DNA of 64,000 nt from Apostichopus japonicus (taxonomy: Eukaryota > Echinodermata > Holothuroidea > Aspidochirotida > Stichopodidae), in NCBI RefSeq assembly GCF_037975245.1, contig NC_092578.1, positions 19,133,321 to 19,197,320 of the forward strand, in the 5' to 3' direction. Under the pieces are notes generated by a model. It was not told the DNA's origin. It did no database searches and worked only from the letters and a program-made list of their open reading frames with translations. Shown one piece after another: positions 1 through 64,000 of the stretch; position 1 is the stretch's first letter; every line of letters begins with the position of its first letter. The position numbers and the translations under genes were made by a program.

Positions 1-619
1 TCATCATATGGAATAATCATCATAAATTTGTATTTGTGCAGTATTTTTTTTCTATTCGGAAGCCTAGTCTGTCGCTCTATTATAATTTTATTTGTCTTCA
101 GTAAAACACAGGACTAGTGATATACTTCTGAATGGAAGAGAGTAGTTTACAGAGAATTGTGTTAACCTTGGTTAATGTTTTACTGATAGGTTAAATTCAA
201 GTCAAGTATACTATGCACTGTTCATTATTTGTTTTTTTACGACGGATGACACCATTTTAGGAGAGACGTGTCACCTAATTGACGCTTTAAAAGACAGCAT
301 CTAAGACAAAAGCTATTCATTAGTGATTTGAAAAATATGTTAATTCCTCCTCATTAGCTGGAAATAACTGATAGATCTGCAAAATGGAATTCAATCTATA
401 GGTAGTAGTAGTCAATATTCATGAGTGATGAAAAGTATGAATTCACAATTCAGAAGACATGAGTTTACAATTGCATGTGTGTATGTACATATAAATATAC
501 ATGAGTACTGGACAATATGGGTATTCAATCATTTTATTCAACAACCAAGAAGTCAAAAAGTTAGGCCAAGTCTTCCTGTTATAAAGGAAAACATCCAAGA
601 TTGATCGATAAAAATACAA
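1..619. other. No gene seen
   Basis: AT-rich sequence with no ORF of note, no recognisable protein similarity and no clear repeat. It ends at the 90-bp tandem array. Confidence 0.6.
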
Positions 620-1320
620 TCATTACTGGCTGGAAACAGCCATCAAGTTTACAATTGAGGTCATGTGGTCATGCTAGTGAATATTCAAAGTAATCATAAA
701 TATGTATTTATCACTAGCTGGAAGCACCAATCAGGTTTTACGATTGAGGTCATGAGTCCATGCTAGTGAATATTCAAAAGTAATCATAAATATGTATTCA
801 TCACTAGCTGGAAGCACCAATCAGGTTTTACGATTGAGGTCATGAGTCCATGCTAGTGAATATTCAAAAGTAATCATAAATATGTATTCATCACTAGCTG
901 GAAGCAGCAATCAAGTTTACAATTGAGGCCTTGTTTCCATGCTACTGAATATTCAAAAGTAATCATAAATATGTATTCATCACTAGCTGGAAGCATCAAT
1001 CAGGATTACAATTGAGGTCATGAGTCCATACTACTGAATATTTAAAAGTAATCATAAATATGTATTAATCACTAGCTGGAAGCAGCAATCAGGTTTTACG
1101 ATTGAGGACTTGTGTCCATGCTAGTGATTATTGAAAAGTAATCATAAATATGTATTCATCGCTAGATGAAAGCACCAATCAGGTTTATGATAAAGGTCAT
1201 GAGTCCATGCTACTGAATATTCAAAAGTAATCTTAAATATGTATTCATCACTAGCTGGAAGCAGCAATCAGGTTTTACGATTGAGGTCACGAGTCCATGC
1301 TTGTGAATATTCAGCAATAA
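620..1320. repeat. Tandem array, about 90-bp unit, eight copies
   Basis: The landmark TCACTAGCTGGAAGCA recurs near 711, 801, 891, 980, 1069, 1159 (as TCGCTAGATGAA) and 1248, with a diverged first copy near 625. Spacing is 89-90 bp. Each unit carries an ATTGAGGTCATGAGTCCATGC core and ends with AATCATAAATATGTATTCA. The two units starting at 711 and 801 are nearly identical, while outer copies have drifted, as expected from unequal exchange. Confidence 0.93.
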
Positions 1321-3809
1321 TTGAAACTAAGTACCCAATCAGCCGCATCCTGGCTAGAAAATTAACATATGAAATGTACTCTTTGTGAAGGATGTATGCG
1401 AAGGAAGTGTGTTCATGGAAGTGCACTTTCTATTGGATGTAGCAGTGTGATGTAGTAGTGTATCATAGACAGCATATGATATTTTCTCCGTTTAATTCAA
1501 GCTGAGATTGGATTATGGGGTTACATTCTATGATTGTAGTATCTTCTTGGTCATCGGCTGAAATGATTTTTTCTTTCCTTATATATAGATCATCAAAATC
1601 ACTAGACACACGGTCATCATTATCATTGTGGTGGTCACATGATCAACATAATGACGTAAGGTACTGAGCTGACAGGGGTCTCTCTCAGTTCATTGAAATA
1701 ATATTTGAATTTAGGCGCCCAGACTTGATTTTCTTCGTTGACTGCTCGTAGAAAGTTATCTATTACTAACGATTGAAGAAAGAAACATTCATGTAGTCTA
1801 GAGTTGTGACCATAAACTAATAATAACTATTGGATTAAAGTGTTTTACCTTAATTTATGATGATGATAAAGATGATGAAAGCTTTTCTCAGGAATGAAAT
1901 CAGTATTTATAATTTTACGTAAAGTGTGAAGTAAATCGTGCATAAGTTTAAGTAAAGCAAGCACACTGTTTGTTATGGTTCCTTATATGGCAAGTATTCT
2001 CCCCCGACATCCCCCCTCCTCTTTCTGTTTCCTTGACCTTGCCCCCTTCTTCCCCTCAACCTCAATCTAGAGAAAAGAGAGGAATATCTTCAGAATTCAA
2101 CATTGGATCTAAATCCAACAAAGTCATTAAAAGGCAGTAAGGTGATTTAAGTTTGCTTTATGCAACATGGATGATGACATCAGCTTATGTCCCAGCTGCA
2201 AGGAAATACTTGTTTAGTAGGTATGGTCTATGACTGATGTTTTGCATTGCTTGTGAGAAAGGTTAACTATGTACTTGTACAAGTACAGAACTGTGTGGAA
2301 CAAAATGCACATCATAATAATAATAATAATAATCAGCAGTTATTAATAATCAGCATTTATTTTCTTGTATGCCATAACTTGGGAACCACTACAAGCAGCA
2401 TACCACTTTATTTCTCATGTTTTGCTGCAAAGCATCATGTCAAAGTAATGTATAATTCTGGTGTATTCTGCAATCACAGAAAGTATGTATCTTTGAGCGT
2501 GTGTACAAAAACAGCAAACAGGGGCATGTCATTTGTTTTGTGTGAGTGAGTGACTTTGTGCGTTGCTATGATTGTGGATCTCGTTTAGCCCCTCCCCCCC
2601 ACCCATTCAACATTGCTATTAAACGTTAAAGAAACGGTCAATTCACTAGTTGCTTATCTTTCTTTTCAAAAAGGTCGTGTGGAATGAAGAGGTATGAATA
2701 ATGGAAACATTTACAAATGCAAAATATAAGGTTCTTTCATTCTTTGTTTAGTAAAAATAATAAAAGTGTTACTATTTTGTTCACCTCTTGTTGCTATAGA
2801 AACATTAATGACCAGTGTGGCAATATGAAATCAGTTTGCAGTGTTTTGTTGCTATGGTGATGATAGAATGAAAACTATAGCTTGCTGTGTTAACCCTGGC
2901 ATTACAAAAAATTGGCAGTAACTTAAATTATTACTTGTAGCAACTGGTGAGGAGAAATTTGGATGGGAGCTCTATGACAATGCTTCGTTAAATATAGATA
3001 AATTAAAAAAAAAGATTACAAAAAGAGAGAGGTAGATTAAAAGGAAAGGACGAAATCTAAAGAGACGATGATTTCAACGTTGAACAATGAAATTATTAAA
3101 AGAATCTTGCCGGTTTACTCAAGAAAAAGGTTTGCTGTACATACATATATATATAAATATATAAATAAATATATCAAAATGTATAATATTACGTGACGTT
3201 ATCAGACGTTAAGATGAAGACAAGGAGGATGACGATTATTGGAAGAAGAAAGATGAAGAAGAGGAGGAAGAAGAAGAAGAAGAAACAAAGACTGCTTGTA
3301 ACATATGTGTATTTTAGATCTTATGGAATACCATGTATAGAGACCCTCGGATTTATATAAAGCTATTGTACAGAAAGGTAGCCTATCCTTTTGGGAGCCG
3401 TCATTCAAAGAATGTTTATCAACTAATTAAATAATTCTTTCTTCTTTTTTTTGTTTGGATTTTCTGCACAGAGAAAAAAAAGTATGTATTAAAAAACAGC
3501 CTTGAAAGTACACTCAGATTTATGTGTATGTGTTTTCATTTGATTTCATGGTGGAGGGGAAACTTTGGTTCGGGTGTGAGGGAGGGAGGGAGGTGGCCAG
3601 GGGTATAAATGAAACTCATTTGCGTGGGTATCATATTATTGCAAGACAAATAATAGATCTAGGGCTTTGGTAGTTAACATACAAATAACTCATGAGACCT
3701 TACCCCTCCACCCAACCCTCCTCCGCTACCCTTTCCCCATCCCCCCGTACTGTGTGATTTTCAAAGCCAGACGTCTGAGTGATTCCTTGCAATGGTGTAA
3801 ACAAGTGAA
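1321..3809. other. No gene seen
   Basis: AT-rich intergenic sequence with short simple repeats: (AAT)n near 2317, a purine-rich GAAGAAGAGG stretch near 3240-3290, (TA)n near 3145, and pyrimidine or C-rich runs near 2005-2060 and 2588. The ORFs here are short and match nothing I recognise. Confidence 0.55.
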
Positions 3810-5800
3810 AATGTATATATGGATGGAAGTATTAATATACAATTTTATTGATCAGTTTCTTATAAATTATACCCGACATCAATTTTTTATAATTCCTTAT
3901 ACATTGATAGAAATACGTACGCCGATTAAAGCTAAAAATTCCAATTTTAGGATCTCGAGGGAAATCTAGAATACGCATAACCAGCTTGGCAGAAACTTGA
4001 CGAAAATCCATAATTCAGCTTTAAGAATCCCCATAAGCACCCTGACGTAAATTTAAGAAATTCCATTTTTGGTCCGAATTCGACAATTTTGTAAGGCTAA
4101 CCCTTATCATTTTTTCAAATTTTGGCCAAAATCACTTTTTCAATTCTTCCCAAAATGATGTATTTGGGATAGAGCGCTCTCCTCTTTACATATCAGGTAT
4201 AATTATCTTCATATTGTTTCCCATGGAAAGAAAAATACCATAAATATTTATTCATTGTCTTATGATATTAAAACAGCGAAATGAAGCTTTGAAATCCCTG
4301 GAAATCCACTTGAGACTTGAGGAAAATCCATAACTGAGCTTTAAGAATCCCCATAAGCACCCTGACGTAAATTTAAGAAATTCCATTTTTGGTCCAAATT
4401 CGACAATTTTGTAAGGCTATACCCTTATCATTTTTTCAAATTTTGGCCCAAATCACGACTTTTTCAATTCTTCCCAAAATGATGTATTTGGAGTAGAGCG
4501 CTCTCCTCTTTACATATCAGGTATAATTATCTTCATATTGTTTCCCATGGAAAGAAAAATACCATAAATATTTATTCATTGTTTTATGATATTGAAAAAG
4601 CCAAAATGAAGCTTAGAAATCCCTGGAAATCCACTTGAGACTTGGGGAAAATCCGTAACTGAGCTTTAAGAATCCCCATAAGCACCCTGACGTAAATTAA
4701 AGAAATTCCATTTTTGGTCCAAATTAAGGCAAACCCCTTATCATTTTTCAAATTTTGGCCAAAATCACGACTTTTTCAATTTTTCCCAAAATGATGTATT
4801 TGGAGTAGAGCACTCTTCTCTTTTAATATCAGGTATAATTATCTTCATATTGTTTCCCATGGAAAGAAAAGTACCATAAATATTTATTCATTGTTTTATG
4901 ATATTGAAAAAGCCAAAATGAAGCTTTGAAATCCCTGGAAATCCACTTGAGACTTTAAGAATCCCCATAAGCACCCTGACGTAAATTAAAGAAATTCCAT
5001 TTTTGGTCCAAATTAAGGCAAACCCCTTATCATTTTTTCAAATTTTGGCCCAAATCACGACTTTTTCAATTCTTCCCAAAATGATGTATTTGGAGTAGAG
5101 CACTCTTCTCTTTTAATATCACGTATAATTATCTTCATATTGTTTCCCATGGAAAGAAAAATACCATAAATATTTATTCATTGTCTTATGATATTGAAAA
5201 AGCCAAAATGAAGCTTTGAAATCCCTGGAAATCCACTTGAGACTTGAGGAAAATCCATAACTGAGCTTTAAGAATCCCCATAAGCACCCTGGCATAAATT
5301 TAAGAAATTCCATTTTTGGTCCAAATTCGACAATTTTGTAAGGCTATACCCTTATCATTTTTTCAAATTTTGGCCAAAATCACGACTTTTTTAATTCTTC
5401 CCAAAATGATGTAAACGCAGTGGAGCGCTCTCCATCTCCATCCGCATAAACACTCTGACTTAAATTAATAATAATAATATTTTCCTTCTAATTTCTTCCA
5501 TATTAATAGAAGAAAACTATTTTAGATATACGATTTTAATGATCATTTTACTATAAATTCTACTCCGATTGAAGCTTCAAATTCAAAGGAACTCCACTTT
5601 TATCATCTCCAGGGAAATTGATGATTAAGCTTAAAAAAATACATATAAGCATCCTGGCAGAAATCAGAGACAAAAACATTTGTGGTCGATTTTTTTAAGG
5701 CAATATATTCTCACATTTTTTCAAACTTTGAGCAAAATCGCGACTTTTTCAATTCTTCCCAAAATTCTGTAAATGGATTTTAGCGCTCTTCTCTTCGGCA
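3810..5800. repeat. Tandem array, about 320-bp unit, with degenerate ends
   Basis: The landmark AAGCACCCTGACGTAAAT recurs at 4035, 4355, 4680, 4969 and 5282, so spacings are 320, 325, 289 and 313 bp. The short interval lacks about 30 bp around the GAGGAAAATCCATAACTGAG segment. Each full unit also contains TTTCCCATGGAAAGAAAAAT and GATGTATTTGGAGTAGAGCGC. The flanks at 3810-4030 and 5490-5790 are much more diverged copies (AAGCATCCTGGCAGAAAT at 5647). The core copies are close to identical over long stretches. Confidence 0.93.
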
Positions 5801-6690
5801 TAATTTTGTTCTAATTCCTTCCAGAGTGATAGAAATAAAACTAAGGAACTCCACTATAGTCTTCAAAACTCTAAAACCTTTATAGTTTTTGATCCAACCC
5901 GGAAACAAGACATACAATGAATTGATTGTGATATACACCAGTTTATTTATTAAATCTAGAATCATGATAATAATACATTTACAGAAATATTTAGTCCATA
6001 AATAAAGCAATAGCATGTGAAACAATGTTAGCCTAACAATAACTTATTCACTAATAAATCTATCATCTTTATTGATAGTATTTTAATGGCATGCATAATT
6101 GGTATTCGATATTCTCTGACTTAAAGGTTAATTAAAATATTTAAAAAGTATAGTAGCTACTAGCTACTGTACTTGTCTCCACATGTTACTGAATATATTA
6201 TATATTACTACAAAAGTGTCTGTTTTTCATTTCGTAGGCCGACTTAACAAATGGACATTTTCGACTCATCATTTAACTGTAACAATTATAACATGGCTTA
6301 AAATGTTAAAAATCTTAAAGAACATATGATAAATCAAAAACATGAAAGGTAGTTACTGAAAACAGACCACCCCTCATGAGAAGATTGTAAAATGCCAACA
6401 ATTTAAAATTCAATATGTTATGGAGACAAAGGAAGTGAAAAATCCTTCAAAAATACTTACAATATTAAAACAAAAGTGTGTGAGTCTGTTATACTCGAAT
6501 ATTTGTTTCCTGTAAGGCTTGTTAAAAATTGTGTTAAACTTAAGGTTTGTGATTTTTTGATGAAGAATTCATTATCTCTTTTCACCCTCCTTTTAACCCA
6601 CTCCACCCAGCCACTGAAAAAACACCCTCTCCTTCCCCCCAGCAACCCCCCCCCACAAAAAGGCACCCCTTAAATCAACAAACATACAGA
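5801..6690. other. No gene seen
   Basis: AT-rich intergenic DNA. A C-rich run lies at 6585-6670. No convincing coding sequence. Confidence 0.55.
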
Positions 6691-6699
6691 GGTTCAAAA

Positions 6700-6846
6700 T
6701 CAATTGAAACTGTGTTAATGTTAAAACAGAGTTAATATTGAAACTGTGTTAATGTTAAAACGGAGTTAATATTGAAACTGTGTTAATGTTTAAACTGTGT
6801 TAATGTTGATACTGTGTAAATGTTGATACTGTGTCAATGTTGATAC
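6700..6846. repeat. 17-bp minisatellite, short array
   Basis: Eight or nine diverged units of GAAACTGTGTTAATGTT. The array is preceded by AACATACAGAGGTTCAAAATCAATT, nearly identical to the sequence preceding the longer array at 8566, so the two arrays are relatives rather than independent simple repeats. Confidence 0.88.
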
Positions 6847-7429
6847 CACCCTCTCCTCCCTCAACCCCCCTCCCCCCCTCCCTTAAAAAACGAACTTCAC
6901 AAACCAACAATACATCAAGTGAACATTAAGTGACTGTATAATTATTGTTCTTGTACACAAAAAAACAATACATCAAGTGAACATTAATTGATTGTTGTTC
7001 CTGGTCGATTCTAAATTTCTTTCTACCAGAAATAGTTGCATAGTACTTATCATTTAATCACATGCAAAAAGCAACTTCGAAATGAAAAAAAAATATATGT
7101 ATATTTTCATTTGCTTGGAAAACTATTTTACTATTACCAGGTTAACGAGCTGTTAGTATAAGACTTCGGTTTTGGACATGTTAACAAAATGTATCAAAAT
7201 CAACACAACAAAAATTACATAAAATGATTATAGCACATAAAACAAAAATGATATCACACGCTATATGCAAGAAATATTTTTCGTATTAGCTAAATGTTAA
7301 CAGAAACCTCTCTTGATTGCTAAGAGACAGTATCAGGAAGCACACAGAAGAAGCCAAGAATATACGGAAGTTTTACAAAAGCATCTTGTGGTTACCAAGT
7401 ACGATAGGTATACAGAATATACAAAGTCT
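6847..7429. other. No gene seen
   Basis: Intergenic DNA containing a C-rich run (6848-6885) and two near-identical stretches, AACAATACATCAAGTGAACATTAA, at about 6906 and 6964, which form a 58-bp direct duplication. Confidence 0.6.
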
Positions 7430-7765
7430 GCAGAAGTGTACAGATGTATTGAAAGTACACAGAAGTATACATAAGTATACAAGCACACAGAAGTATACAG
7501 TTTACAGTAGTATACAAAGTATACATAAGTATACAAAGTACACAGAAGAATACATAAGTATACAGAAGTATACATAAGTATACAAGTACACAGAAGTATG
7601 CAAAATATACATAAGTATACAAGTACACAGAAGTATACAAAGTATACATAAGTATACAGAAGTATACCAGTATACAGTAGTATACATAAGTATACAAGTA
7701 CACAGAAGTATACCAGTATACAGAAGTATACAAAGTACACAGAAGTATACATAAGTATACAATCA
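7430..7765. repeat. AGTATAC-based minisatellite
   Basis: Compound tandem repeat of short AGTATACA, AGTACACAG and TAAGTATAC blocks, about 335 bp long. The repeat opens several frames on both strands at once, giving Tyr/Ile/Leu/Val-rich translations that are products of the repeat and not genes. Confidence 0.93.
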
Positions 7766-8565
7766 TGGATTAAAATATTAAAATAAGGAAGCTAACAAAA
7801 GAAGGATAATGATTTTCACAGGAGAAGGGTTCTCACAAGGAACCCTGTTCCGGGTATAATTAATAAACACGATCCTATTTGTCCAACAATGAAAAGCAAT
7901 TATATACACACACATGAGAAAAGAGAGCCCAAATTATACATGTTATTACCTAATTTAAAACTTAGAAAAACAATCTCTTCTGATTTCATTTTTTTAATTT
8001 TTTTAATAGTTACAAATTTTGAAAAGAATGAAAGACTAACAAATACAAAAATATAGAAAACCGAAATAAATATTGCTACTTACTTCTAGGAAAAATTAAG
8101 CTGAAAAATTTCAATAAAAATAAATATTTACTACTTTGATCTTCGTATTCGATGAAATTGGCACACACAAGGTAAGTAATCAGCCACTGATTAGAGCTTA
8201 TGAAGGTATAGTTGAATAAGTGATCTGGCCACACAATGCATTGTTAGTGACATTAACTGGCAAAATGATTTGGAATGAAATATATTGATATTCATGCAGG
8301 TTGATGCTTTAGATGTTATGGAGATAGCCCTTCAGTAGTTGACCCCGCAGTAGGGGTCAAATTTGTACTCTAACCACTGATATTACCCTGCATATAACTT
8401 GACAGAGTAGTAGCAGGTATTAATGGCAGTGCTGCATAACGCATAGTGATATGGTTTTGCATGGTTTCCTTACATTTAACATATCTAGACTAACTGTTCA
8501 GCGATTCTGACGTCTGATACAAGACCATAGGGTCATATGCAAACATACAGAGGTACAAAAGCAAT
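7766..8565. other. No gene seen
   Basis: AT-rich intergenic DNA. The last 25 bases (CAAACATACAGAGGTACAAAAGCAATT) are the shared leader of the 17-bp minisatellite. Confidence 0.55.
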
Positions 8566-9290
8566 TGAAACTGTGTTAATGTTGAAACTGTGTTAATGTT
8601 GAAACTGTGTTAATGTTGAAACTGTGTTAATGTTGAAACTGTGTTAATGTTGGTACTGTGTTGATGTTGATACTGTGTTAATGTTGATACTGTGTTAATG
8701 TTGAAACTGTGTTAATGTTGAAACTGTGTTAATGTTGGTACTGTGTTGATGTTGATACTGTGTTAATGTTGATACTGTGTTAATGTTGAAACTGTGTTAA
8801 TGTTGAAACTGTGTTAATGTTGGTACTGTGTTAATGTTGATACTGTGTTAATGTTGGTACTGTGTTAATGTTGATACTGTGTTAATGTTGGTACTATGTT
8901 AATGTTGATACTGTGTTAATGTTGGTACTGTGTTAATGTTGATACTGTGTTAATGTTGAAACTGTGTTAATGTTGGTACTATGTTAATGTTGGTACTGTG
9001 TTAATGTTGGTACTGTGTTGATGTTGAAACTGTGTTAATGTTGATACTGTGTTAATGTTGGTACTATGTTAATGTTGGTACTGTGTTAATGTTGGTACTG
9101 TGTTAATGTTGATACTGTGTTAATGTTGGTACTATGTTAATGTTGATACTGTGTTAATGCTGAAACTGTGTTGATGGTGATACTGTGTTAATCTTGAAAC
9201 TGCGTTGATGTTGAAACTGTGTTGTTGTTGAAACTGTGTTAATGTTGATACTGTGTAAATGCTGAAATTGTGCTAATGTTGAAACGACAA
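8566..9290. repeat. 17-bp minisatellite, about 42 units, with higher-order order
   Basis: Continuous head-to-tail units of GAAACTGTGTTAATGTT. Variants differ mainly at the first three bases (GAA, GAT or GGT) and by TTAATG versus TTGATG. A five-unit block (GGT, GAT, GAT, GAA, GAA; 85 bp) occurs twice in succession near 8651-8820, and further right GGT and GAT units alternate. Units at the right edge (9150-9290) are the most diverged. Confidence 0.95.
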
Positions 9291-11727
9291 GAACTGGTCT
9301 GATCCGTAACGTAAACACGCCCTAAGAGATATCTTGCACCGTCCAAGCATTGCTAAAATTTCTTGAAAGAAAATATATTTTCAAAAGATATAACAGTTTG
9401 ATTGCTAATGATCTTCAGGAAATATTAATTATTAATCTGTAGTATTGAGATAGAGAGAAAAGCTTCTTTGTATACCCTCTGAGCCCTAAAAAATGAGTTT
9501 AGTATCAAGCAAACAAAAGTTGCTTAAAACAAGCCTGGAACTAAATACCTCCTTCACACCCTATCCTGAGCCCACCCCTCCCCATCACCAACCCTTAAAC
9601 CATCAATAACCAGATTGATTTCAAGGTCTACCCAGTTGGAATAATAACTTAAGCTCTTTGTTAATAACTATTTAGGATTTGTTGTCTAATCGCTTCTCAC
9701 ATACCAGCTCTTACCCTCAACAGCTTAACACACCCTCCACCCCCCACCCCCCCCCTGCCCACCTCCTTCCAAGTTTTGCTTTTAGGATATGAATACATCC
9801 TAAAGAAATAGGACCAATCCTAACTCATCATATAAGTCTACACCACAGCTCTAGGAATGGAGGCAGAGGTGCCTAATTCAAGAAGTAATAAGTCATCTTT
9901 AATTTCACCTCTGAAAGGGCTAGTTGATAAAAAGTTGACAAATCAAACCTTTAATTTTTGATAGACAGCTAGTGTAAAGTGACTGACATGTTTAAAGGTA
10001 CCATGTTTACACGTGAGATCCTCTTGTAACGGTACAACTAGCTACATGGAATGTTCTGAACCAAATACTGACTTAAGTTTGTGTCAATTTATCTTAGATG
10101 TCACCGATGCCTGGAATTTTAAGCACTCCTACAGCATTTTTCCTATGCAATTAAGAACTGGTCACCTTGCATTATAGAATAAAACAAGAATTATTGTCAC
10201 AACCGAGTAACATATAACAAATAGAATCAGTATTGAAGATAGAAATTCAGTCCAGAGGTCTGTAGGAGGGTGAGTTTGCGTGGGGGGGGGGGGCAGAGGT
10301 GCAGTCCATATATCCCAATGAAACTTACAGATTGAGTTATGGTAACCTAACATCAACAAACGTTTACCAAAAAATACTTTAATTCCTAACTACACCCCTA
10401 TGAACATAGGATGCACTGAATTTGACTTTTAGCATTGACAGGAAGCAAACTAGATGACTGCCCTCTCTTGATGCTGCAAAAATAGCTTTAAAAAGGTAAG
10501 CACACTAGACCTTCAATTTCTGCTTTATAAATTTTGTACAGCAAAGTTATGTAAGTATGTAAGTAAATATGTAACTAGCAGATAACTTTCTGAAGTTTTA
10601 TTCTGTTATGCAAAACTTGGGTAGAAAGTTCCTATCACATATTTAATATTACTGTCTGATCGTATAACCAAGATTGCTTCCTTTAACCTCTGACCTCATA
10701 AATGTCTCCATTGTACACACGTTATCCTGCTAGTCCATGCAGGGTACAAAAACAGCACACGAAATACCATGACTGATTTTGATACTAACAGGAAATGAGT
10801 TTCAAAATTTTGTTATTGTTAATATGTGTTTTTTACATGAAATGCAAAATATCTTCATCAAGGAGTCAAAGGTCAAATCACCATGAATATTCACTAAGTA
10901 ATTATTTTTTCACTTTTAAATTCTCTAGAGTTATTAAAATAATACTGCAAAGAGCTGTACCCACGTAACTGGCATATTCAATGATATCATCACATTAAGC
11001 ACTTAAACATATTAAGGAAATTCCTTTTTGGCCAACTTTAAATGCACACTTACATTTGCAGCTACCGATAAAAGATTTCTTAAAGAGACCTTCAAAACAC
11101 AGTGGGCAGGGTGCGGCCAGCGACCGGCATGCAAATTTTCTGCAGCTCACGATAAGGTCCTCAGCACCATTTTTAATACAGGCTGCTAAACCTTATATCG
11201 AGCAATATATTTATCCAACCATAACTCTGAAAGAATTGCACTGAATGATGAAAGGGAAAAAAACTATGGAAAGTACTTTGCGGAGTTCATTACACATGGA
11301 CAATGCATGTAGAATTGTTTATGTTCAATACAATGTAATATTTTCAATTTTGTTCGTGGGAACCAGACCATCCTTAGATGATGCGGACCATGAATAGGGT
11401 CCAAAAATATAAAATATGGTCTAAACTGTTACAGGATCATTCAAATTTCACCTGCTGAAGTTTGTTAGCCACGTTCAGATACTCACGGTTGATTGCTTAG
11501 AATGTGAAACACGACAGAAAACTTAACCAGTCTCTGTTGCCACAATGCGAGCCATCTGTGACCCCAAACACCCTTTATCTAGACTATAAGGTCATACCAT
11601 TCAGGACCAATGTAATAACTTTTACCCCAAAACACAAGAAAAGGTTAGATCGTTGTAAATTTTAGAATATCGAACCTGAGTTCCAATTGGAGACCAGTTT
11701 AATTGAAAACAAGCATGTTTCTTAAAC
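9291..11727. other. No gene seen; INPP1 downstream region
   Basis: Intergenic DNA with C-rich runs (9728-9760) and a G-run at 10279-10291. The part nearest 11727 is expected to include the INPP1 3' UTR. A minus-strand AATAAA (TTTATT at 10597-10602) lies 1.1 kb past the stop, but it cannot be assigned without transcript data. A 62-codon plus-strand ORF at 11056-11244 is not recognised. Confidence 0.5.
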
Positions 11728-14311
11728 TTACAGAAAGGCGTCAAATATTTTCTGTAAGGTTTCCTTACTCCTGTATGCCACGAGCCCGCCAGAGTTTGAC
11801 CAACGGTTCTTGGCATCCAAACCCTCAGAGTCAGGTTTGTGGTAGGCTATTTCCCGTCCAGATAATCTGACGTCTTTCTCTTTACGACATTTATTCAGAG
11901 TCACCTCGAAATCTACGATCCCTCCCCCGACGGACTTGAGTAGCGCATGTGGCGCGCACGTATCCCACTTGTAAGTCTGACCTCTGGAGACAAAGTAGGC
12001 ATCTGTGAATTGTTCGATCACACATAGCATTTTGTAGCCGGCTCCGCTCGATGTGCAGACCCTGCCTACTCGTTCAAGTCTGGATGTGTATTCTTCTTTC
12101 TCGGCCGAACTGACAATGCAGTCCACGGAATCGTGCAGCGTCGCTTCGAGGGAGAAAGAACTGGCCGTGACATCCTTGTGACACACTCCCCATAGAACTC
12201 TGCCCTGCCAACTAACAAAGAGAAAGATCAAGTAAATATCAACATTTGGGGCAAAAAATCGGTCAAATAGTGAAATATGGGGAAGAGATACAATAGCATT
12301 ATCGTTTGTTGCATAAATCCATTTTTATTTTTTCCTAGTAGTTTTGAAGATTTTTTGTTTTTGATTGTTGGGCTTGCAATGAAGTATGAAGACCAAACCT
12401 ACGTTTTATCTTTGTTCTCAGCAAACGGTTGGTTGACCACACCCATGACTGGTTCCCCTGTGGTGGTATCAAATACCCCTATCAATACCAAAGCACACTG
12501 AAGGCCATTGGAGTAAATACCATCCTTTGGTGTACTGTCCTCATTTCCTTTGATAAACTCAGAGGTGCCATCTGCAAAGAAAATCAGATCATAAAAAACA
12601 TAGAACATTGAGGCAAAATATGTCAATTTCTTAACTCTTCATTTTTCTTTTTAATTGGTGGTGGAGAAAACCCTTCAGTGGAATATACACAGTATGTTAA
12701 TGGTGGATGTTGTATGTGTCTTTCCTCAGTGCTACGGTTTTCTGTGTCATTCAACCATAAACACCACTCACAACTTTTGTAAATTCAATCATTTCAAATC
12801 ATAAAGATTTCAACGTAAAAACTCTTTTGAATGTCCTATGTCTTAATTTATTGATTTTATTACTAACGATGACCATCGGGAAGAGGTTGAATTAGTATCA
12901 AATTAAAAATTAGAAATAATTTAGATTGGCAATCAAATGGGAGAGCATCACAGCCATTTTGTTTTACAGCTGGATCTTCGTTATCATCTTACCGTAGAGA
13001 AATTACGAACATTTTGGAAACACTTCCGTGTATCTTGTATTGTATTTTATGTCTCTGAATCCTGGCTTACACCAAACCAAAACCACAAAGTTTTGCCCTA
13101 TAGAGAAATATAAGACCATTGACTAGATCAATCACAAACTCTTTTTTTTTCTTACCGATTGGATCTATCCAAATACCAATGTTGCTGAGATCCAACTGCA
13201 AGGTTAGATTGGTGACCTTTGACCCAACATCCATAGACACCTCCTCATGTAGTGCTTTTGCCAAAAGGTGAGCTGCTTCTTTGTTGTTGTTGAGCACTTT
13301 GTTCAGGACGTCTGCGGTTTCAGAAACGGTCGGCCGGATGCTCACCGTAACCGTCTCCCCGAGAGTATTGGTGAACTTGTTGGTTTCTTCCCCAAAGACC
13401 CTCTCTGCAAGGTTTGTAAACTGAAGTGGCAAAAAAGATTATAAAAAATAATTGTGGTTGAGTTAGGAAACAAAAAGTAAAGGGCTTTTGATAAGGTGGT
13501 TTTGAGGTTTCAAAATATATTTTACATAGTATTAATATAAAAGAGAAAACTATTTTACAGATTCTGCTCAGGATTAGTTACATTGAATTGTTTTCTTCTA
13601 AACCTTTTCATGTATGAATCTCCTCATCTATCCTTCACACCCCACCCTCCAACCCCTGCACCACTCCCACACCAACACTCCTCTACCCCTGCACCACTCC
13701 CACACCAACACCCCAACCCCTGCACCACTCCCACACCAACACCCCCAACCCCTGCACCACTCCCACACCAACACCCCAACCCCTGCAACACTCCTCCCCA
13801 ACCACACCAACACCCCAACCCTTGCGCCACTCCCACACCCCCAATCCCTGCACCACTCCCACACCCCACCATCCAAACCCCTGCACCACTCCCACACCCC
13901 ACCCTCCAAACCCCTGCACCACTCCCACCCCTCCCCCACCCCCCACCCCCTGCACCACTCCACTACTGTACATTATTAAACACCTTTGTCTGATACAGTC
14001 ATAGGTAGCATGGAAACAATACATTCTCATTCCTAGATATATTTCTGGCATATTGACAATTCGAGAAATGAACGTTTGAACCTCTGTCTCGTATAACAAC
14101 TCACCTGTTTTTGAATTTCATATCGAATCATCTCCTGAATCAATACGTCCCCGAGGGTTTTAAAGTCGTGGACAAAGCTGTCGTCGTTCTTGTGTATATC
14201 GTCCTTTCTCTGAACCAGCAGCTTGAAGAGGGTATTCTCGGATCGAATAATTCTGGCAAGTTTTCCAGCTTTCTCAGAGAGCTTGATGAGACACTCCAAA
14301 AGGTCTGCCAT
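11728..14311 (-). CDS. INPP1: Inositol polyphosphate 1-phosphatase, complete, 4 coding exons
   Basis: Removes the 1-phosphate from inositol 1,4-bisphosphate and 1,3,4-trisphosphate, a cytosolic, Mg2+-dependent, lithium-sensitive step. Coding exons in transcript order: 14311-14105, 13420-13156, 12571-12403, 12211-11728, giving 374 aa (human about 399). Junction phases 0, 1 and 2 all agree with GT/AG sites. The exon 3 donor is C|GTAGGT; reading through it would give an in-frame TAG, so the splice is required. Visible metal-site residues of the lithium-sensitive phosphatase fold are D49 (HDFKTLGDV), E80-E81 (FGEE), D155-P-I-D158-G-T (split across an intron) and W296-D297 (WDTCAPHA). GGGIVDF and the C-terminal RWSNSGGLVAYRS match the family. 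The protein is shorter than human, mainly in the loop after VLWGV. A splice acceptor at 14338-14340 implies an upstream 5' UTR exon. Intron 1 holds a minisatellite. Confidence 0.95.
13630..13965. repeat. C-rich minisatellite in INPP1 intron 1
   Basis: Tandem units of about 31 bp built from CCCCTGCACCACTCCCACACCAACAC, with later units changing to CACCCCACCCTCCAAA. The plus strand is nearly free of G, so both strands show long artefactual ORFs (Pro/His/Thr-rich and Gly/Val/Trp-rich). The array lies between INPP1 coding exons 1 and 2. Confidence 0.93.
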
Positions 14312-16755
14312 GATTGATGACAAAGTCAGGTTTTGTACTGAAGCGTAAGAAAAAGTTAAAAATAAGTAATTTGTGTTAAAGAGCGAGTCAATGTTGATAA
14401 AAACACAGATAGCATTGACAATACTCAAAGTTGAGTAATCACTATTGACTGATCTGATTTCTTAACCCAAAAATAAAACAGAATTATAAAAGGAAAGTAG
14501 GCAAATGTGACTGTGGAATGTGAATCAAACATTTGATCCAACTTAGTAGCACAATGTATTTTCTTCTTCAGGGTTGACTTGATTTCCAAAAGAATAAAAC
14601 ACACGCTGCATTCCAGGTATAAATTAATAAATTACTTGTTCATGGAAATTGTTAATCCTGAGATTTTGCTGTGGATAATCAATTATAACCAACAGTTAGC
14701 ACTACAACATAATTAACAAACCACTTACCTTATAAAGAAACTACTAGAAGGAACTACAGAACTAAAGCTTGGTTGATACACTCACTTTTACTGCAGTGAT
14801 CAATCTTTTGAAAATTTTCAAAAGGGCAAGTTTTTTTTTCTCAGTTTAATACAATGGCTAAAGTCCAATATACAGTACAACAGGATCACTGATACTGTAC
14901 GAGAGCAACAAAATCTTTTCTTGAAACATATGCTGGCGCTCACAGATGCAGATTAAGTTAACGGTAGCCGTCAATCACAGTATAGGACTGTTATGTAAAG
15001 TAGTTTGTCATGCAACACCAACTCAGAACCAGCATAAACTCATCAAACCTGGGGCATAACAAAGTAACTCACAGGTGGAAACCTTCTGCTTCAACTGAAA
15101 CGTTATCGGTTGAGGGTAGCCTCACCCTAGCTGTAACAAACTATAGTTTGTACCTGACAATTGGTAAAAGCATATGGAACTGTGTATGATCACTATATGC
15201 AACGTCCATTATAAATAGCCTGTATTACTGACATATCAAGACAGATTGTGACTTATATTACATTAGTAAGAGGTGTCCTAAAAGAATGACTTTGGCCACA
15301 GAATTAACTTTAAATGTGTTGTAGATTGCTAACAAACACTGCTATTGGTGTAGATTGTGTTGCTAAACCATACTGTATGGTAACAAACCTTTAAGTTTAT
15401 GACAGTCATCAATTGAAGTGACTGAACTACTGAACTACAGCCAGGAGGATTTCTCACATGCCGTGCACCAATCTCAAGAGGGAAAGATCAGACTTCCATA
15501 ACCTCCATGAAAATTCATACCATGTAATTATAATTTTGTCAAAGTATGAAAAATTGTGTCAAATGTCATCCGTATGGATCTTCAACTTCGGAGGTTTACA
15601 ATTAAAGGGATAGGAAAGTCTCAGATGTTAACAAACCCCCCCCCCACGCCCACCCCCAAATAAAATACAGAAGAAAGCACATAGGAGAACAGAACATGAA
15701 ATACAGTATGTATAAGAAACACATTGGTATGAATCTCACTTTGGTAGCCTGTTCCGTTGCTAAGATACAAATTTTGCAATTTATTGGTTTGATTTGGATA
15801 AATGAAATGCATAATCATTTCTGATGTCATCCATAGACAACATATCAATGTGTTTTTCTTTTTCTTTTTCAATAGTTGCGAGAACTGAAATAACCTTTAT
15901 AATTTTGATGACAATTTCTGCATTGATCATAAATTGCAATAAATTACATAGTTTCCCATCAAATAACTGAATGACTTCCCTGTATTTAATATACTGTATT
16001 TCACAAAGTTCCTACAGTACTTATCTAATCAGGTAATGTAACAATGGAGGCAGAAATCCTTCCTTACTATGTGTATACTCCTTATGAAGGAATCAGCAAT
16101 AAATTAGTCTGTGGCAACAACATTAACCCTTGCCTCATAACTCTCTGAAAATTCATCACAACAGGAAGGCTTAGTTGGTGTCATCTAGAGTTCTTCAAAT
16201 GAACTTCTAACGGCTTCCTAACCCTTGGGACTTACTAGTCAACTAAACTAACACAGTACTGTACTGTAGCATTATAACATTCTAATATTATCTCCTATTT
16301 ACAGTAAGTGCATGATGCATCAAGAAATCCCTAACTTTTCTACCATTTCTATGATTTAATATGCCTAATGTTAGGCTTATTCTTCAACATATGTTTTATA
16401 GGTGGAAGGTATTCACCCAACCAGTTAATTAAGTTTTGTACTGGTACTTTATTATGTTAATATCAATCAGTAGTACATGGAGCTCTCAAAATTGTTTACT
16501 CCATCTGGGTTGATTACTGTAAGTCGTATACTGAATTACCTGATCAATAAGCATGGTACTGGTATTAAGTTATTTGATTATTGGGATGATAATGAAGTAG
16601 CTCTTATTTGTCAGTTGTTAGGGCACATATTTACTGATCATCAGTTGAATATACCAGTGTAATGGTACATGCTCATTTACCCGATAGTCAGTCAAATGAG
16701 TTATGGACTGGTGCCTATTTACCTGATCTTCGATTATATAAGGGATGCTTGATTA
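14312..16755. other. INPP1 upstream region, no other gene seen
   Basis: AT-rich sequence upstream of the INPP1 start codon, presumably part of a 5' UTR intron. A C-run lies at 15637-15656. No coding exon, RNA gene or element boundary was recognised. Confidence 0.5.
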
Positions 16756-16763
16756 CCAGATTG

Positions 16764-17139
16764 CAGTGGCGGAGCGTCAATACAGTCAGAGGGAGTGGAT
16801 GCCCCCCCCCCTGGCGGACTCAAATGGACTGCTGGCGCCCTTTTTAGCTTTTTACCACTTTTAACTTATTTGCGATTATTGACTTTTTATTGCACTCTCA
16901 TCTACCTATTGACATTTGTCACATTTATTTGGCGATGACACCTTGTTATTCTTCGTTTATCTGCAAATTAGCAAGGCCCGGAGAGGGTCATTTCCGGTGA
17001 TCTAGGGTGTATCTTTACTCAAAAATTTCGGTACGCTCCGCGCCAACTCGTGGTGGCGCTCCGCTTAGAATAGTGTCGGAAGAGCCCCTATACAGACCAT
17101 TCTTGCCCCCCTTGACCAATACCTCTAGCTCCGCCACTG
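16764..17139. mobile_element. Non-autonomous hAT-like element, 376 bp
   Basis: Bounded by 12-bp perfect terminal inverted repeats (CAGTGGCGGAGC at the left, GCTCCGCCACTG at the right) and flanked on both sides by the identical 8-bp duplication CCAGATTG (16756-16763 and 17140-17147). An 8-bp duplication with CAG/CTG ends is the hAT superfamily signature. It has no transposase, so it was mobilised in trans. The interior carries a C-run (16801-16811) and a GTACGCTCCGCGCCAAC block shared with the larger element at 52058-53560. Confidence 0.93.
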
Positions 17140-17789
17140 CCAGATTGTAGGTGTAATATTAGCCTGGTGTAAAGCTTATTCAATGGACCGTAGGGAGATA
17201 ACCATGCAGAACCCCATGAAGAACAGATATATCCAGATGATGGTGTGAACTCCTTCCACTTCACCTAACCCACTACCCACAAACAATAATTATTAGCACA
17301 ACTTTACTTTTAGAACTAATTGAAAACCTAATTTATAGCCTAAATTTACTTCAGAATTCACCACTTCACATAAATACCTATATATTTATTATTCCTTGGG
17401 AGGACCCCATATCCACTAAACTTTAGGGCTAACACCCTCAGGGCCATACTCCCAATTCCCCCCCCCCCCCAAATCTTAGTGCTTACAAGTATACTTAACT
17501 TATTTAGGTCTCTATGGTACATTAAGTTATTATATAATGAATTAAGCCAGATTGTAAGCAATATATCTAAATACTTTTCTCTATGGTTTGATGAGTACCT
17601 CAGATCACCGTTGAATGTGATGGGATATAATTATAAGCAAGCATGCTGTCTATATTCACCGATCATGGGGAAGAAGCCACAACCTATTTTTGTTTGTTAC
17701 ATGCTAAACAATTTTAGGTCCAGGTACGAATGTTACAGTACATTTTGTTGTTTTATGTTGTATGTTGTTAAAGGTCCTATATTACTTGT

Positions 17790-18065
17790 GGTACAATTAT
17801 AGAATACAGGGCCATTCATTAACTCTTCCCAGCATCCGGATGCGCGGATGCGCGGTGTGTCTGTACATGTCCGTACACGTATGACGCCCTCTAAAATTCC
17901 ATCACGTATTTCATTTTGACTCCGCATCCACGCATCCGCGCATCCACTCAAAAAGAAAGAACTGGGACTTTGACATTTTTTACTCACATACGTACTGACT
18001 GAGCATCCGCGCATCCGGATGCTCAGATAGTGTCATCGAGTGGCCCTGTATTCTATAATTACTCC
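17790..18065 (+). mobile_element. Short hAT-like element, family A copy 1, 276 bp
   Basis: Starts GGTACAATTATAGAATACAG and ends with the inverted counterpart CTGTATTCTATAATTACTCC. It is flanked by perfect 8-bp duplications TTACTTGT (17782-17789 and 18066-18073). Subterminal inverted repeats of AGCATCCGGATGCGCGG lie inside each end, and the middle carries further GCATCCGCGCATCC repeats. No coding capacity. A second, inverted copy lies at 47262-47643. Confidence 0.95.
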
Positions 18066-18073
18066 TTACTTGT

Positions 18074-19224
18074 TACAATGTTAGTGCTGGGCCTATATTT
18101 GATGTAAGTTAACTGTGTGTTATTGTTAATGGTAACGACCAACGTTACCGTAACTCACCGTTTTGACAACAGGCCTAACCGCTAGGCTGAAGTAGAAGAA
18201 CTTACTTTGTTTTCACATTAATTTTTCATTCTGTCTGTCTGACTGTTGGCCTAACTTTGGATTGTCTATCACTCTATGCGTATGACGATCTGAAGATGAA
18301 CAGTTCGTTTCCTTGTAGATCTGCCCCAGTCTAGTTAAACTAACAACAAGAATACAAGACAGTCTGTAATCTCTTCTATCCAGCGTCCAGGAAGTCACTG
18401 AGTCGGTAAGTTTATCATTGATCTGAGTTATACAGCAAGCCTGCGTACATAGGATTGGATAGGAAATAAGTTATTGACATCAGCCCCAGTATTCAAGAAA
18501 ACGGAAAGAAATAATGCAAAGAAAACGATTTGAGTGATTAGGATGATAATGAAATTGATACTGTAATTTGGTACTCGGTCGCTTGAGTTATTACATTTCA
18601 GAATGTGCCCCCCCCCCCGGGTACACATTGATGTACTCCCAATACACGTAGAGATTGAGTGAATCAAATCTGTACAATTATTATAGGTAAATGGCTTTCA
18701 TATAATATATGCAACAGTGAGAAACCAAGCAGGATATAACATAGGTTGTACACAATTCGTTTGGGACTAGGAAAGCTGTGATTGCGTCTTTGAAATTGTT
18801 AATGAACAAGGTAGGCCAAATTAAGATCCTACATCGGTGATAAGTGGTATTCCTAGATATAACAATAAAAAGCATTAGGCCGGCGTTTGATGGTTTGAAC
18901 CGTAAATTGGCATGAGTTAACTTTGTAAATTGTAGGTCTAGACCTAATGTTGACTTAGCCTAGGCCTAGGCCTTCTCTTCGGCTGTGACTAGTGTTAGCC
19001 TAATGTTAACTAGCCTAGGTAACAAGGTATTAGGATGAGAATAGGCTAGGCCTGATGTAGGCTACAATAACTTGGATAGATGACGCAAGGGTCTAGGACA
19101 ATACTAGAGACGGAAACATTACTTTCTACTTCAGTCATTGTCTCAGTGAATTGGGGAATTATAGTCAAAATATAGCCCAGGCTATTTTTCAAAGGCCTAT
19201 CCTTGATATGCACTTGGTGGACAG
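18074..19224. promoter_or_regulatory. Possible INPP1/MPLKIP head-to-head promoter region
   Basis: INPP1 (minus) and MPLKIP (plus) are divergent and both show a splice acceptor just before their coding start, so their first exons should lie between them. Two good donors point outward here: a minus-strand A|GTAAG at 18206/18205 and a plus-strand TCG|GTAAGT at 18405/18406. A C-run lies at 18609-18618 and TAGGCCTAGGCC repeats at about 18950-18975. The promoter role is inference. Confidence 0.3.
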
Positions 19225-19560
19225 TAGGACCAGTGCTGTGGGCGAGTGGATAAAGAAGGTGGAATTTGAAGCAATGAGGCTTAGCAATGGGAGGTTTGGG
19301 GTTTGATTCTCAGCCGAGTCAGAGTAAGGTGGGGTTTTCATCCAAGATCAATCTACGGTTTTCCCATCTGAAATGACTTTCTAACTTGAAAAGATTCTAA
19401 ATTTGAGTTCAAATGTTGAATTAGAAGCCACCTGACTTGTTAAGATGTAATCCATAAGCCCTTGCAGGTGTCTCCCACATTTGTGGGCGCTAAAGCATCG
19501 TAAAAATAACTGCTGATGATTAATATTATTATTTGGCCTATGGTGGTAACTGGTATCGGT
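19225..19560 (+). mobile_element. tRNA-derived SINE-like element, copy 1
   Basis: The head GTGGGCGAGTGGATAAAG resembles an A box. GGTTTGGGGTTTGATTCTC, about 60 bp later, resembles a B box, the arrangement expected for an internal pol III promoter. The body shares CTACGGTTTTCCCATCTGAAATGA and following blocks with the sequence at 60430-60770. The end runs into TAATATTATTATTTGG. Exact ends and target duplications are not certain. Confidence 0.6.
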
Positions 19561-20197
19561 CAACAGCAGTAACCTTGTGTAACTTCACGTATTGTGTTAT
19601 GCCGCAGTGGCACAGATACAGACACTCTAGTTGCCATGTCAGTAAGTCAAGTTGTATATAATTTTTCAATCTCAAACAAGGAAACATTACTTAAGTAAAT
19701 TATTCCACGGATGTAAACTTCACTGCAAGAGCAAATTTACAGACATTTTTATTTGCTTCGAGCAATTTTGACTCCCAACCTTTACAAGTATAGTTCTCAA
19801 CATTTACGGCAGAATTTGGTCAAACCATCAATGAAATCACATAGCTGAAGAAAAGTTCACTAAATCACTAGGCGAGATCATCATGATCGCTATCCTTTAT
19901 TACGAGAAGATTATTAGACTTACTATCATGAATTTACCATATATCAGACACATGGTGTTCAGGTACTTGGTCTTTCCCTAAACACTGCAGCATAATACAC
20001 CCAGACTATTGCAAATTACACACACAATGCTATCTTAGGGGAACCTACAGATTATGTATAAATAATGAAAGAAGGTTGAGACAAGTAAGAAACAAAGAGT
20101 ACAAGAAAGAAATAAAATGACAATTGTTCGGGTTTGTTTTCAAGTTCATGTATATTTTGTAGAGTAATATCATTCATTGCTTGTATGTCTATTCTAG

Positions 20198-21690
20198 CAT
20201 CCTTAAAAATGTCTCAACCACCAAACCCCTACGCAGGTGGGATGCCAGGAAAGAGAACACCAGAGATGCCACCAAATCCATACCATGGGGGACATCCAGG
20301 TCAGAGGTCACCATGGGGTCATTCATCTCCACGGCACTTCAACCAATATTCCAATTCAAGGCAGGTCCACACATTAAATTTAATACGTACAGTATGTTTA
20401 TCGGGTGGATGAGTTTAATTATTGAAATGTGAATGCGACAACCAGTGCACGTTTAATGATCTCAGTGGACTAAGAGTACCTAATAGTTCCAATTTAACTC
20501 TGTATGTGAAGTTATTCCACGTAAGTCTCCGAGGCAAGATTTGTAGTAATAATATTATTGGTTGCTTCTCCATGCAAAGCTGAAAAGTGATTCTAAATTT
20601 GCTGTGATTCTAACTGCCTGCTTTTTATTTTACAGACAGCATAGTCAGAGCATGCCAAGTAACCAGTGGGGATATTCCCCTCACCATTCTGGAGGAAGTC
20701 CTCACTTTACCCCACCACACAAGCCAAGTTACTCTCCTATCCCCATGCAGCCTTTCTCAACACCGTATTCCAACAACAGGGGTCAGAGAGGGCGACCTTC
20801 CATGGGTGCAGGTAATACACCGTATGGGGACAAAAGACAGGGACAGAAGACATTCCACAAAGACAGGAGGTTCTCAGGTGGCGGTGGTGGACGAGGAGGT
20901 CATAAGGTAGGGAAACAATGTTCTGCACTGTTTATGATGTTGCCTGTTAATAGGTTACATCGTAGAGATGTATGTAACATAATATATTAACTATAACTTA
21001 ATTGTTATATTTTCCCCCACTTTCAGAGAGGATCAGATGCTCCCATTGAGCGATATGTAAAGGATGACATGTTGCAAAACCCCTGGGCTGAGCTGGAGAG
21101 AAGAGAGGGAAATCCCCCCGCTGCAACGTAGGTCGTCCGATACTTGAGGTTAGTCAACTATTTCTCCTTAAGTAGAAGAGAGAGACAGAGAAGAACAGAA
21201 AAGTCAAAATTAGCAAGCTAGTGCAACCATGATTCAGAACTAGATTTGTGCGTAAGAAATTTGACTGTTAACGAATGGTTTTCCCCAAAAAGAGTGAGAA
21301 ACAGTTGTTATCGCCTGTTGTACTTACTGCTAAATCTCCTTTTTTATTTCTTTTATTTTTGCAGACACATAGTCAGAAATGTTCCTCAAGTGCTGAATTG
21401 TTAATAAATGTTAATTTTTAAAGAGTTCCAATACCGCCAGTTCTTATGAATCCTGGTGTAGTTCATACGAACCTGATGCTTCGTCAAGAATGTTTTCTCT
21501 AGATAGATATTTTGTTTTCACATGTCAGCTCTGCATATTCATAATCGAAGCTTCCTATCTTGTAAATTAATATCGTCTAGTTTAAAAGTGAGCATTTATA
21601 AGCATATTACTTGTATCCTCAGTTGTCAGAAAGGTGCAGAATGGGTTACGGCCAGATGCTCACATGTCTACACTGCTAGGTTACAATAAA
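20198..21690 (+). CDS. MPLKIP: MPLKIP / TTDN1-like protein, 3 or 4 coding exons
   Basis: In human this is a small nuclear protein mutated in non-photosensitive trichothiodystrophy and reported to bind PLK1. Start chosen at ATG 20209, after a splice acceptor at 20196-20197. Coding exons are 20209-20364, 20640-20906 and 21027-21131 (stop TAG 21129-21131), giving 175 aa (human 179). Residues 1-140 are low complexity (Gly, Pro, Ser, Arg; two NPYxGG repeats near the N-terminus). The diagnostic part is the C-terminal IERYVKDDMLQNPWAELE, which aligns with human LENYFKPSMLEDPWAGLE. The exon 2 acceptor is the second of two AGs (ACAGACAG|CAT); only that one keeps the frame. A C|GTAGGT donor at 21127/21128 could instead join to 21365 and give a 187-aa form ending at TAA 21404. 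A poly(A) signal AATAAA lies at 21685-21690. Convergent with CDK12 downstream. Confidence 0.85.
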
Positions 21691-22387
21691 TGTGCATGAG
21701 AAAATGGAATGTATGTGGTTGTTGGGAGATTCGCTGTATCTATCCTAGTTGATACTTTACTTGAGTTAGCATACAGTATATGGTTTCAAGTTCTCAGGGT
21801 GGGTGGAAAATATTCTGCACTGGAAATTTATTGATATAGTTCACTCCTTGCTTACTTATCCTAACCTTAATACATATATGCACTCTGATCCTCCTAGCCC
21901 ACCACAAAAACTGATAGCAGTTGTGCTCCCCCCTCCCCCCCCCCACCTAAATTGATCCACTTAAGGTCACTACCCACTTAAGTTCCTCTTCCTATCATCA
22001 TGAAGACTGAAAACAACTTCCAAGTGCTCATATATTTGACAATTGCTTGAAGCCCGTTTGGGTTAGTGGTTTGGTTAAGATTCCTGATAACATTTTTCAT
22101 CCCTCCATCAAGCACTCTGTGTGTGGAAATTAATGTAACTCTCTCTGTTAAACAATCCTCAAACAAAGATATAACAAATACATGAAACACATGTCTAATG
22201 TCAATTTTTATTATGATTACACAATCTTTCTGCACAGAGAATATGTATTAAGTTACTCTTTCTACTATATTAACTCCTTCAACACTTCTGTTAGTGCTTT
22301 AGTCAAGTCTTGCAACACCTTCCCAACAATTGTATCTATTCCTAGACTAATAAGATTCGTAGGATACGTATAAGATACAGGTCAATA
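21691..22387. other. No gene seen downstream of MPLKIP
   Basis: Intergenic DNA with a C-run at 21929-21945. The ORFs are short and not recognised. Confidence 0.5.
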
Positions 22388-22620
22388 CTATGACAACCAT
22401 TGGATCAAGCTGATCAGGCAACTGGATCAAGCTGATCAGGCAAGCACTTGATCTAGCTGATCAGGAAACCACTTGATCAGGCTGATCAGGTAACCACTGG
22501 ATCAAGCTGATCAGGCAACTGGATCAAGCTGATCAGGCAACCACTGGATTAAGCTGATCAGGCAACTGGATCAAGCTGATCAGGAAACCACTTGATCAAG
22601 CAAGCACATGATCAGGCTTA
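22388..22620. repeat. GATC-rich tandem repeat, 22/26-bp units
   Basis: About ten units of CTGGATCAAGCTGATCAGGCAA, with or without an extra four bases (CCAC). Nearly every unit has two GATC tetramers, one inside the palindrome TGATCA. The array decays at the right edge. Confidence 0.9.
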
Positions 22621-25600
22621 GAAACTGCAAATAACATGTTTTGTGGCAGATAGTGATAGAGCCTTAAAGGGTAGGTATATGAAAGTCTAGGCACTTTAGT
22701 AAGCAAAATGTGAATTGATAGGAAACAAGCCAGCTGTTTGTTAAAGGTTAGTAATGAAGCACTGAAAGCTGAATTAATATAGTCAAATCAAGTAGAGTTA
22801 TGATCTTTTCTGAAACAAAGAAAAGTTTGTGAAAGGACATTAGTGATGTTATCAGGTCTGAAAGATCTTAGTTATGAGTGAACTGGTACATGTTCTTGAT
22901 ATGGTCAATGTTCTGAATGCATCTTGACTTGGTACCTCAAGCTATTTAAAATGAAATTACGAGTAGGCCTACTAAATTTCTGTATACAAATATCTGATTT
23001 TTGTTAACTTTCTAGGAGACTTGCCCCTATGCATAGATGGAGCAGAACAGTTGAGGAAGATGCCATTGTTCATCACGGATGGATTTGAACCATCCACAGT
23101 CTAGCTGTGCCACCAGGGCGTGATATTATAGAGATGACACAAAGTCCTCAACAGTTCTATGGAAGGCCGAACGAGTCTTTTCTTGGATAGATCAGTTTGA
23201 GTTGGAGGCGATAATTCATGAAAGCTTGAGGTAAAACATCTTATTCAGCTAATTCTGATGTAATGAGATGGCATGTACACTGTGCTAAGTGGGATAAAAG
23301 AGTATGCTGAAATTTGGATATATGCACAAAACCTGGACAGTTCTATGGAAGGCCAAATGAGCATTGTGGGGATATTAGAACTTGAGATGATGACAAATTC
23401 AGAATGTGTTGACATAAAGTATCTCGTGCAAGCTTATTCTGATACATTGCAATGGGTTTCTCCATATGCACCAAGTGATACGAATGTTGTGTGGAAATCT
23501 GAGGAATCTACTTCCAAATCAGGCTTCCCAGCTTTGATTGAAATACATAGTTTGCTCAGTAAAACTAACGATGGTGTTTCTTGGGTTTTGTCGAGCAATC
23601 TATTGAATTGCTGATATTGTGGCTAAATTTAATAGATATTGGTTGGACATACTGTCCAGTATTCCCTACTGACTTTATGTTATCATTTAAGGGAAATATA
23701 TTAATGAATTAAAGCTTTAATTTTTATTGCAAAGAATCTGTGAACAAAAATCTATTTCCAGAACCTGTTTATATGGCATGATAAGGAAAATGAATGTCAT
23801 GTCCAACATTGAAAGGTGTGTACTTTTACTTGTTCTAAAACTAGTGGACAAAAGAAGAGATTTAGTTTTAGTGGGCTAAATATGTGTGGTTCTTGCACTT
23901 CACAGGAGGAAATTCATCTCAATTCAGAGAGTATTTTTAGAAATTATAGCACCTCCTGGACTAGCAATGACAACATTTCTTCTTCAAACATTTGTGATTT
24001 ACAAATTTTGTCTAAAAGATCCTTTGCAAGTGCTGTGAACATGTTCTATTATGGTGCAGACATACTGGGTGTTTGACCTAATATTTATCCAAAACATTTC
24101 CTTGGGGGGGGGGGAGTGGGAGGGGTTTTGAAAGTTATGACTAGCCACTACAACATTTATAGCTGTCAATGTATTTAATTTTGAAGTGAAATGAACATAT
24201 ATATATGTAATTTGCTTCATTCACTATTTATAAGCTTAGTCTGACAGTTGTCAATTTTATTTTAGTCTTCCGTTTTGTCTGTACAGTTTAAACAGATGGC
24301 TTCGTTTACATTTTAACCAACTATCCTGTAATCAAACACTTGGCATGAAGTAAGACAAACACACATGTGGAAAAAGGATTTCACTACTCCCAATGAAAAA
24401 GTTTTTGTCCTACAAAATTGGAAGTTTCATTCATTTGCAAACCTGTTAAGTCCATGCCTAATTAAATCATTTTAAGATTCCTTTCAGTGGGCTTTTATAG
24501 TATTCTTTTTTAATTCTTGTAAATTTCCATCATAAGTTCAGTAGGCCTATAAGCAAAACCAAGTTGTGGCAAACGCAACATCAAAAAAATACATATTTTA
24601 ACAAATTATCTCTGTGGATTCAGTGGATAACCTAAATGCTTAGCATGTTTAAGTTCTGAAATCTCACTGGATTGAGGGTTATGTTAGGTCCGTTTCCCCG
24701 GATATCTCCTCCTTTTTCCACCTAGTTTATCATAAACATGTAGCATGGTCCATTTACAAAATTCAACTTGACAACTAACGATAGACACAGAGGTACACAA
24801 TATGGATGATTTAGTTTGCCTGGAGGACAGTATGTTTTTGTTGTCATCATGGGAATACCCTGATGATTTTAGTAATGTATGAATGTGGGTGAAATTAGTC
24901 TACATTATTTTCAACTTTTATTACTCTTCTATCATGGACCTACGAGATACTCATTACATAAACCTCATTTTGTTCTGCTGCATAACATTCTGCACAGCTT
25001 CTTAAGTTTGCGGTTGGATTAAACATTTGTGACAAAGCTATTTGTAACTAATAAATTCCACTATGATCACAGGGATTATATTAATTATAGTAATGTTTTG
25101 TTTTGATGTTCATCTTTTTAAAGGCTGTATCATGTAAATTGTTCTTGTTAGTTTGAATACATTTTAGCTTCCGTATATTTTATCACAATCTAGCAGTTAT
25201 GTTGTAATTCTTTGCTATGTTGCATTAATACAGAGGCTCCCCATTTTTCATTATTGAATAATTCATGGTTTCTGATTGAATGATTCAAGAGTGTATTACA
25301 TTCATTGGAGCAATATCATTGGACAGTGGATACCACTGAAATTAATCAAATATGTTAATAATCATGGATTGTCTTTCAAACCACATGAAATTGTTTCACT
25401 AGTGTGATATTTATATCCATTTACATATTTCTTTGGTAGAAAGGGTAGTCGAAAGGTGTTAAAATTGGAAAGGCAAACTGGAGAGCCAATAGGCTTTATG
25501 ATTCGTTGCAACATTCTCTATGGGAAAAGCAAATGTAACACTGCATGCTAGATTTGACCTTTGAACTAACAGGTGACAACAAAGTACTGGTAATCACATA

Positions 25601-25639
25601 TGTAAATTAAGAAAGATGTTACTATGAGCTTTACTTTGG
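22621..25639. other. Gene-poor stretch with traces of duplication
   Basis: No gene is supported. ACAGTTCTATGGAAGGCC occurs at 23151 and again at 23336, with weaker similarity continuing on both sides (CTTATTCTGATA versus CTAATTCTGATG), suggesting an old tandem duplication of about 185 bp that includes the 113-codon ORF at 23273-23614. A minus-strand tRNA-like fragment lies at 23070-23120 (B-box-like GGTTCAAATCC, A-box-like TGGCACAGCTAG, spaced too closely for a tRNA). A G-run lies at 24104-24113. Confidence 0.5.
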
Positions 25640-26345
25640 AGTAAACTGTCTTTGCAAGGTTTTTAGACTTTGACCTCTAATGACACTTGACTTTAACAAA
25701 AGGTAACTACACTTCTCGACTCACTAAGCTATTACATGGATTTTATTGTAACTTCATTTGTAGTTCATGTGTACAAGGTTTTTTACTTTTACATCTGTTG
25801 GCACTAATGACCTGTGACCTTTAAGAAGCAGTCTCAAGGTGTTAAAGAAGAAAACAAGAAAGCCAACAGGCTTAGTGATTCCTTGCAACATTCTCTATGG
25901 GGAAGCTCAATGTAACACTGCATGCAAGATTTTAAGATTTTGACCTTAAATGACCTTTGCCCAACAGATAACAACTAAGTTTTGGTAATTACAAATCTAA
26001 ATTAATTGATCTAAATTCCAGCTTTACTTTGGAGTAAAGAGTCCTTACAAGCTTTTTTGACTTCAAATGACCTTTGATTAGAACTAACAAGTTCTTGACT
26101 CACAAATTCTTATTGACATACCAGATATGAAGTTCATTCAAACTTTATTTTTAGCTACTGTTTACAAGGTTTGTTGGCCAGTAATGACCTGTGACCTTAG
26201 GAAAAACAATTTCTCTTATTCACAAAATAGGTTCCATATGCTAGGTATCAAGTTCACCCAAGTTTTTACTTTATGAATTTACCTTGTTTTACCAGTTTGA
26301 CTTTTAACCTCTGGTGACCTCAAATGACCTTTGCACAAACAGTAC
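25640..26345. repeat. Degenerate tandem repeat rich in TGACCT half-sites, locus 1
   Basis: A block of the form GACTTTGACCTCTAATGACACTTGACTTT or AATGACCTTTGCCCAACAG recurs about every 120-135 bp (near 25668, 25805, 25935, 26060, 26178 and 26305). Between blocks come shared phrases such as TTACAAGGTTTT and ACTTTGGAGT. Copies are heavily diverged. Similar blocks occur near 29520-30340 and 44860-45560. Confidence 0.75.
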
Positions 26346-29300
26346 GGTTTCATTTTAACAGGTTGTTTCAGATTCTCATTCCAAAACACCAACTATTCAG
26401 CAATGGTACATTGTCGTGATCAAACAGTCGCAATGGAAGAAGGGGACTGGGAGTGGATCAAATTAATTAAACCAAGGCTATATCTTGAGTGACCTTTCTT
26501 GTTTCTTAATTTGCTTGAAGTTGCATGTTTTGTGTACTAACAGACCCTTGGTATTAGACATTATTTGAAGTTTGCGGAAGGGGGACAGACTGAATTTGAA
26601 TGTGGGTGGGGCAGGGAACGCATGTTTACACTAACGCCCCCCCCCCCTTATACATTGGAGGTTACAAATTAGAAATACCACATTAGAAGGCTATTGCACT
26701 CCTCTCTCAACTTCAGATGGAATATTTTGCTTTTAGCTACTCATACAGCAAATATTTTCATTGTTATTAAATACTGTTGCATACAAATCACAATTGGGCA
26801 AGCTTTATGTCTTTCACCTGTATCACTAAGTGTAGGAGATGGGCAGATGTTTTATACTATTAATCTACTATGTAGACAGGCCGTAGGTAACAAAGCCTTG
26901 ATTTTCACTTTTAATTCTTGATAAAGTGCCAGTTAATGTTACTGATTGAGACATTTCCAAAATAGTGCAACTTAATACTGTTTTTTGTCTTCTTTTGACT
27001 GAGGGGGTGAGTTATTAGCAGTGCAGTTTTTCCTCAAACTTCATTTGTAGAAGTCTCGGTTTATCTTGTGTAAACTACTTTCTTTTCTAAACAAAACATT
27101 CTGCAAGAAATACTGAGAAAGCCAATCACTTTCACAAACACTGGAGTTTATATAACCTTTACATTAGCGATCACAAATTCCCAGTGTTTGTAGGGCAAGA
27201 ACTGTGTGGGTTAGAGTTTGACACGAACCATGTGGGGCAGTTGTTGTACATACTGGTAAACCTGTAACAGACCCAACTTGGGACAATTAATGGGGCTCAA
27301 CTCAAACAAGGCACAAGGAGAATGATTCAAATAACACAGAAAATGAATCATGGGCGGTACCCAGAAGCATACTTTGAAAGTAAAATGGTCGTTTCAAAAC
27401 TTAGCAGTTCATAACAGTAGAATGTTTCATTTCCACAATTTTATGGGATTCTTGTCATTAACCTTTGTAAACTGATGGTTTCTCAATCCTTCATCTGAAA
27501 TATTCTGCCATTTGAACTTAACTACATCTACAAAATCATTTTCACATCTTTTCCTTGATGTATCTCAAAGTCTATAATTGTCCTGAATGGTATTCCACTA
27601 AGCAATCAATCATAAAAAGTGGTATGCAGATATACCTTCAAATATTTGTTGCTTTTCCCTCATCAGATAAGCCAATGCATTCGAGTAGGTTCCACCATTG
27701 TCATTTGATTCTCTCACTCTGAAGGCCTAATAAAGGGACGGTCCTACGTCCTTAGAGGGCAAAATAATATATTCGGTCTCAAATTAAACACACTTTAAGG
27801 AAAAACAAACTATCAAAAATTAACTGGGTCAGAAGAAACAACTAAATTCAAACTCTTTTCTTGCATGTTCATAACATATGTTACAAAAATGATAATTCTG
27901 TGCTTCAAGTCACACTGTGAACACATAATTTTGTTAGGAAATAATTTGATTTGATACCTAAATAAGTCACTACAATGTGGATTGTTTGTCACATCTTTTT
28001 GAAGGAAGACAAGATCCATTTCAATCTTAGAGAACACTTTGATTTCCAAAGAATGCTTCTGTTTACACCCATTTATCTTATTAATTAGTTTACGACCCTA
28101 CCTGTTGTCTCAGTTTTTTCCTCCATCTCAGTCCTCAAACCACACAAGACGAAAAAGATCCACTTTAAATAAAAGTCTTCTTTTATTTGACAATTAAACA
28201 AGATATTAATTCCAGAGTTCCATTTTAATGGCTTTTCTACATCCACATTCCATCCTGATCGTTGTTTCATCCGTGCCAGAGTCCACTTGAAGTGATAATA
28301 AACAGAGCCATTATCCCCCTTATCTGCCACCTCCGTCAGAAGGAACAACCTTGTGATGTCTTCAAATTTCCTCTTCAGACGAGTGGTTCAAAAACGGCAT
28401 CCTCTCCTTGCCTCCTCTTAGCACAGCAAATCCTCAGAAATGTTGATAGTGTCTCGTTCAAAGCAGTATACACATGACAAATACATTCATCCTTTATAAC
28501 ATCCGCTTTCATATAGAAAAGTATACATTTAATTATCAGCAAAAGGAGAGCTTTGTACTCTTTAGAGGGGTTAGAAGGGAAATAACAGCTGATATCAATC
28601 ATCAAAATGGGATAAATTTGACATGTTATTGGGAGATAAATACTAGCTAGGTTTAAAGGAACTTTGTGAGTCTGCTTAAACAGTCCCCCCCCCCCCCGCC
28701 CCTTCCTTTCCCTGCTTGTAATATTACAATTAAGCCTACAGATATTGTTAGCCAAATGAACAAACACTACAGATCCCAATTCTCAGTTTCGTTCCACGAC
28801 AGCAAATTAAAATATAGCGATCAATTTGTTATCAATGCTCAGGTTTGTCAATGTTAATATTTCTTATCATATACAAGCAACATATTGCGATAAAGAGTTA
28901 CATCATTTAGGAATAGCAAAGTCTGTGAAATGTATTAAGGCAAAAATTCCTACCATAGAATATAATAATAACAAAACTTAAGTTATGTACTTATAATAAA
29001 AGATTTTAATTTCGAATAATATTAATCAAGTTGACCACAGGAATATTCTTATACTTCACTTTTAGATCTAATAAACATGTTAATCAGGTGAAATTATTCT
29101 CATTAAACTTTGTTTGCATTAAAAACAGCTCACTGAAATCACCTGGACCTACAGTATGAGCAAATGTAATGTATTTCCACTTGATACAACCACAATTAGC
29201 GATAAGAACTTGACAATGTCAAAATAAATTAAAACACTATATCAGAATCATATAGTCCAATGGAACTCTACAATATCTTGTTATGAAGTAACTAAGCTAT

Positions 29301-29510
29301 TAATCAGTTTAAATTTTCAGATCACAAAGATAATCCTACTGGCATCAAATTAGAAAGCCAATAAGCTTTGTGGTCCCTTGTCACATTATATATGAGAACA
29401 CTCAACAATTTTTCAAGTTGATTATTGATTTCACAGGATATACAAGGTTTAATGGGGACCTGCAATGAGGATGGCCTAAAATTAGGCTCTACAAGCCTAC
29501 AGTGGAGTCC
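26346..29510. other. Gene-poor stretch; one weak exon candidate
   Basis: Intergenic DNA with C-runs at 26637-26648 and 28683-28697. A minus-strand open frame from about 28370 to 28103 (containing LTEVADKGDNGSVYYHFKW) ends at a good donor (CAG|GTAGGG) and may be an exon of an unrecognised gene, but no partner exon or family match was found. Confidence 0.4.
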
Positions 29511-30345
29511 ACAATGATTTTAGACTTTGTTGACCTCAAATGACATTTGATTAATGTATGTCGTCCAGTTACAGAGTTGTTGACAATTAACAATTCATAA
29601 TCATGGACGTTAAATATGAATGTAAGAGACTGACTTCGGTCAGCTTGCGGCTTTGATAAGCCAATGAGGCTTCTTCGCGAGTTCCTGCTTGCAGGAGGAT
29701 CTAATATACATACATACATACATTTGCCATCCATAGGTAACAATAGGGTCCTTTGACTTCTCTAACAAAAAAAAACTAAAACTGCATCAGTGAAATCTAT
29801 GCTTATAACAAGTGCTGACTAGTAGGCTGAAAGCCTCCGTTGTGGCAGCTGTTGTAAACATAGTTAGTCTCATGTATTAGAAGCTTTAAATACAACTATT
29901 ACAAAACTGCAGTGTACATTGTGCACATAAGGTTCTCCTACTTAATTCCAATTATGAAGTTCATTAAAGCTTCACCTTTGCAACTATTACATGGTTTTCA
30001 GAATTAAACCAATGCAAACAATTGGATACTCCTGGTTTTTTTATCTTGTCGTTTGTTGACCTTTAATAACCTTTGACCTCTGCAGAATGCAATAGGGTGT
30101 TTTAAATTACCACGTAAATCAAAGGTTCACTTTTGGAGTTGTGTTTACAGTTTTCAGACTTTGACATCTGTTGACCTCAAATGATCTTTGACCTCCACAG
30201 ACAAGACTAGTATTCAATAAGGTTGGTCAATATACCAAGTTAAAATTACATCCAGATATTTTTGAGCTCTCATGTTTACAAATTTTCAGATTTGACATCT
30301 GTTGACCTCAAATAACCTTGGTACAAATTGGTTTCATTCTGGACA
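29511..30345. repeat. TGACCT half-site repeat, locus 2, with a hairpin element
   Basis: Copies of GACATCTGTTGACCTCAAATGATCTTTGACCTCCACAGA-type sequence occur near 29522, 30050, 30157 and 30290. Between them, 29630-29725 carries a GC-rich block with a hairpin (CTCCTGCAAGCAGGA read on the minus strand) followed by (ACAT)n, which looks like the tail of a different dispersed element. Confidence 0.7.
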
Positions 30346-31181
30346 TCATATCAACCTAACAGGTAAACCTGTAACACTCCCCAGCCCTTTGTTTATACTA
30401 TAACTTTGAAGTTAACTATCAATATTCCAGCACAGTTCATAAGTTATTTATCAGTCTGTAACACTGAAATAATGTACATACAGGGTAAGGTCTATCAGGA
30501 ATTACATACTAAATGAGAATCAAAACTGTTTCGTTTTTTTCAATATTATTAAAGTTATATCCATAAAACTAAATGATATATATATATATATATATATCTA
30601 GGTCCTTTTAGTTTAAATTGACTATTATGTGCTTCCAACTATAACAATGTAAGAGTAACCTTCAATACATACACAATTCATGTAAGGGAACCGACAAAAA
30701 GTGCTTTTCAGTGAAACAAAGGAAACAAGACGCACACTTTTTTCTCTTGTATTTATCTTGATCATTACAAAGCTTTTTTAACACTGTTGCATCTTATGGT
30801 GTCAAGTCTGTCATGCTCAGCATGGGGGAAGTGCAGGGTGAAAAATGGGACAATGTTAAAGCATTTCCTAAGTTCAAAATTAAATCAACAAATCCATGTT
30901 ACTAATTTTGACACCATTTCTTGGACAAACTGGACAGATTTGTGTCACTTTCAGTCCATCATTGCAACTTCAAGACTGATGTCAATCAGTCTAATTCATT
31001 CAAGCTTCCCCCAACCCACCCCCACCCCCAAAAAAAATTAATAATAATTTTAACATCTTAATTATATCATAACTTACTGAAATTTCCAAGAAGAGACAGA
31101 TGTCATGTTGTCTTTTGTGAGAAACAACAAAACTAAGTTTGATAAATTCACTGCCACAATTTTTCCTTCTGACCTGTCCAC

Positions 31182-31227
<46 letters not shown>

Positions 31228-32437
31228 CATATATATATATATATATATATAGCCAGCATTAAGCTACAAAGTATTTTTTTCCCGTCCCAAATGGTGCATG
31301 AGGCTGGTAAATTAGCATCATCACTCAATGACGTTTTGAAAATATCAAAAGTCTTGACTAAAACTGTTGCCTATTTGATTTCAGAGGGGAAAGGCCTCTT
31401 GTACCATATACAACATCTATTAAGACACAATGTTGTGACACAAATTCACAATGAAGTTTTGTGCAAATGTACCTGCTTGACAATTGTCACGTTGCAAACA
31501 AAACCAGCTGTTATAAACATCAACTTTAAAGAGAGAAAGCAAAAACAAGGGGGGGGGGGATGGGGATGTCAGAAAAAGGGCAAGAATTTACCAAATGCCT
31601 ACAAAACTGACAAACATATTTTTTGATAATCAACCTGAAAAAAAAAAGTTATTTGATGCTTTGGTAACTCAAATGTGGATATATATAGAGGAAGGTATTA
31701 CATCACATGGAAATCGCATCAGAAGAGTTCAGCTCATTTTAGATTTGTCTGTCAGGTATAGATTATGAAATATGGATCATGAAATATTGACTATAAAGAG
31801 AATATCATTCTCTAGGTGATTCTTGTAATAAATAGTTTCATTACATGTCTGATCAAATTTTTACTTTTGTAATGCATTTCAGAATAATAATCTATCAATA
31901 TCTGTGTGCTACACTAAAAAATTTACCGTTGACACTGCTTCATGATCAACCATTTCTTTATAATCTCTTGAGAGGAAATAGCTGAAATAGACCAGGAGAT
32001 CCATTTTGTTTTGTTCCATCAGGCACAGAAAATATACTTCCATTTGTAACTTATATCAAGAAGTACCTCACATGATATTTCCTCCAAGGTCTCAAACCTT
32101 GCAAAGTTTGCATTAGTACTTGCTTTCATGACATTAGAACCTAACACATTTCAAGACACTAAATATTGATCTTTTTTTGGAAGAGTTCTCACACTGTAGT
32201 CTGTAGCTATATGATCACAAATATCCTCTCTGGCCATGGTACTGCATAAATCATTTTCTACAGCTGGCAATACACAGAGAGCAAAATTGAAACATTTTCC
32301 CTTGTCGTCGAGAGTTAACCCTAGATGACATGATCTTCACATTTCTGAAAACCTTGTTCAAAATTCGTTTTTCCGTCAGCTCCAGTGTTCCTTTCAAGTA
32401 TATTATATAAACACATCACTTTTAAATTGCTGACAGG
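30346..32437. other. Intergenic and CDK12 3' flank
   Basis: Contains (TA)n at 30573-30597 and at 31184-31249 (interrupted by CATGTACA), and a G-run at 31550-31559. The 31.5-32.4 kb part may be the CDK12 3' UTR. No convincing separate gene; the ORFs across the TA repeat are artefacts. Confidence 0.5.
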
Positions 32438-35400
32438 TCACCTCCATCCTGTCCCGGGACCTGCCCCCAAGGATCGACCCCTCCCGTATTGTCTGGGCCC
32501 TACTGAACCCCTGCCAGCCATTCTACTATAGTTACCATCCATAACTGATCCTCCCCTCTCTGGCATTGACAACACTGGACCTCTATCCCTACTACTCATT
32601 GAAGACAGATCTGGTCTGCTGCCCCTGTCAGAATCATACCCATAATGCCTCTGCCTGTAACTAGAATCTTGTTCGGGCAAAGATCTCTCCCGGAAGGAGG
32701 AACTGTGGGAATTATCGTTAAAAGATTGTTCGGGTCTAGGGCCCCTTTCTTCACTGTCTATGGTGTTCCCCTCTTCCCTGTATGACGAAGATTGAGAAGG
32801 GGAGAGAGAGGCATCTTCTCCTAACCCGGACGGTTTACCCTGAAGCATTTGCATGAGGGCAGCTTTGACTCCAGGGGTAGCCAAGGAAAAGTCTGCCTCA
32901 TGGGTAACGCCTGTACCCTGTTCGGGTGAATCTGGTGGAGGGGGTCCATCTGGGGTGGGGGGTTTCCACATACTACTACTACCTGATTGACTATACACCG
33001 AATCATCCCCCTCATCAATTCCTTCATACGTGTCTACCTGTTCGGACTGATTGGAATCGTAACTCATTTGAGTTTCGAATCCAGTGTTGGAGTGAGACCT
33101 CTGAAGGGAATCCTGTGACTCATCCTGTAGTACACTGCTTGTTCGGGACTCCTTATCACTATCAAGAAGAAACGGGATTGGGGCCTCTGTGGAACCAGCA
33201 GAATTCATTGGCTTACCAAATAGAGTGGAAACTGATTGTTGTAGGCTGCTCATGTTAGATCTCGAAGCTTCTTCTTTGGCGGAAGACGGGGCGTTGTCTG
33301 CCTTGGAGTGGGAACTCTTCTCAGCTTTGCCTGATGACTTGGAGGTTAGTATATCCATCAGATGAGCAGCTGCATTCGATTCAGCCTGCTTCTCTCCCTG
33401 CTTGCTGGCGGCAGCCGCTAAAATCAGCTGCATGTTCAAGTTTTTCAAGAGTTCAATGGTGGTGGGATCAACTTTGACATTCACTGCCTCTGCTAACTTG
33501 TTGATATCTAACGATGGCTGATCCTTGGACATGTTGATCAGGGTTAACAATTTGTCCTTGGTTGGTGGTTTCGCCTCAGAGCGAGGTTCCTTTTTGGAAA
33601 CCGCAGCCTTCTGTGGCACGGGGGTCTCCTTAGTTTCCTCCACCGGCTTTGACTTTGAATGTGGCTGATCACCGCCACCACCAATCCCTGGTATCTCCAC
33701 TTTATCATCGGTGGAGACCAACCCCAGCCCTGCTGCCTCTTTGCGAGCCTGCTTGGACAGGGTTGCCTCCGGCTGGCTACCTTGACCAGCTTGCTGTTGC
33801 TGCTGCTGCTGTTGCTGCTGCTGTTGTTGCTGTTGTCGCTCTTGGCGTCTACGTTTCTTGCTCCACATCTCATGACAATCCTGCCAATGTGGGAGGCTAG
33901 ATAAGGGGATGCAAAGACATCAAGCAATAACAAAGAGAAACTTGGCAAGTTAAGGGGGGGGGGGATGAAGAAAAAAAGAGCATGTTACATCAATCTCATC
34001 ATTATCATCCATCAAAATTTAATCAATAGTTATACAACTTTAAATTAATACTTACCACATGACAAGTCCTGCTCAGTGTACTGTACATGAGTCATTACAG
34101 AAGCTAGGATTCTCTTTTCTTTGGCTCTTTCAAAAGTACAATCAAAGGGGGCGTGAAAATATGACAACGGGTGTGATGTAAAACTCCATACAATCTATCC
34201 AGTCATATTTTGTTTACAGATATCAACATATACAACATAGACTTTAATAATCAGCAGTGGCTAGCCTGAAGTTCACCCCTTTTGTTAAAATGGAAGACCA
34301 ACATAAAAAAACATAAAATATAAAAAATAGGGAAAAGTTTGTAACTCACTTTGGTGCTGGCATCTTGGTAACATCTACTCCTTTCAGCCATGAGCAATTC
34401 AATGCGTCGGTGGCCGTGATACGCTTCTCCGGATCCAGGACAAGCATCCGATCTAGTAAGTCCAGAGCCTGTTTTGGTAAACTACAAGAGGGCAGCAAAT
34501 AGATAAAAATTTTAAATAAATATCAATACAACTACCATCCAAATGACCCATAATTTTACACAGTTCTGTACGTGTAGTTCTAAATTCAACTTCTATCAAT
34601 CTCATAATGTAACCACTAACCATCAATACCAAAAGATGTCTTAATCTTAACATAACTAATTATCAAACAAATATTCTTTAAAATTGAATCACAAATCTTG
34701 CAAATTTTTTCATCTTGCAAATTTGTTGTTAATATCGGACAATATTGCTTGTTTGTGTGTGGAAACAGTGTAACAAACACATGCTCAACTAACTTAAAAG
34801 TCTCTCCAGTAATATCTCACAGATTGACATTTCTGTACATTAGGCTTGCAAAATCTTCATAATATAAATGTGCTTTGAGAAAAACCATCATGATATGTAG
34901 TCTATGAAGAGCAAATCCTCAAGAACCAACTTTTCATGACACAAATGGGAAATGTTAATGAAACCCACACATCATAAGTGACTTACAGACTAAATTCTTC
35001 TCTAAGTTTTCGTGTATAATTCTTCTTTGCCTTGAAGGTATGGAAGAGTGGAAGGTGGATGACATTCGGCCAGACAGCTGGTGTGGGGGAGCCACACAGC
35101 CGGCTGATTAACTCAAGCTGAGCCATCTCTTGCACTGCCTGTAAACAGTTAAAAAAGGACAAATGACATTTAACAACACCATGGAATAATGAGTGGATTT
35201 CTACCTCCAATACAGATCTTTCCCAGAACACTTCTGCACAGGACTACCTAACCTAATGGGCTTTTGTGCTGAAAAGTTGCCTTTATTAAAGCTTCATGTT
35301 GCATTATGGCATTAAAAGTTTACAAATAGCTTGAACTATTGCTGTCTGCTTCCATTTAAGACATAGAAGACTTTCTCAAACTTTCAGACACCTCTAGTGG

Positions 35401-38400
35401 CATTCTCATGAGAGGCAGCACCATTGTCACAGTTACAGTATACACCGACCAACAAAAGGTGGTCTCAGTGCTAAAACTTCACAAAGCATTTGAGATGGTC
35501 TTGGCACAAAGTGTGCAAGTCTAGCATACCACTTGTGCAACTAACCAATGGAGAATGAGATTGCACACATGGACTCGAAAGAGGATCAATAAAAACATGG
35601 ATGATATTGGGGTGCTTTGTGACATACATTAATGTTGTTAGACTGTATGGGGAAGACATCTCCTGAACAACATTATCCATGTTAAGTAGTAAACACAGCT
35701 GTACAAAAAGGACTTACCTGAAAGATGGGTTTCCTGGTGAATAGTTCGCCCAGAATACACCCACAGCTCCACACATCTATCGCTGGGCCGTACCTCTCTT
35801 CTCCTAATAGTAACTCTGGCGGACGGTACCAGAGGGTTATGACCTTGTTCGTATAAGGCCTCGTTTTGTCATCTGCGTGATATAATCTGGCGAGTCCAAA
35901 ATCTCCTAACTTGATCTGACCCTGTTTTGAAAAATCAAACAAGGTTCAAAGGTTGGCCGTATTCAAAACGACAAATTCATGTAGATGACATATATTTTGA
36001 GAGCGATACCACTCTGAAGAAGCTTCACTTCCTAACAAAATGGATCATCCAAATGTGAAAAAGAAATCTGCTATTTCAGGGAAATCAATACTACCAAAAT
36101 CCCTACAAAGACAAACAGAAATTTAATTTAACCAACTACGAGGCACAAGATCATATATTCCAGGGTTACTCAGGATTTACAGGTTTTGTTTCCAAACTTT
36201 GAGAAATACTTTCAAAGAGAAAGTTATGATGGTTTATTTCAACCAGCTCCGCTTGTCAAATACCAGGTCTAACTTAAACAAGTTTCAGGCTGAGTTCAAA
36301 TGTTTAAAAAGGCGGCTAAAAACAAAAACAATAGCTTACTCTATTGTTCAGAAGAATATTTGAGCACTTGATGTCTCTGTGTAGGAAATTCTTCTTATGG
36401 CAATAGCTGAGACCATCTAACAGCTGCTTCATGAAAGATTTGATGTTATCGTCTGAGAAGTTCACCAGACCAGATTCCAATATCCCCATCAAATCATGAT
36501 CCATGTATTCAAATACTAAGTAAAAGGCACCTAAAACAAAGAACAAAACATGATTACACTCAGCGATTGTTGTGACAATCTTGTCAGATATTGTCAGAAA
36601 TTATGCTCAAACTCTAGATCACAATTTGCATTCATTTGTGGGGAGTCTTGATATTACTATTAAAATTTGATAGCTAGCTGACTAGGCAAACTTCAATTCC
36701 AGACAAAATGCTAGGAATGTGAACATTTTCTGAATTTGCTGCAAGTGACTAATTACTACCATGAAAAAGGTGTCAGAATCAAAGGATTAATAGTAGGATT
36801 AATTAGCTTTAAGTTACATTCATTTGCTGGTACAGTCTGATTAAAGGCTACCATACTATACTTGTAGTTCAATGAATCCCATTCAACTATTAATAATGTT
36901 CGGTGACTTTCTCAAAACTGCCCAAAATTGGAGCAGCTGCTATTGTAAAGCTGTTATAGTTGCAATGTAAAGTCTATCGTCAAGGGTAGATGCAAAAGTA
37001 CAAAAAACGTACTGTCACCTTGTTGTGGTATTAGTGTCAAAACAGATGCTTTCATATCTCTTCACTAAATATATCTGAAACTCTGTTTAGTGTCAAAATG
37101 ATTTCAAGGTTGTTATTGTCATCCTAGTAGAGTCACTAACTGATTCCACTGTTACAACTCTAAGCAGTCAAACAAAATATACAAGCCTGTTCATTTCCCA
37201 CTTAAAATGACTACAAACTACTGGTTTATTTGTAAAGGTAATTAATGACCATTAGCCACTGAGAACTAACTGTAGAAAACTATCATTTTTAATTCAAATT
37301 TCCACTTTAGGAATTTTGAAGATAACAAGGATGGCATGCAATCCTTAACTTCCAACTGTAAACCTGGTTTGTATTGTGTGCGTAATTACGTGTTATTTTT
37401 GTAATTTAGAAAGATCGACTGGAGTCGGTTGCGACGTCTAAAAGTTGGTCAAAAAGCTTAAATTATCAAGAAAAAACCAAACATACATACCTTTATCTTT
37501 CTTGAAATCCAATGCATCTTGTTTATCGGTAACTATCTCCTTAAGTTTCACTATGCTTGCATGATTTAATTGTCTAAGTATTTTGATTTCTCTGACTGCT
37601 GTAATTGGGAAACCTTCTTTCTCATTGTCCGTTCTCACTTTCTTTAAGGCAACTAATTCTCCTGGAAAACCAAATACAAACCAAAAGAGAAAAGTAAGTA
37701 AACAACTCCCTTTAATGAACAAACTGCATTAACTGGCAATATATCAATGGTATTATTAAAATACAATTGTATTTTGCTTTTCTAATACCCCTCCTCCCCC
37801 CCCCCCTCCCACCCAAAGAAAAAGAGTTCTTCAACAGCATTCTAGATCTAGTTTATCTAATTACCCTTAATTTCAAATGATCACAAATGGACAAGGAACA
37901 AACTATTCAAATTAATTAATGTTAATTATCCCTGTGACTTGAAACTATTTGACCTCTCCTGAGGTCAAATACAAACTCTCAACTCTGACAACTAAATCAT
38001 ATGCACTAGCATTTGTCCAGACCAGACAAGATGCTGCTGTCAACTGCTTGTTAACATTAGGGCAACGGTGGAGCTAAGGGGCAGGTATGTTGGCAAACAT
38101 ACCTCCCATCACGAACATAATGTTTTTCAATACACTGACACCCATTTTCGACAACACATAGTATCCCCTAATATTGATTCCCTCAAACACACGTCCCTAC
38201 CCTTCCCCTGATCTTCAATATAAAGAGAAAGAAAAGGAGAAATTCTTACCAGTATCTTTGTCTCTTCCCTTATAGACCTGACCGTACGTGCCCTCTCCTA
38301 CAGGGTTGATAATTTCGTACGTCTCCACCGATCTCTCACCCCACGACGCCGTGCTCCCGTACAGCTTTGCTCGTTTCTTGCGGATGGCCTCGCGCTTGAC

Positions 38401-41400
38401 TCTGCCAACCTCAGATGTCTTGCCTTTTCCAAATGCCTTACCCCCCGGCGGTGTGGTCTGAGATGTCTGTTGAGGGGTCACCTTGGGGGAAGGGGTGGGC
38501 TTTTCTGATTTCACTCTTGGCGACTTTGTTGACTCAGACGGCTTCTTTTCTGCCACCGGTAAGGAAGGTGGCATCGGGAGGTCTGAAATCAAGGGCCTAG
38601 GTTTGGACTCTTCCTTCTTTAACTCCTTCTTGACCGGGGAATGGACGATAGGGGGCATCGGCAAATCAGAAATCAACTTCAGCGGAGAGTTGCTTCTCTT
38701 AATTACTGGTTTACTGTTCAGTGGTGACTGCTCCTTCTTCAGATCCTTCTTGATGATAAGGTTTGGCAACTTGTTCGAGGAGAGCGAGGACGATATGGGC
38801 TTTGGGGCTTCGGTGACAGTCCTTGCGGGAGACGATTCTATACTCGGTCCTTGGACCCGTTTCTTGGCTGCTGATGACTTGGTCATCTCCTTTAGTTGTT
38901 CTTCCAGCTGGAGATGTTGCTCGTCTTCCTCTTCTCCTGCCTCTTCTTCCTCCTCCTCCTCATCTTCCTCTTCCTCTTCTTCCTCATCGTCATCAACCTC
39001 CCCTTCTTCAGATTCATCGTCATCAATCACTTCCACCTCGTCACCGTTATCCTTGGCAAACTTTTGCTTTGCGCTGCTGGCCTTTGGAACGGGTACGGGA
39101 GAGGACTGAGCAGACTCGGACTTTTTCAACCGGGCCGTCTCTAGTCTCTCCCTGTGGTGCTTGCTCAATTCTGAAAACAGTCCCATGTGATACTTAGCAC
39201 TGTCTAAATCTAGGCTACCACTACTGCCTCGTATATGGCGTGATCTAGGCTGCGGACTGTTCCGAGAGTTCGATCTAGATCGCGATTTGTTTCTCCTGGA
39301 TACTTTGTGTTTGGAACTGCTAGATGACCTTGACCTTGACCTTCTCGATCTTTTTCTGAAAAAATGAAACATGAATTAAGAAATGAATGAGGTCACAATC
39401 ATCAAGTCTGCTTAGTTTGGAAAGTTGGGCAATTTGCAAAAACTCAAAAAGTCACAATTAAACAGGCAAAAGTATTTGTAAATGCAATCACTATGACAGA
39501 AGCCCTGATTTCTCAAATTTAAAAATAGAATGAAAAATATGGTTCCGTGATAGAAACCATCAAAGTCTTCACAATTAGAGCAAAAGATCTGATATACAGA
39601 AAGTGAGTATGTTACCCAAATCCAAAGGCTTGGAGTGCTGAGTGAATATGTCTGTCATTTCTGGGTGGTTAGCTTATACATTCAAAGACTAACTATATCA
39701 ATGAAGGTACAATATATGCACACCAAAATGTGCTCTGAAGGTCAGATCCCTCAATCCAAAACATGTTCCCTCCCTCTCCCTGTCACATACGTACATCATC
39801 AGTAAGCAATTACATTTGACAAAGCAAAGCAGTGAAAATTTCCACCAGAAAAGGAATTAATTAGTTTTACAACTACAAAATCAGTTAAAGACTGGGTAGT
39901 CACTGTCAACAATGCCTTCTCAAGTACGAAGTATGAAGAAAAAACATAGTCGTGCACTATTCACTCTGGTGGAATCATCCATGAACAGTGTGCTACCATG
40001 TAAGAGTGAATAATTTCTTCAGAATCACATCTGTGTTACTGTTGATAGCCAATTTGCAATTGATAAACCATGGGAGTGTTATCTTGACTATATCATGCAT
40101 CAACCACATAGATCCTTGCCAGAATTATGTCATGACAAAGAAATTACATAAAGTTTAGAAACCTTGATGCTACCATGCAAAACTTGCTACTGGAATAACT
40201 ATCATACGGAGCAAATGCTTTACTGCCAAGTAGGAATTTATCCAGTATCGCAGAGCAAAATTGACAAATTGATATACAACCTTGTACAAAGGTGTAAAGT
40301 AGCTGTTCAATGGGGACCACATGTAGTATTTTATAAGAAATATAGCTCAGAGGCTTCAAAACTGCTACACAAAATTTGAACACTCAATTATTCTGTGCAT
40401 TACAACAAGTCCTTTGTTTTTATAATTTCGAGTACATTCATCATCTAGTGAAGAGAGGAAGTGAAGGAGATGACATCTTTAGCAACACACTTGGCAAAGC
40501 AAAAGCAAATTCTTTCACTTGCTTCCATAGCGTTACTTTACGTTACAAAAAACTATAATGTCAAATTCAAGTATTGCAGAAATTATTTTAAATATTGAGC
40601 TTCCTTTAACTACAGAGTGATTCCGTTATGAAGTGGAAAGAGGTGATTGCTGGATAATGGCCAAGCATCTCCCTTGTTTCAAACAAACAAACGAAAAAGC
40701 GATTGTCCTAACTTTGTGTTGTTTTAAATTTATGACAAACAATGGGTGTTTCCTTCTATGTCATTAAGGTGGAAAAGGCATTCATTGCTATAATTAAAAA
40801 AAAAACATTCTGTAATACTTTCTACAGAAATATATACTGTTGTGTCTGCACTTTTAAGGCACTTGGAGAAAAACAATTTTTTTTAACAAAGGCCTGCCAA
40901 ATTCAATAAACTAATGTCATCATTAACTATGCTAAGACCAACGGGCTGTAAGAATTAACAAACAAAACAGCATACAAATAATGCAGCCTATGAAACATGA
41001 CTACAACCAATGTTGTTCTTATGTCTGGGTGTGATTTTAAACCATTCAAAGGAATCTCTAGAACAGTTTACTAACATTGGTCAGTATTTCATATTTTTTA
41101 TCAGGAAATTATGGCAAGATTTATTTTCATTAATGACTAGTCTACACTCATTTCAATAATGAATAGCAGATAATTAGGGAAAGTTCTGATTTGCTGTGAA
41201 TTGCAGGTAATGAAGATATGGCATAACTTGTGTTATTTACAATCAAATAGAAAATCATTAATTTAATACTAAACAACATTTATAAATATGGTGAAAAAAA
41301 TCATGGAAACTCAGTTTGATCAATAGCCATACTATTTCGCAAACAATATAGCAGCTCTAATGCATCATGATGATTTGCTAGCCAAACTAAGATAACAAAC

Positions 41401-43575
41401 TTGTATAACAACAATGAATAGAATAAATTAATGGGTAGTTTGTTTTGCAGCAACGGATACAGATGTTAATGTTGCTCATCTCTGTGTCCAAGCAGTGATT
41501 GGTTTCCTTGATCAAACACAATGTGGCCAAGATATCTAACCGTCTGCAGAGTACTACAACCTTCATGGCAACATTAAGTGTCACTTGTTGCCTGCTAACT
41601 GAAGGTGACCAATAAAGCTAAATGATATTATCATAAACACATTTTCTAGTTAACTGAATTTAATTTGCATAATTAATTTTATTTTGCATAGCATGAAGAG
41701 CTGAATAACATGGTTCCTACAAAGAGCTGAGGACTAACTAAGCATGTCTTCATGATTTGTATAAAAAAAAATGAAATGGCAGTTAGCTACGATACCACAA
41801 AATGATTCCTTCATCAAACAAATATTTATACTACAGCGATTCAGCGAAGCTCAACACTGGACAGTGCCATTGTGTCGAGAAAGACCTGAGCCACGCAGCC
41901 TCGAACTGCCTATCACCAGGCAACATATTAGGTTATGTACACTTCACAATTTAATTTCGAAAATACAGGATGATGGGTTGCAATTGAAATATTCTCTCAC
42001 AAAGCCTTGTAAAGGCACACATTCCACTAAAACAGAAAGCAAATTTTAATTCTGTTTTTACATATAGTTTGTGAAATGCATGTTCCCCCAACCTGATCTA
42101 GTCCCAATGGTACTCTTGTCAATGGAACTACCTTTCCCGAAATGCTCTTATACTGCAAAAGATTAGGTGGGTTATGAAATAAAATTTGTCAATGTTTTGG
42201 TATGCTGACCATTCTCCACTGTAGTGGTTGCCCCCTTTGGAGTATAAAAGTTGTTGAGAAAGTATGTGTTTAAAAGAGAGCAATTTATCTCTCATACGGT
42301 CATGCCCTACTGTAGCTGTAGTAGCAATTTGAAACATGTCTTTACCCTACAATGATAGCAAATTGTTCAAAGAAACACATCAATCAATACTGTAAGTTAG
42401 AGTTTATTTTTTAGCCTTTACTTAACAAAAGATACCTAGGTCTTTCTTCTTTTCAGGGGAGAGAAGGCCAGGAAAGGGACATGGGAAGGGATTATTTTGG
42501 ATTACGGCTGCAAAATTTCACTTTCTGTGTAAAATGGTATAGTACGATGGTGAAGAGTCATCCAATTGCAATTGCTTTAATACTGTACTGTAGATAAAGC
42601 AAAATGGCTTTCCAGGTGTTGGGATGATTGTTACTTCATGTTGAGGCATAAGCTGTAACTGTATTGAATATGTTCTTGCTTATGATTTCTTACTGAAAAA
42701 TACCTTTCGAGTGCAACACCTTGCCTACTATGCTGGGAGTTACAACCTCCCACCAGGTTACTGTACTCTAACAATGAGCCTACTGCAAACTTACAATTAT
42801 AAAATCCATAGATTGAGGAAAGACATATAAAGCAAACAAGAAAACTGTCAAACTACTACTATGCACACAGTCTTGTGTTATTTCCAGATACTAACCTATG
42901 ACTAGGGCTTCTGCTACTGGCATGCTTGCGTGATCTTCTGTACTCCGACCTACTGTCATAATAGTCTCCTTCTGGACTTGCACGCCTCTTGGGGCTCCGC
43001 TTGGGCATCAATTTAACAAGTTCTTGGGTCTTTTGTCTGTATGGCGAAGGAGATCGTGATCTCTTACGTTTACTACTTTTGCTTCGCTCGGGCTTATACT
43101 TAAAATCTGGATTGTCTGACATATCACGATATGCCTTTGGGGGTTCGGGACTAGGGCTTCGAGGGCGATAGGCCCTTGGGGGTGACCTGGCCCTGTGTCT
43201 TGACTTAGAGGAAGACCGGTGGGTGGAATGGGGGGAGTTGCGGACTGCCAGAGTTCGATACTGCTTTATGGCAGTTCCTGGCGACAAGCTGCGGACGTGT
43301 TTAATGACCTCTGGGTCAGGGGAGACCTGGTCAACGGACACTGGGCTCTCCGAATAGTCTTCTTCTTCGCTACTTATCGCATCGTACTCGACCAAAGGTT
43401 TCACTGGCACGTTCTCTCGCCGGGAGTCCAGGCGTGACTTCTCTCGCTTGTGCTTGTGTCTGGACTTTTTGTGTTTCCGTGGCTTCTCCGGCTGTGGACT
43501 CTCCATGCGATATGACCTGTGACCATGATGATGGTGCCCTGGTGATACTGGGCTATGCCTTCTGTGGGATGGCAT
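32438..43575 (-). CDS. CDK12: Cyclin-dependent kinase 12/13, complete, 8 coding exons
   Basis: Cyclin K-dependent nuclear kinase that phosphorylates the RNA polymerase II C-terminal domain and supports elongation and RNA processing. Exons in transcript order: 43575-42896, 39355-38250, 37661-37491, 36530-36340, 35921-35718, 35138-34987, 34481-34350, 33896-32438; all phases agree, giving 1364 aa. Residues 1 to about 300 form an RS-rich region, followed by an acidic Asp/Glu stretch and a Pro/Lys/Ser linker. The kinase domain starts near Y573: GEGTYG 580-585, catalytic K602, PITAVRE 614-620 (PITAIRE in human), HRDIKCSN 703-710, DFG 723-725, T-loop T740 in [15 protein letters not shown]. The family extension [17 protein letters not shown] follows the domain, then a run of about 15 Gln and a Ser-rich tail. 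A 5' UTR acceptor is at 43605-43607. Invertebrates usually have one gene for both vertebrate paralogues, so the symbol stands for CDK12/13. Confidence 0.96.
33785..33838 (-). repeat. CAG/CAA repeat encoding polyglutamine in CDK12
   Basis: Plus strand reads TTGCTGTTGCTGCTGCTGCTG and similar, that is mixed CAG and CAA codons on the coding strand. It encodes about 15 Gln directly after the RRRQERQ extension of the kinase. CAA interruptions make it more stable than a pure CAG tract. Confidence 0.9.
39356..42895 (-). other. CDK12 intron 1, 3.5 kb
   Basis: Separates the first RS-rich exon (ending at codon position 2) from the second. The donor is AG|GTTAGT and the acceptor TTTTTTCAG. No embedded gene or clear transposon is seen; the short ORFs are not recognised. 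Confidence 0.75.
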
Positions 43576-43604
43576 CCTGTCCTTCAGTTCATAAGGTCAG
43601 ATAA

Positions 43605-44850
43605 CTGTAGAGACAAAGAAAGGGAAAAACCATGGGAATATTGCAGACAAATAAAACACTTACAAAGAAACATGATTTGACATATGAACTGTCTACTACA
43701 CCATGTACTCAATACATCGATGTAATACGTAAAATATTACCATAAATGTAGTTTTTATTGATCAAGTATCATACCCTAATCTCTGGTGGGAGTAAGGCAT
43801 CACATAATTAACTCGCAAGATTTGCATGTTAAACTTCAGTATTCTGCAGATCGTGCATATTTCAGCAAAATGCTTTCAATTGAGACCAAACATATCATTA
43901 AGTTACAGTACCATAGCTCACCTCATTCAAGTTTTTGTTTCACAGAAGAAATAGTGATTTTACTGAATTCTATGGAAACACCAAAATGGGTGACATAGGA
44001 ACATTGGAGCCTTAATGCTTTTTATCAGACATTTTTCACCTTTCACTTGCAACAGCACCTTATTAACTTTCCTTCCTAACCATCTGACAATATCAGTTAT
44101 CACTCAATTATTACAGAGTACTCTGTCCTTCTGTAACTATGTCAGAAAACAGATTCAGTTCAACATGTACAGCTCACAGAGGCATCATTTTAAGATTGAA
44201 AACCCCATTTTAAAGCCAACATTATTGATTGCATTTACAGTCACTTTCAGACAATTTACAGTTTTTTTTAGACCACTTTCATATGTTTATATGTTTCAGA
44301 TGTGGACTTATTGATGTTGACTTTCAACTTATACTTATGTGACTTTTTGATGTTGACTTTTTGATGTTGACTTATCAGATGTTGACTTATAAAGCCAACC
44401 CCAATGGCGCTTCACTGTAGGTATTTTCATTCAAGTCAAACACCAATCTGTACAATTCACAAATCTAATCCCCACTAATTTCCTCTTCAGATTTTATGCA
44501 ACTTTAGTATCTTTTCATTTTGGGCAGTGTTCATCATTAGGCAAGATCATATAGCCTTTAGTATATATATATAGCAAAATTTGATATCAACAAAGAACCC
44601 TCAATCAAATTTATTCCAAAGAATAGTTCCTTGATTGCACTTACATACAAGGCTATTACTGTAACCGATTGGGAAAATAACAATGCTACTTGAAGTCTTG
44701 TCGCGTTTTACGTGAAACTTCTTTGATGTAACAGTGCACACGCTTTTTGTTTTTCTACTATTAAATTAGTTTAAGCCATTATTCACTTCAGCAACATTGT
44801 TCATGCACTTTTGACCTACACAACAAGTCTAAAATTTAACCACTTTCCTT
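43605..44850. other. CDK12 upstream, no gene seen
   Basis: Presumed 5' UTR intron of CDK12, given the acceptor at 43605-43607. A short direct repeat, TTTTTGATGTTGACT, lies near 44340-44390. No other feature supported. Confidence 0.45.
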
Positions 44851-44859
44851 ACAAGGTTT

Positions 44860-45570
44860 TCACCCTTTTAACCTCTGTTAACCTCAAATGCCCTTGACTT
44901 CCACAGATATCTTGTACTCAGTCTCACCAAGGTGGATCTACAGTACTGTACATTTGTGGTTCTGAACATTCTGAACATACTACTGAACATTTGTGGTTCA
45001 TCCAAGCTTTATGTTTGGATTCAATGTGTAAACAATGTTCTCGCACTGTGACCTCTGGTTTTTCTAATTGAACTATGACCTTTACAGAAATCTTCTAGGG
45101 TTCCTGCAATTAGGTTGATCCACATACCAAGTATGACATTCATCCAAGCTTTTCTATTGGAGTGATCAAGGTTCAAGGACTTGACCTATGTTCACATCAA
45201 ATGGTCTTTGAGTTTTGAGATGACAAAAACTATGTGGTTTCCAACTGACTTACTTGGATGACCATACCAACTATGAAGTTTAAAGCAGCACCACATTCAG
45301 AAATCTCGATTTACCAGGTATCAGACTTGAAACATTTTTACTTCAAATGAACTTTGACTCCATTAAAAACAATAGCCTTCTTCGACTTTGTAAGGTGGTT
45401 CTATTGTACATGACAAGTATGCAGTTTCATCCAAGCTATAGCCAGCTGTTAATTTTTTTGTGTTTATCAATTATCAAGCTTATTCATACTTATAAGCAAG
45501 TTCACAAGTTTAGTCTGATTCTGAGCTCTGCTGACTTCAAAAGTCCTTCAATTTCAACCAATTTCAGGAG
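44860..45570. repeat. TGACCT half-site repeat, locus 3
   Basis: Copies such as TTAACCTCAAATGCCCTTGACTTCCACAGA occur near 44875, 45048, 45178, 45336 and 45522, spaced about 130-190 bp. They share the phrases CATACCAAGTATGA and TCATCCAAGCTTT with the other two loci. Diverged. Confidence 0.65.
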
Positions 45571-47253
45571 GGTTCTTGTACTGAACATTGGGTGTGTATA
45601 TCAAAGTAACACGTTCAGTTATCACGTATATACGTGGGCTTCACAAACACACATGCTATTATCATTGCTTCTTATATGGCACACAATCATAGCTTATTAT
45701 CATGTATCTAATTATTTCAAGTGAATTTATTAGAAGTGAAGTGTTTATAAACTACTAAACAATTCGGTCCAATTCTGTTATGAGAAACATTTGGCTGCAA
45801 ATTCCCATGAAATTTAGAAAATGGATCATCAGATCGAGTTCCCATTGTTACACACTGCAAACAAATCAGATCAGCTTAGCATACTGACACAATACAAACA
45901 GCATCAGGCATCTACTCAACTCACTCCATGCCCATGGTAACAATTTTGAATGATGCATTTCCTTCCTGTTACATTCTCATTACTAACAAAGCTGTTGTGA
46001 TTCCCGGATGACGCACTATCTATTTTTGTCACATGCAAATTTGACTACTCATGTTGCATCACTTATACACAAAGGAAAAGTTGCTTCCTTCATCTGACCA
46101 CTTCTTACCCCCCTTAGTCAGAAGTATTCACTTTGTTCAATGTATGGGCAACTCTACTTGTACCTAAAGTGTTATGTTTGCACTGGGATAACTTATGACT
46201 ATGACCACAGGGATCAATGTTTATGCATAAATCTATATCCCTCGGTCTAAATAAAACTTTATGTGGTATGTACAACCATTTGTTTGATCCTAACCAGTCT
46301 TTAAATATTTACTTCAATAAACTGTAGAATTTTTATTCTACAGTTTACACAGATTCAATGTCATTTCAGTGGATTAAAATAAGAGAAAATGTTTTCACTC
46401 TTCAGGTTCAGGTCTTACTTTCCCTTACTGATAAAGTATGATGACTAGTGACAACACTAGACAACAACAAATTCAACTCAAAATGCAACTTTTAAAAGGT
46501 TCTTTCTCTACAGTATTGGGTAGTTTTCTTCAAGGTTACAAGTCTACAAGGTTATTGTCCCCAAATATATATGCTAGAAATTAAGTCAAATAATGGTTTC
46601 TAATGATTGTTGAACTCTGCCCGTTTTTGCCTGGGAATAATTTGATCTTTCAGAACTCACATAAGAGTTTTTTTGAAAATGTTATCATGCATTTGGTTAA
46701 ATGATTCTGTGAACTTATACCAGCTCTTTATTTGCATACAAATTTCTAGCAATTTCACAATTTTATTTGAAGGTTATTCTAAAGGGAACTGGAATATGGG
46801 TATGAACGTTTAGACATATCGCTTCTCAATAAATGCTCAAGAAGTTGGTTGACTATGCTGTAAAGTGCTACAAGTCATTTTATCAGGCTTACAGGTTGAT
46901 AACATTGTATAAAGTATAAAGAGAATGCACAATTTATCAATGAGCATCGTAAGAGGTTCGGTTTACTAGCACTGTGAGTCTTGAATGAATACAATAACAC
47001 CACCAAACATCCTAGCTACAATTTGTGATTTTTCAATTACATCAAGATAACCACATCTCAAATCTTTGGAAAGTACCAGTATTTCATTTAGCTACCAAGG
47101 TTACAAGTATCCCCAAGTTTCATATAACTGTGCCAATTTTGTCTTGGATCTTTACATTTGCAAAATATTCTTTTATGAAGGAGTTAATAAAGAAAAGTGG
47201 GCATATGGCTATCATCACTAAAAACATGGAACGGTTAAACACGGAAATGCCCT
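45571..47253. other. No gene seen
   Basis: AT-rich intergenic or intronic DNA. A 14-bp inverted pair near 46320-46350 (AAACTGTAGAAT and ATTCTACAGTTT) forms a small perfect hairpin. Nothing else is supported. Confidence 0.5.
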
Positions 47254-47261
47254 CAAACTTC

Positions 47262-47643
47262 GGAGTAATTATAGAATACAGGGCCACTCGATGATACTAT
47301 CTAAGCATCCGGATGCGCGGATGCTCAGTCTCACCCCAGTACGTATGTGAGTATAAAATGTCAGATCCCAGTTCTTTCTTTTTGTGTGGATGCGCGGATG
47401 CGCGGATGCGGAGTCAAAATGAAATACGTGATGGTATATCGTATATGGGTAAACTTTCGAAAATTATCTAAGTCCTTTCCTAGTACTCCCGGGGTGGATG
47501 CGCGGATGCGCGGATGCGGAGTCAAAATGAAATACGTGATGGAATTTTAGAGGGCGTCATACGTGTACAGACATGTACAGACACACCGCGCATCCGGATG
47601 CTGGGAAGAGTTAATGAATGGCCCTGTATTCTATAATTGTACC
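47262..47643 (-). mobile_element. Short hAT-like element, family A copy 2, 382 bp, inverted
   Basis: Read on the minus strand it matches copy 1 (17790-18065): GGTACAATTATAGAATACAG at one end, and GGAGTAATTATAGAATACAG read inward from the other. Perfect 8-bp duplications CAAACTTC flank it (47254-47261 and 47644-47651). It is about 106 bp longer than copy 1 because an internal block (GTGGATGCGCGGATGCGCGG followed by ATGCGGAGTCAAAATGAAAT) is present twice, near 47391 and 47494. No coding capacity. Confidence 0.95.
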
Positions 47644-47651
47644 CAAACTTC

Positions 47652-49736
47652 CACATGTGTACAGGGTGGCAGAACCTCCCCTGATGTCAACTTAAGGGGA
47701 TCAATACCATTTTCACCTTAAAGATGTTCACCTTAAATTAGGTATGATACAGAGAACTGGAAAAAGGTTGTATAAGTGCTATAAATTACCAAATCATAGC
47801 TACTTAAAGCAAATTTGACAACAAACCTTAATTTGCTAATAATAAGGCCAAGCTAGGCCAAGTGAAGATTACAAGCTGCTTACATTTTTATTGAAATATA
47901 TTGACTACACTTACCAGGATCAGATACAGTGCAAAGAAATTTGGAATAACTTAACACAGACCTAAGGCCTTGGTTAGCTTATAGTGTTAATCAATCAGTT
48001 TTGCATATATTTAGTGTAGGCCTAGGCTATCTGTTTATTTTTTTCACTTAATTCCTCAGAATGAATACAGGTGGAACCTGCATGGAAGATGCTGAACGTA
48101 AGAAATGAACTGTTCAGTTACATAGATTGACTTGTAAGGTTGTACTTATACTAGTTTGCAGCAAAAGCTAATTTAACCACCCTTTATCTAAGAAGGAAGA
48201 AATCCCGCATATAATGGGCTAGAGACCGTGACAGGAGTAAGGCCTAACATTATTGAGCAGCTGGAACAGTGGTCCAGGCCCATGAAAACACTAAGAAATG
48301 TGACATTGCAAGTATATTTTTTGGAACTCTTGTAAGCCTTGGTTAGCTTTGGTCTAACGAATAATAGATAGCCTATAGGTTTAAAAAAAGAAGACCTAGG
48401 CCTAGCCTGCTGCCTGTACACTGTTGGTACTACTAACGGTCTTTCTTTTAAGTTTTAAGCTCAACATAAATTTGAACTCCACATATTAACTAAGTTAACT
48501 TGGCCCTATCTGAAAGTAATGATGCAACTATGCTCGAGTGATTACTGTTAGTGTTACTAGGACTAGCCTAGTACTACTACTAGTACTTTAGTAAGTTAAG
48601 TAGGCTAGGCCAACTTGTAAAAATGTAAGTTGCTTTTTTTGCTTAACATAGGATAGCCTGGGCATAGGCCTTGCTCTAGGAATTCAAGTTAGGACTCGGA
48701 GATTACTCTTTTTCATCTAGCCTAAACTAAAGCTGAGCTTCCAACCCAGACATGAAATTAAGCAGTTTATGACCACATGTCACACACAAAATTCTGAGAA
48801 TTTATCGGGTAACTCATCCATGGATTGACACAACTAAATGGCTAATTTACATTAACCGAGGCATGAAATAGCAAAGACATGTTCCTTACACAAACGAAAA
48901 AATCCAGCGATATCCCGTCCACCATTCCTCCTTTTCAATCCTGTTAGACGATAAAGAAATCAGGTTTGGTTAAACCAGCTCCAGTTTGTGTTACTGTTAG
49001 AGTTCCTCTTGACAAACTTTTTGAGAAGTTCAATGACCTTGTCAGCGAGACTAGGTTCCAATCCGGGTAGGTATGGTTTTTATACACACTGTGTTAGGAT
49101 GCAATTCCTTCCAATCCGTGATCTTGCAAAGAGTTGGCTCGGAGAAAAGCTAGGTCCGCTTTTAATGAATAAGAGATTCAAGAGTTCTCTCAAAGTCAGG
49201 ATGGTTCCAAATTGCCTAGACGCAAACGTTAGTTAACGAAATGAGAGTTCCGAATCTATCAGTTTGTTAGCCTAAGTCTAATCCGTACTAACAACAGCTA
49301 CGTACGTACGCCTCTGTTGACTGGGCGTTATGCAAAAGTTCCTTCTGAGCGAGATTCAATCTCGCAATATTTCAGGAATCCCCATTCTTTAACGTTTATT
49401 TTCCAAACCAAGCCAAACTTAATCGATTTATGCAGAACCCTAAATGTGTATGACTTATTTTCAACAAAAATTTAAGTGATTTCAGTGTTCGATTTCTCGT
49501 TTCCCATTCTTTTACTCAGCTCAATTTTGATGACGTGCTGTTACATGACACATTGCATTGTGGGAAGGTATAGCATATGGCCTAGCCTCAGCCGCCTAGG
49601 TCAATATTGGCAGCGCAGGGCAATGGAACGAGATTTTGTAGATTCGAATCGGACATGCATGGAATGCCAAAAGGGTAAAAAATATTTTGTTTTCTAATGT
49701 AAACAATTTGTTTGCTGCTTTCCAATTGTGTTCACG
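47652..49736. promoter_or_regulatory. Possible shared upstream region of CDK12 and the 80-aa gene
   Basis: The CDK12 first non-coding exon should lie here or nearby, since its coding start follows an acceptor. A minus-strand donor candidate, CTG|GTAAGTG, ends at about 47912. The plus-strand small gene starts at 49737. TAGGCC-rich sequence occurs at 48000-48680, and the 49000-49350 part is somewhat richer in CpG. The promoter role is inferred from gene orientation only. Confidence 0.25.
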
Positions 49737-50762
49737 ATGGATGATACTTTCTTCGGCGGTTAGTTGTTTTAAACACATTCGTTTGTCTTAATTCAAGTTG
49801 TTGGTTGATTTCGTTATTTGGTTTAATACTTTTCTCATGCAAATTTTGAATCTACATAAACATTTAAAACACAGTCCATCCCTTGCTTCTTTTAAAGCTC
49901 TCTCAAGACTCATCTGATGAAAACTGTGTAATTGTTCAATGTTGCCCATTTTTGCTTGCATTTTTGTCTTGTACTATGTTTTACTGTTTTATGTTTTGCT
50001 GTCGCACTGTTTGTGTCACTGCGCCATGAGCGTCTTTTTTGACGGATACCGGCGCATTATAAATGTCCATTCCTATTATGATTAAACACAATGTATTGTT
50101 GGTTATTTTAATACATTTGTTTCATTGTGCAGCACACTGTAGTGACAAGTTCCTTTTCCTATATATCTTCAGAAATCTCTAGTTGAATGCATATTTACAT
50201 ACCATTAAAGTCCACATGCAACGATGCTTATTCATTCATTAACTGTCTGCTAAATCTTAATTTATACCAATGGTTTATCTCTCTTTGCTTTCACAGTTGT
50301 GAGCGGACTGAGGGGCCAGGGTTTCCCATCATGCAATGTGGTGGCCGGCCCTGAAGGTCGAATGTTTGGAACGGTGAAGGAGTATAAACACACAAAGAAT
50401 TCAACTGACAATTTGGACTGCTTTCTTTTAAATGAAATTTCTCTAAAGTTTGGTCCTGTATTTTGTCCTGAAGAAAATTCAGTTGAGGAGTTTGCAAAAA
50501 CATTCGATATACTGTAGTTCTCGTTATTATTTAAAGTGTGATATATTTTGCCATATATAGTAAAATTAATTTGAATATGTTGCAGACCGTTAAAGGAAAA
50601 ACACTTTAATTATTACGGCTTGTATATCTATAACCTTTTAATTGTTATGTTGTAGTTTATTTATTTTTGAGAAATGACGTACCCTTTGTAGTTTACGTGA
50701 AGCCTTAAAAGAGATTGTTTGATATCAGATTGGCAATACAAAAATAGATGAAAAATAATAAA
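49737..50762 (+). CDS. Unrecognised two-exon small protein, 80 aa
   Basis: I do not recognise the family. Exon 1 is 49737-49758 (MDDTFFG, then one base before donor G|GTTAGT). Exon 2 is 50297-50517 after the acceptor TGCTTTCACAG, with stop TAG at 50515-50517. Phase 1 agrees and gives 80 aa, containing GLRGQGFPSC, VVAGPEGRMFGTVKEYKH and an acidic C-terminus. There is no signal peptide or membrane segment. Exon 2 is richer in G+C and less repetitive than its surroundings, which supports coding. An alternative first exon starting at ATG 49622-49624 (MERDFVDSNRTCMECQK, weak donor G|GTAAAA near 49675) also joins in phase 1. A poly(A) signal AATAAA lies at 50757-50762. It could be a gene in its own right or an upstream part of a longer transcript. 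Confidence 0.42.
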
Positions 50763-51269
50763 AAAATATTACAACATAGAAATAACATATAGAACAAGCA
50801 AAAATCAAAATCAAAAGATTGTGGAATAGACTATATATAAATATATACTACTTTTACTTCCTATAAATGTGTATATGATAATTCTTAATTCTAAAAGAGA
50901 GGAAAATAAACTGGGCACGGAGGAAAACTACATGAGCTCGACCAGTGAACTTTGAATATGACGTTTAAGTGATTTTTTTTAATCTTTAAAATTGTTTGGA
51001 AGGGAATTCCAGAGAATAACGTATATATGACTGTAAATTTGCATTTGGTTTAGTTTTTTTTTCATTGAGTAAGCAATTAATATGAATAGGGTGTTTTTAC
51101 GAGTATCGTACCTATGAAAGTCGCAAGTGTATGTGGAAAAATACGAATTAAGTTGCTAGTAAGAGTCCACTGATTTTATTTTATTTATTTATTTTTATTT
51201 ATTTTGTAATTTTTAGGATGCAATATTTTTAGGCTGTAATAAGTTTTAAGCTGTAATCGTTTTAAGTTG
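50763..51269. other. No gene seen
   Basis: AT-rich sequence between the small gene and the retroelement tail. AGTAAGCAATTAATATGAATAGGGTGTTTTTACGAGTATCGTACCTATGAAAGTCGCAAGTGTATGTG (51066-51135) resembles 51605-51672 (GAGTAAGCAAAGTGAATAGAG, ATATGAAAGTCGCAG), so the ATT tract and its tail sit between two related copies. Confidence 0.55.
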
Positions 51270-51339
51270 TATTATTTTATGCGATTTTGTGAAGTGCTTT
51301 GAGATTATTCTTTGATGTAAAGCCATATATAAGAATAAA

Positions 51340-51340
<1 letters not shown>
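51270..51340 (+). mobile_element. Retroelement 3' tail preceding ATT repeat
   Basis: GTGAAGTGCTTTGAGATTATTC and GTAAAGCCATATATAAGAATAAA resemble the conserved 3' ends (GCTTTGAGA and AAAGCGCTATATAAATAAA type) of many invertebrate non-LTR elements and SINEs, which end in ATT repeats. A similar diverged end (GCGCCATGAGCGTC, GGCGCATTATAAATG) lies at 50020-50065. No reverse transcriptase is visible. Confidence 0.55.
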
Positions 51341-51559
<219 letters not shown>

Positions 51560-52057
51560 TATGGTGGTATTTAATTTTCAAATTTGGTTTATCTTCGTCC
51601 TCAGTTGAGTAAGCAAAGTGAATAGAGTTTTTTGAACGAGTATAGCCTATATGAAAGTCGCAGTTGTATGTGCAAAAAAACGAATTATAAGTAGACTGGT
51701 AAAGAGTACGTTGGCATGTATAAAATTCAAATCCCAAGTTGATAACTGTAAAAGGTTGAAAATATGCAAGATGTTGGAGTTCTTAAACAGATTTAGGTGC
51801 ACTATGAGTATTGTATGGAACAATGTGATTAATTCTGATAACCTTTTCTTGCAATTAAATGGTCTTGTGAGCGTTCGTCATTTAGTAATAGGCTTATGCT
51901 ATAATTAAGATGGGAAACTGAGAATTGAAACATTATAACGCATTATGCATGAGCACATTCTTCAAGAGCTTGTCCTTGCTTTTTTAACTAATACCATTTG
52001 TACGGGCTATTGTTTTATTAATATGAGAAATATGCTCTTCCAATTCATATTGTTGTT

Positions 52058-53560
52058 CATGGGCGGGATTACGGGGGGGGGGGGCAAGAGGGGGCATTTG
52101 CCCCCCACTTTTTCCCAAACCTTAGTTCACTTTTTTTGTCGTTTTTGCAGACAAATTTGCACAACCCTAATCAAAATTATTCCCTATCAAATAGCCCTAT
52201 TTGTTTCGAATCTAAGTCGAATTTGTGTTTAACATCGTAACATGTAGCATGAATAACTGAAGCTGAAGCTAGCACATGGTTCGCAGCACAGGTTACGAAT
52301 CCTTGGAGCTAACACACTAGCGATTCAATTCTGCATGTGATGAATCCGCGGCATGTGCTACAGTGCTAGCTTCAGGAATTGATTTTCAACGTTGCTGCTC
52401 TACTAAATGCGTTGAATAACTAAATCCAGAGAAACGATTTACAAAAGCCAGAATTGCATATTGGTAATATCAATAATTAAATTCAATACACTGACACATG
52501 ACACACCCCCACCCCCACTCCACCCCAGTGGTCTAGCCCTTCATTAACAGTAAGTAACATTCAAGTATTTATTATGAATTTCTATGTTGCCTGATAATCT
52601 GGCAATAGTTCAAACATAATGCTGGTACTGCCAGGTAATAATTTCATTTTCAAATCTCAGCCAGTACTATGAAATGACCCGTAAATATATTGCTCCATGT
52701 TGCACCTAGTCGCATTGTAAAATCCAAAAAGTCACCCCGCCTCGACTTCAGTGGCGACGGAACCGGTGGACTTGAGGGGCTTATCCCCCATGAAAAAAGT
52801 GTGTGGGGGGGGGGTAAAGGTATGTTCAGCCCCCAATATTTGCCAAGTTCTCCAAGAAGTGGGGACCGCGGGGAGAATTTCGAAGTGGGTGCTGAACATA
52901 TTCTTGATCGGTCCAATGCACAATATACTAATAATTTTAGGGGGAAAGAAGTGTCTAGATGCGATTTATTGTTACCAGAGGTGTCATTTTTGCTGATCTA
53001 GGATTTCCTTTTTGCTTAAATTTCGACGCGGCGCGCCAACTGATGTTGGTGCACCATCTAAATAGTGACGTATAAGCTTCAGTTGTACATCACCATATAA
53101 GTTCTTTTATCCGTCCTCCCTTACTTTACACACGTTCATTAATTGTTTAGATGCAATTTAAAGCCTATATGGGCGTTAATTTTACCGATCTAAGGGTACC
53201 TTGCATCGAAAATTTTGACGCTCCTTGCCAACCGATGATGGTGCTCCTCTTAGATAGTGATGTATAACAAAAGTTGTACATCACCATCTGACCATATGTT
53301 CTACTATCAATCCTCTTCAAATTTTTAAACGATAATTAACTATCTAGATACAATTTCAGACATGAGATCCATATTTCAAGGATGGGTACATGCAGCTTAG
53401 AGCACTCGGGAAGTGCCTTTTCCGGCCATCTGGAGGGTTTGTAAAGCCAAAAAATTTCTTGTACGCTCCGCGCCAACCGATGGTGGCGCTTAGCTTAGAT
53501 AGTCTTGCTGGCAGGCTTGCCCCCCCCCCCCCCACTTTCACAACTCAAATCCCGCCCCTG
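52058..53560. mobile_element. Non-autonomous hAT-like element, 1503 bp
   Basis: Ends CATGGGCGGGATT and AATCCCGCCCCTG, inverted repeats with one mismatch, flanked by identical 8-bp duplications TTGTTGTT (52050-52057 and 53561-53568). Both ends continue into a G-run followed by GCAAG. Inside, a unit of about 192-197 bp is repeated (TAGATGCGATTTA at 52956, TAGATGCAATTTA at 53148, TAGATACAATTTC at 53345), each with a CGCCAAC..TGGTG..TTAGATAGTGA block. That block also occurs in the 376-bp element at 16764. No transposase remains. Confidence 0.88.
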
Positions 53561-53568
53561 TTGTTGTT

Positions 53569-54285
53569 AATAATAAAGGAACCCCTCCCTTTATATATAC
53601 CTCTCAAATTCTCAATAACACATTAACGAGCTTATAATCCTCATGCCATTCTGCAGTTCCTTCTCATTCCCCTTGTCCACAGGCCGTTTCTGCCCTGACT
53701 GACCCCGTTTATTATCATGATTTTGGCACACACTTTATCTGTGTTTCGTACGTACCACTGGGTATAGTATTAGGATTAAGACTTCAATTTCTATGGTCGA
53801 ACTGCATCAGCTGTTTAGTACTGTACAGATTATGGCTTTGGTACACAGAAATTTCCGTGCTCTTGGTATCATATCAACGTTATCGTATGCGTGAAGCGAA
53901 CGCCTAACCGATGTAAACAATATGGGCGGACTGAGAAAACAGTGGTACCGGTAGTAGTAATAGTGCTTTATCTCTAAGACCAGGCCAAGTAAGTATGCTT
54001 GAACATAATATTTGTTCCATAAATTGGTCAACCTCAACCAGCAAAACATTATATGTACATGAGTACATTCTATTAGTAATTGTAATTATTCGGTTCGCTT
54101 GCATCAGTCATTTACGTAGCCCAAGCTACACTACATTAAATGTTAGGCTAGTACTAGCAGTAGTACTGTACAGTGAACTGTAGCCTAGTTTACTAGTAAT
54201 TATAGGCTCAAGCTGATTCAATAATGTGAGACTACATCTAACCAGCATTAGTTCATGGAATCACTATCAATATATTTGGCCTAAC
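53569..54285. promoter_or_regulatory. Possible IP6K 5' region
   Basis: IP6K begins at 55134 just after an acceptor, so an upstream first exon is possible. A plus-strand donor, CCAA|GTAAGTATG, at 53988/53989 in the least AT-rich part of the interval is one candidate. No coding sequence is recognised. Inferred only. Confidence 0.22.
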
Positions 54286-54494
54286 TTTAGAATCCGTACC
54301 AAATGAATGGGAAAGCTTACTTCGAATCAGCAGAATAAGGTAAGGGGTTAGAAAGTAGGTTTAAGGAGTAGGGTTAGGGGTTAGGAATTAGGGTTAGGAA
54401 GTAGGGAATATGGTAAGGGGTTAGGGAGTAGGGTAAGGAAGTAGGGAATAGGGTTAGGGGTTAGGAAGTAGGGTCAATTGGTACGGATTCTAAA
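54286..54494. mobile_element. Inverted-repeat element filled with telomere-like repeats, 209 bp
   Basis: A 17-bp perfect inverted pair, TTTAGAATCCGTACCAA at 54286-54302 and TTGGTACGGATTCTAAA at 54478-54494, encloses irregular TTAGGG-type repeats (GGGTTAGGGGTTAGGAATTAGG and GTAGGG variants). If the target duplication is TA, the termini are GAATCCGTACC, as in mariner-like short elements. No coding capacity. Confidence 0.75.
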
Positions 54495-55116
54495 TTAGTA
54501 CCATATATTTGATTAAGTATCGTCATAGACCTACATCAAACAGTCTGCAGAAGTTTTGAAAAACAGTAAAATATACCTGGCTTCATTGAAATTTTCCCCA
54601 GCTTTAGGCCTACTGTATGTTAGTATGTAATACTAATATTTCTTTCTGTGTAATAAAAAATGTGTTAGTTTTGTAATCCAACAATTCCTTTTTACCGTAT
54701 TTTTCTGATCAGATTTGTAAAGGACCAAGTTAGCTTGGTTGAAATCTCTCCATGCCATGAATAAAAATTCATAATGCAATGGTGCAAGAAATTCCATACT
54801 GATATTGGGTCGCCTCAGATACCAAAAGCTTGATACAAATCACAGAGTTTTCTAAGTAAGACAGCTTATTCATAATTGGATTTTAGACGTCTTTATGCAA
54901 TCAGAAACAACTCACTGTATGGTGGTGTCATGTATGAATAAGCTTCGCAAATATTTGAAATGCCATAAATTAACGTCAACCTTTGCAATAATATTATGCT
55001 GCACTTTCGTCATTCGCATTCTGATGAGTAATTTGGTCATCAAACTTTCGTTTCAAGCAAAGGAGCAAGACGTGTCTTTTATAAAATATTGTTCTCTTGT
55101 TTTGTTATCATTGCAG
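54495..55116. other. No gene seen; immediate IP6K upstream
   Basis: AT-rich, probably 5' UTR intron ending at the acceptor CATTGCAG (55116). An ATT- and A-rich stretch lies near 54650. Nothing else is supported. Confidence 0.45.
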
Positions 55117-58100
55117 CACCCAAGACATGCCTCATGGGATGGCAAGGCAAGCCACGAGCAATGAGCAAAGACGAAGATGGAGATTGGATCTGCCTGCATC
55201 CTTATAACCATCAAGTAGGAGGCCACAGTGGAGTTTGTCTGTTAGACAAAACAACAGTGTGTAAGCCTCTGGTTCAGGAAGAGTATGGTATTTATGAGAC
55301 AATGTCTCCAGCTCTGAAGCTCTTTGTTCCCAAATTGAAAGGTACAGCATCTCTCGTACTACACTATATAATCATTTCATTTGCTGTTATTATTACCAAG
55401 CTTTGATCAGCTTTGTAACCTTTGACTCTGTACTTATGGATAAGTTTCCCTTCAGTCATTCGTGGCATGACAGTTTGTGTTTCATAATATCAAGTGTCAG
55501 TTGAAGTGATATATCACATCACGGTAGAGTTTTACAGTTTGTTTCCTGGTTTTGCTTTCAGCAAAGTAATTATTTTTTTCCTGTTTTATTGGACTTACTT
55601 TCTCTTTGATCTAACAGGTTGTATAGATGTGAAGATTTGCAAGGACACCGATGACAATGTATTTCTGTTCACTTTAGCTAAAAAAAACAAAAATGGCACC
55701 TTGAACAACGACATTATATGTGAAGATTGCAGGCGTCCCTCTCGCAATCCACAAAAAGCCATTGATGGCAGCAGCAGCGAAATTCAACAGAAAGTTACAA
55801 TGTGAGAATGAAATTAATTTCTTTGATTACACGATATTCTTATCATTTGGATGATTGCTTTCATTAGTAACATTAGATAACCTAATTACCGTCCCCCCAC
55901 CTTTACACCCCCAACCTCTACCCTCCCCCGGACTCTTTTGGTTTTTTATGAGCAAGTGAATTATATAAATTTCCTTACAGGAATTTTCTTTGATGAAATT
56001 TGTACTAGTTAGTAGTAGGACACCCTGTGTTGATGTTTGTGTTGCTATTTGCAATTTCTTTCCATTTTCGTGTTGTTGTATCACATTGGTTGGTTCATAA
56101 GCTTTCAGATAAGGCAGTTTTGTTCAAGTTGTTACTACTCGTAGTGACACTATAACTCTCTCATAGGAGACGTGTTGTTTTGTAAACCCAAACTTTTTCC
56201 TTTCCTTCCTTTTGTTTGTTTGTTTGTTTGTATGCAGTCATTTCTTTCTTGTTAAAATTTCAAAAACTTTACTGCAAGTCTTCATTTTTTTTCTTTTAAA
56301 CTTTCAGAAGTAATGGCAATAACAATTCAACTTGTGCCTTCCATACCACCTCATCTAACCTGAGGAAAGCTGATGAGAATTACGAGGTTGCCGACAATAT
56401 ATGTGAAGCTCTTAACAATCCTTGGAGCCTAAGATGTTGGAAACGGCAGCTTTGGACATTCGAGCAAAAGGGTGTAACCCAGAATTGTAGTAAGTATATT
56501 GTTTTCAGTAACATAAATGAAAATGCTGACATGATACACTCCTGATGTGAAATGTTACAATAAGTTGCCTGTAAATGGTTAGCAGTCATACAGAATTTGT
56601 CAGTTGTTGTTGCCTCCTTCAGTTGGCAAAGTTTTCATTTTGATTTTTATTTAATTAAGTTAGATTTGCAAATTACAACTCAGTATCCAACTTGAAAGAG
56701 AAAAAATCTAAATATAGAAAGGAATTTAAATTTTTTCAATGTCTAAGTCCTATTTAGCAATTCATTTAACAAAGTATATCTTGTCCTGTTTGTATTTGCG
56801 CATCCTTCCCGAAACAAAGGAGCAAAGAAAGAAAAAAGTGACCGATAATCTCTGCAACTGACCAGTCAAGCAAAGACTGCTGATAAAAAAAAAATTAAAT
56901 ATAATTTACATGGCATTCTTTTCCTTTACCTGACACTTTATTTCTCATTTTTGTTGACAGGATATATTCTTCTAGAGAACCTTGCCAGTAAATTCAAAAG
57001 ACCGTCAATTTTAGATCTAAAGATTGGGACTCGTGGTTACGGGGATGATGTCACCGAGGAGAAACGGCTAGCTCACCTGGCCAAAGCCAAACTCTCAACT
57101 GCTGGCACTTTGGGAGTCAGGATTGGTGGCATGCAGGTCAGTAAAACACCTCTCCCAAACTAATGTTTTAATCGTCTACCCTGTCTTTGTTTTAGAGACA
57201 GCGTTATTTGACATGGTTTACACTGCTGTGAGGCTCATGTCCGCTGAATTTCCTTCCATAATAGAAGGAGCGGTATATGCTGGAAACCTGTAGACCAGGG
57301 GTGGGCAACCTACGGCCCGCAGGCCACATGCAGCCCGCCAGGGATTTTTTGGCGGACCGTGAGATGTCTCAAGAAAAAGAAAAAAAATCAATCTATTTTA
57401 CACCATCACAAAAAACGAGCTAGCTGCTTAGAATTTATCTGCACTAATGATGCTGTCAGGTAGGCCTATTATCCCCATTAATTATCAACTGTACTGTATT
57501 GACATTATGTTGTTGTGAATACAGATTAAGTACACATGCACACCTATTGCTTGAAAGTCCTCGGAATCAAAGGTTTGAAATCAACAGCAGGTCGTTGGTT
57601 AGGTGCGGCCCAGTCAATTTTTCACCCCTTGGATCTGGCCCATTCATTCAAAAAGGTTGCCCACCCCTGCTGTAGACTCTCATCTCTTGGATGAAAATTT
57701 TAAGTTTTTACTCAAGTTGTTCTTCTGATGGAAAGGTATTTTGAGCTTTCCCAAAAGTGGGATGGAGACGCATAAATTAGTGCGGTACCTTAAGTTAAAT
57801 TATCACTATACTTGACTATAAGATTGCCTGATTTAGGTTTAAAGACAAATAAATATGTCAGCTTGAAGTTCATAAGTTTGCTAACATTTTTTTGTTATCT
57901 GCTCCTCATCCTAGGTGTATCAGGTTGACAAGGATAGCTACCGTCGACTAACAAAGCATTATGGGAAGTCCATATCTGACTATGACACTTTGCTTGGCAC
58001 CATCGAGGAATTCTTTCACGACGGTAATAGTATACGTAAAAGTATCTTATCCAAATTTATTAAGAGGTTGAAGACTTTAATAAATGTCATAACGAATGAG

Positions 58101-59105
58101 GAAGGATGTCGATTTTTCGGGTGCTCCCTTCTGATTTTGTACGAAGGGGACCTTTCCCAACGGTTGAGAACTTCTTCCCAAGATGGAGAAACATCAGACG
58201 TCGGAGACTCATGCCTACCATCCGTCGTGCCTTCGTCAGCTCAACACTTTTCTACGAATGTAGTGTCGCAGCGAGAGAAGGAAGTGTCTTGCGGAAATGT
58301 CGACACTGCGGAGGGTTCCTCGGAAGCGGTTCCACAGAAGAAACCGAGGCTGAGCGATAGTTCCATTCAATTTATAGAGAAAGATTCAGCCGTGTCGGTA
58401 AATGAGAAGAAAGGCAGTACTATTAATGCCCAGAGTCCTTCATCTGTTAGTGACCTGGTCCTGAAAGTCATAGACTTCCCGCACGTGGTATATCAGAACG
58501 AACTGACCTCTACCATCTACGAGGGACCCGACCAGGACTTTCTCTTCGGTCTGAATAATTTACGCCAAATTTTGGACAAAATTCACGATAAAGTTTGACT
58601 AAGAATTTTTTGATAGAGTATACGGTGATAGCAAATTATGACAATTCAAATATTTTCTTTCTGGGTCGACTTATTCCTCTGGAAATATTTCTGGGCTAGG
58701 ATTAGTCAAAGAGGTAGGAGGAAGTTGAGGTTCTAATTTATTCAAATTGATTAGATTCAGGGGGAGGAGGGTTGTTTTTGGTAGCTTTATTACTATGAAA
58801 GAGTGAAGAATGTTTGTTGTTTGGATGAAAAATCCCATGGATTGAACATTTGATTCTATTAGAGTATTTATATTGGAGAGAAAGGTTCAATCATCCATTG
58901 TTGCTTACTAGTTTGCTAATGGTATAGTATGGCATTTAATATAAAACCCGCCAAGTTCATTCAAATTGAGGGGGGGCGGGATGAAATGGAAGATGTAGGG
59001 GAGCGTTCAGATCACAAGAGAAGTATTAGCGATCGATTATGCAACGTTAGGTCACGTGAAGAACTTTGTTGTTTACATAAAACTGAAATGTAACATTGTA
59101 ATAAA
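55117..59105 (+). CDS. IP6K: Inositol hexakisphosphate kinase, complete, 5 coding exons
   Basis: Transfers phosphate from ATP to InsP6, making the pyrophosphate 5-InsP7. The first exon begins after an acceptor at 55116. Start chosen at ATG 55134; a second in-frame ATG is at 55161. Coding exons are 55134-55341, 55618-55801, 56308-56489, 56961-57136 and 57915-58598, phases 1, 2, 1, 0, giving 477 aa (human IP6K1 441). Conserved parts: HQVGGHSGVCLLDKTTVCKP near the N-terminus (human HQVGGHSCVLRFNETTLCKP), NPWSLRCWKRQL, YILLENL then the P206-S-I-L-D210-L-K212-I-G214 catalytic signature, GVRIGGMQVYQ, SLLILYEGD 321-329 and V435-I-D437-F-P439 near the end. The Asp of the final IDF motif is kept, but the following Ala of human IDFAHT is Pro. 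The Ser-rich insert after LLILYEGD is longer than in human. The last intron carries a hAT-like element. Poly(A) signal AATAAA at 59100-59105. Confidence 0.92.
57296..57669. mobile_element. Non-autonomous hAT-like element in IP6K last intron, 374 bp
   Basis: 16-bp perfect terminal inverted repeats (CAGGGGTGGGCAACCT and AGGTTGCCCACCCCTG) with flanking 8-bp duplications CTGTAGAC (57288-57295 and 57670-57677). CAGGGGTGGGCAA ends with CGGCCCGCAGGCC inside are typical of widespread animal hAT short elements. It lies wholly within the intron 57137-57914 and should be spliced out. No coding capacity. Confidence 0.95.
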
Positions 59106-60429
59106 TGAAGAAAAACCCTCTGAAATGTGAAGTACATAAAGGACTTGATGATTTCATATATATATACTTACTCAAGTCTTTGGCCTTGTGTGTGAAGAAA
59201 CATTAAAACTCTGGTATCTCCCAAATGGAATAAGACTTTCAGGCATGAGACTCTTCCGCGGAAACGCGGATTTCAGATTTTTTTTTTTGCATTTTCGCGT
59301 TTTTTCTCGTAATTCGCGTTTTTTATTATTTTTTTTATTTAATTTTTTTTTTTTTTTTTTTTTTGTGCCGAACATGCTGGACTGTGAAGGGAAGGAACAC
59401 CGAATTTGACCAGTGGTGGAATCAAGTAGCACAAAGCAAGCAAAAAAGCCTTTTTTTGGTTCAAAAAAGCTAATGGATAAATTATACAAGCAGAAATTCC
59501 ACAATTTTTTGGCGAGTTATGTGATGTGATAGATTCCATCTAGAGTCCACCATTTTGCATTTAAGCCCTCCTTACCTGACAAAAAGATTCTAAAGGGGAG
59601 GGGGACACCCCCTCCCCTTAAACCCCTCCCCCAGGACGGCAATCAATAAATTTCAGATTTTTTTTCCCCGGCTCAGTCTCATCCCTGGACTTTTCTTATT
59701 GGTTTGGGGAGTTATTCATCACAAGTCCTCTATTGCCATGACAAATAATGAAGTGATGTTGAGGTTGGCTTCTTCTCTTAGGTCAAATTGTGATCGGTGT
59801 TAGACAAACTTTCTCAGGCAAAATTTGTCATCAGATTTGTCAGAGGGACTACCAATTGTTTATACTAAAACATTTAATCATACCCTCTATTCCTGTTATC
59901 GTTTTTGGAGGACTGCCTGTTACTACTTTGATGAACTTCAAATGAAATTTAAGGTTTTCCAATACATTAAAATGTACCCTTTCATCGCACAAGGAAACTT
60001 TATAATCAATACTTTGTATTTTTTTTTCATTTTCTTTACATCTTATACATATAACGATATTATATCCATTTCTTATATAATAATATCATTCATGGAGCAT
60101 GAATAATGTGATCTGTTAATTAACAAATCATAGCCAAACAATTCTATATGGTGGTTGAAAGTGATTTCATCGTGCCATCGTTAATGTTCTTCATTATAAC
60201 CACACCCCTCATTATAAATATCACATAAGCATGTACTGATAATGTGTACAGGGGGGACCACCTTGAAATAGTTAATAAAGCAAAAGAAATATCAAATGAA
60301 CTTTGCCCTCTGGTAGAACATTCAAGACACTGCAGATTTGCATTTTTTAATACATTTTGCATAGCAAACAGTAAGCCTGTGCACACAGAAGGATATGGTA
60401 CCAATATTGCTAGAATTGAAGATTAGTAT
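59106..60429. other. No gene seen
   Basis: Intergenic DNA with a long T-run (59334-59364), a G/A-rich then C-rich pair around 59595-59640 (GGGGAGGGGGACACCCCCTCCCC, able to fold) and AT-rich sequence beyond. The two ORFs flanking the T-run are low-complexity artefacts. Confidence 0.55.
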
Positions 60430-60770
60430 AGTAACATGATGATGATTGAGAGGATAAAGGCTTTGACGTCAGGATCAATGAAATCTAGAATCTGTGATGT
60501 CGTGGATACGAGCCCTGGCAGGCCAAAGCTAGGTGGGAGAAATCCACGGTTTTCTCATCTGAAATGGTCTTCCTAAGTTTAGAAACTTCCAAAATGAGTT
60601 TAAAATTGGAAAGGGGATAGCCTACCGCCATGAGGTGTAAGTAATAAGCTGTTTCGGCTGCTTCGTCATGCAATTGCTGCTGTTTAGGTTCATATGATGA
60701 CCGGCTACCAGGCTGGTTATTGTTATATACCAGTAGTTCATCAAGAACAACTCCCAAGTCACAAAGAAAA
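60430..60770 (+). mobile_element. tRNA-derived SINE-like element, copy 2
   Basis: GATTGAGAGGATAAAGGC (A-box-like) and GTCGTGGATACGAGCCCTGG (B-box-like) lie about 60 bp apart. The body contains CCACGGTTTTCTCATCTGAAATGG and later blocks shared with 19225-19560 in the same orientation. The rest of the body (GCTGCTTCGTCATGCAATTGCTG, then TTATTGTTATATACC) is more diverged. Ends are not defined. Confidence 0.55.
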
Positions 60771-63700
60771 CACAAGCAAATTTGAAGTCTCCTGTGATAT
60801 AACTATGACAATGAATAATGTCGTTTGGGTTGTGAAATTGATTGACGAGCTTACTTCTTCTTAATTAAGGTGGTTTCTTAAATTTAAATCAGCATGCCAG
60901 TCCGTTTGCCTATAAGCATAAATAGAATAGATACAGCAACATAAAGAGCAGTCAAACTGTTTCATTTTGTCGCACTATTGTATATCAGAACCTTTAAGTG
61001 TTGGCTCTTTGAATTGGACATAATTTACCCAAAAAATAACCAAAGGCTTCTCAGACACAACAAACCGTCCTCATGATCACAAGCAACATTTCACTTTCTT
61101 GATTTTTCCGCTGTAATCATTCTTATTCTAATCATATTTTATATGGTACAGTATGTAGCATCTTCATACATACTGTCTGGCCAAAGATTTGCTGTCAGGT
61201 GTCATCATTGTATTTCTTACGAAAGAAAGTTAATAATTGGGTGCAATACTGCAGAAGAAGATAAAACATCAAGTATTCACTTTTCACCTAGAAAATCCAT
61301 TAGACCTCATTGTGGAAAATATCTTGCTTCAATTTACAATTGTTTGTGTCAGGCTGTTTTTGATTGGTTAATTTGCTAGTTAATTAATGTTGAGGTTGCA
61401 CCATGGATTGTAAGACTACTGTAAATCATATTAATTGGTTGATTAATTAGGAGGCTGGGTCATCATAGATTGTGAGGCTGTGTTATTGATTGATTCATGG
61501 ATTAATCAATTTCCTCTAGGTTATATAATATTGAGGCTGAACAGATTCTCTGCAGTCCAGTAGATGGATGGTTTTTTTCAGAATAATGAATTTCATCTCA
61601 TTCTTTCATGCAATCATTCAGTATATTTCTTACTCAATGGGTGAGATGGTACTTTCTTTGTAGTTAACTCTTTTGATAAGGTCAATTAGTACATGCAGCT
61701 GTAAGCAGCTGCCAGTGCCAACATTTCATGGCACCAACACGATTGACATAAGTCGGTGACAAATTAATGCGAGTGGCAATCCTTGATAACCAGGATACCA
61801 GTCATTCATCAGAATATATGGCTGATACTTGGACAGTTTTCTTTAAGATCCCTTTGGTTATTTCACCAGTTTGTAATCATGATGTGTTATGAAGATATTA
61901 CTTTTACGGTTATAAATTTGTGAAAAGTTTCAGAACATCAGCGCAAACAAGATTTTATTCCTCCAATTCTTTTTTTTCTTCTTTTGTCCCTTTTTGCTAC
62001 TGCTAGTCTGAAGTTACATAAAAGATGAAAGAGGTAGCAATTTACACAAAGAGTATGTCGAAATAAAGACTATAATTAAAATGTCTGCCACAACACTGAT
62101 GGGCTCTTAACTTTTCTGCTTATTTTATGTTAATTTTATCCTATTTATCCTAACTCTTTTAAAGGAATTTTTCAGTATCATGGGTCAAGAATTACTTTCA
62201 CAGCAGATTATGTGGTAGAAGATGATATTGATATCAAGTCGCAATTAATATGATATAGAACATCCATTTGTAGATTGGATTAGTTTTAAACTACTCAGAG
62301 GCTTAATATAATGGCTTTTTCTAGAGGCTTTGTAGTTTCTTTCTTCTTACATTTATACTTTTTGTTTTATCCATTTATCCAAGTTTTATTATTTTACATA
62401 TTTTGAAGAATTAATTTGATTTTTTTTGGGGGGGGGGGTTGGGGGTTTTCATGACATATACCATCACACTATGTATCAACTCTCTATGACTAAGACTTAA
62501 GCTTAATTCAACAATATGACAAATGTCAGACCACTTGTCAGTCAAAGATTTCTGCTAGTATAAGAGTATATATGACAATTGATTAAACATGTTGTTAGAC
62601 AACATGGCTTTGATGACAGTTTCAAAGTTCCCCATCACTGGATTGTCCTGATCGGGTGTAAATTGTTAAAACACAGTTTCAGAGTGAAGTTCACAGCATG
62701 TGATAGCTATTTTAAGATCGTCAGTAATCAAGATGATATGCTAGACTGTCAAATAATGGTCACCCTTAGTCCAATTTTGAAAATATACATTTAGCTGTCA
62801 CCCCAACTCTTAGAGGTATGTGTCCTCTCTGAACATTGAACTATCTGTTCAACGCTTTAGGAGGAGGGAGGGGGGAGTAGGCGGGGCAGGATATTTTTGA
62901 GGCAAGTCCCAGGAAAACCTTGTATTATGGATGCTGGGATATTTTTTTTATAATATTGGGGATTATGTGGGATTTTTTGACGTAACTTTTGTAAAGAGAA
63001 TGGATTTATTTCAGAGCCAGAGAGGCTTGAACAAAATATATGCACAATATTCTGACTGCAACAAGCTTGTTATACTTTGTAACCTGGTATCTCTCCTGTG
63101 AGAAACATATACAAGTACATTGTTACTATTGGGTTTATATAACCAAATGTGTTATAACAAACATTCAATACTATGAGGAAGGCAAGGCACATTTTCTGAA
63201 AGAGGGAAATGTTTGGTGTTAACTCTGAAGACTTAGCACAGACCTAGACTGTTACTGATACTGAAATTAGGCCTTGCTTTATTTGCATATATGATAATGC
63301 AGATATGAATATGCATATCATATATGATTATGCATATATGATTATGCTACTAATATTGTATTGGTTGACGATTGATGATGAAAAAGTACCCAGTAATTGC
63401 ACAGTATTTAAAGAAATAAAGTCAGAGGATTTGTTGGAAACAAAGCTGTAATTGTTTTATTGATCATAGTAGCAGATTTGGCAGGGAGGAATCTGAAGCA
63501 GTCTTTAAGTTAGCCATGAAATGAAGGTTGGCCTTTTTTATAAGGTCATTTTGATATGAAGAATCATGACTTTGTTTACTATTATCAAATCTCTTAACAA
63601 TGAAACTCATCAGTTGTAGCTGACAGCACACTGCAAAATGTATCAAAACTCATAGCTGTAGATATTAAACCATGTCATCTAACTATTTAAAACAGAAAAC

Positions 63701-64000
63701 ATTGTTAGATATTAAATTCCGATGTGGGGTTCTAATAACAGGGGGGGGGGGGATGGGGGAGATAGGGTTTGTAAAACAACATGAATACAACTTATTGATC
63801 AATTGGGAAATTTTATATCAGTTTTATTTAAATAAAATTCAACTGCTGAGGATTAAACAATAGATTGCTTTATATAGCCTCTCACCTCTCTGTCTCTTTC
63901 ATAGAGCTTAAAGAATTTACCTATTTACCAAATGGTTCAGTCCAATTTTTGTAGCCAGATTGGATGCTTACGCAAGCATCTACTCCTGTAACATACTGTC
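60771..64000. other. No gene seen
   Basis: AT-rich intergenic DNA to the end of the window. Noted: an ATTGATTGATT/TTAATTAAT-rich stretch near 61370-61510, G-runs at 62429-62438 and 63741-63752, and an alternating GCATATATGAT/ATGCATAT palindromic patch at 63280-63350. The ORFs are short and not recognised. Confidence 0.5.

Follow-up and report, generated by a model that had tools for sequence, protein, structure and literature searches.

A probably inherited convergent pair of CDK12/13 and putative MPLKIP genes in Apostichopus japonicus, arranged as MPLKIP and CDK13 in human

The window, a stretch of 64,000 nucleotides from Apostichopus japonicus, probably contains an inherited convergent gene pair, consisting of MPLKIP (TTDN1) and the single pre-duplication CDK12/13 gene, with the order and orientation of human MPLKIP and CDK13. 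MPLKIP is located on the plus strand and CDK12/13 on the minus strand, with 11,306 bases between the stop codons (21132-32437). In a preliminary description of this DNA a tail-to-tail position as in human was claimed. This was confirmed by both gene models, by their strands and by the human positions in Table 2 of PMC4754937 (hg19). In this table, the CDK13 variants c.2600+276A>G at 40087752 and c.2781-240A>G at 40117364 are listed as genomic A>G. As the coding and the genomic exchange are identical, CDK13 lies on the plus strand. For MPLKIP, c.339+1G>A is given as C>T on the genomic level at 40173827, which indicates the minus strand; C7orf10 (SUGCT) is found at 40191226 (plus). As far as given in this table, human 7p14.1 thus carries CDK13(+) and then MPLKIP(-), with the same order and convergent orientation as in the window.

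For MPLKIP, three coding exons with GT-AG introns were modelled on the plus strand, at 20209-20364 (ATG at 20209), 20640-20906 and 21027-21131 (conserved C-terminal motif, stop codon TAG at 21129-21131). The predicted protein of 175 amino acids matched the Pfam family PF15502 (MPLKIP) with E=8e-5. The score of 23.2 bits does not reach the curated cut-off (28.9 bits); up to E=1, no other family was matched. Exon 3 by itself also matched PF15502 (E=1e-4). The match spans about 20-34 residues in the C-terminal part. Because of this short match and the sub-threshold score, the gene was named by similarity and not by the curated cut-off; on this short stretch the similarity to PF15502 is specific.

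It is very unlikely that the gene at 20.2 kb encodes, instead of MPLKIP, a different Gly/Pro/Ser-rich protein which carries a short motif of similar kind. Such a protein would fit the short match under the cut-off, exons 1 and 2, whose open frames gave no match when taken alone, and the PDB comparison, in which no relative was found (best E=0.29). It would also fit the three coding exons, compared with two in human. However, PF15502 was the single family matched, and none of eight shuffled versions matched any Pfam family up to E=10, a control limited by the HMMER filters, which discard most matches above about 0.1. The C-terminal motif is preceded by a Gly/Pro/Ser-rich region, a trait of the MPLKIP family. 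Furthermore, CDK12/13 adjoins as in human, which raises the prior for MPLKIP.

A possible alternative fourth exon at 21365-21404 (plus strand, GT-AG intron 21128-21364, stop codon 21402-21404) was proposed from the sequence only and would lead to a protein of 187 amino acids. As its addition leaves the score for PF15502 no higher (23.1 bits, compared with 23.2 bits without it), this exon is unproven. Candidate poly(A) signals AATAAA of MPLKIP were detected on the plus strand at 21685-21690 and, as a second candidate, at 21403, both as consensus matches only. With regard to the origin of the pair, the short match below the curated cut-off and the different number of coding exons in human speak against descent.

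The CDK12/13 gene was modelled on the minus strand at 32438-43575 with its ATG at 43575, eight coding exons, seven GT-AG introns and one stop codon. Exons 1-4 are located at 43575-42896, 39355-38250, 37661-37491 and 36530-36340, exons 5-8 at 35921-35718, 35138-34987, 34481-34350 and 33896-32438. The predicted protein has 1364 amino acids. Its kinase region scored 605 bits with CDK12 and 603 bits with CDK13, compared with 319 bits for CDK9 and about 251 bits for CDK2. Judged from these scores, the kinase domain belongs to CDK12/13 and not to CDK9 or CDK2. Exons 1-2 are RS-rich by reading (Arg/Ser-rich N-terminus), and 464 residues lie C-terminal of the kinase region. A long Arg/Ser-rich N-terminus and a C-terminal extension past the kinase domain are presumably defining for the CDK12/CDK13 family.

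The branching of this kinase was judged by simple column and identity counts. Identity in the kinase region was 259/329 (78.7%) with CDK12 and 256/329 (77.8%) with CDK13, whereas CDK12 and CDK13 share 300/329 (91.2%). Exactly two of the three sequences agreed in 72 alignment columns: CDK12 and CDK13 in 53 (one of them a shared gap), the window and CDK12 in 11, the window and CDK13 in 8. Since CDK12 and CDK13 are closer to each other, the window kinase is placed by these counts before the CDK12/CDK13 split and outside both vertebrate paralogues. This placement requires only that the duplications are later than the branching of this lineage. Genome duplications are usually dated to vertebrates. 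An excerpt of PMC9955684 presents CDK12 and CDK13 as ohnologues from whole-genome duplication and places the duplications before chordate origin. Hence, the ancestral site gave rise to both sites, which are equally ancestral, and the earlier suggestion that it was retained by CDK13 and not by CDK12 is unsupported. The difference is the MPLKIP copy surviving beside CDK13. Beside CDK12, MPLKIP is presumably absent.

The genes on both sides of the pair were compared with the human region. Upstream of MPLKIP and divergent from it, an INPP1-like gene (inositol polyphosphate 1-phosphatase) was located on the minus strand at 11728-14461 (approximate exon ends), with Pfam Inositol_P in two of four stretches scanned. 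The best PDB match of its stretch 11728-12324 was INPP1 (1inp, E=3e-24), compared with 8.8e-07 for a nucleotidase. Upstream of CDK12/13 and also divergent, an inositol polyphosphate kinase gene (IPMK or IP6K) was located on the plus strand at 55032-58598 (approximate exon ends), with Pfam IPK in two of three stretches scanned. The stretch 57915-58598 matched IPMK (E=1.9e-11) and IP6K (E=2e-07) in the PDB. In human, as far as the sources cover this region, SUGCT is located on the far side of MPLKIP, and YAE1D1 (39.6 Mb) on the side of CDK13. One row (HAfT19) of a rat lncRNA study (PMC5774710) names Sugct, Cdk13, Mplkip, Rala and Yae1d1 together for human chromosome 7. RALA, from the same chromosome 7 region as the human pair, was not found beside the pair here.

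Six-frame profile scans, all of them within 14600-54900, detected no domain with E of 0.1 or below in any of the six frames of 14600-19590 and 43600-54900, except for DUF2975 (0.066), which was taken as chance. A larger block conserved with human was rejected, with no sign of SUGCT, RALA or YAE1 in these two regions. The region 19591-21131 was scanned only as three plus frames of 20000-21500, and 32438-43599 in two minus frames only, which leaves room for a gene nested in the CDK introns. The conserved part is the pair alone; the outer neighbours differ from human SUGCT and YAE1. Thus, no larger block backs descent.

The absence of a gene from the roughly 11 kb between the stop codons, as noticed before, agrees with our scans of the 11,306 bases. 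In all six frames, with stops read as X, no Pfam family was matched up to E=1. The controls worked: both minus frames of the CDK gene scanned, out of three, gave Pkinase (E=3e-25 and 2e-18), and one of three plus frames scanned of the MPLKIP stretch gave PF15502 (E=7e-4). These control scans also gave weak matches (E 0.03-0.6) to unrelated families. Two longer open frames, 23267-23614 (plus) and 28375-28782 (minus), were rejected as genes, since all their matches were to unrelated families, the best of them at E=0.089. ARAGORN and Rfam (gathering thresholds) gave no match anywhere in the whole window. Within the interval lie a tandem array of 25-base units (22394-22601) and a pair of repeats with 73% identity (25447-25670 and 25830-26063). 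With the optional fourth MPLKIP exon, the interval would shrink to 11,033 bases. In human, it presumably measures about 35 kb, compared with 11.3 kb here, and no other human gene is known between CDK13 and MPLKIP.

On the minus strand, 20 A[AT]TAAA sites were counted from 21 to 33 kb. Past the CDK stop codon, the nearest hexamer of poly(A) type is ATTAAA at 30067, 2,371 bases away. About 5.7 such sites are expected in these 2,371 bases, and none occurred in 0.3% of 2000 first-order Markov sequences, a test which was picked after looking and is thus weak. The candidate poly(A) signals of the two genes lie about 8 kb apart. Therefore, transcript overlap of MPLKIP and CDK12/13 is unsupported, and the overlap or shared 3' regulatory region considered in the preliminary description found no backing.

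For a random order of 20,000-25,000 genes, chance adjacency amounts to 8e-5 to 1e-4 per pair; if any one of the three adjacencies in the window would count, it is 2.4e-4 to 3e-4. If an ancestral chromosome of 600-1000 genes is shared, the value per pair is 2e-3 to 3.3e-3 and falls to 5e-4 to 8.4e-4 when convergent orientation is required; it reaches at most 1e-2 when any of the three adjacencies is allowed. Because chance adjacency is low, common descent is the best reading of the pair, and from the comparison of two genomes, this one and human, we infer descent rather than a re-meeting of the two genes. In collections of viral contigs and genome contigs, with no animal collection among them, no relative of CDK12/13 was found. 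The ancestral pair proposed earlier is upheld in so far as the genes are convergent here and in human, the kinase is pre-duplication and chance is unlikely; the dating to early deuterostomes is an assumption.

That the adjacency arose twice, from a shared ancestral chromosome and by independent meeting in vertebrates and in this lineage, is quite unlikely. The values for a linkage group of 600-1000 genes, with and without convergence, would allow for such a course, and human and this animal have different outer neighbours. Nevertheless, the probability is still low, the orientation agrees too, and wide persistence of ancient microsynteny is known (excerpt of PMC8851819). According to the same excerpt, blocks new in the bilaterian ancestor were largely kept in ambulacrarians and lophotrochozoans, and vertebrates lost 84% of the bilaterian-ancestor blocks, a value for blocks and not for pairs. 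Survival in human is thus the less common outcome.

With common descent, the last ancestor shared by this animal and vertebrates would already have had the two genes side by side. The genome duplications would have copied the whole segment bearing the pair; the MPLKIP copy beside CDK12 was presumably lost and the copy beside CDK13 survived. The persistence of the pair would most likely be due to slow local rearrangement, probably with no special coupling. In the tail-to-tail layout, the promoters would lie at the far ends with the repeat-bearing interval between them.

CDK12/13 acts on RNA polymerase II. It is unlikely that selection on a shared cis-regulatory element, on coupled 3' ends or on a chromatin domain kept the pair, with a role of both products in co-transcriptional RNA processing (CDK12/13, and TTDN1 activating Dbr1) as a possible reason. 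Adjacency and orientation common to human are in line with such selection. TTDN1 binds the lariat debranching enzyme Dbr1 and increases its catalytic efficiency 19-fold in vitro (excerpt of PMC10470207), and constraint-based pairs (regulatory blocks) are described in the excerpt of PMC8851819. In contrast, the candidate ends (ATTAAA at 30067, AATAAA at 21403 and 21685) are far apart, repeats lie within the interval, and the papers mentioning both MPLKIP and CDK12 in our literature search carry neither word in title or abstract. That the genes have stayed tail-to-tail since before vertebrates as parts of one pathway (elongating polymerase and intron-lariat turnover), with their output coupled by the convergent 3' interval, is highly improbable. 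Most likely, the two genes form an ordinary microsyntenic pair of ancient origin rather than a new mechanism.

Microsyntenic pairs and blocks of ancient metazoan origin were reportedly described by Irimia in 2012. Gene regulatory blocks usually have a developmental regulator as their target, a type to which presumably neither MPLKIP nor CDK12/13 belongs. Such blocks (target gene and bystander), as presented in the excerpt of PMC8851819, share conserved adjacency with the pair. The likeness to the microsyntenic pairs of this excerpt consists in neighbours of different families kept adjacent in an invertebrate-type genome and a vertebrate, here with one genome besides human. No report on CDK12/13-MPLKIP adjacency in invertebrates was found in literature searches, which covered mostly listed entries and text passages. 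C7orf11 and CDC2L5 occur together in a cancer expression study.

As it stands, the pair is a modest comparative-genomics note. If it is present in other invertebrates too, it would be one well-defined ancestral adjacency surviving the vertebrate genome duplications. By its position it would then also serve as a marker in the tracing of MPLKIP: as the conserved part comprises only about 20-34 residues here, orthologues of this gene are difficult to detect from their sequence. Furthermore, co-regulation of a transcription kinase and a lariat-debranching cofactor would become a question that can be asked.

MPLKIP and CDK12/13 lie tail to tail in the window, and the convergence claimed in the preliminary description, coordinates included, was borne out by gene models on the plus and minus strands. 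MPLKIP starts at 20209 on the plus strand and comprises three coding exons for 175 residues. Gly (23), Pro (23) and Ser (18) abound in residues 1-141, and the last 34 residues carry a more conserved motif. The sole Pfam match up to E=1 was PF15502, the MPLKIP family (E=8e-5), with 23.2 bits, which falls short of the curated cut-off of 28.9 bits. The last exon by itself also matched PF15502 (E=1e-4), and none of eight shuffled versions matched any Pfam family up to E=10. No Pfam match was obtained for the frames of exon 1 and exon 2 by themselves, and no relative was found among PDB sequences (best E=0.29). From this sequence evidence, the gene is accepted as MPLKIP, although its score stays under the formal Pfam threshold. 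Intron 1 (20361-20640) can be read as GT-AG (20365-20639) or GC-AG (20361-20635), with identical protein either way.

CDK12/13 is encoded on the minus strand from 43575 to 32438 by eight exons (1364 residues, one terminal stop), and its introns are all GT-AG. Against PDB chains the kinase region scored 605 bits with CDK12, 603 with CDK13 and 319 with CDK9; the chains named CDK12 and CDK13 are presumably the human proteins. Because CDK12 and CDK13 agree at 300 of 329 aligned positions, whereas the window kinase is identical to them at 259 and 256, respectively, and because they are joined in 53 of the 72 columns with exactly two of three agreeing (one being a shared gap), the window kinase is predicted to have diverged prior to the CDK12/CDK13 separation, a position taken from simple identity and column counts. 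This also fits a non-vertebrate source. No relative of the kinase was confirmed in the viral and prokaryote contigs scanned.

The stop codons are separated by 11,306 bases. As previously proposed, no gene was detected between them: in all six frames, with stops read as X, no Pfam family was found in this gap up to E=1. Both genes were recovered as controls read likewise, the kinase in both minus frames given (two of three) and PF15502 in a single plus frame out of three. Some weak unrelated families (E 0.03-0.6) appeared as well. Rfam (gathering thresholds) and ARAGORN found nothing over the whole window. Repeats occur in the gap, namely a tandem array with a 25-base unit and two copies of another repeat sharing 73% identity. 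The sequence lends no support to the earlier suggestion that the two genes may share a 3' region or that their transcripts may overlap: the candidate poly(A) signals, all of them consensus matches only, are AATAAA at 21403 and 21685 for MPLKIP and, as the nearest hexamer of this type past the CDK12/13 stop on the strand of that gene, ATTAAA at 30067. Post hoc, the minus strand at 30067-32437 was seen to be free of AATAAA/ATTAAA for 2,370 bases past this stop (about 5.7 expected), which may indicate a long CDK12/13 3' UTR.

In the available part of PMC4754937, Table 2 gives variants along hg19 chromosome 7, and comparison of genomic and coding alleles places, with rising coordinates, CDK13 (plus), MPLKIP (minus) and C7orf10 (SUGCT, plus). 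The human pair is therefore convergent, as had been claimed. The window MPLKIP differs from the human one, described there with two coding exons and 179 residues. The likeness is confined to the pair, which in human we take to have no gene in between; the outer genes differ. Here MPLKIP adjoins an INPP1-like phosphatase gene (11728-14461, minus), and CDK12/13 an inositol polyphosphate kinase gene (IPMK/IP6K-type; 55032-58598, plus). Both belong to inositol phosphate metabolism, which may be coincidence. No domain suggestive of SUGCT, RALA or YAE1 was found in 14600-19590 and 43600-54900. Both outer intergenic regions carry inverted copies (17790-18065 and 47262-47643; 91-94% identical) of what looks like a dispersed repeat. 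Large tandem arrays lie at 620-1313 (89-base unit, 7.8 copies), 3995-5413 (290-base unit, 4.5 copies), 7408-7762 (GTATACAGAA-type), 8565-9282 (17-base unit, 42 copies) and 51340-51562 (ATT, 75 copies).

That linked function favours linkage of the two genes is very improbable. CDK12/13 kinases act on RNA polymerase II during elongation. According to the accessible text of PMC10470207, TTDN1, encoded by MPLKIP, is a binding partner of the lariat-debranching enzyme Dbr1 and makes it catalytically 19-fold more efficient in vitro. In the literature searched, MPLKIP and CDK12 occurred together in only 5 papers, with neither name in a title or abstract, and nothing in favour of coupling was seen in the window.

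The simplest reading is that the pair was inherited, because chance adjacency is improbable: when 20,000-25,000 genes are randomly ordered, a particular pair is adjacent with a computed probability near 1e-4, or a quarter of this with convergent orientation, and the value rises to 2e-3 to 3.3e-3 if the two never left a shared ancestral chromosome carrying 600-1000 genes. For any of the three adjacencies in the window it reaches up to 1e-2 on one such chromosome. Conserved arrangements of neighbouring genes like this one are of an already known kind. The whole-genome duplications concerned are usually dated to vertebrates. In the section of PMC9955684 available, CDK12 and CDK13 are called ohnologues that arose by whole-genome duplication, and the duplications are placed earlier than chordate origins. 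Both loci are therefore equally descended from the ancestral locus, and the view that CDK13, not CDK12, kept the ancestral site is not supported. With no MPLKIP known beside CDK12, the loci would differ in that MPLKIP survived beside CDK13 only. Blocks of microsynteny new in the bilaterian ancestor were largely kept in ambulacrarians and lophotrochozoans, and 84% of them were lost in vertebrates, as stated in the portion of PMC8851819 consulted. Thus, survival of the pair in human is the less common outcome.
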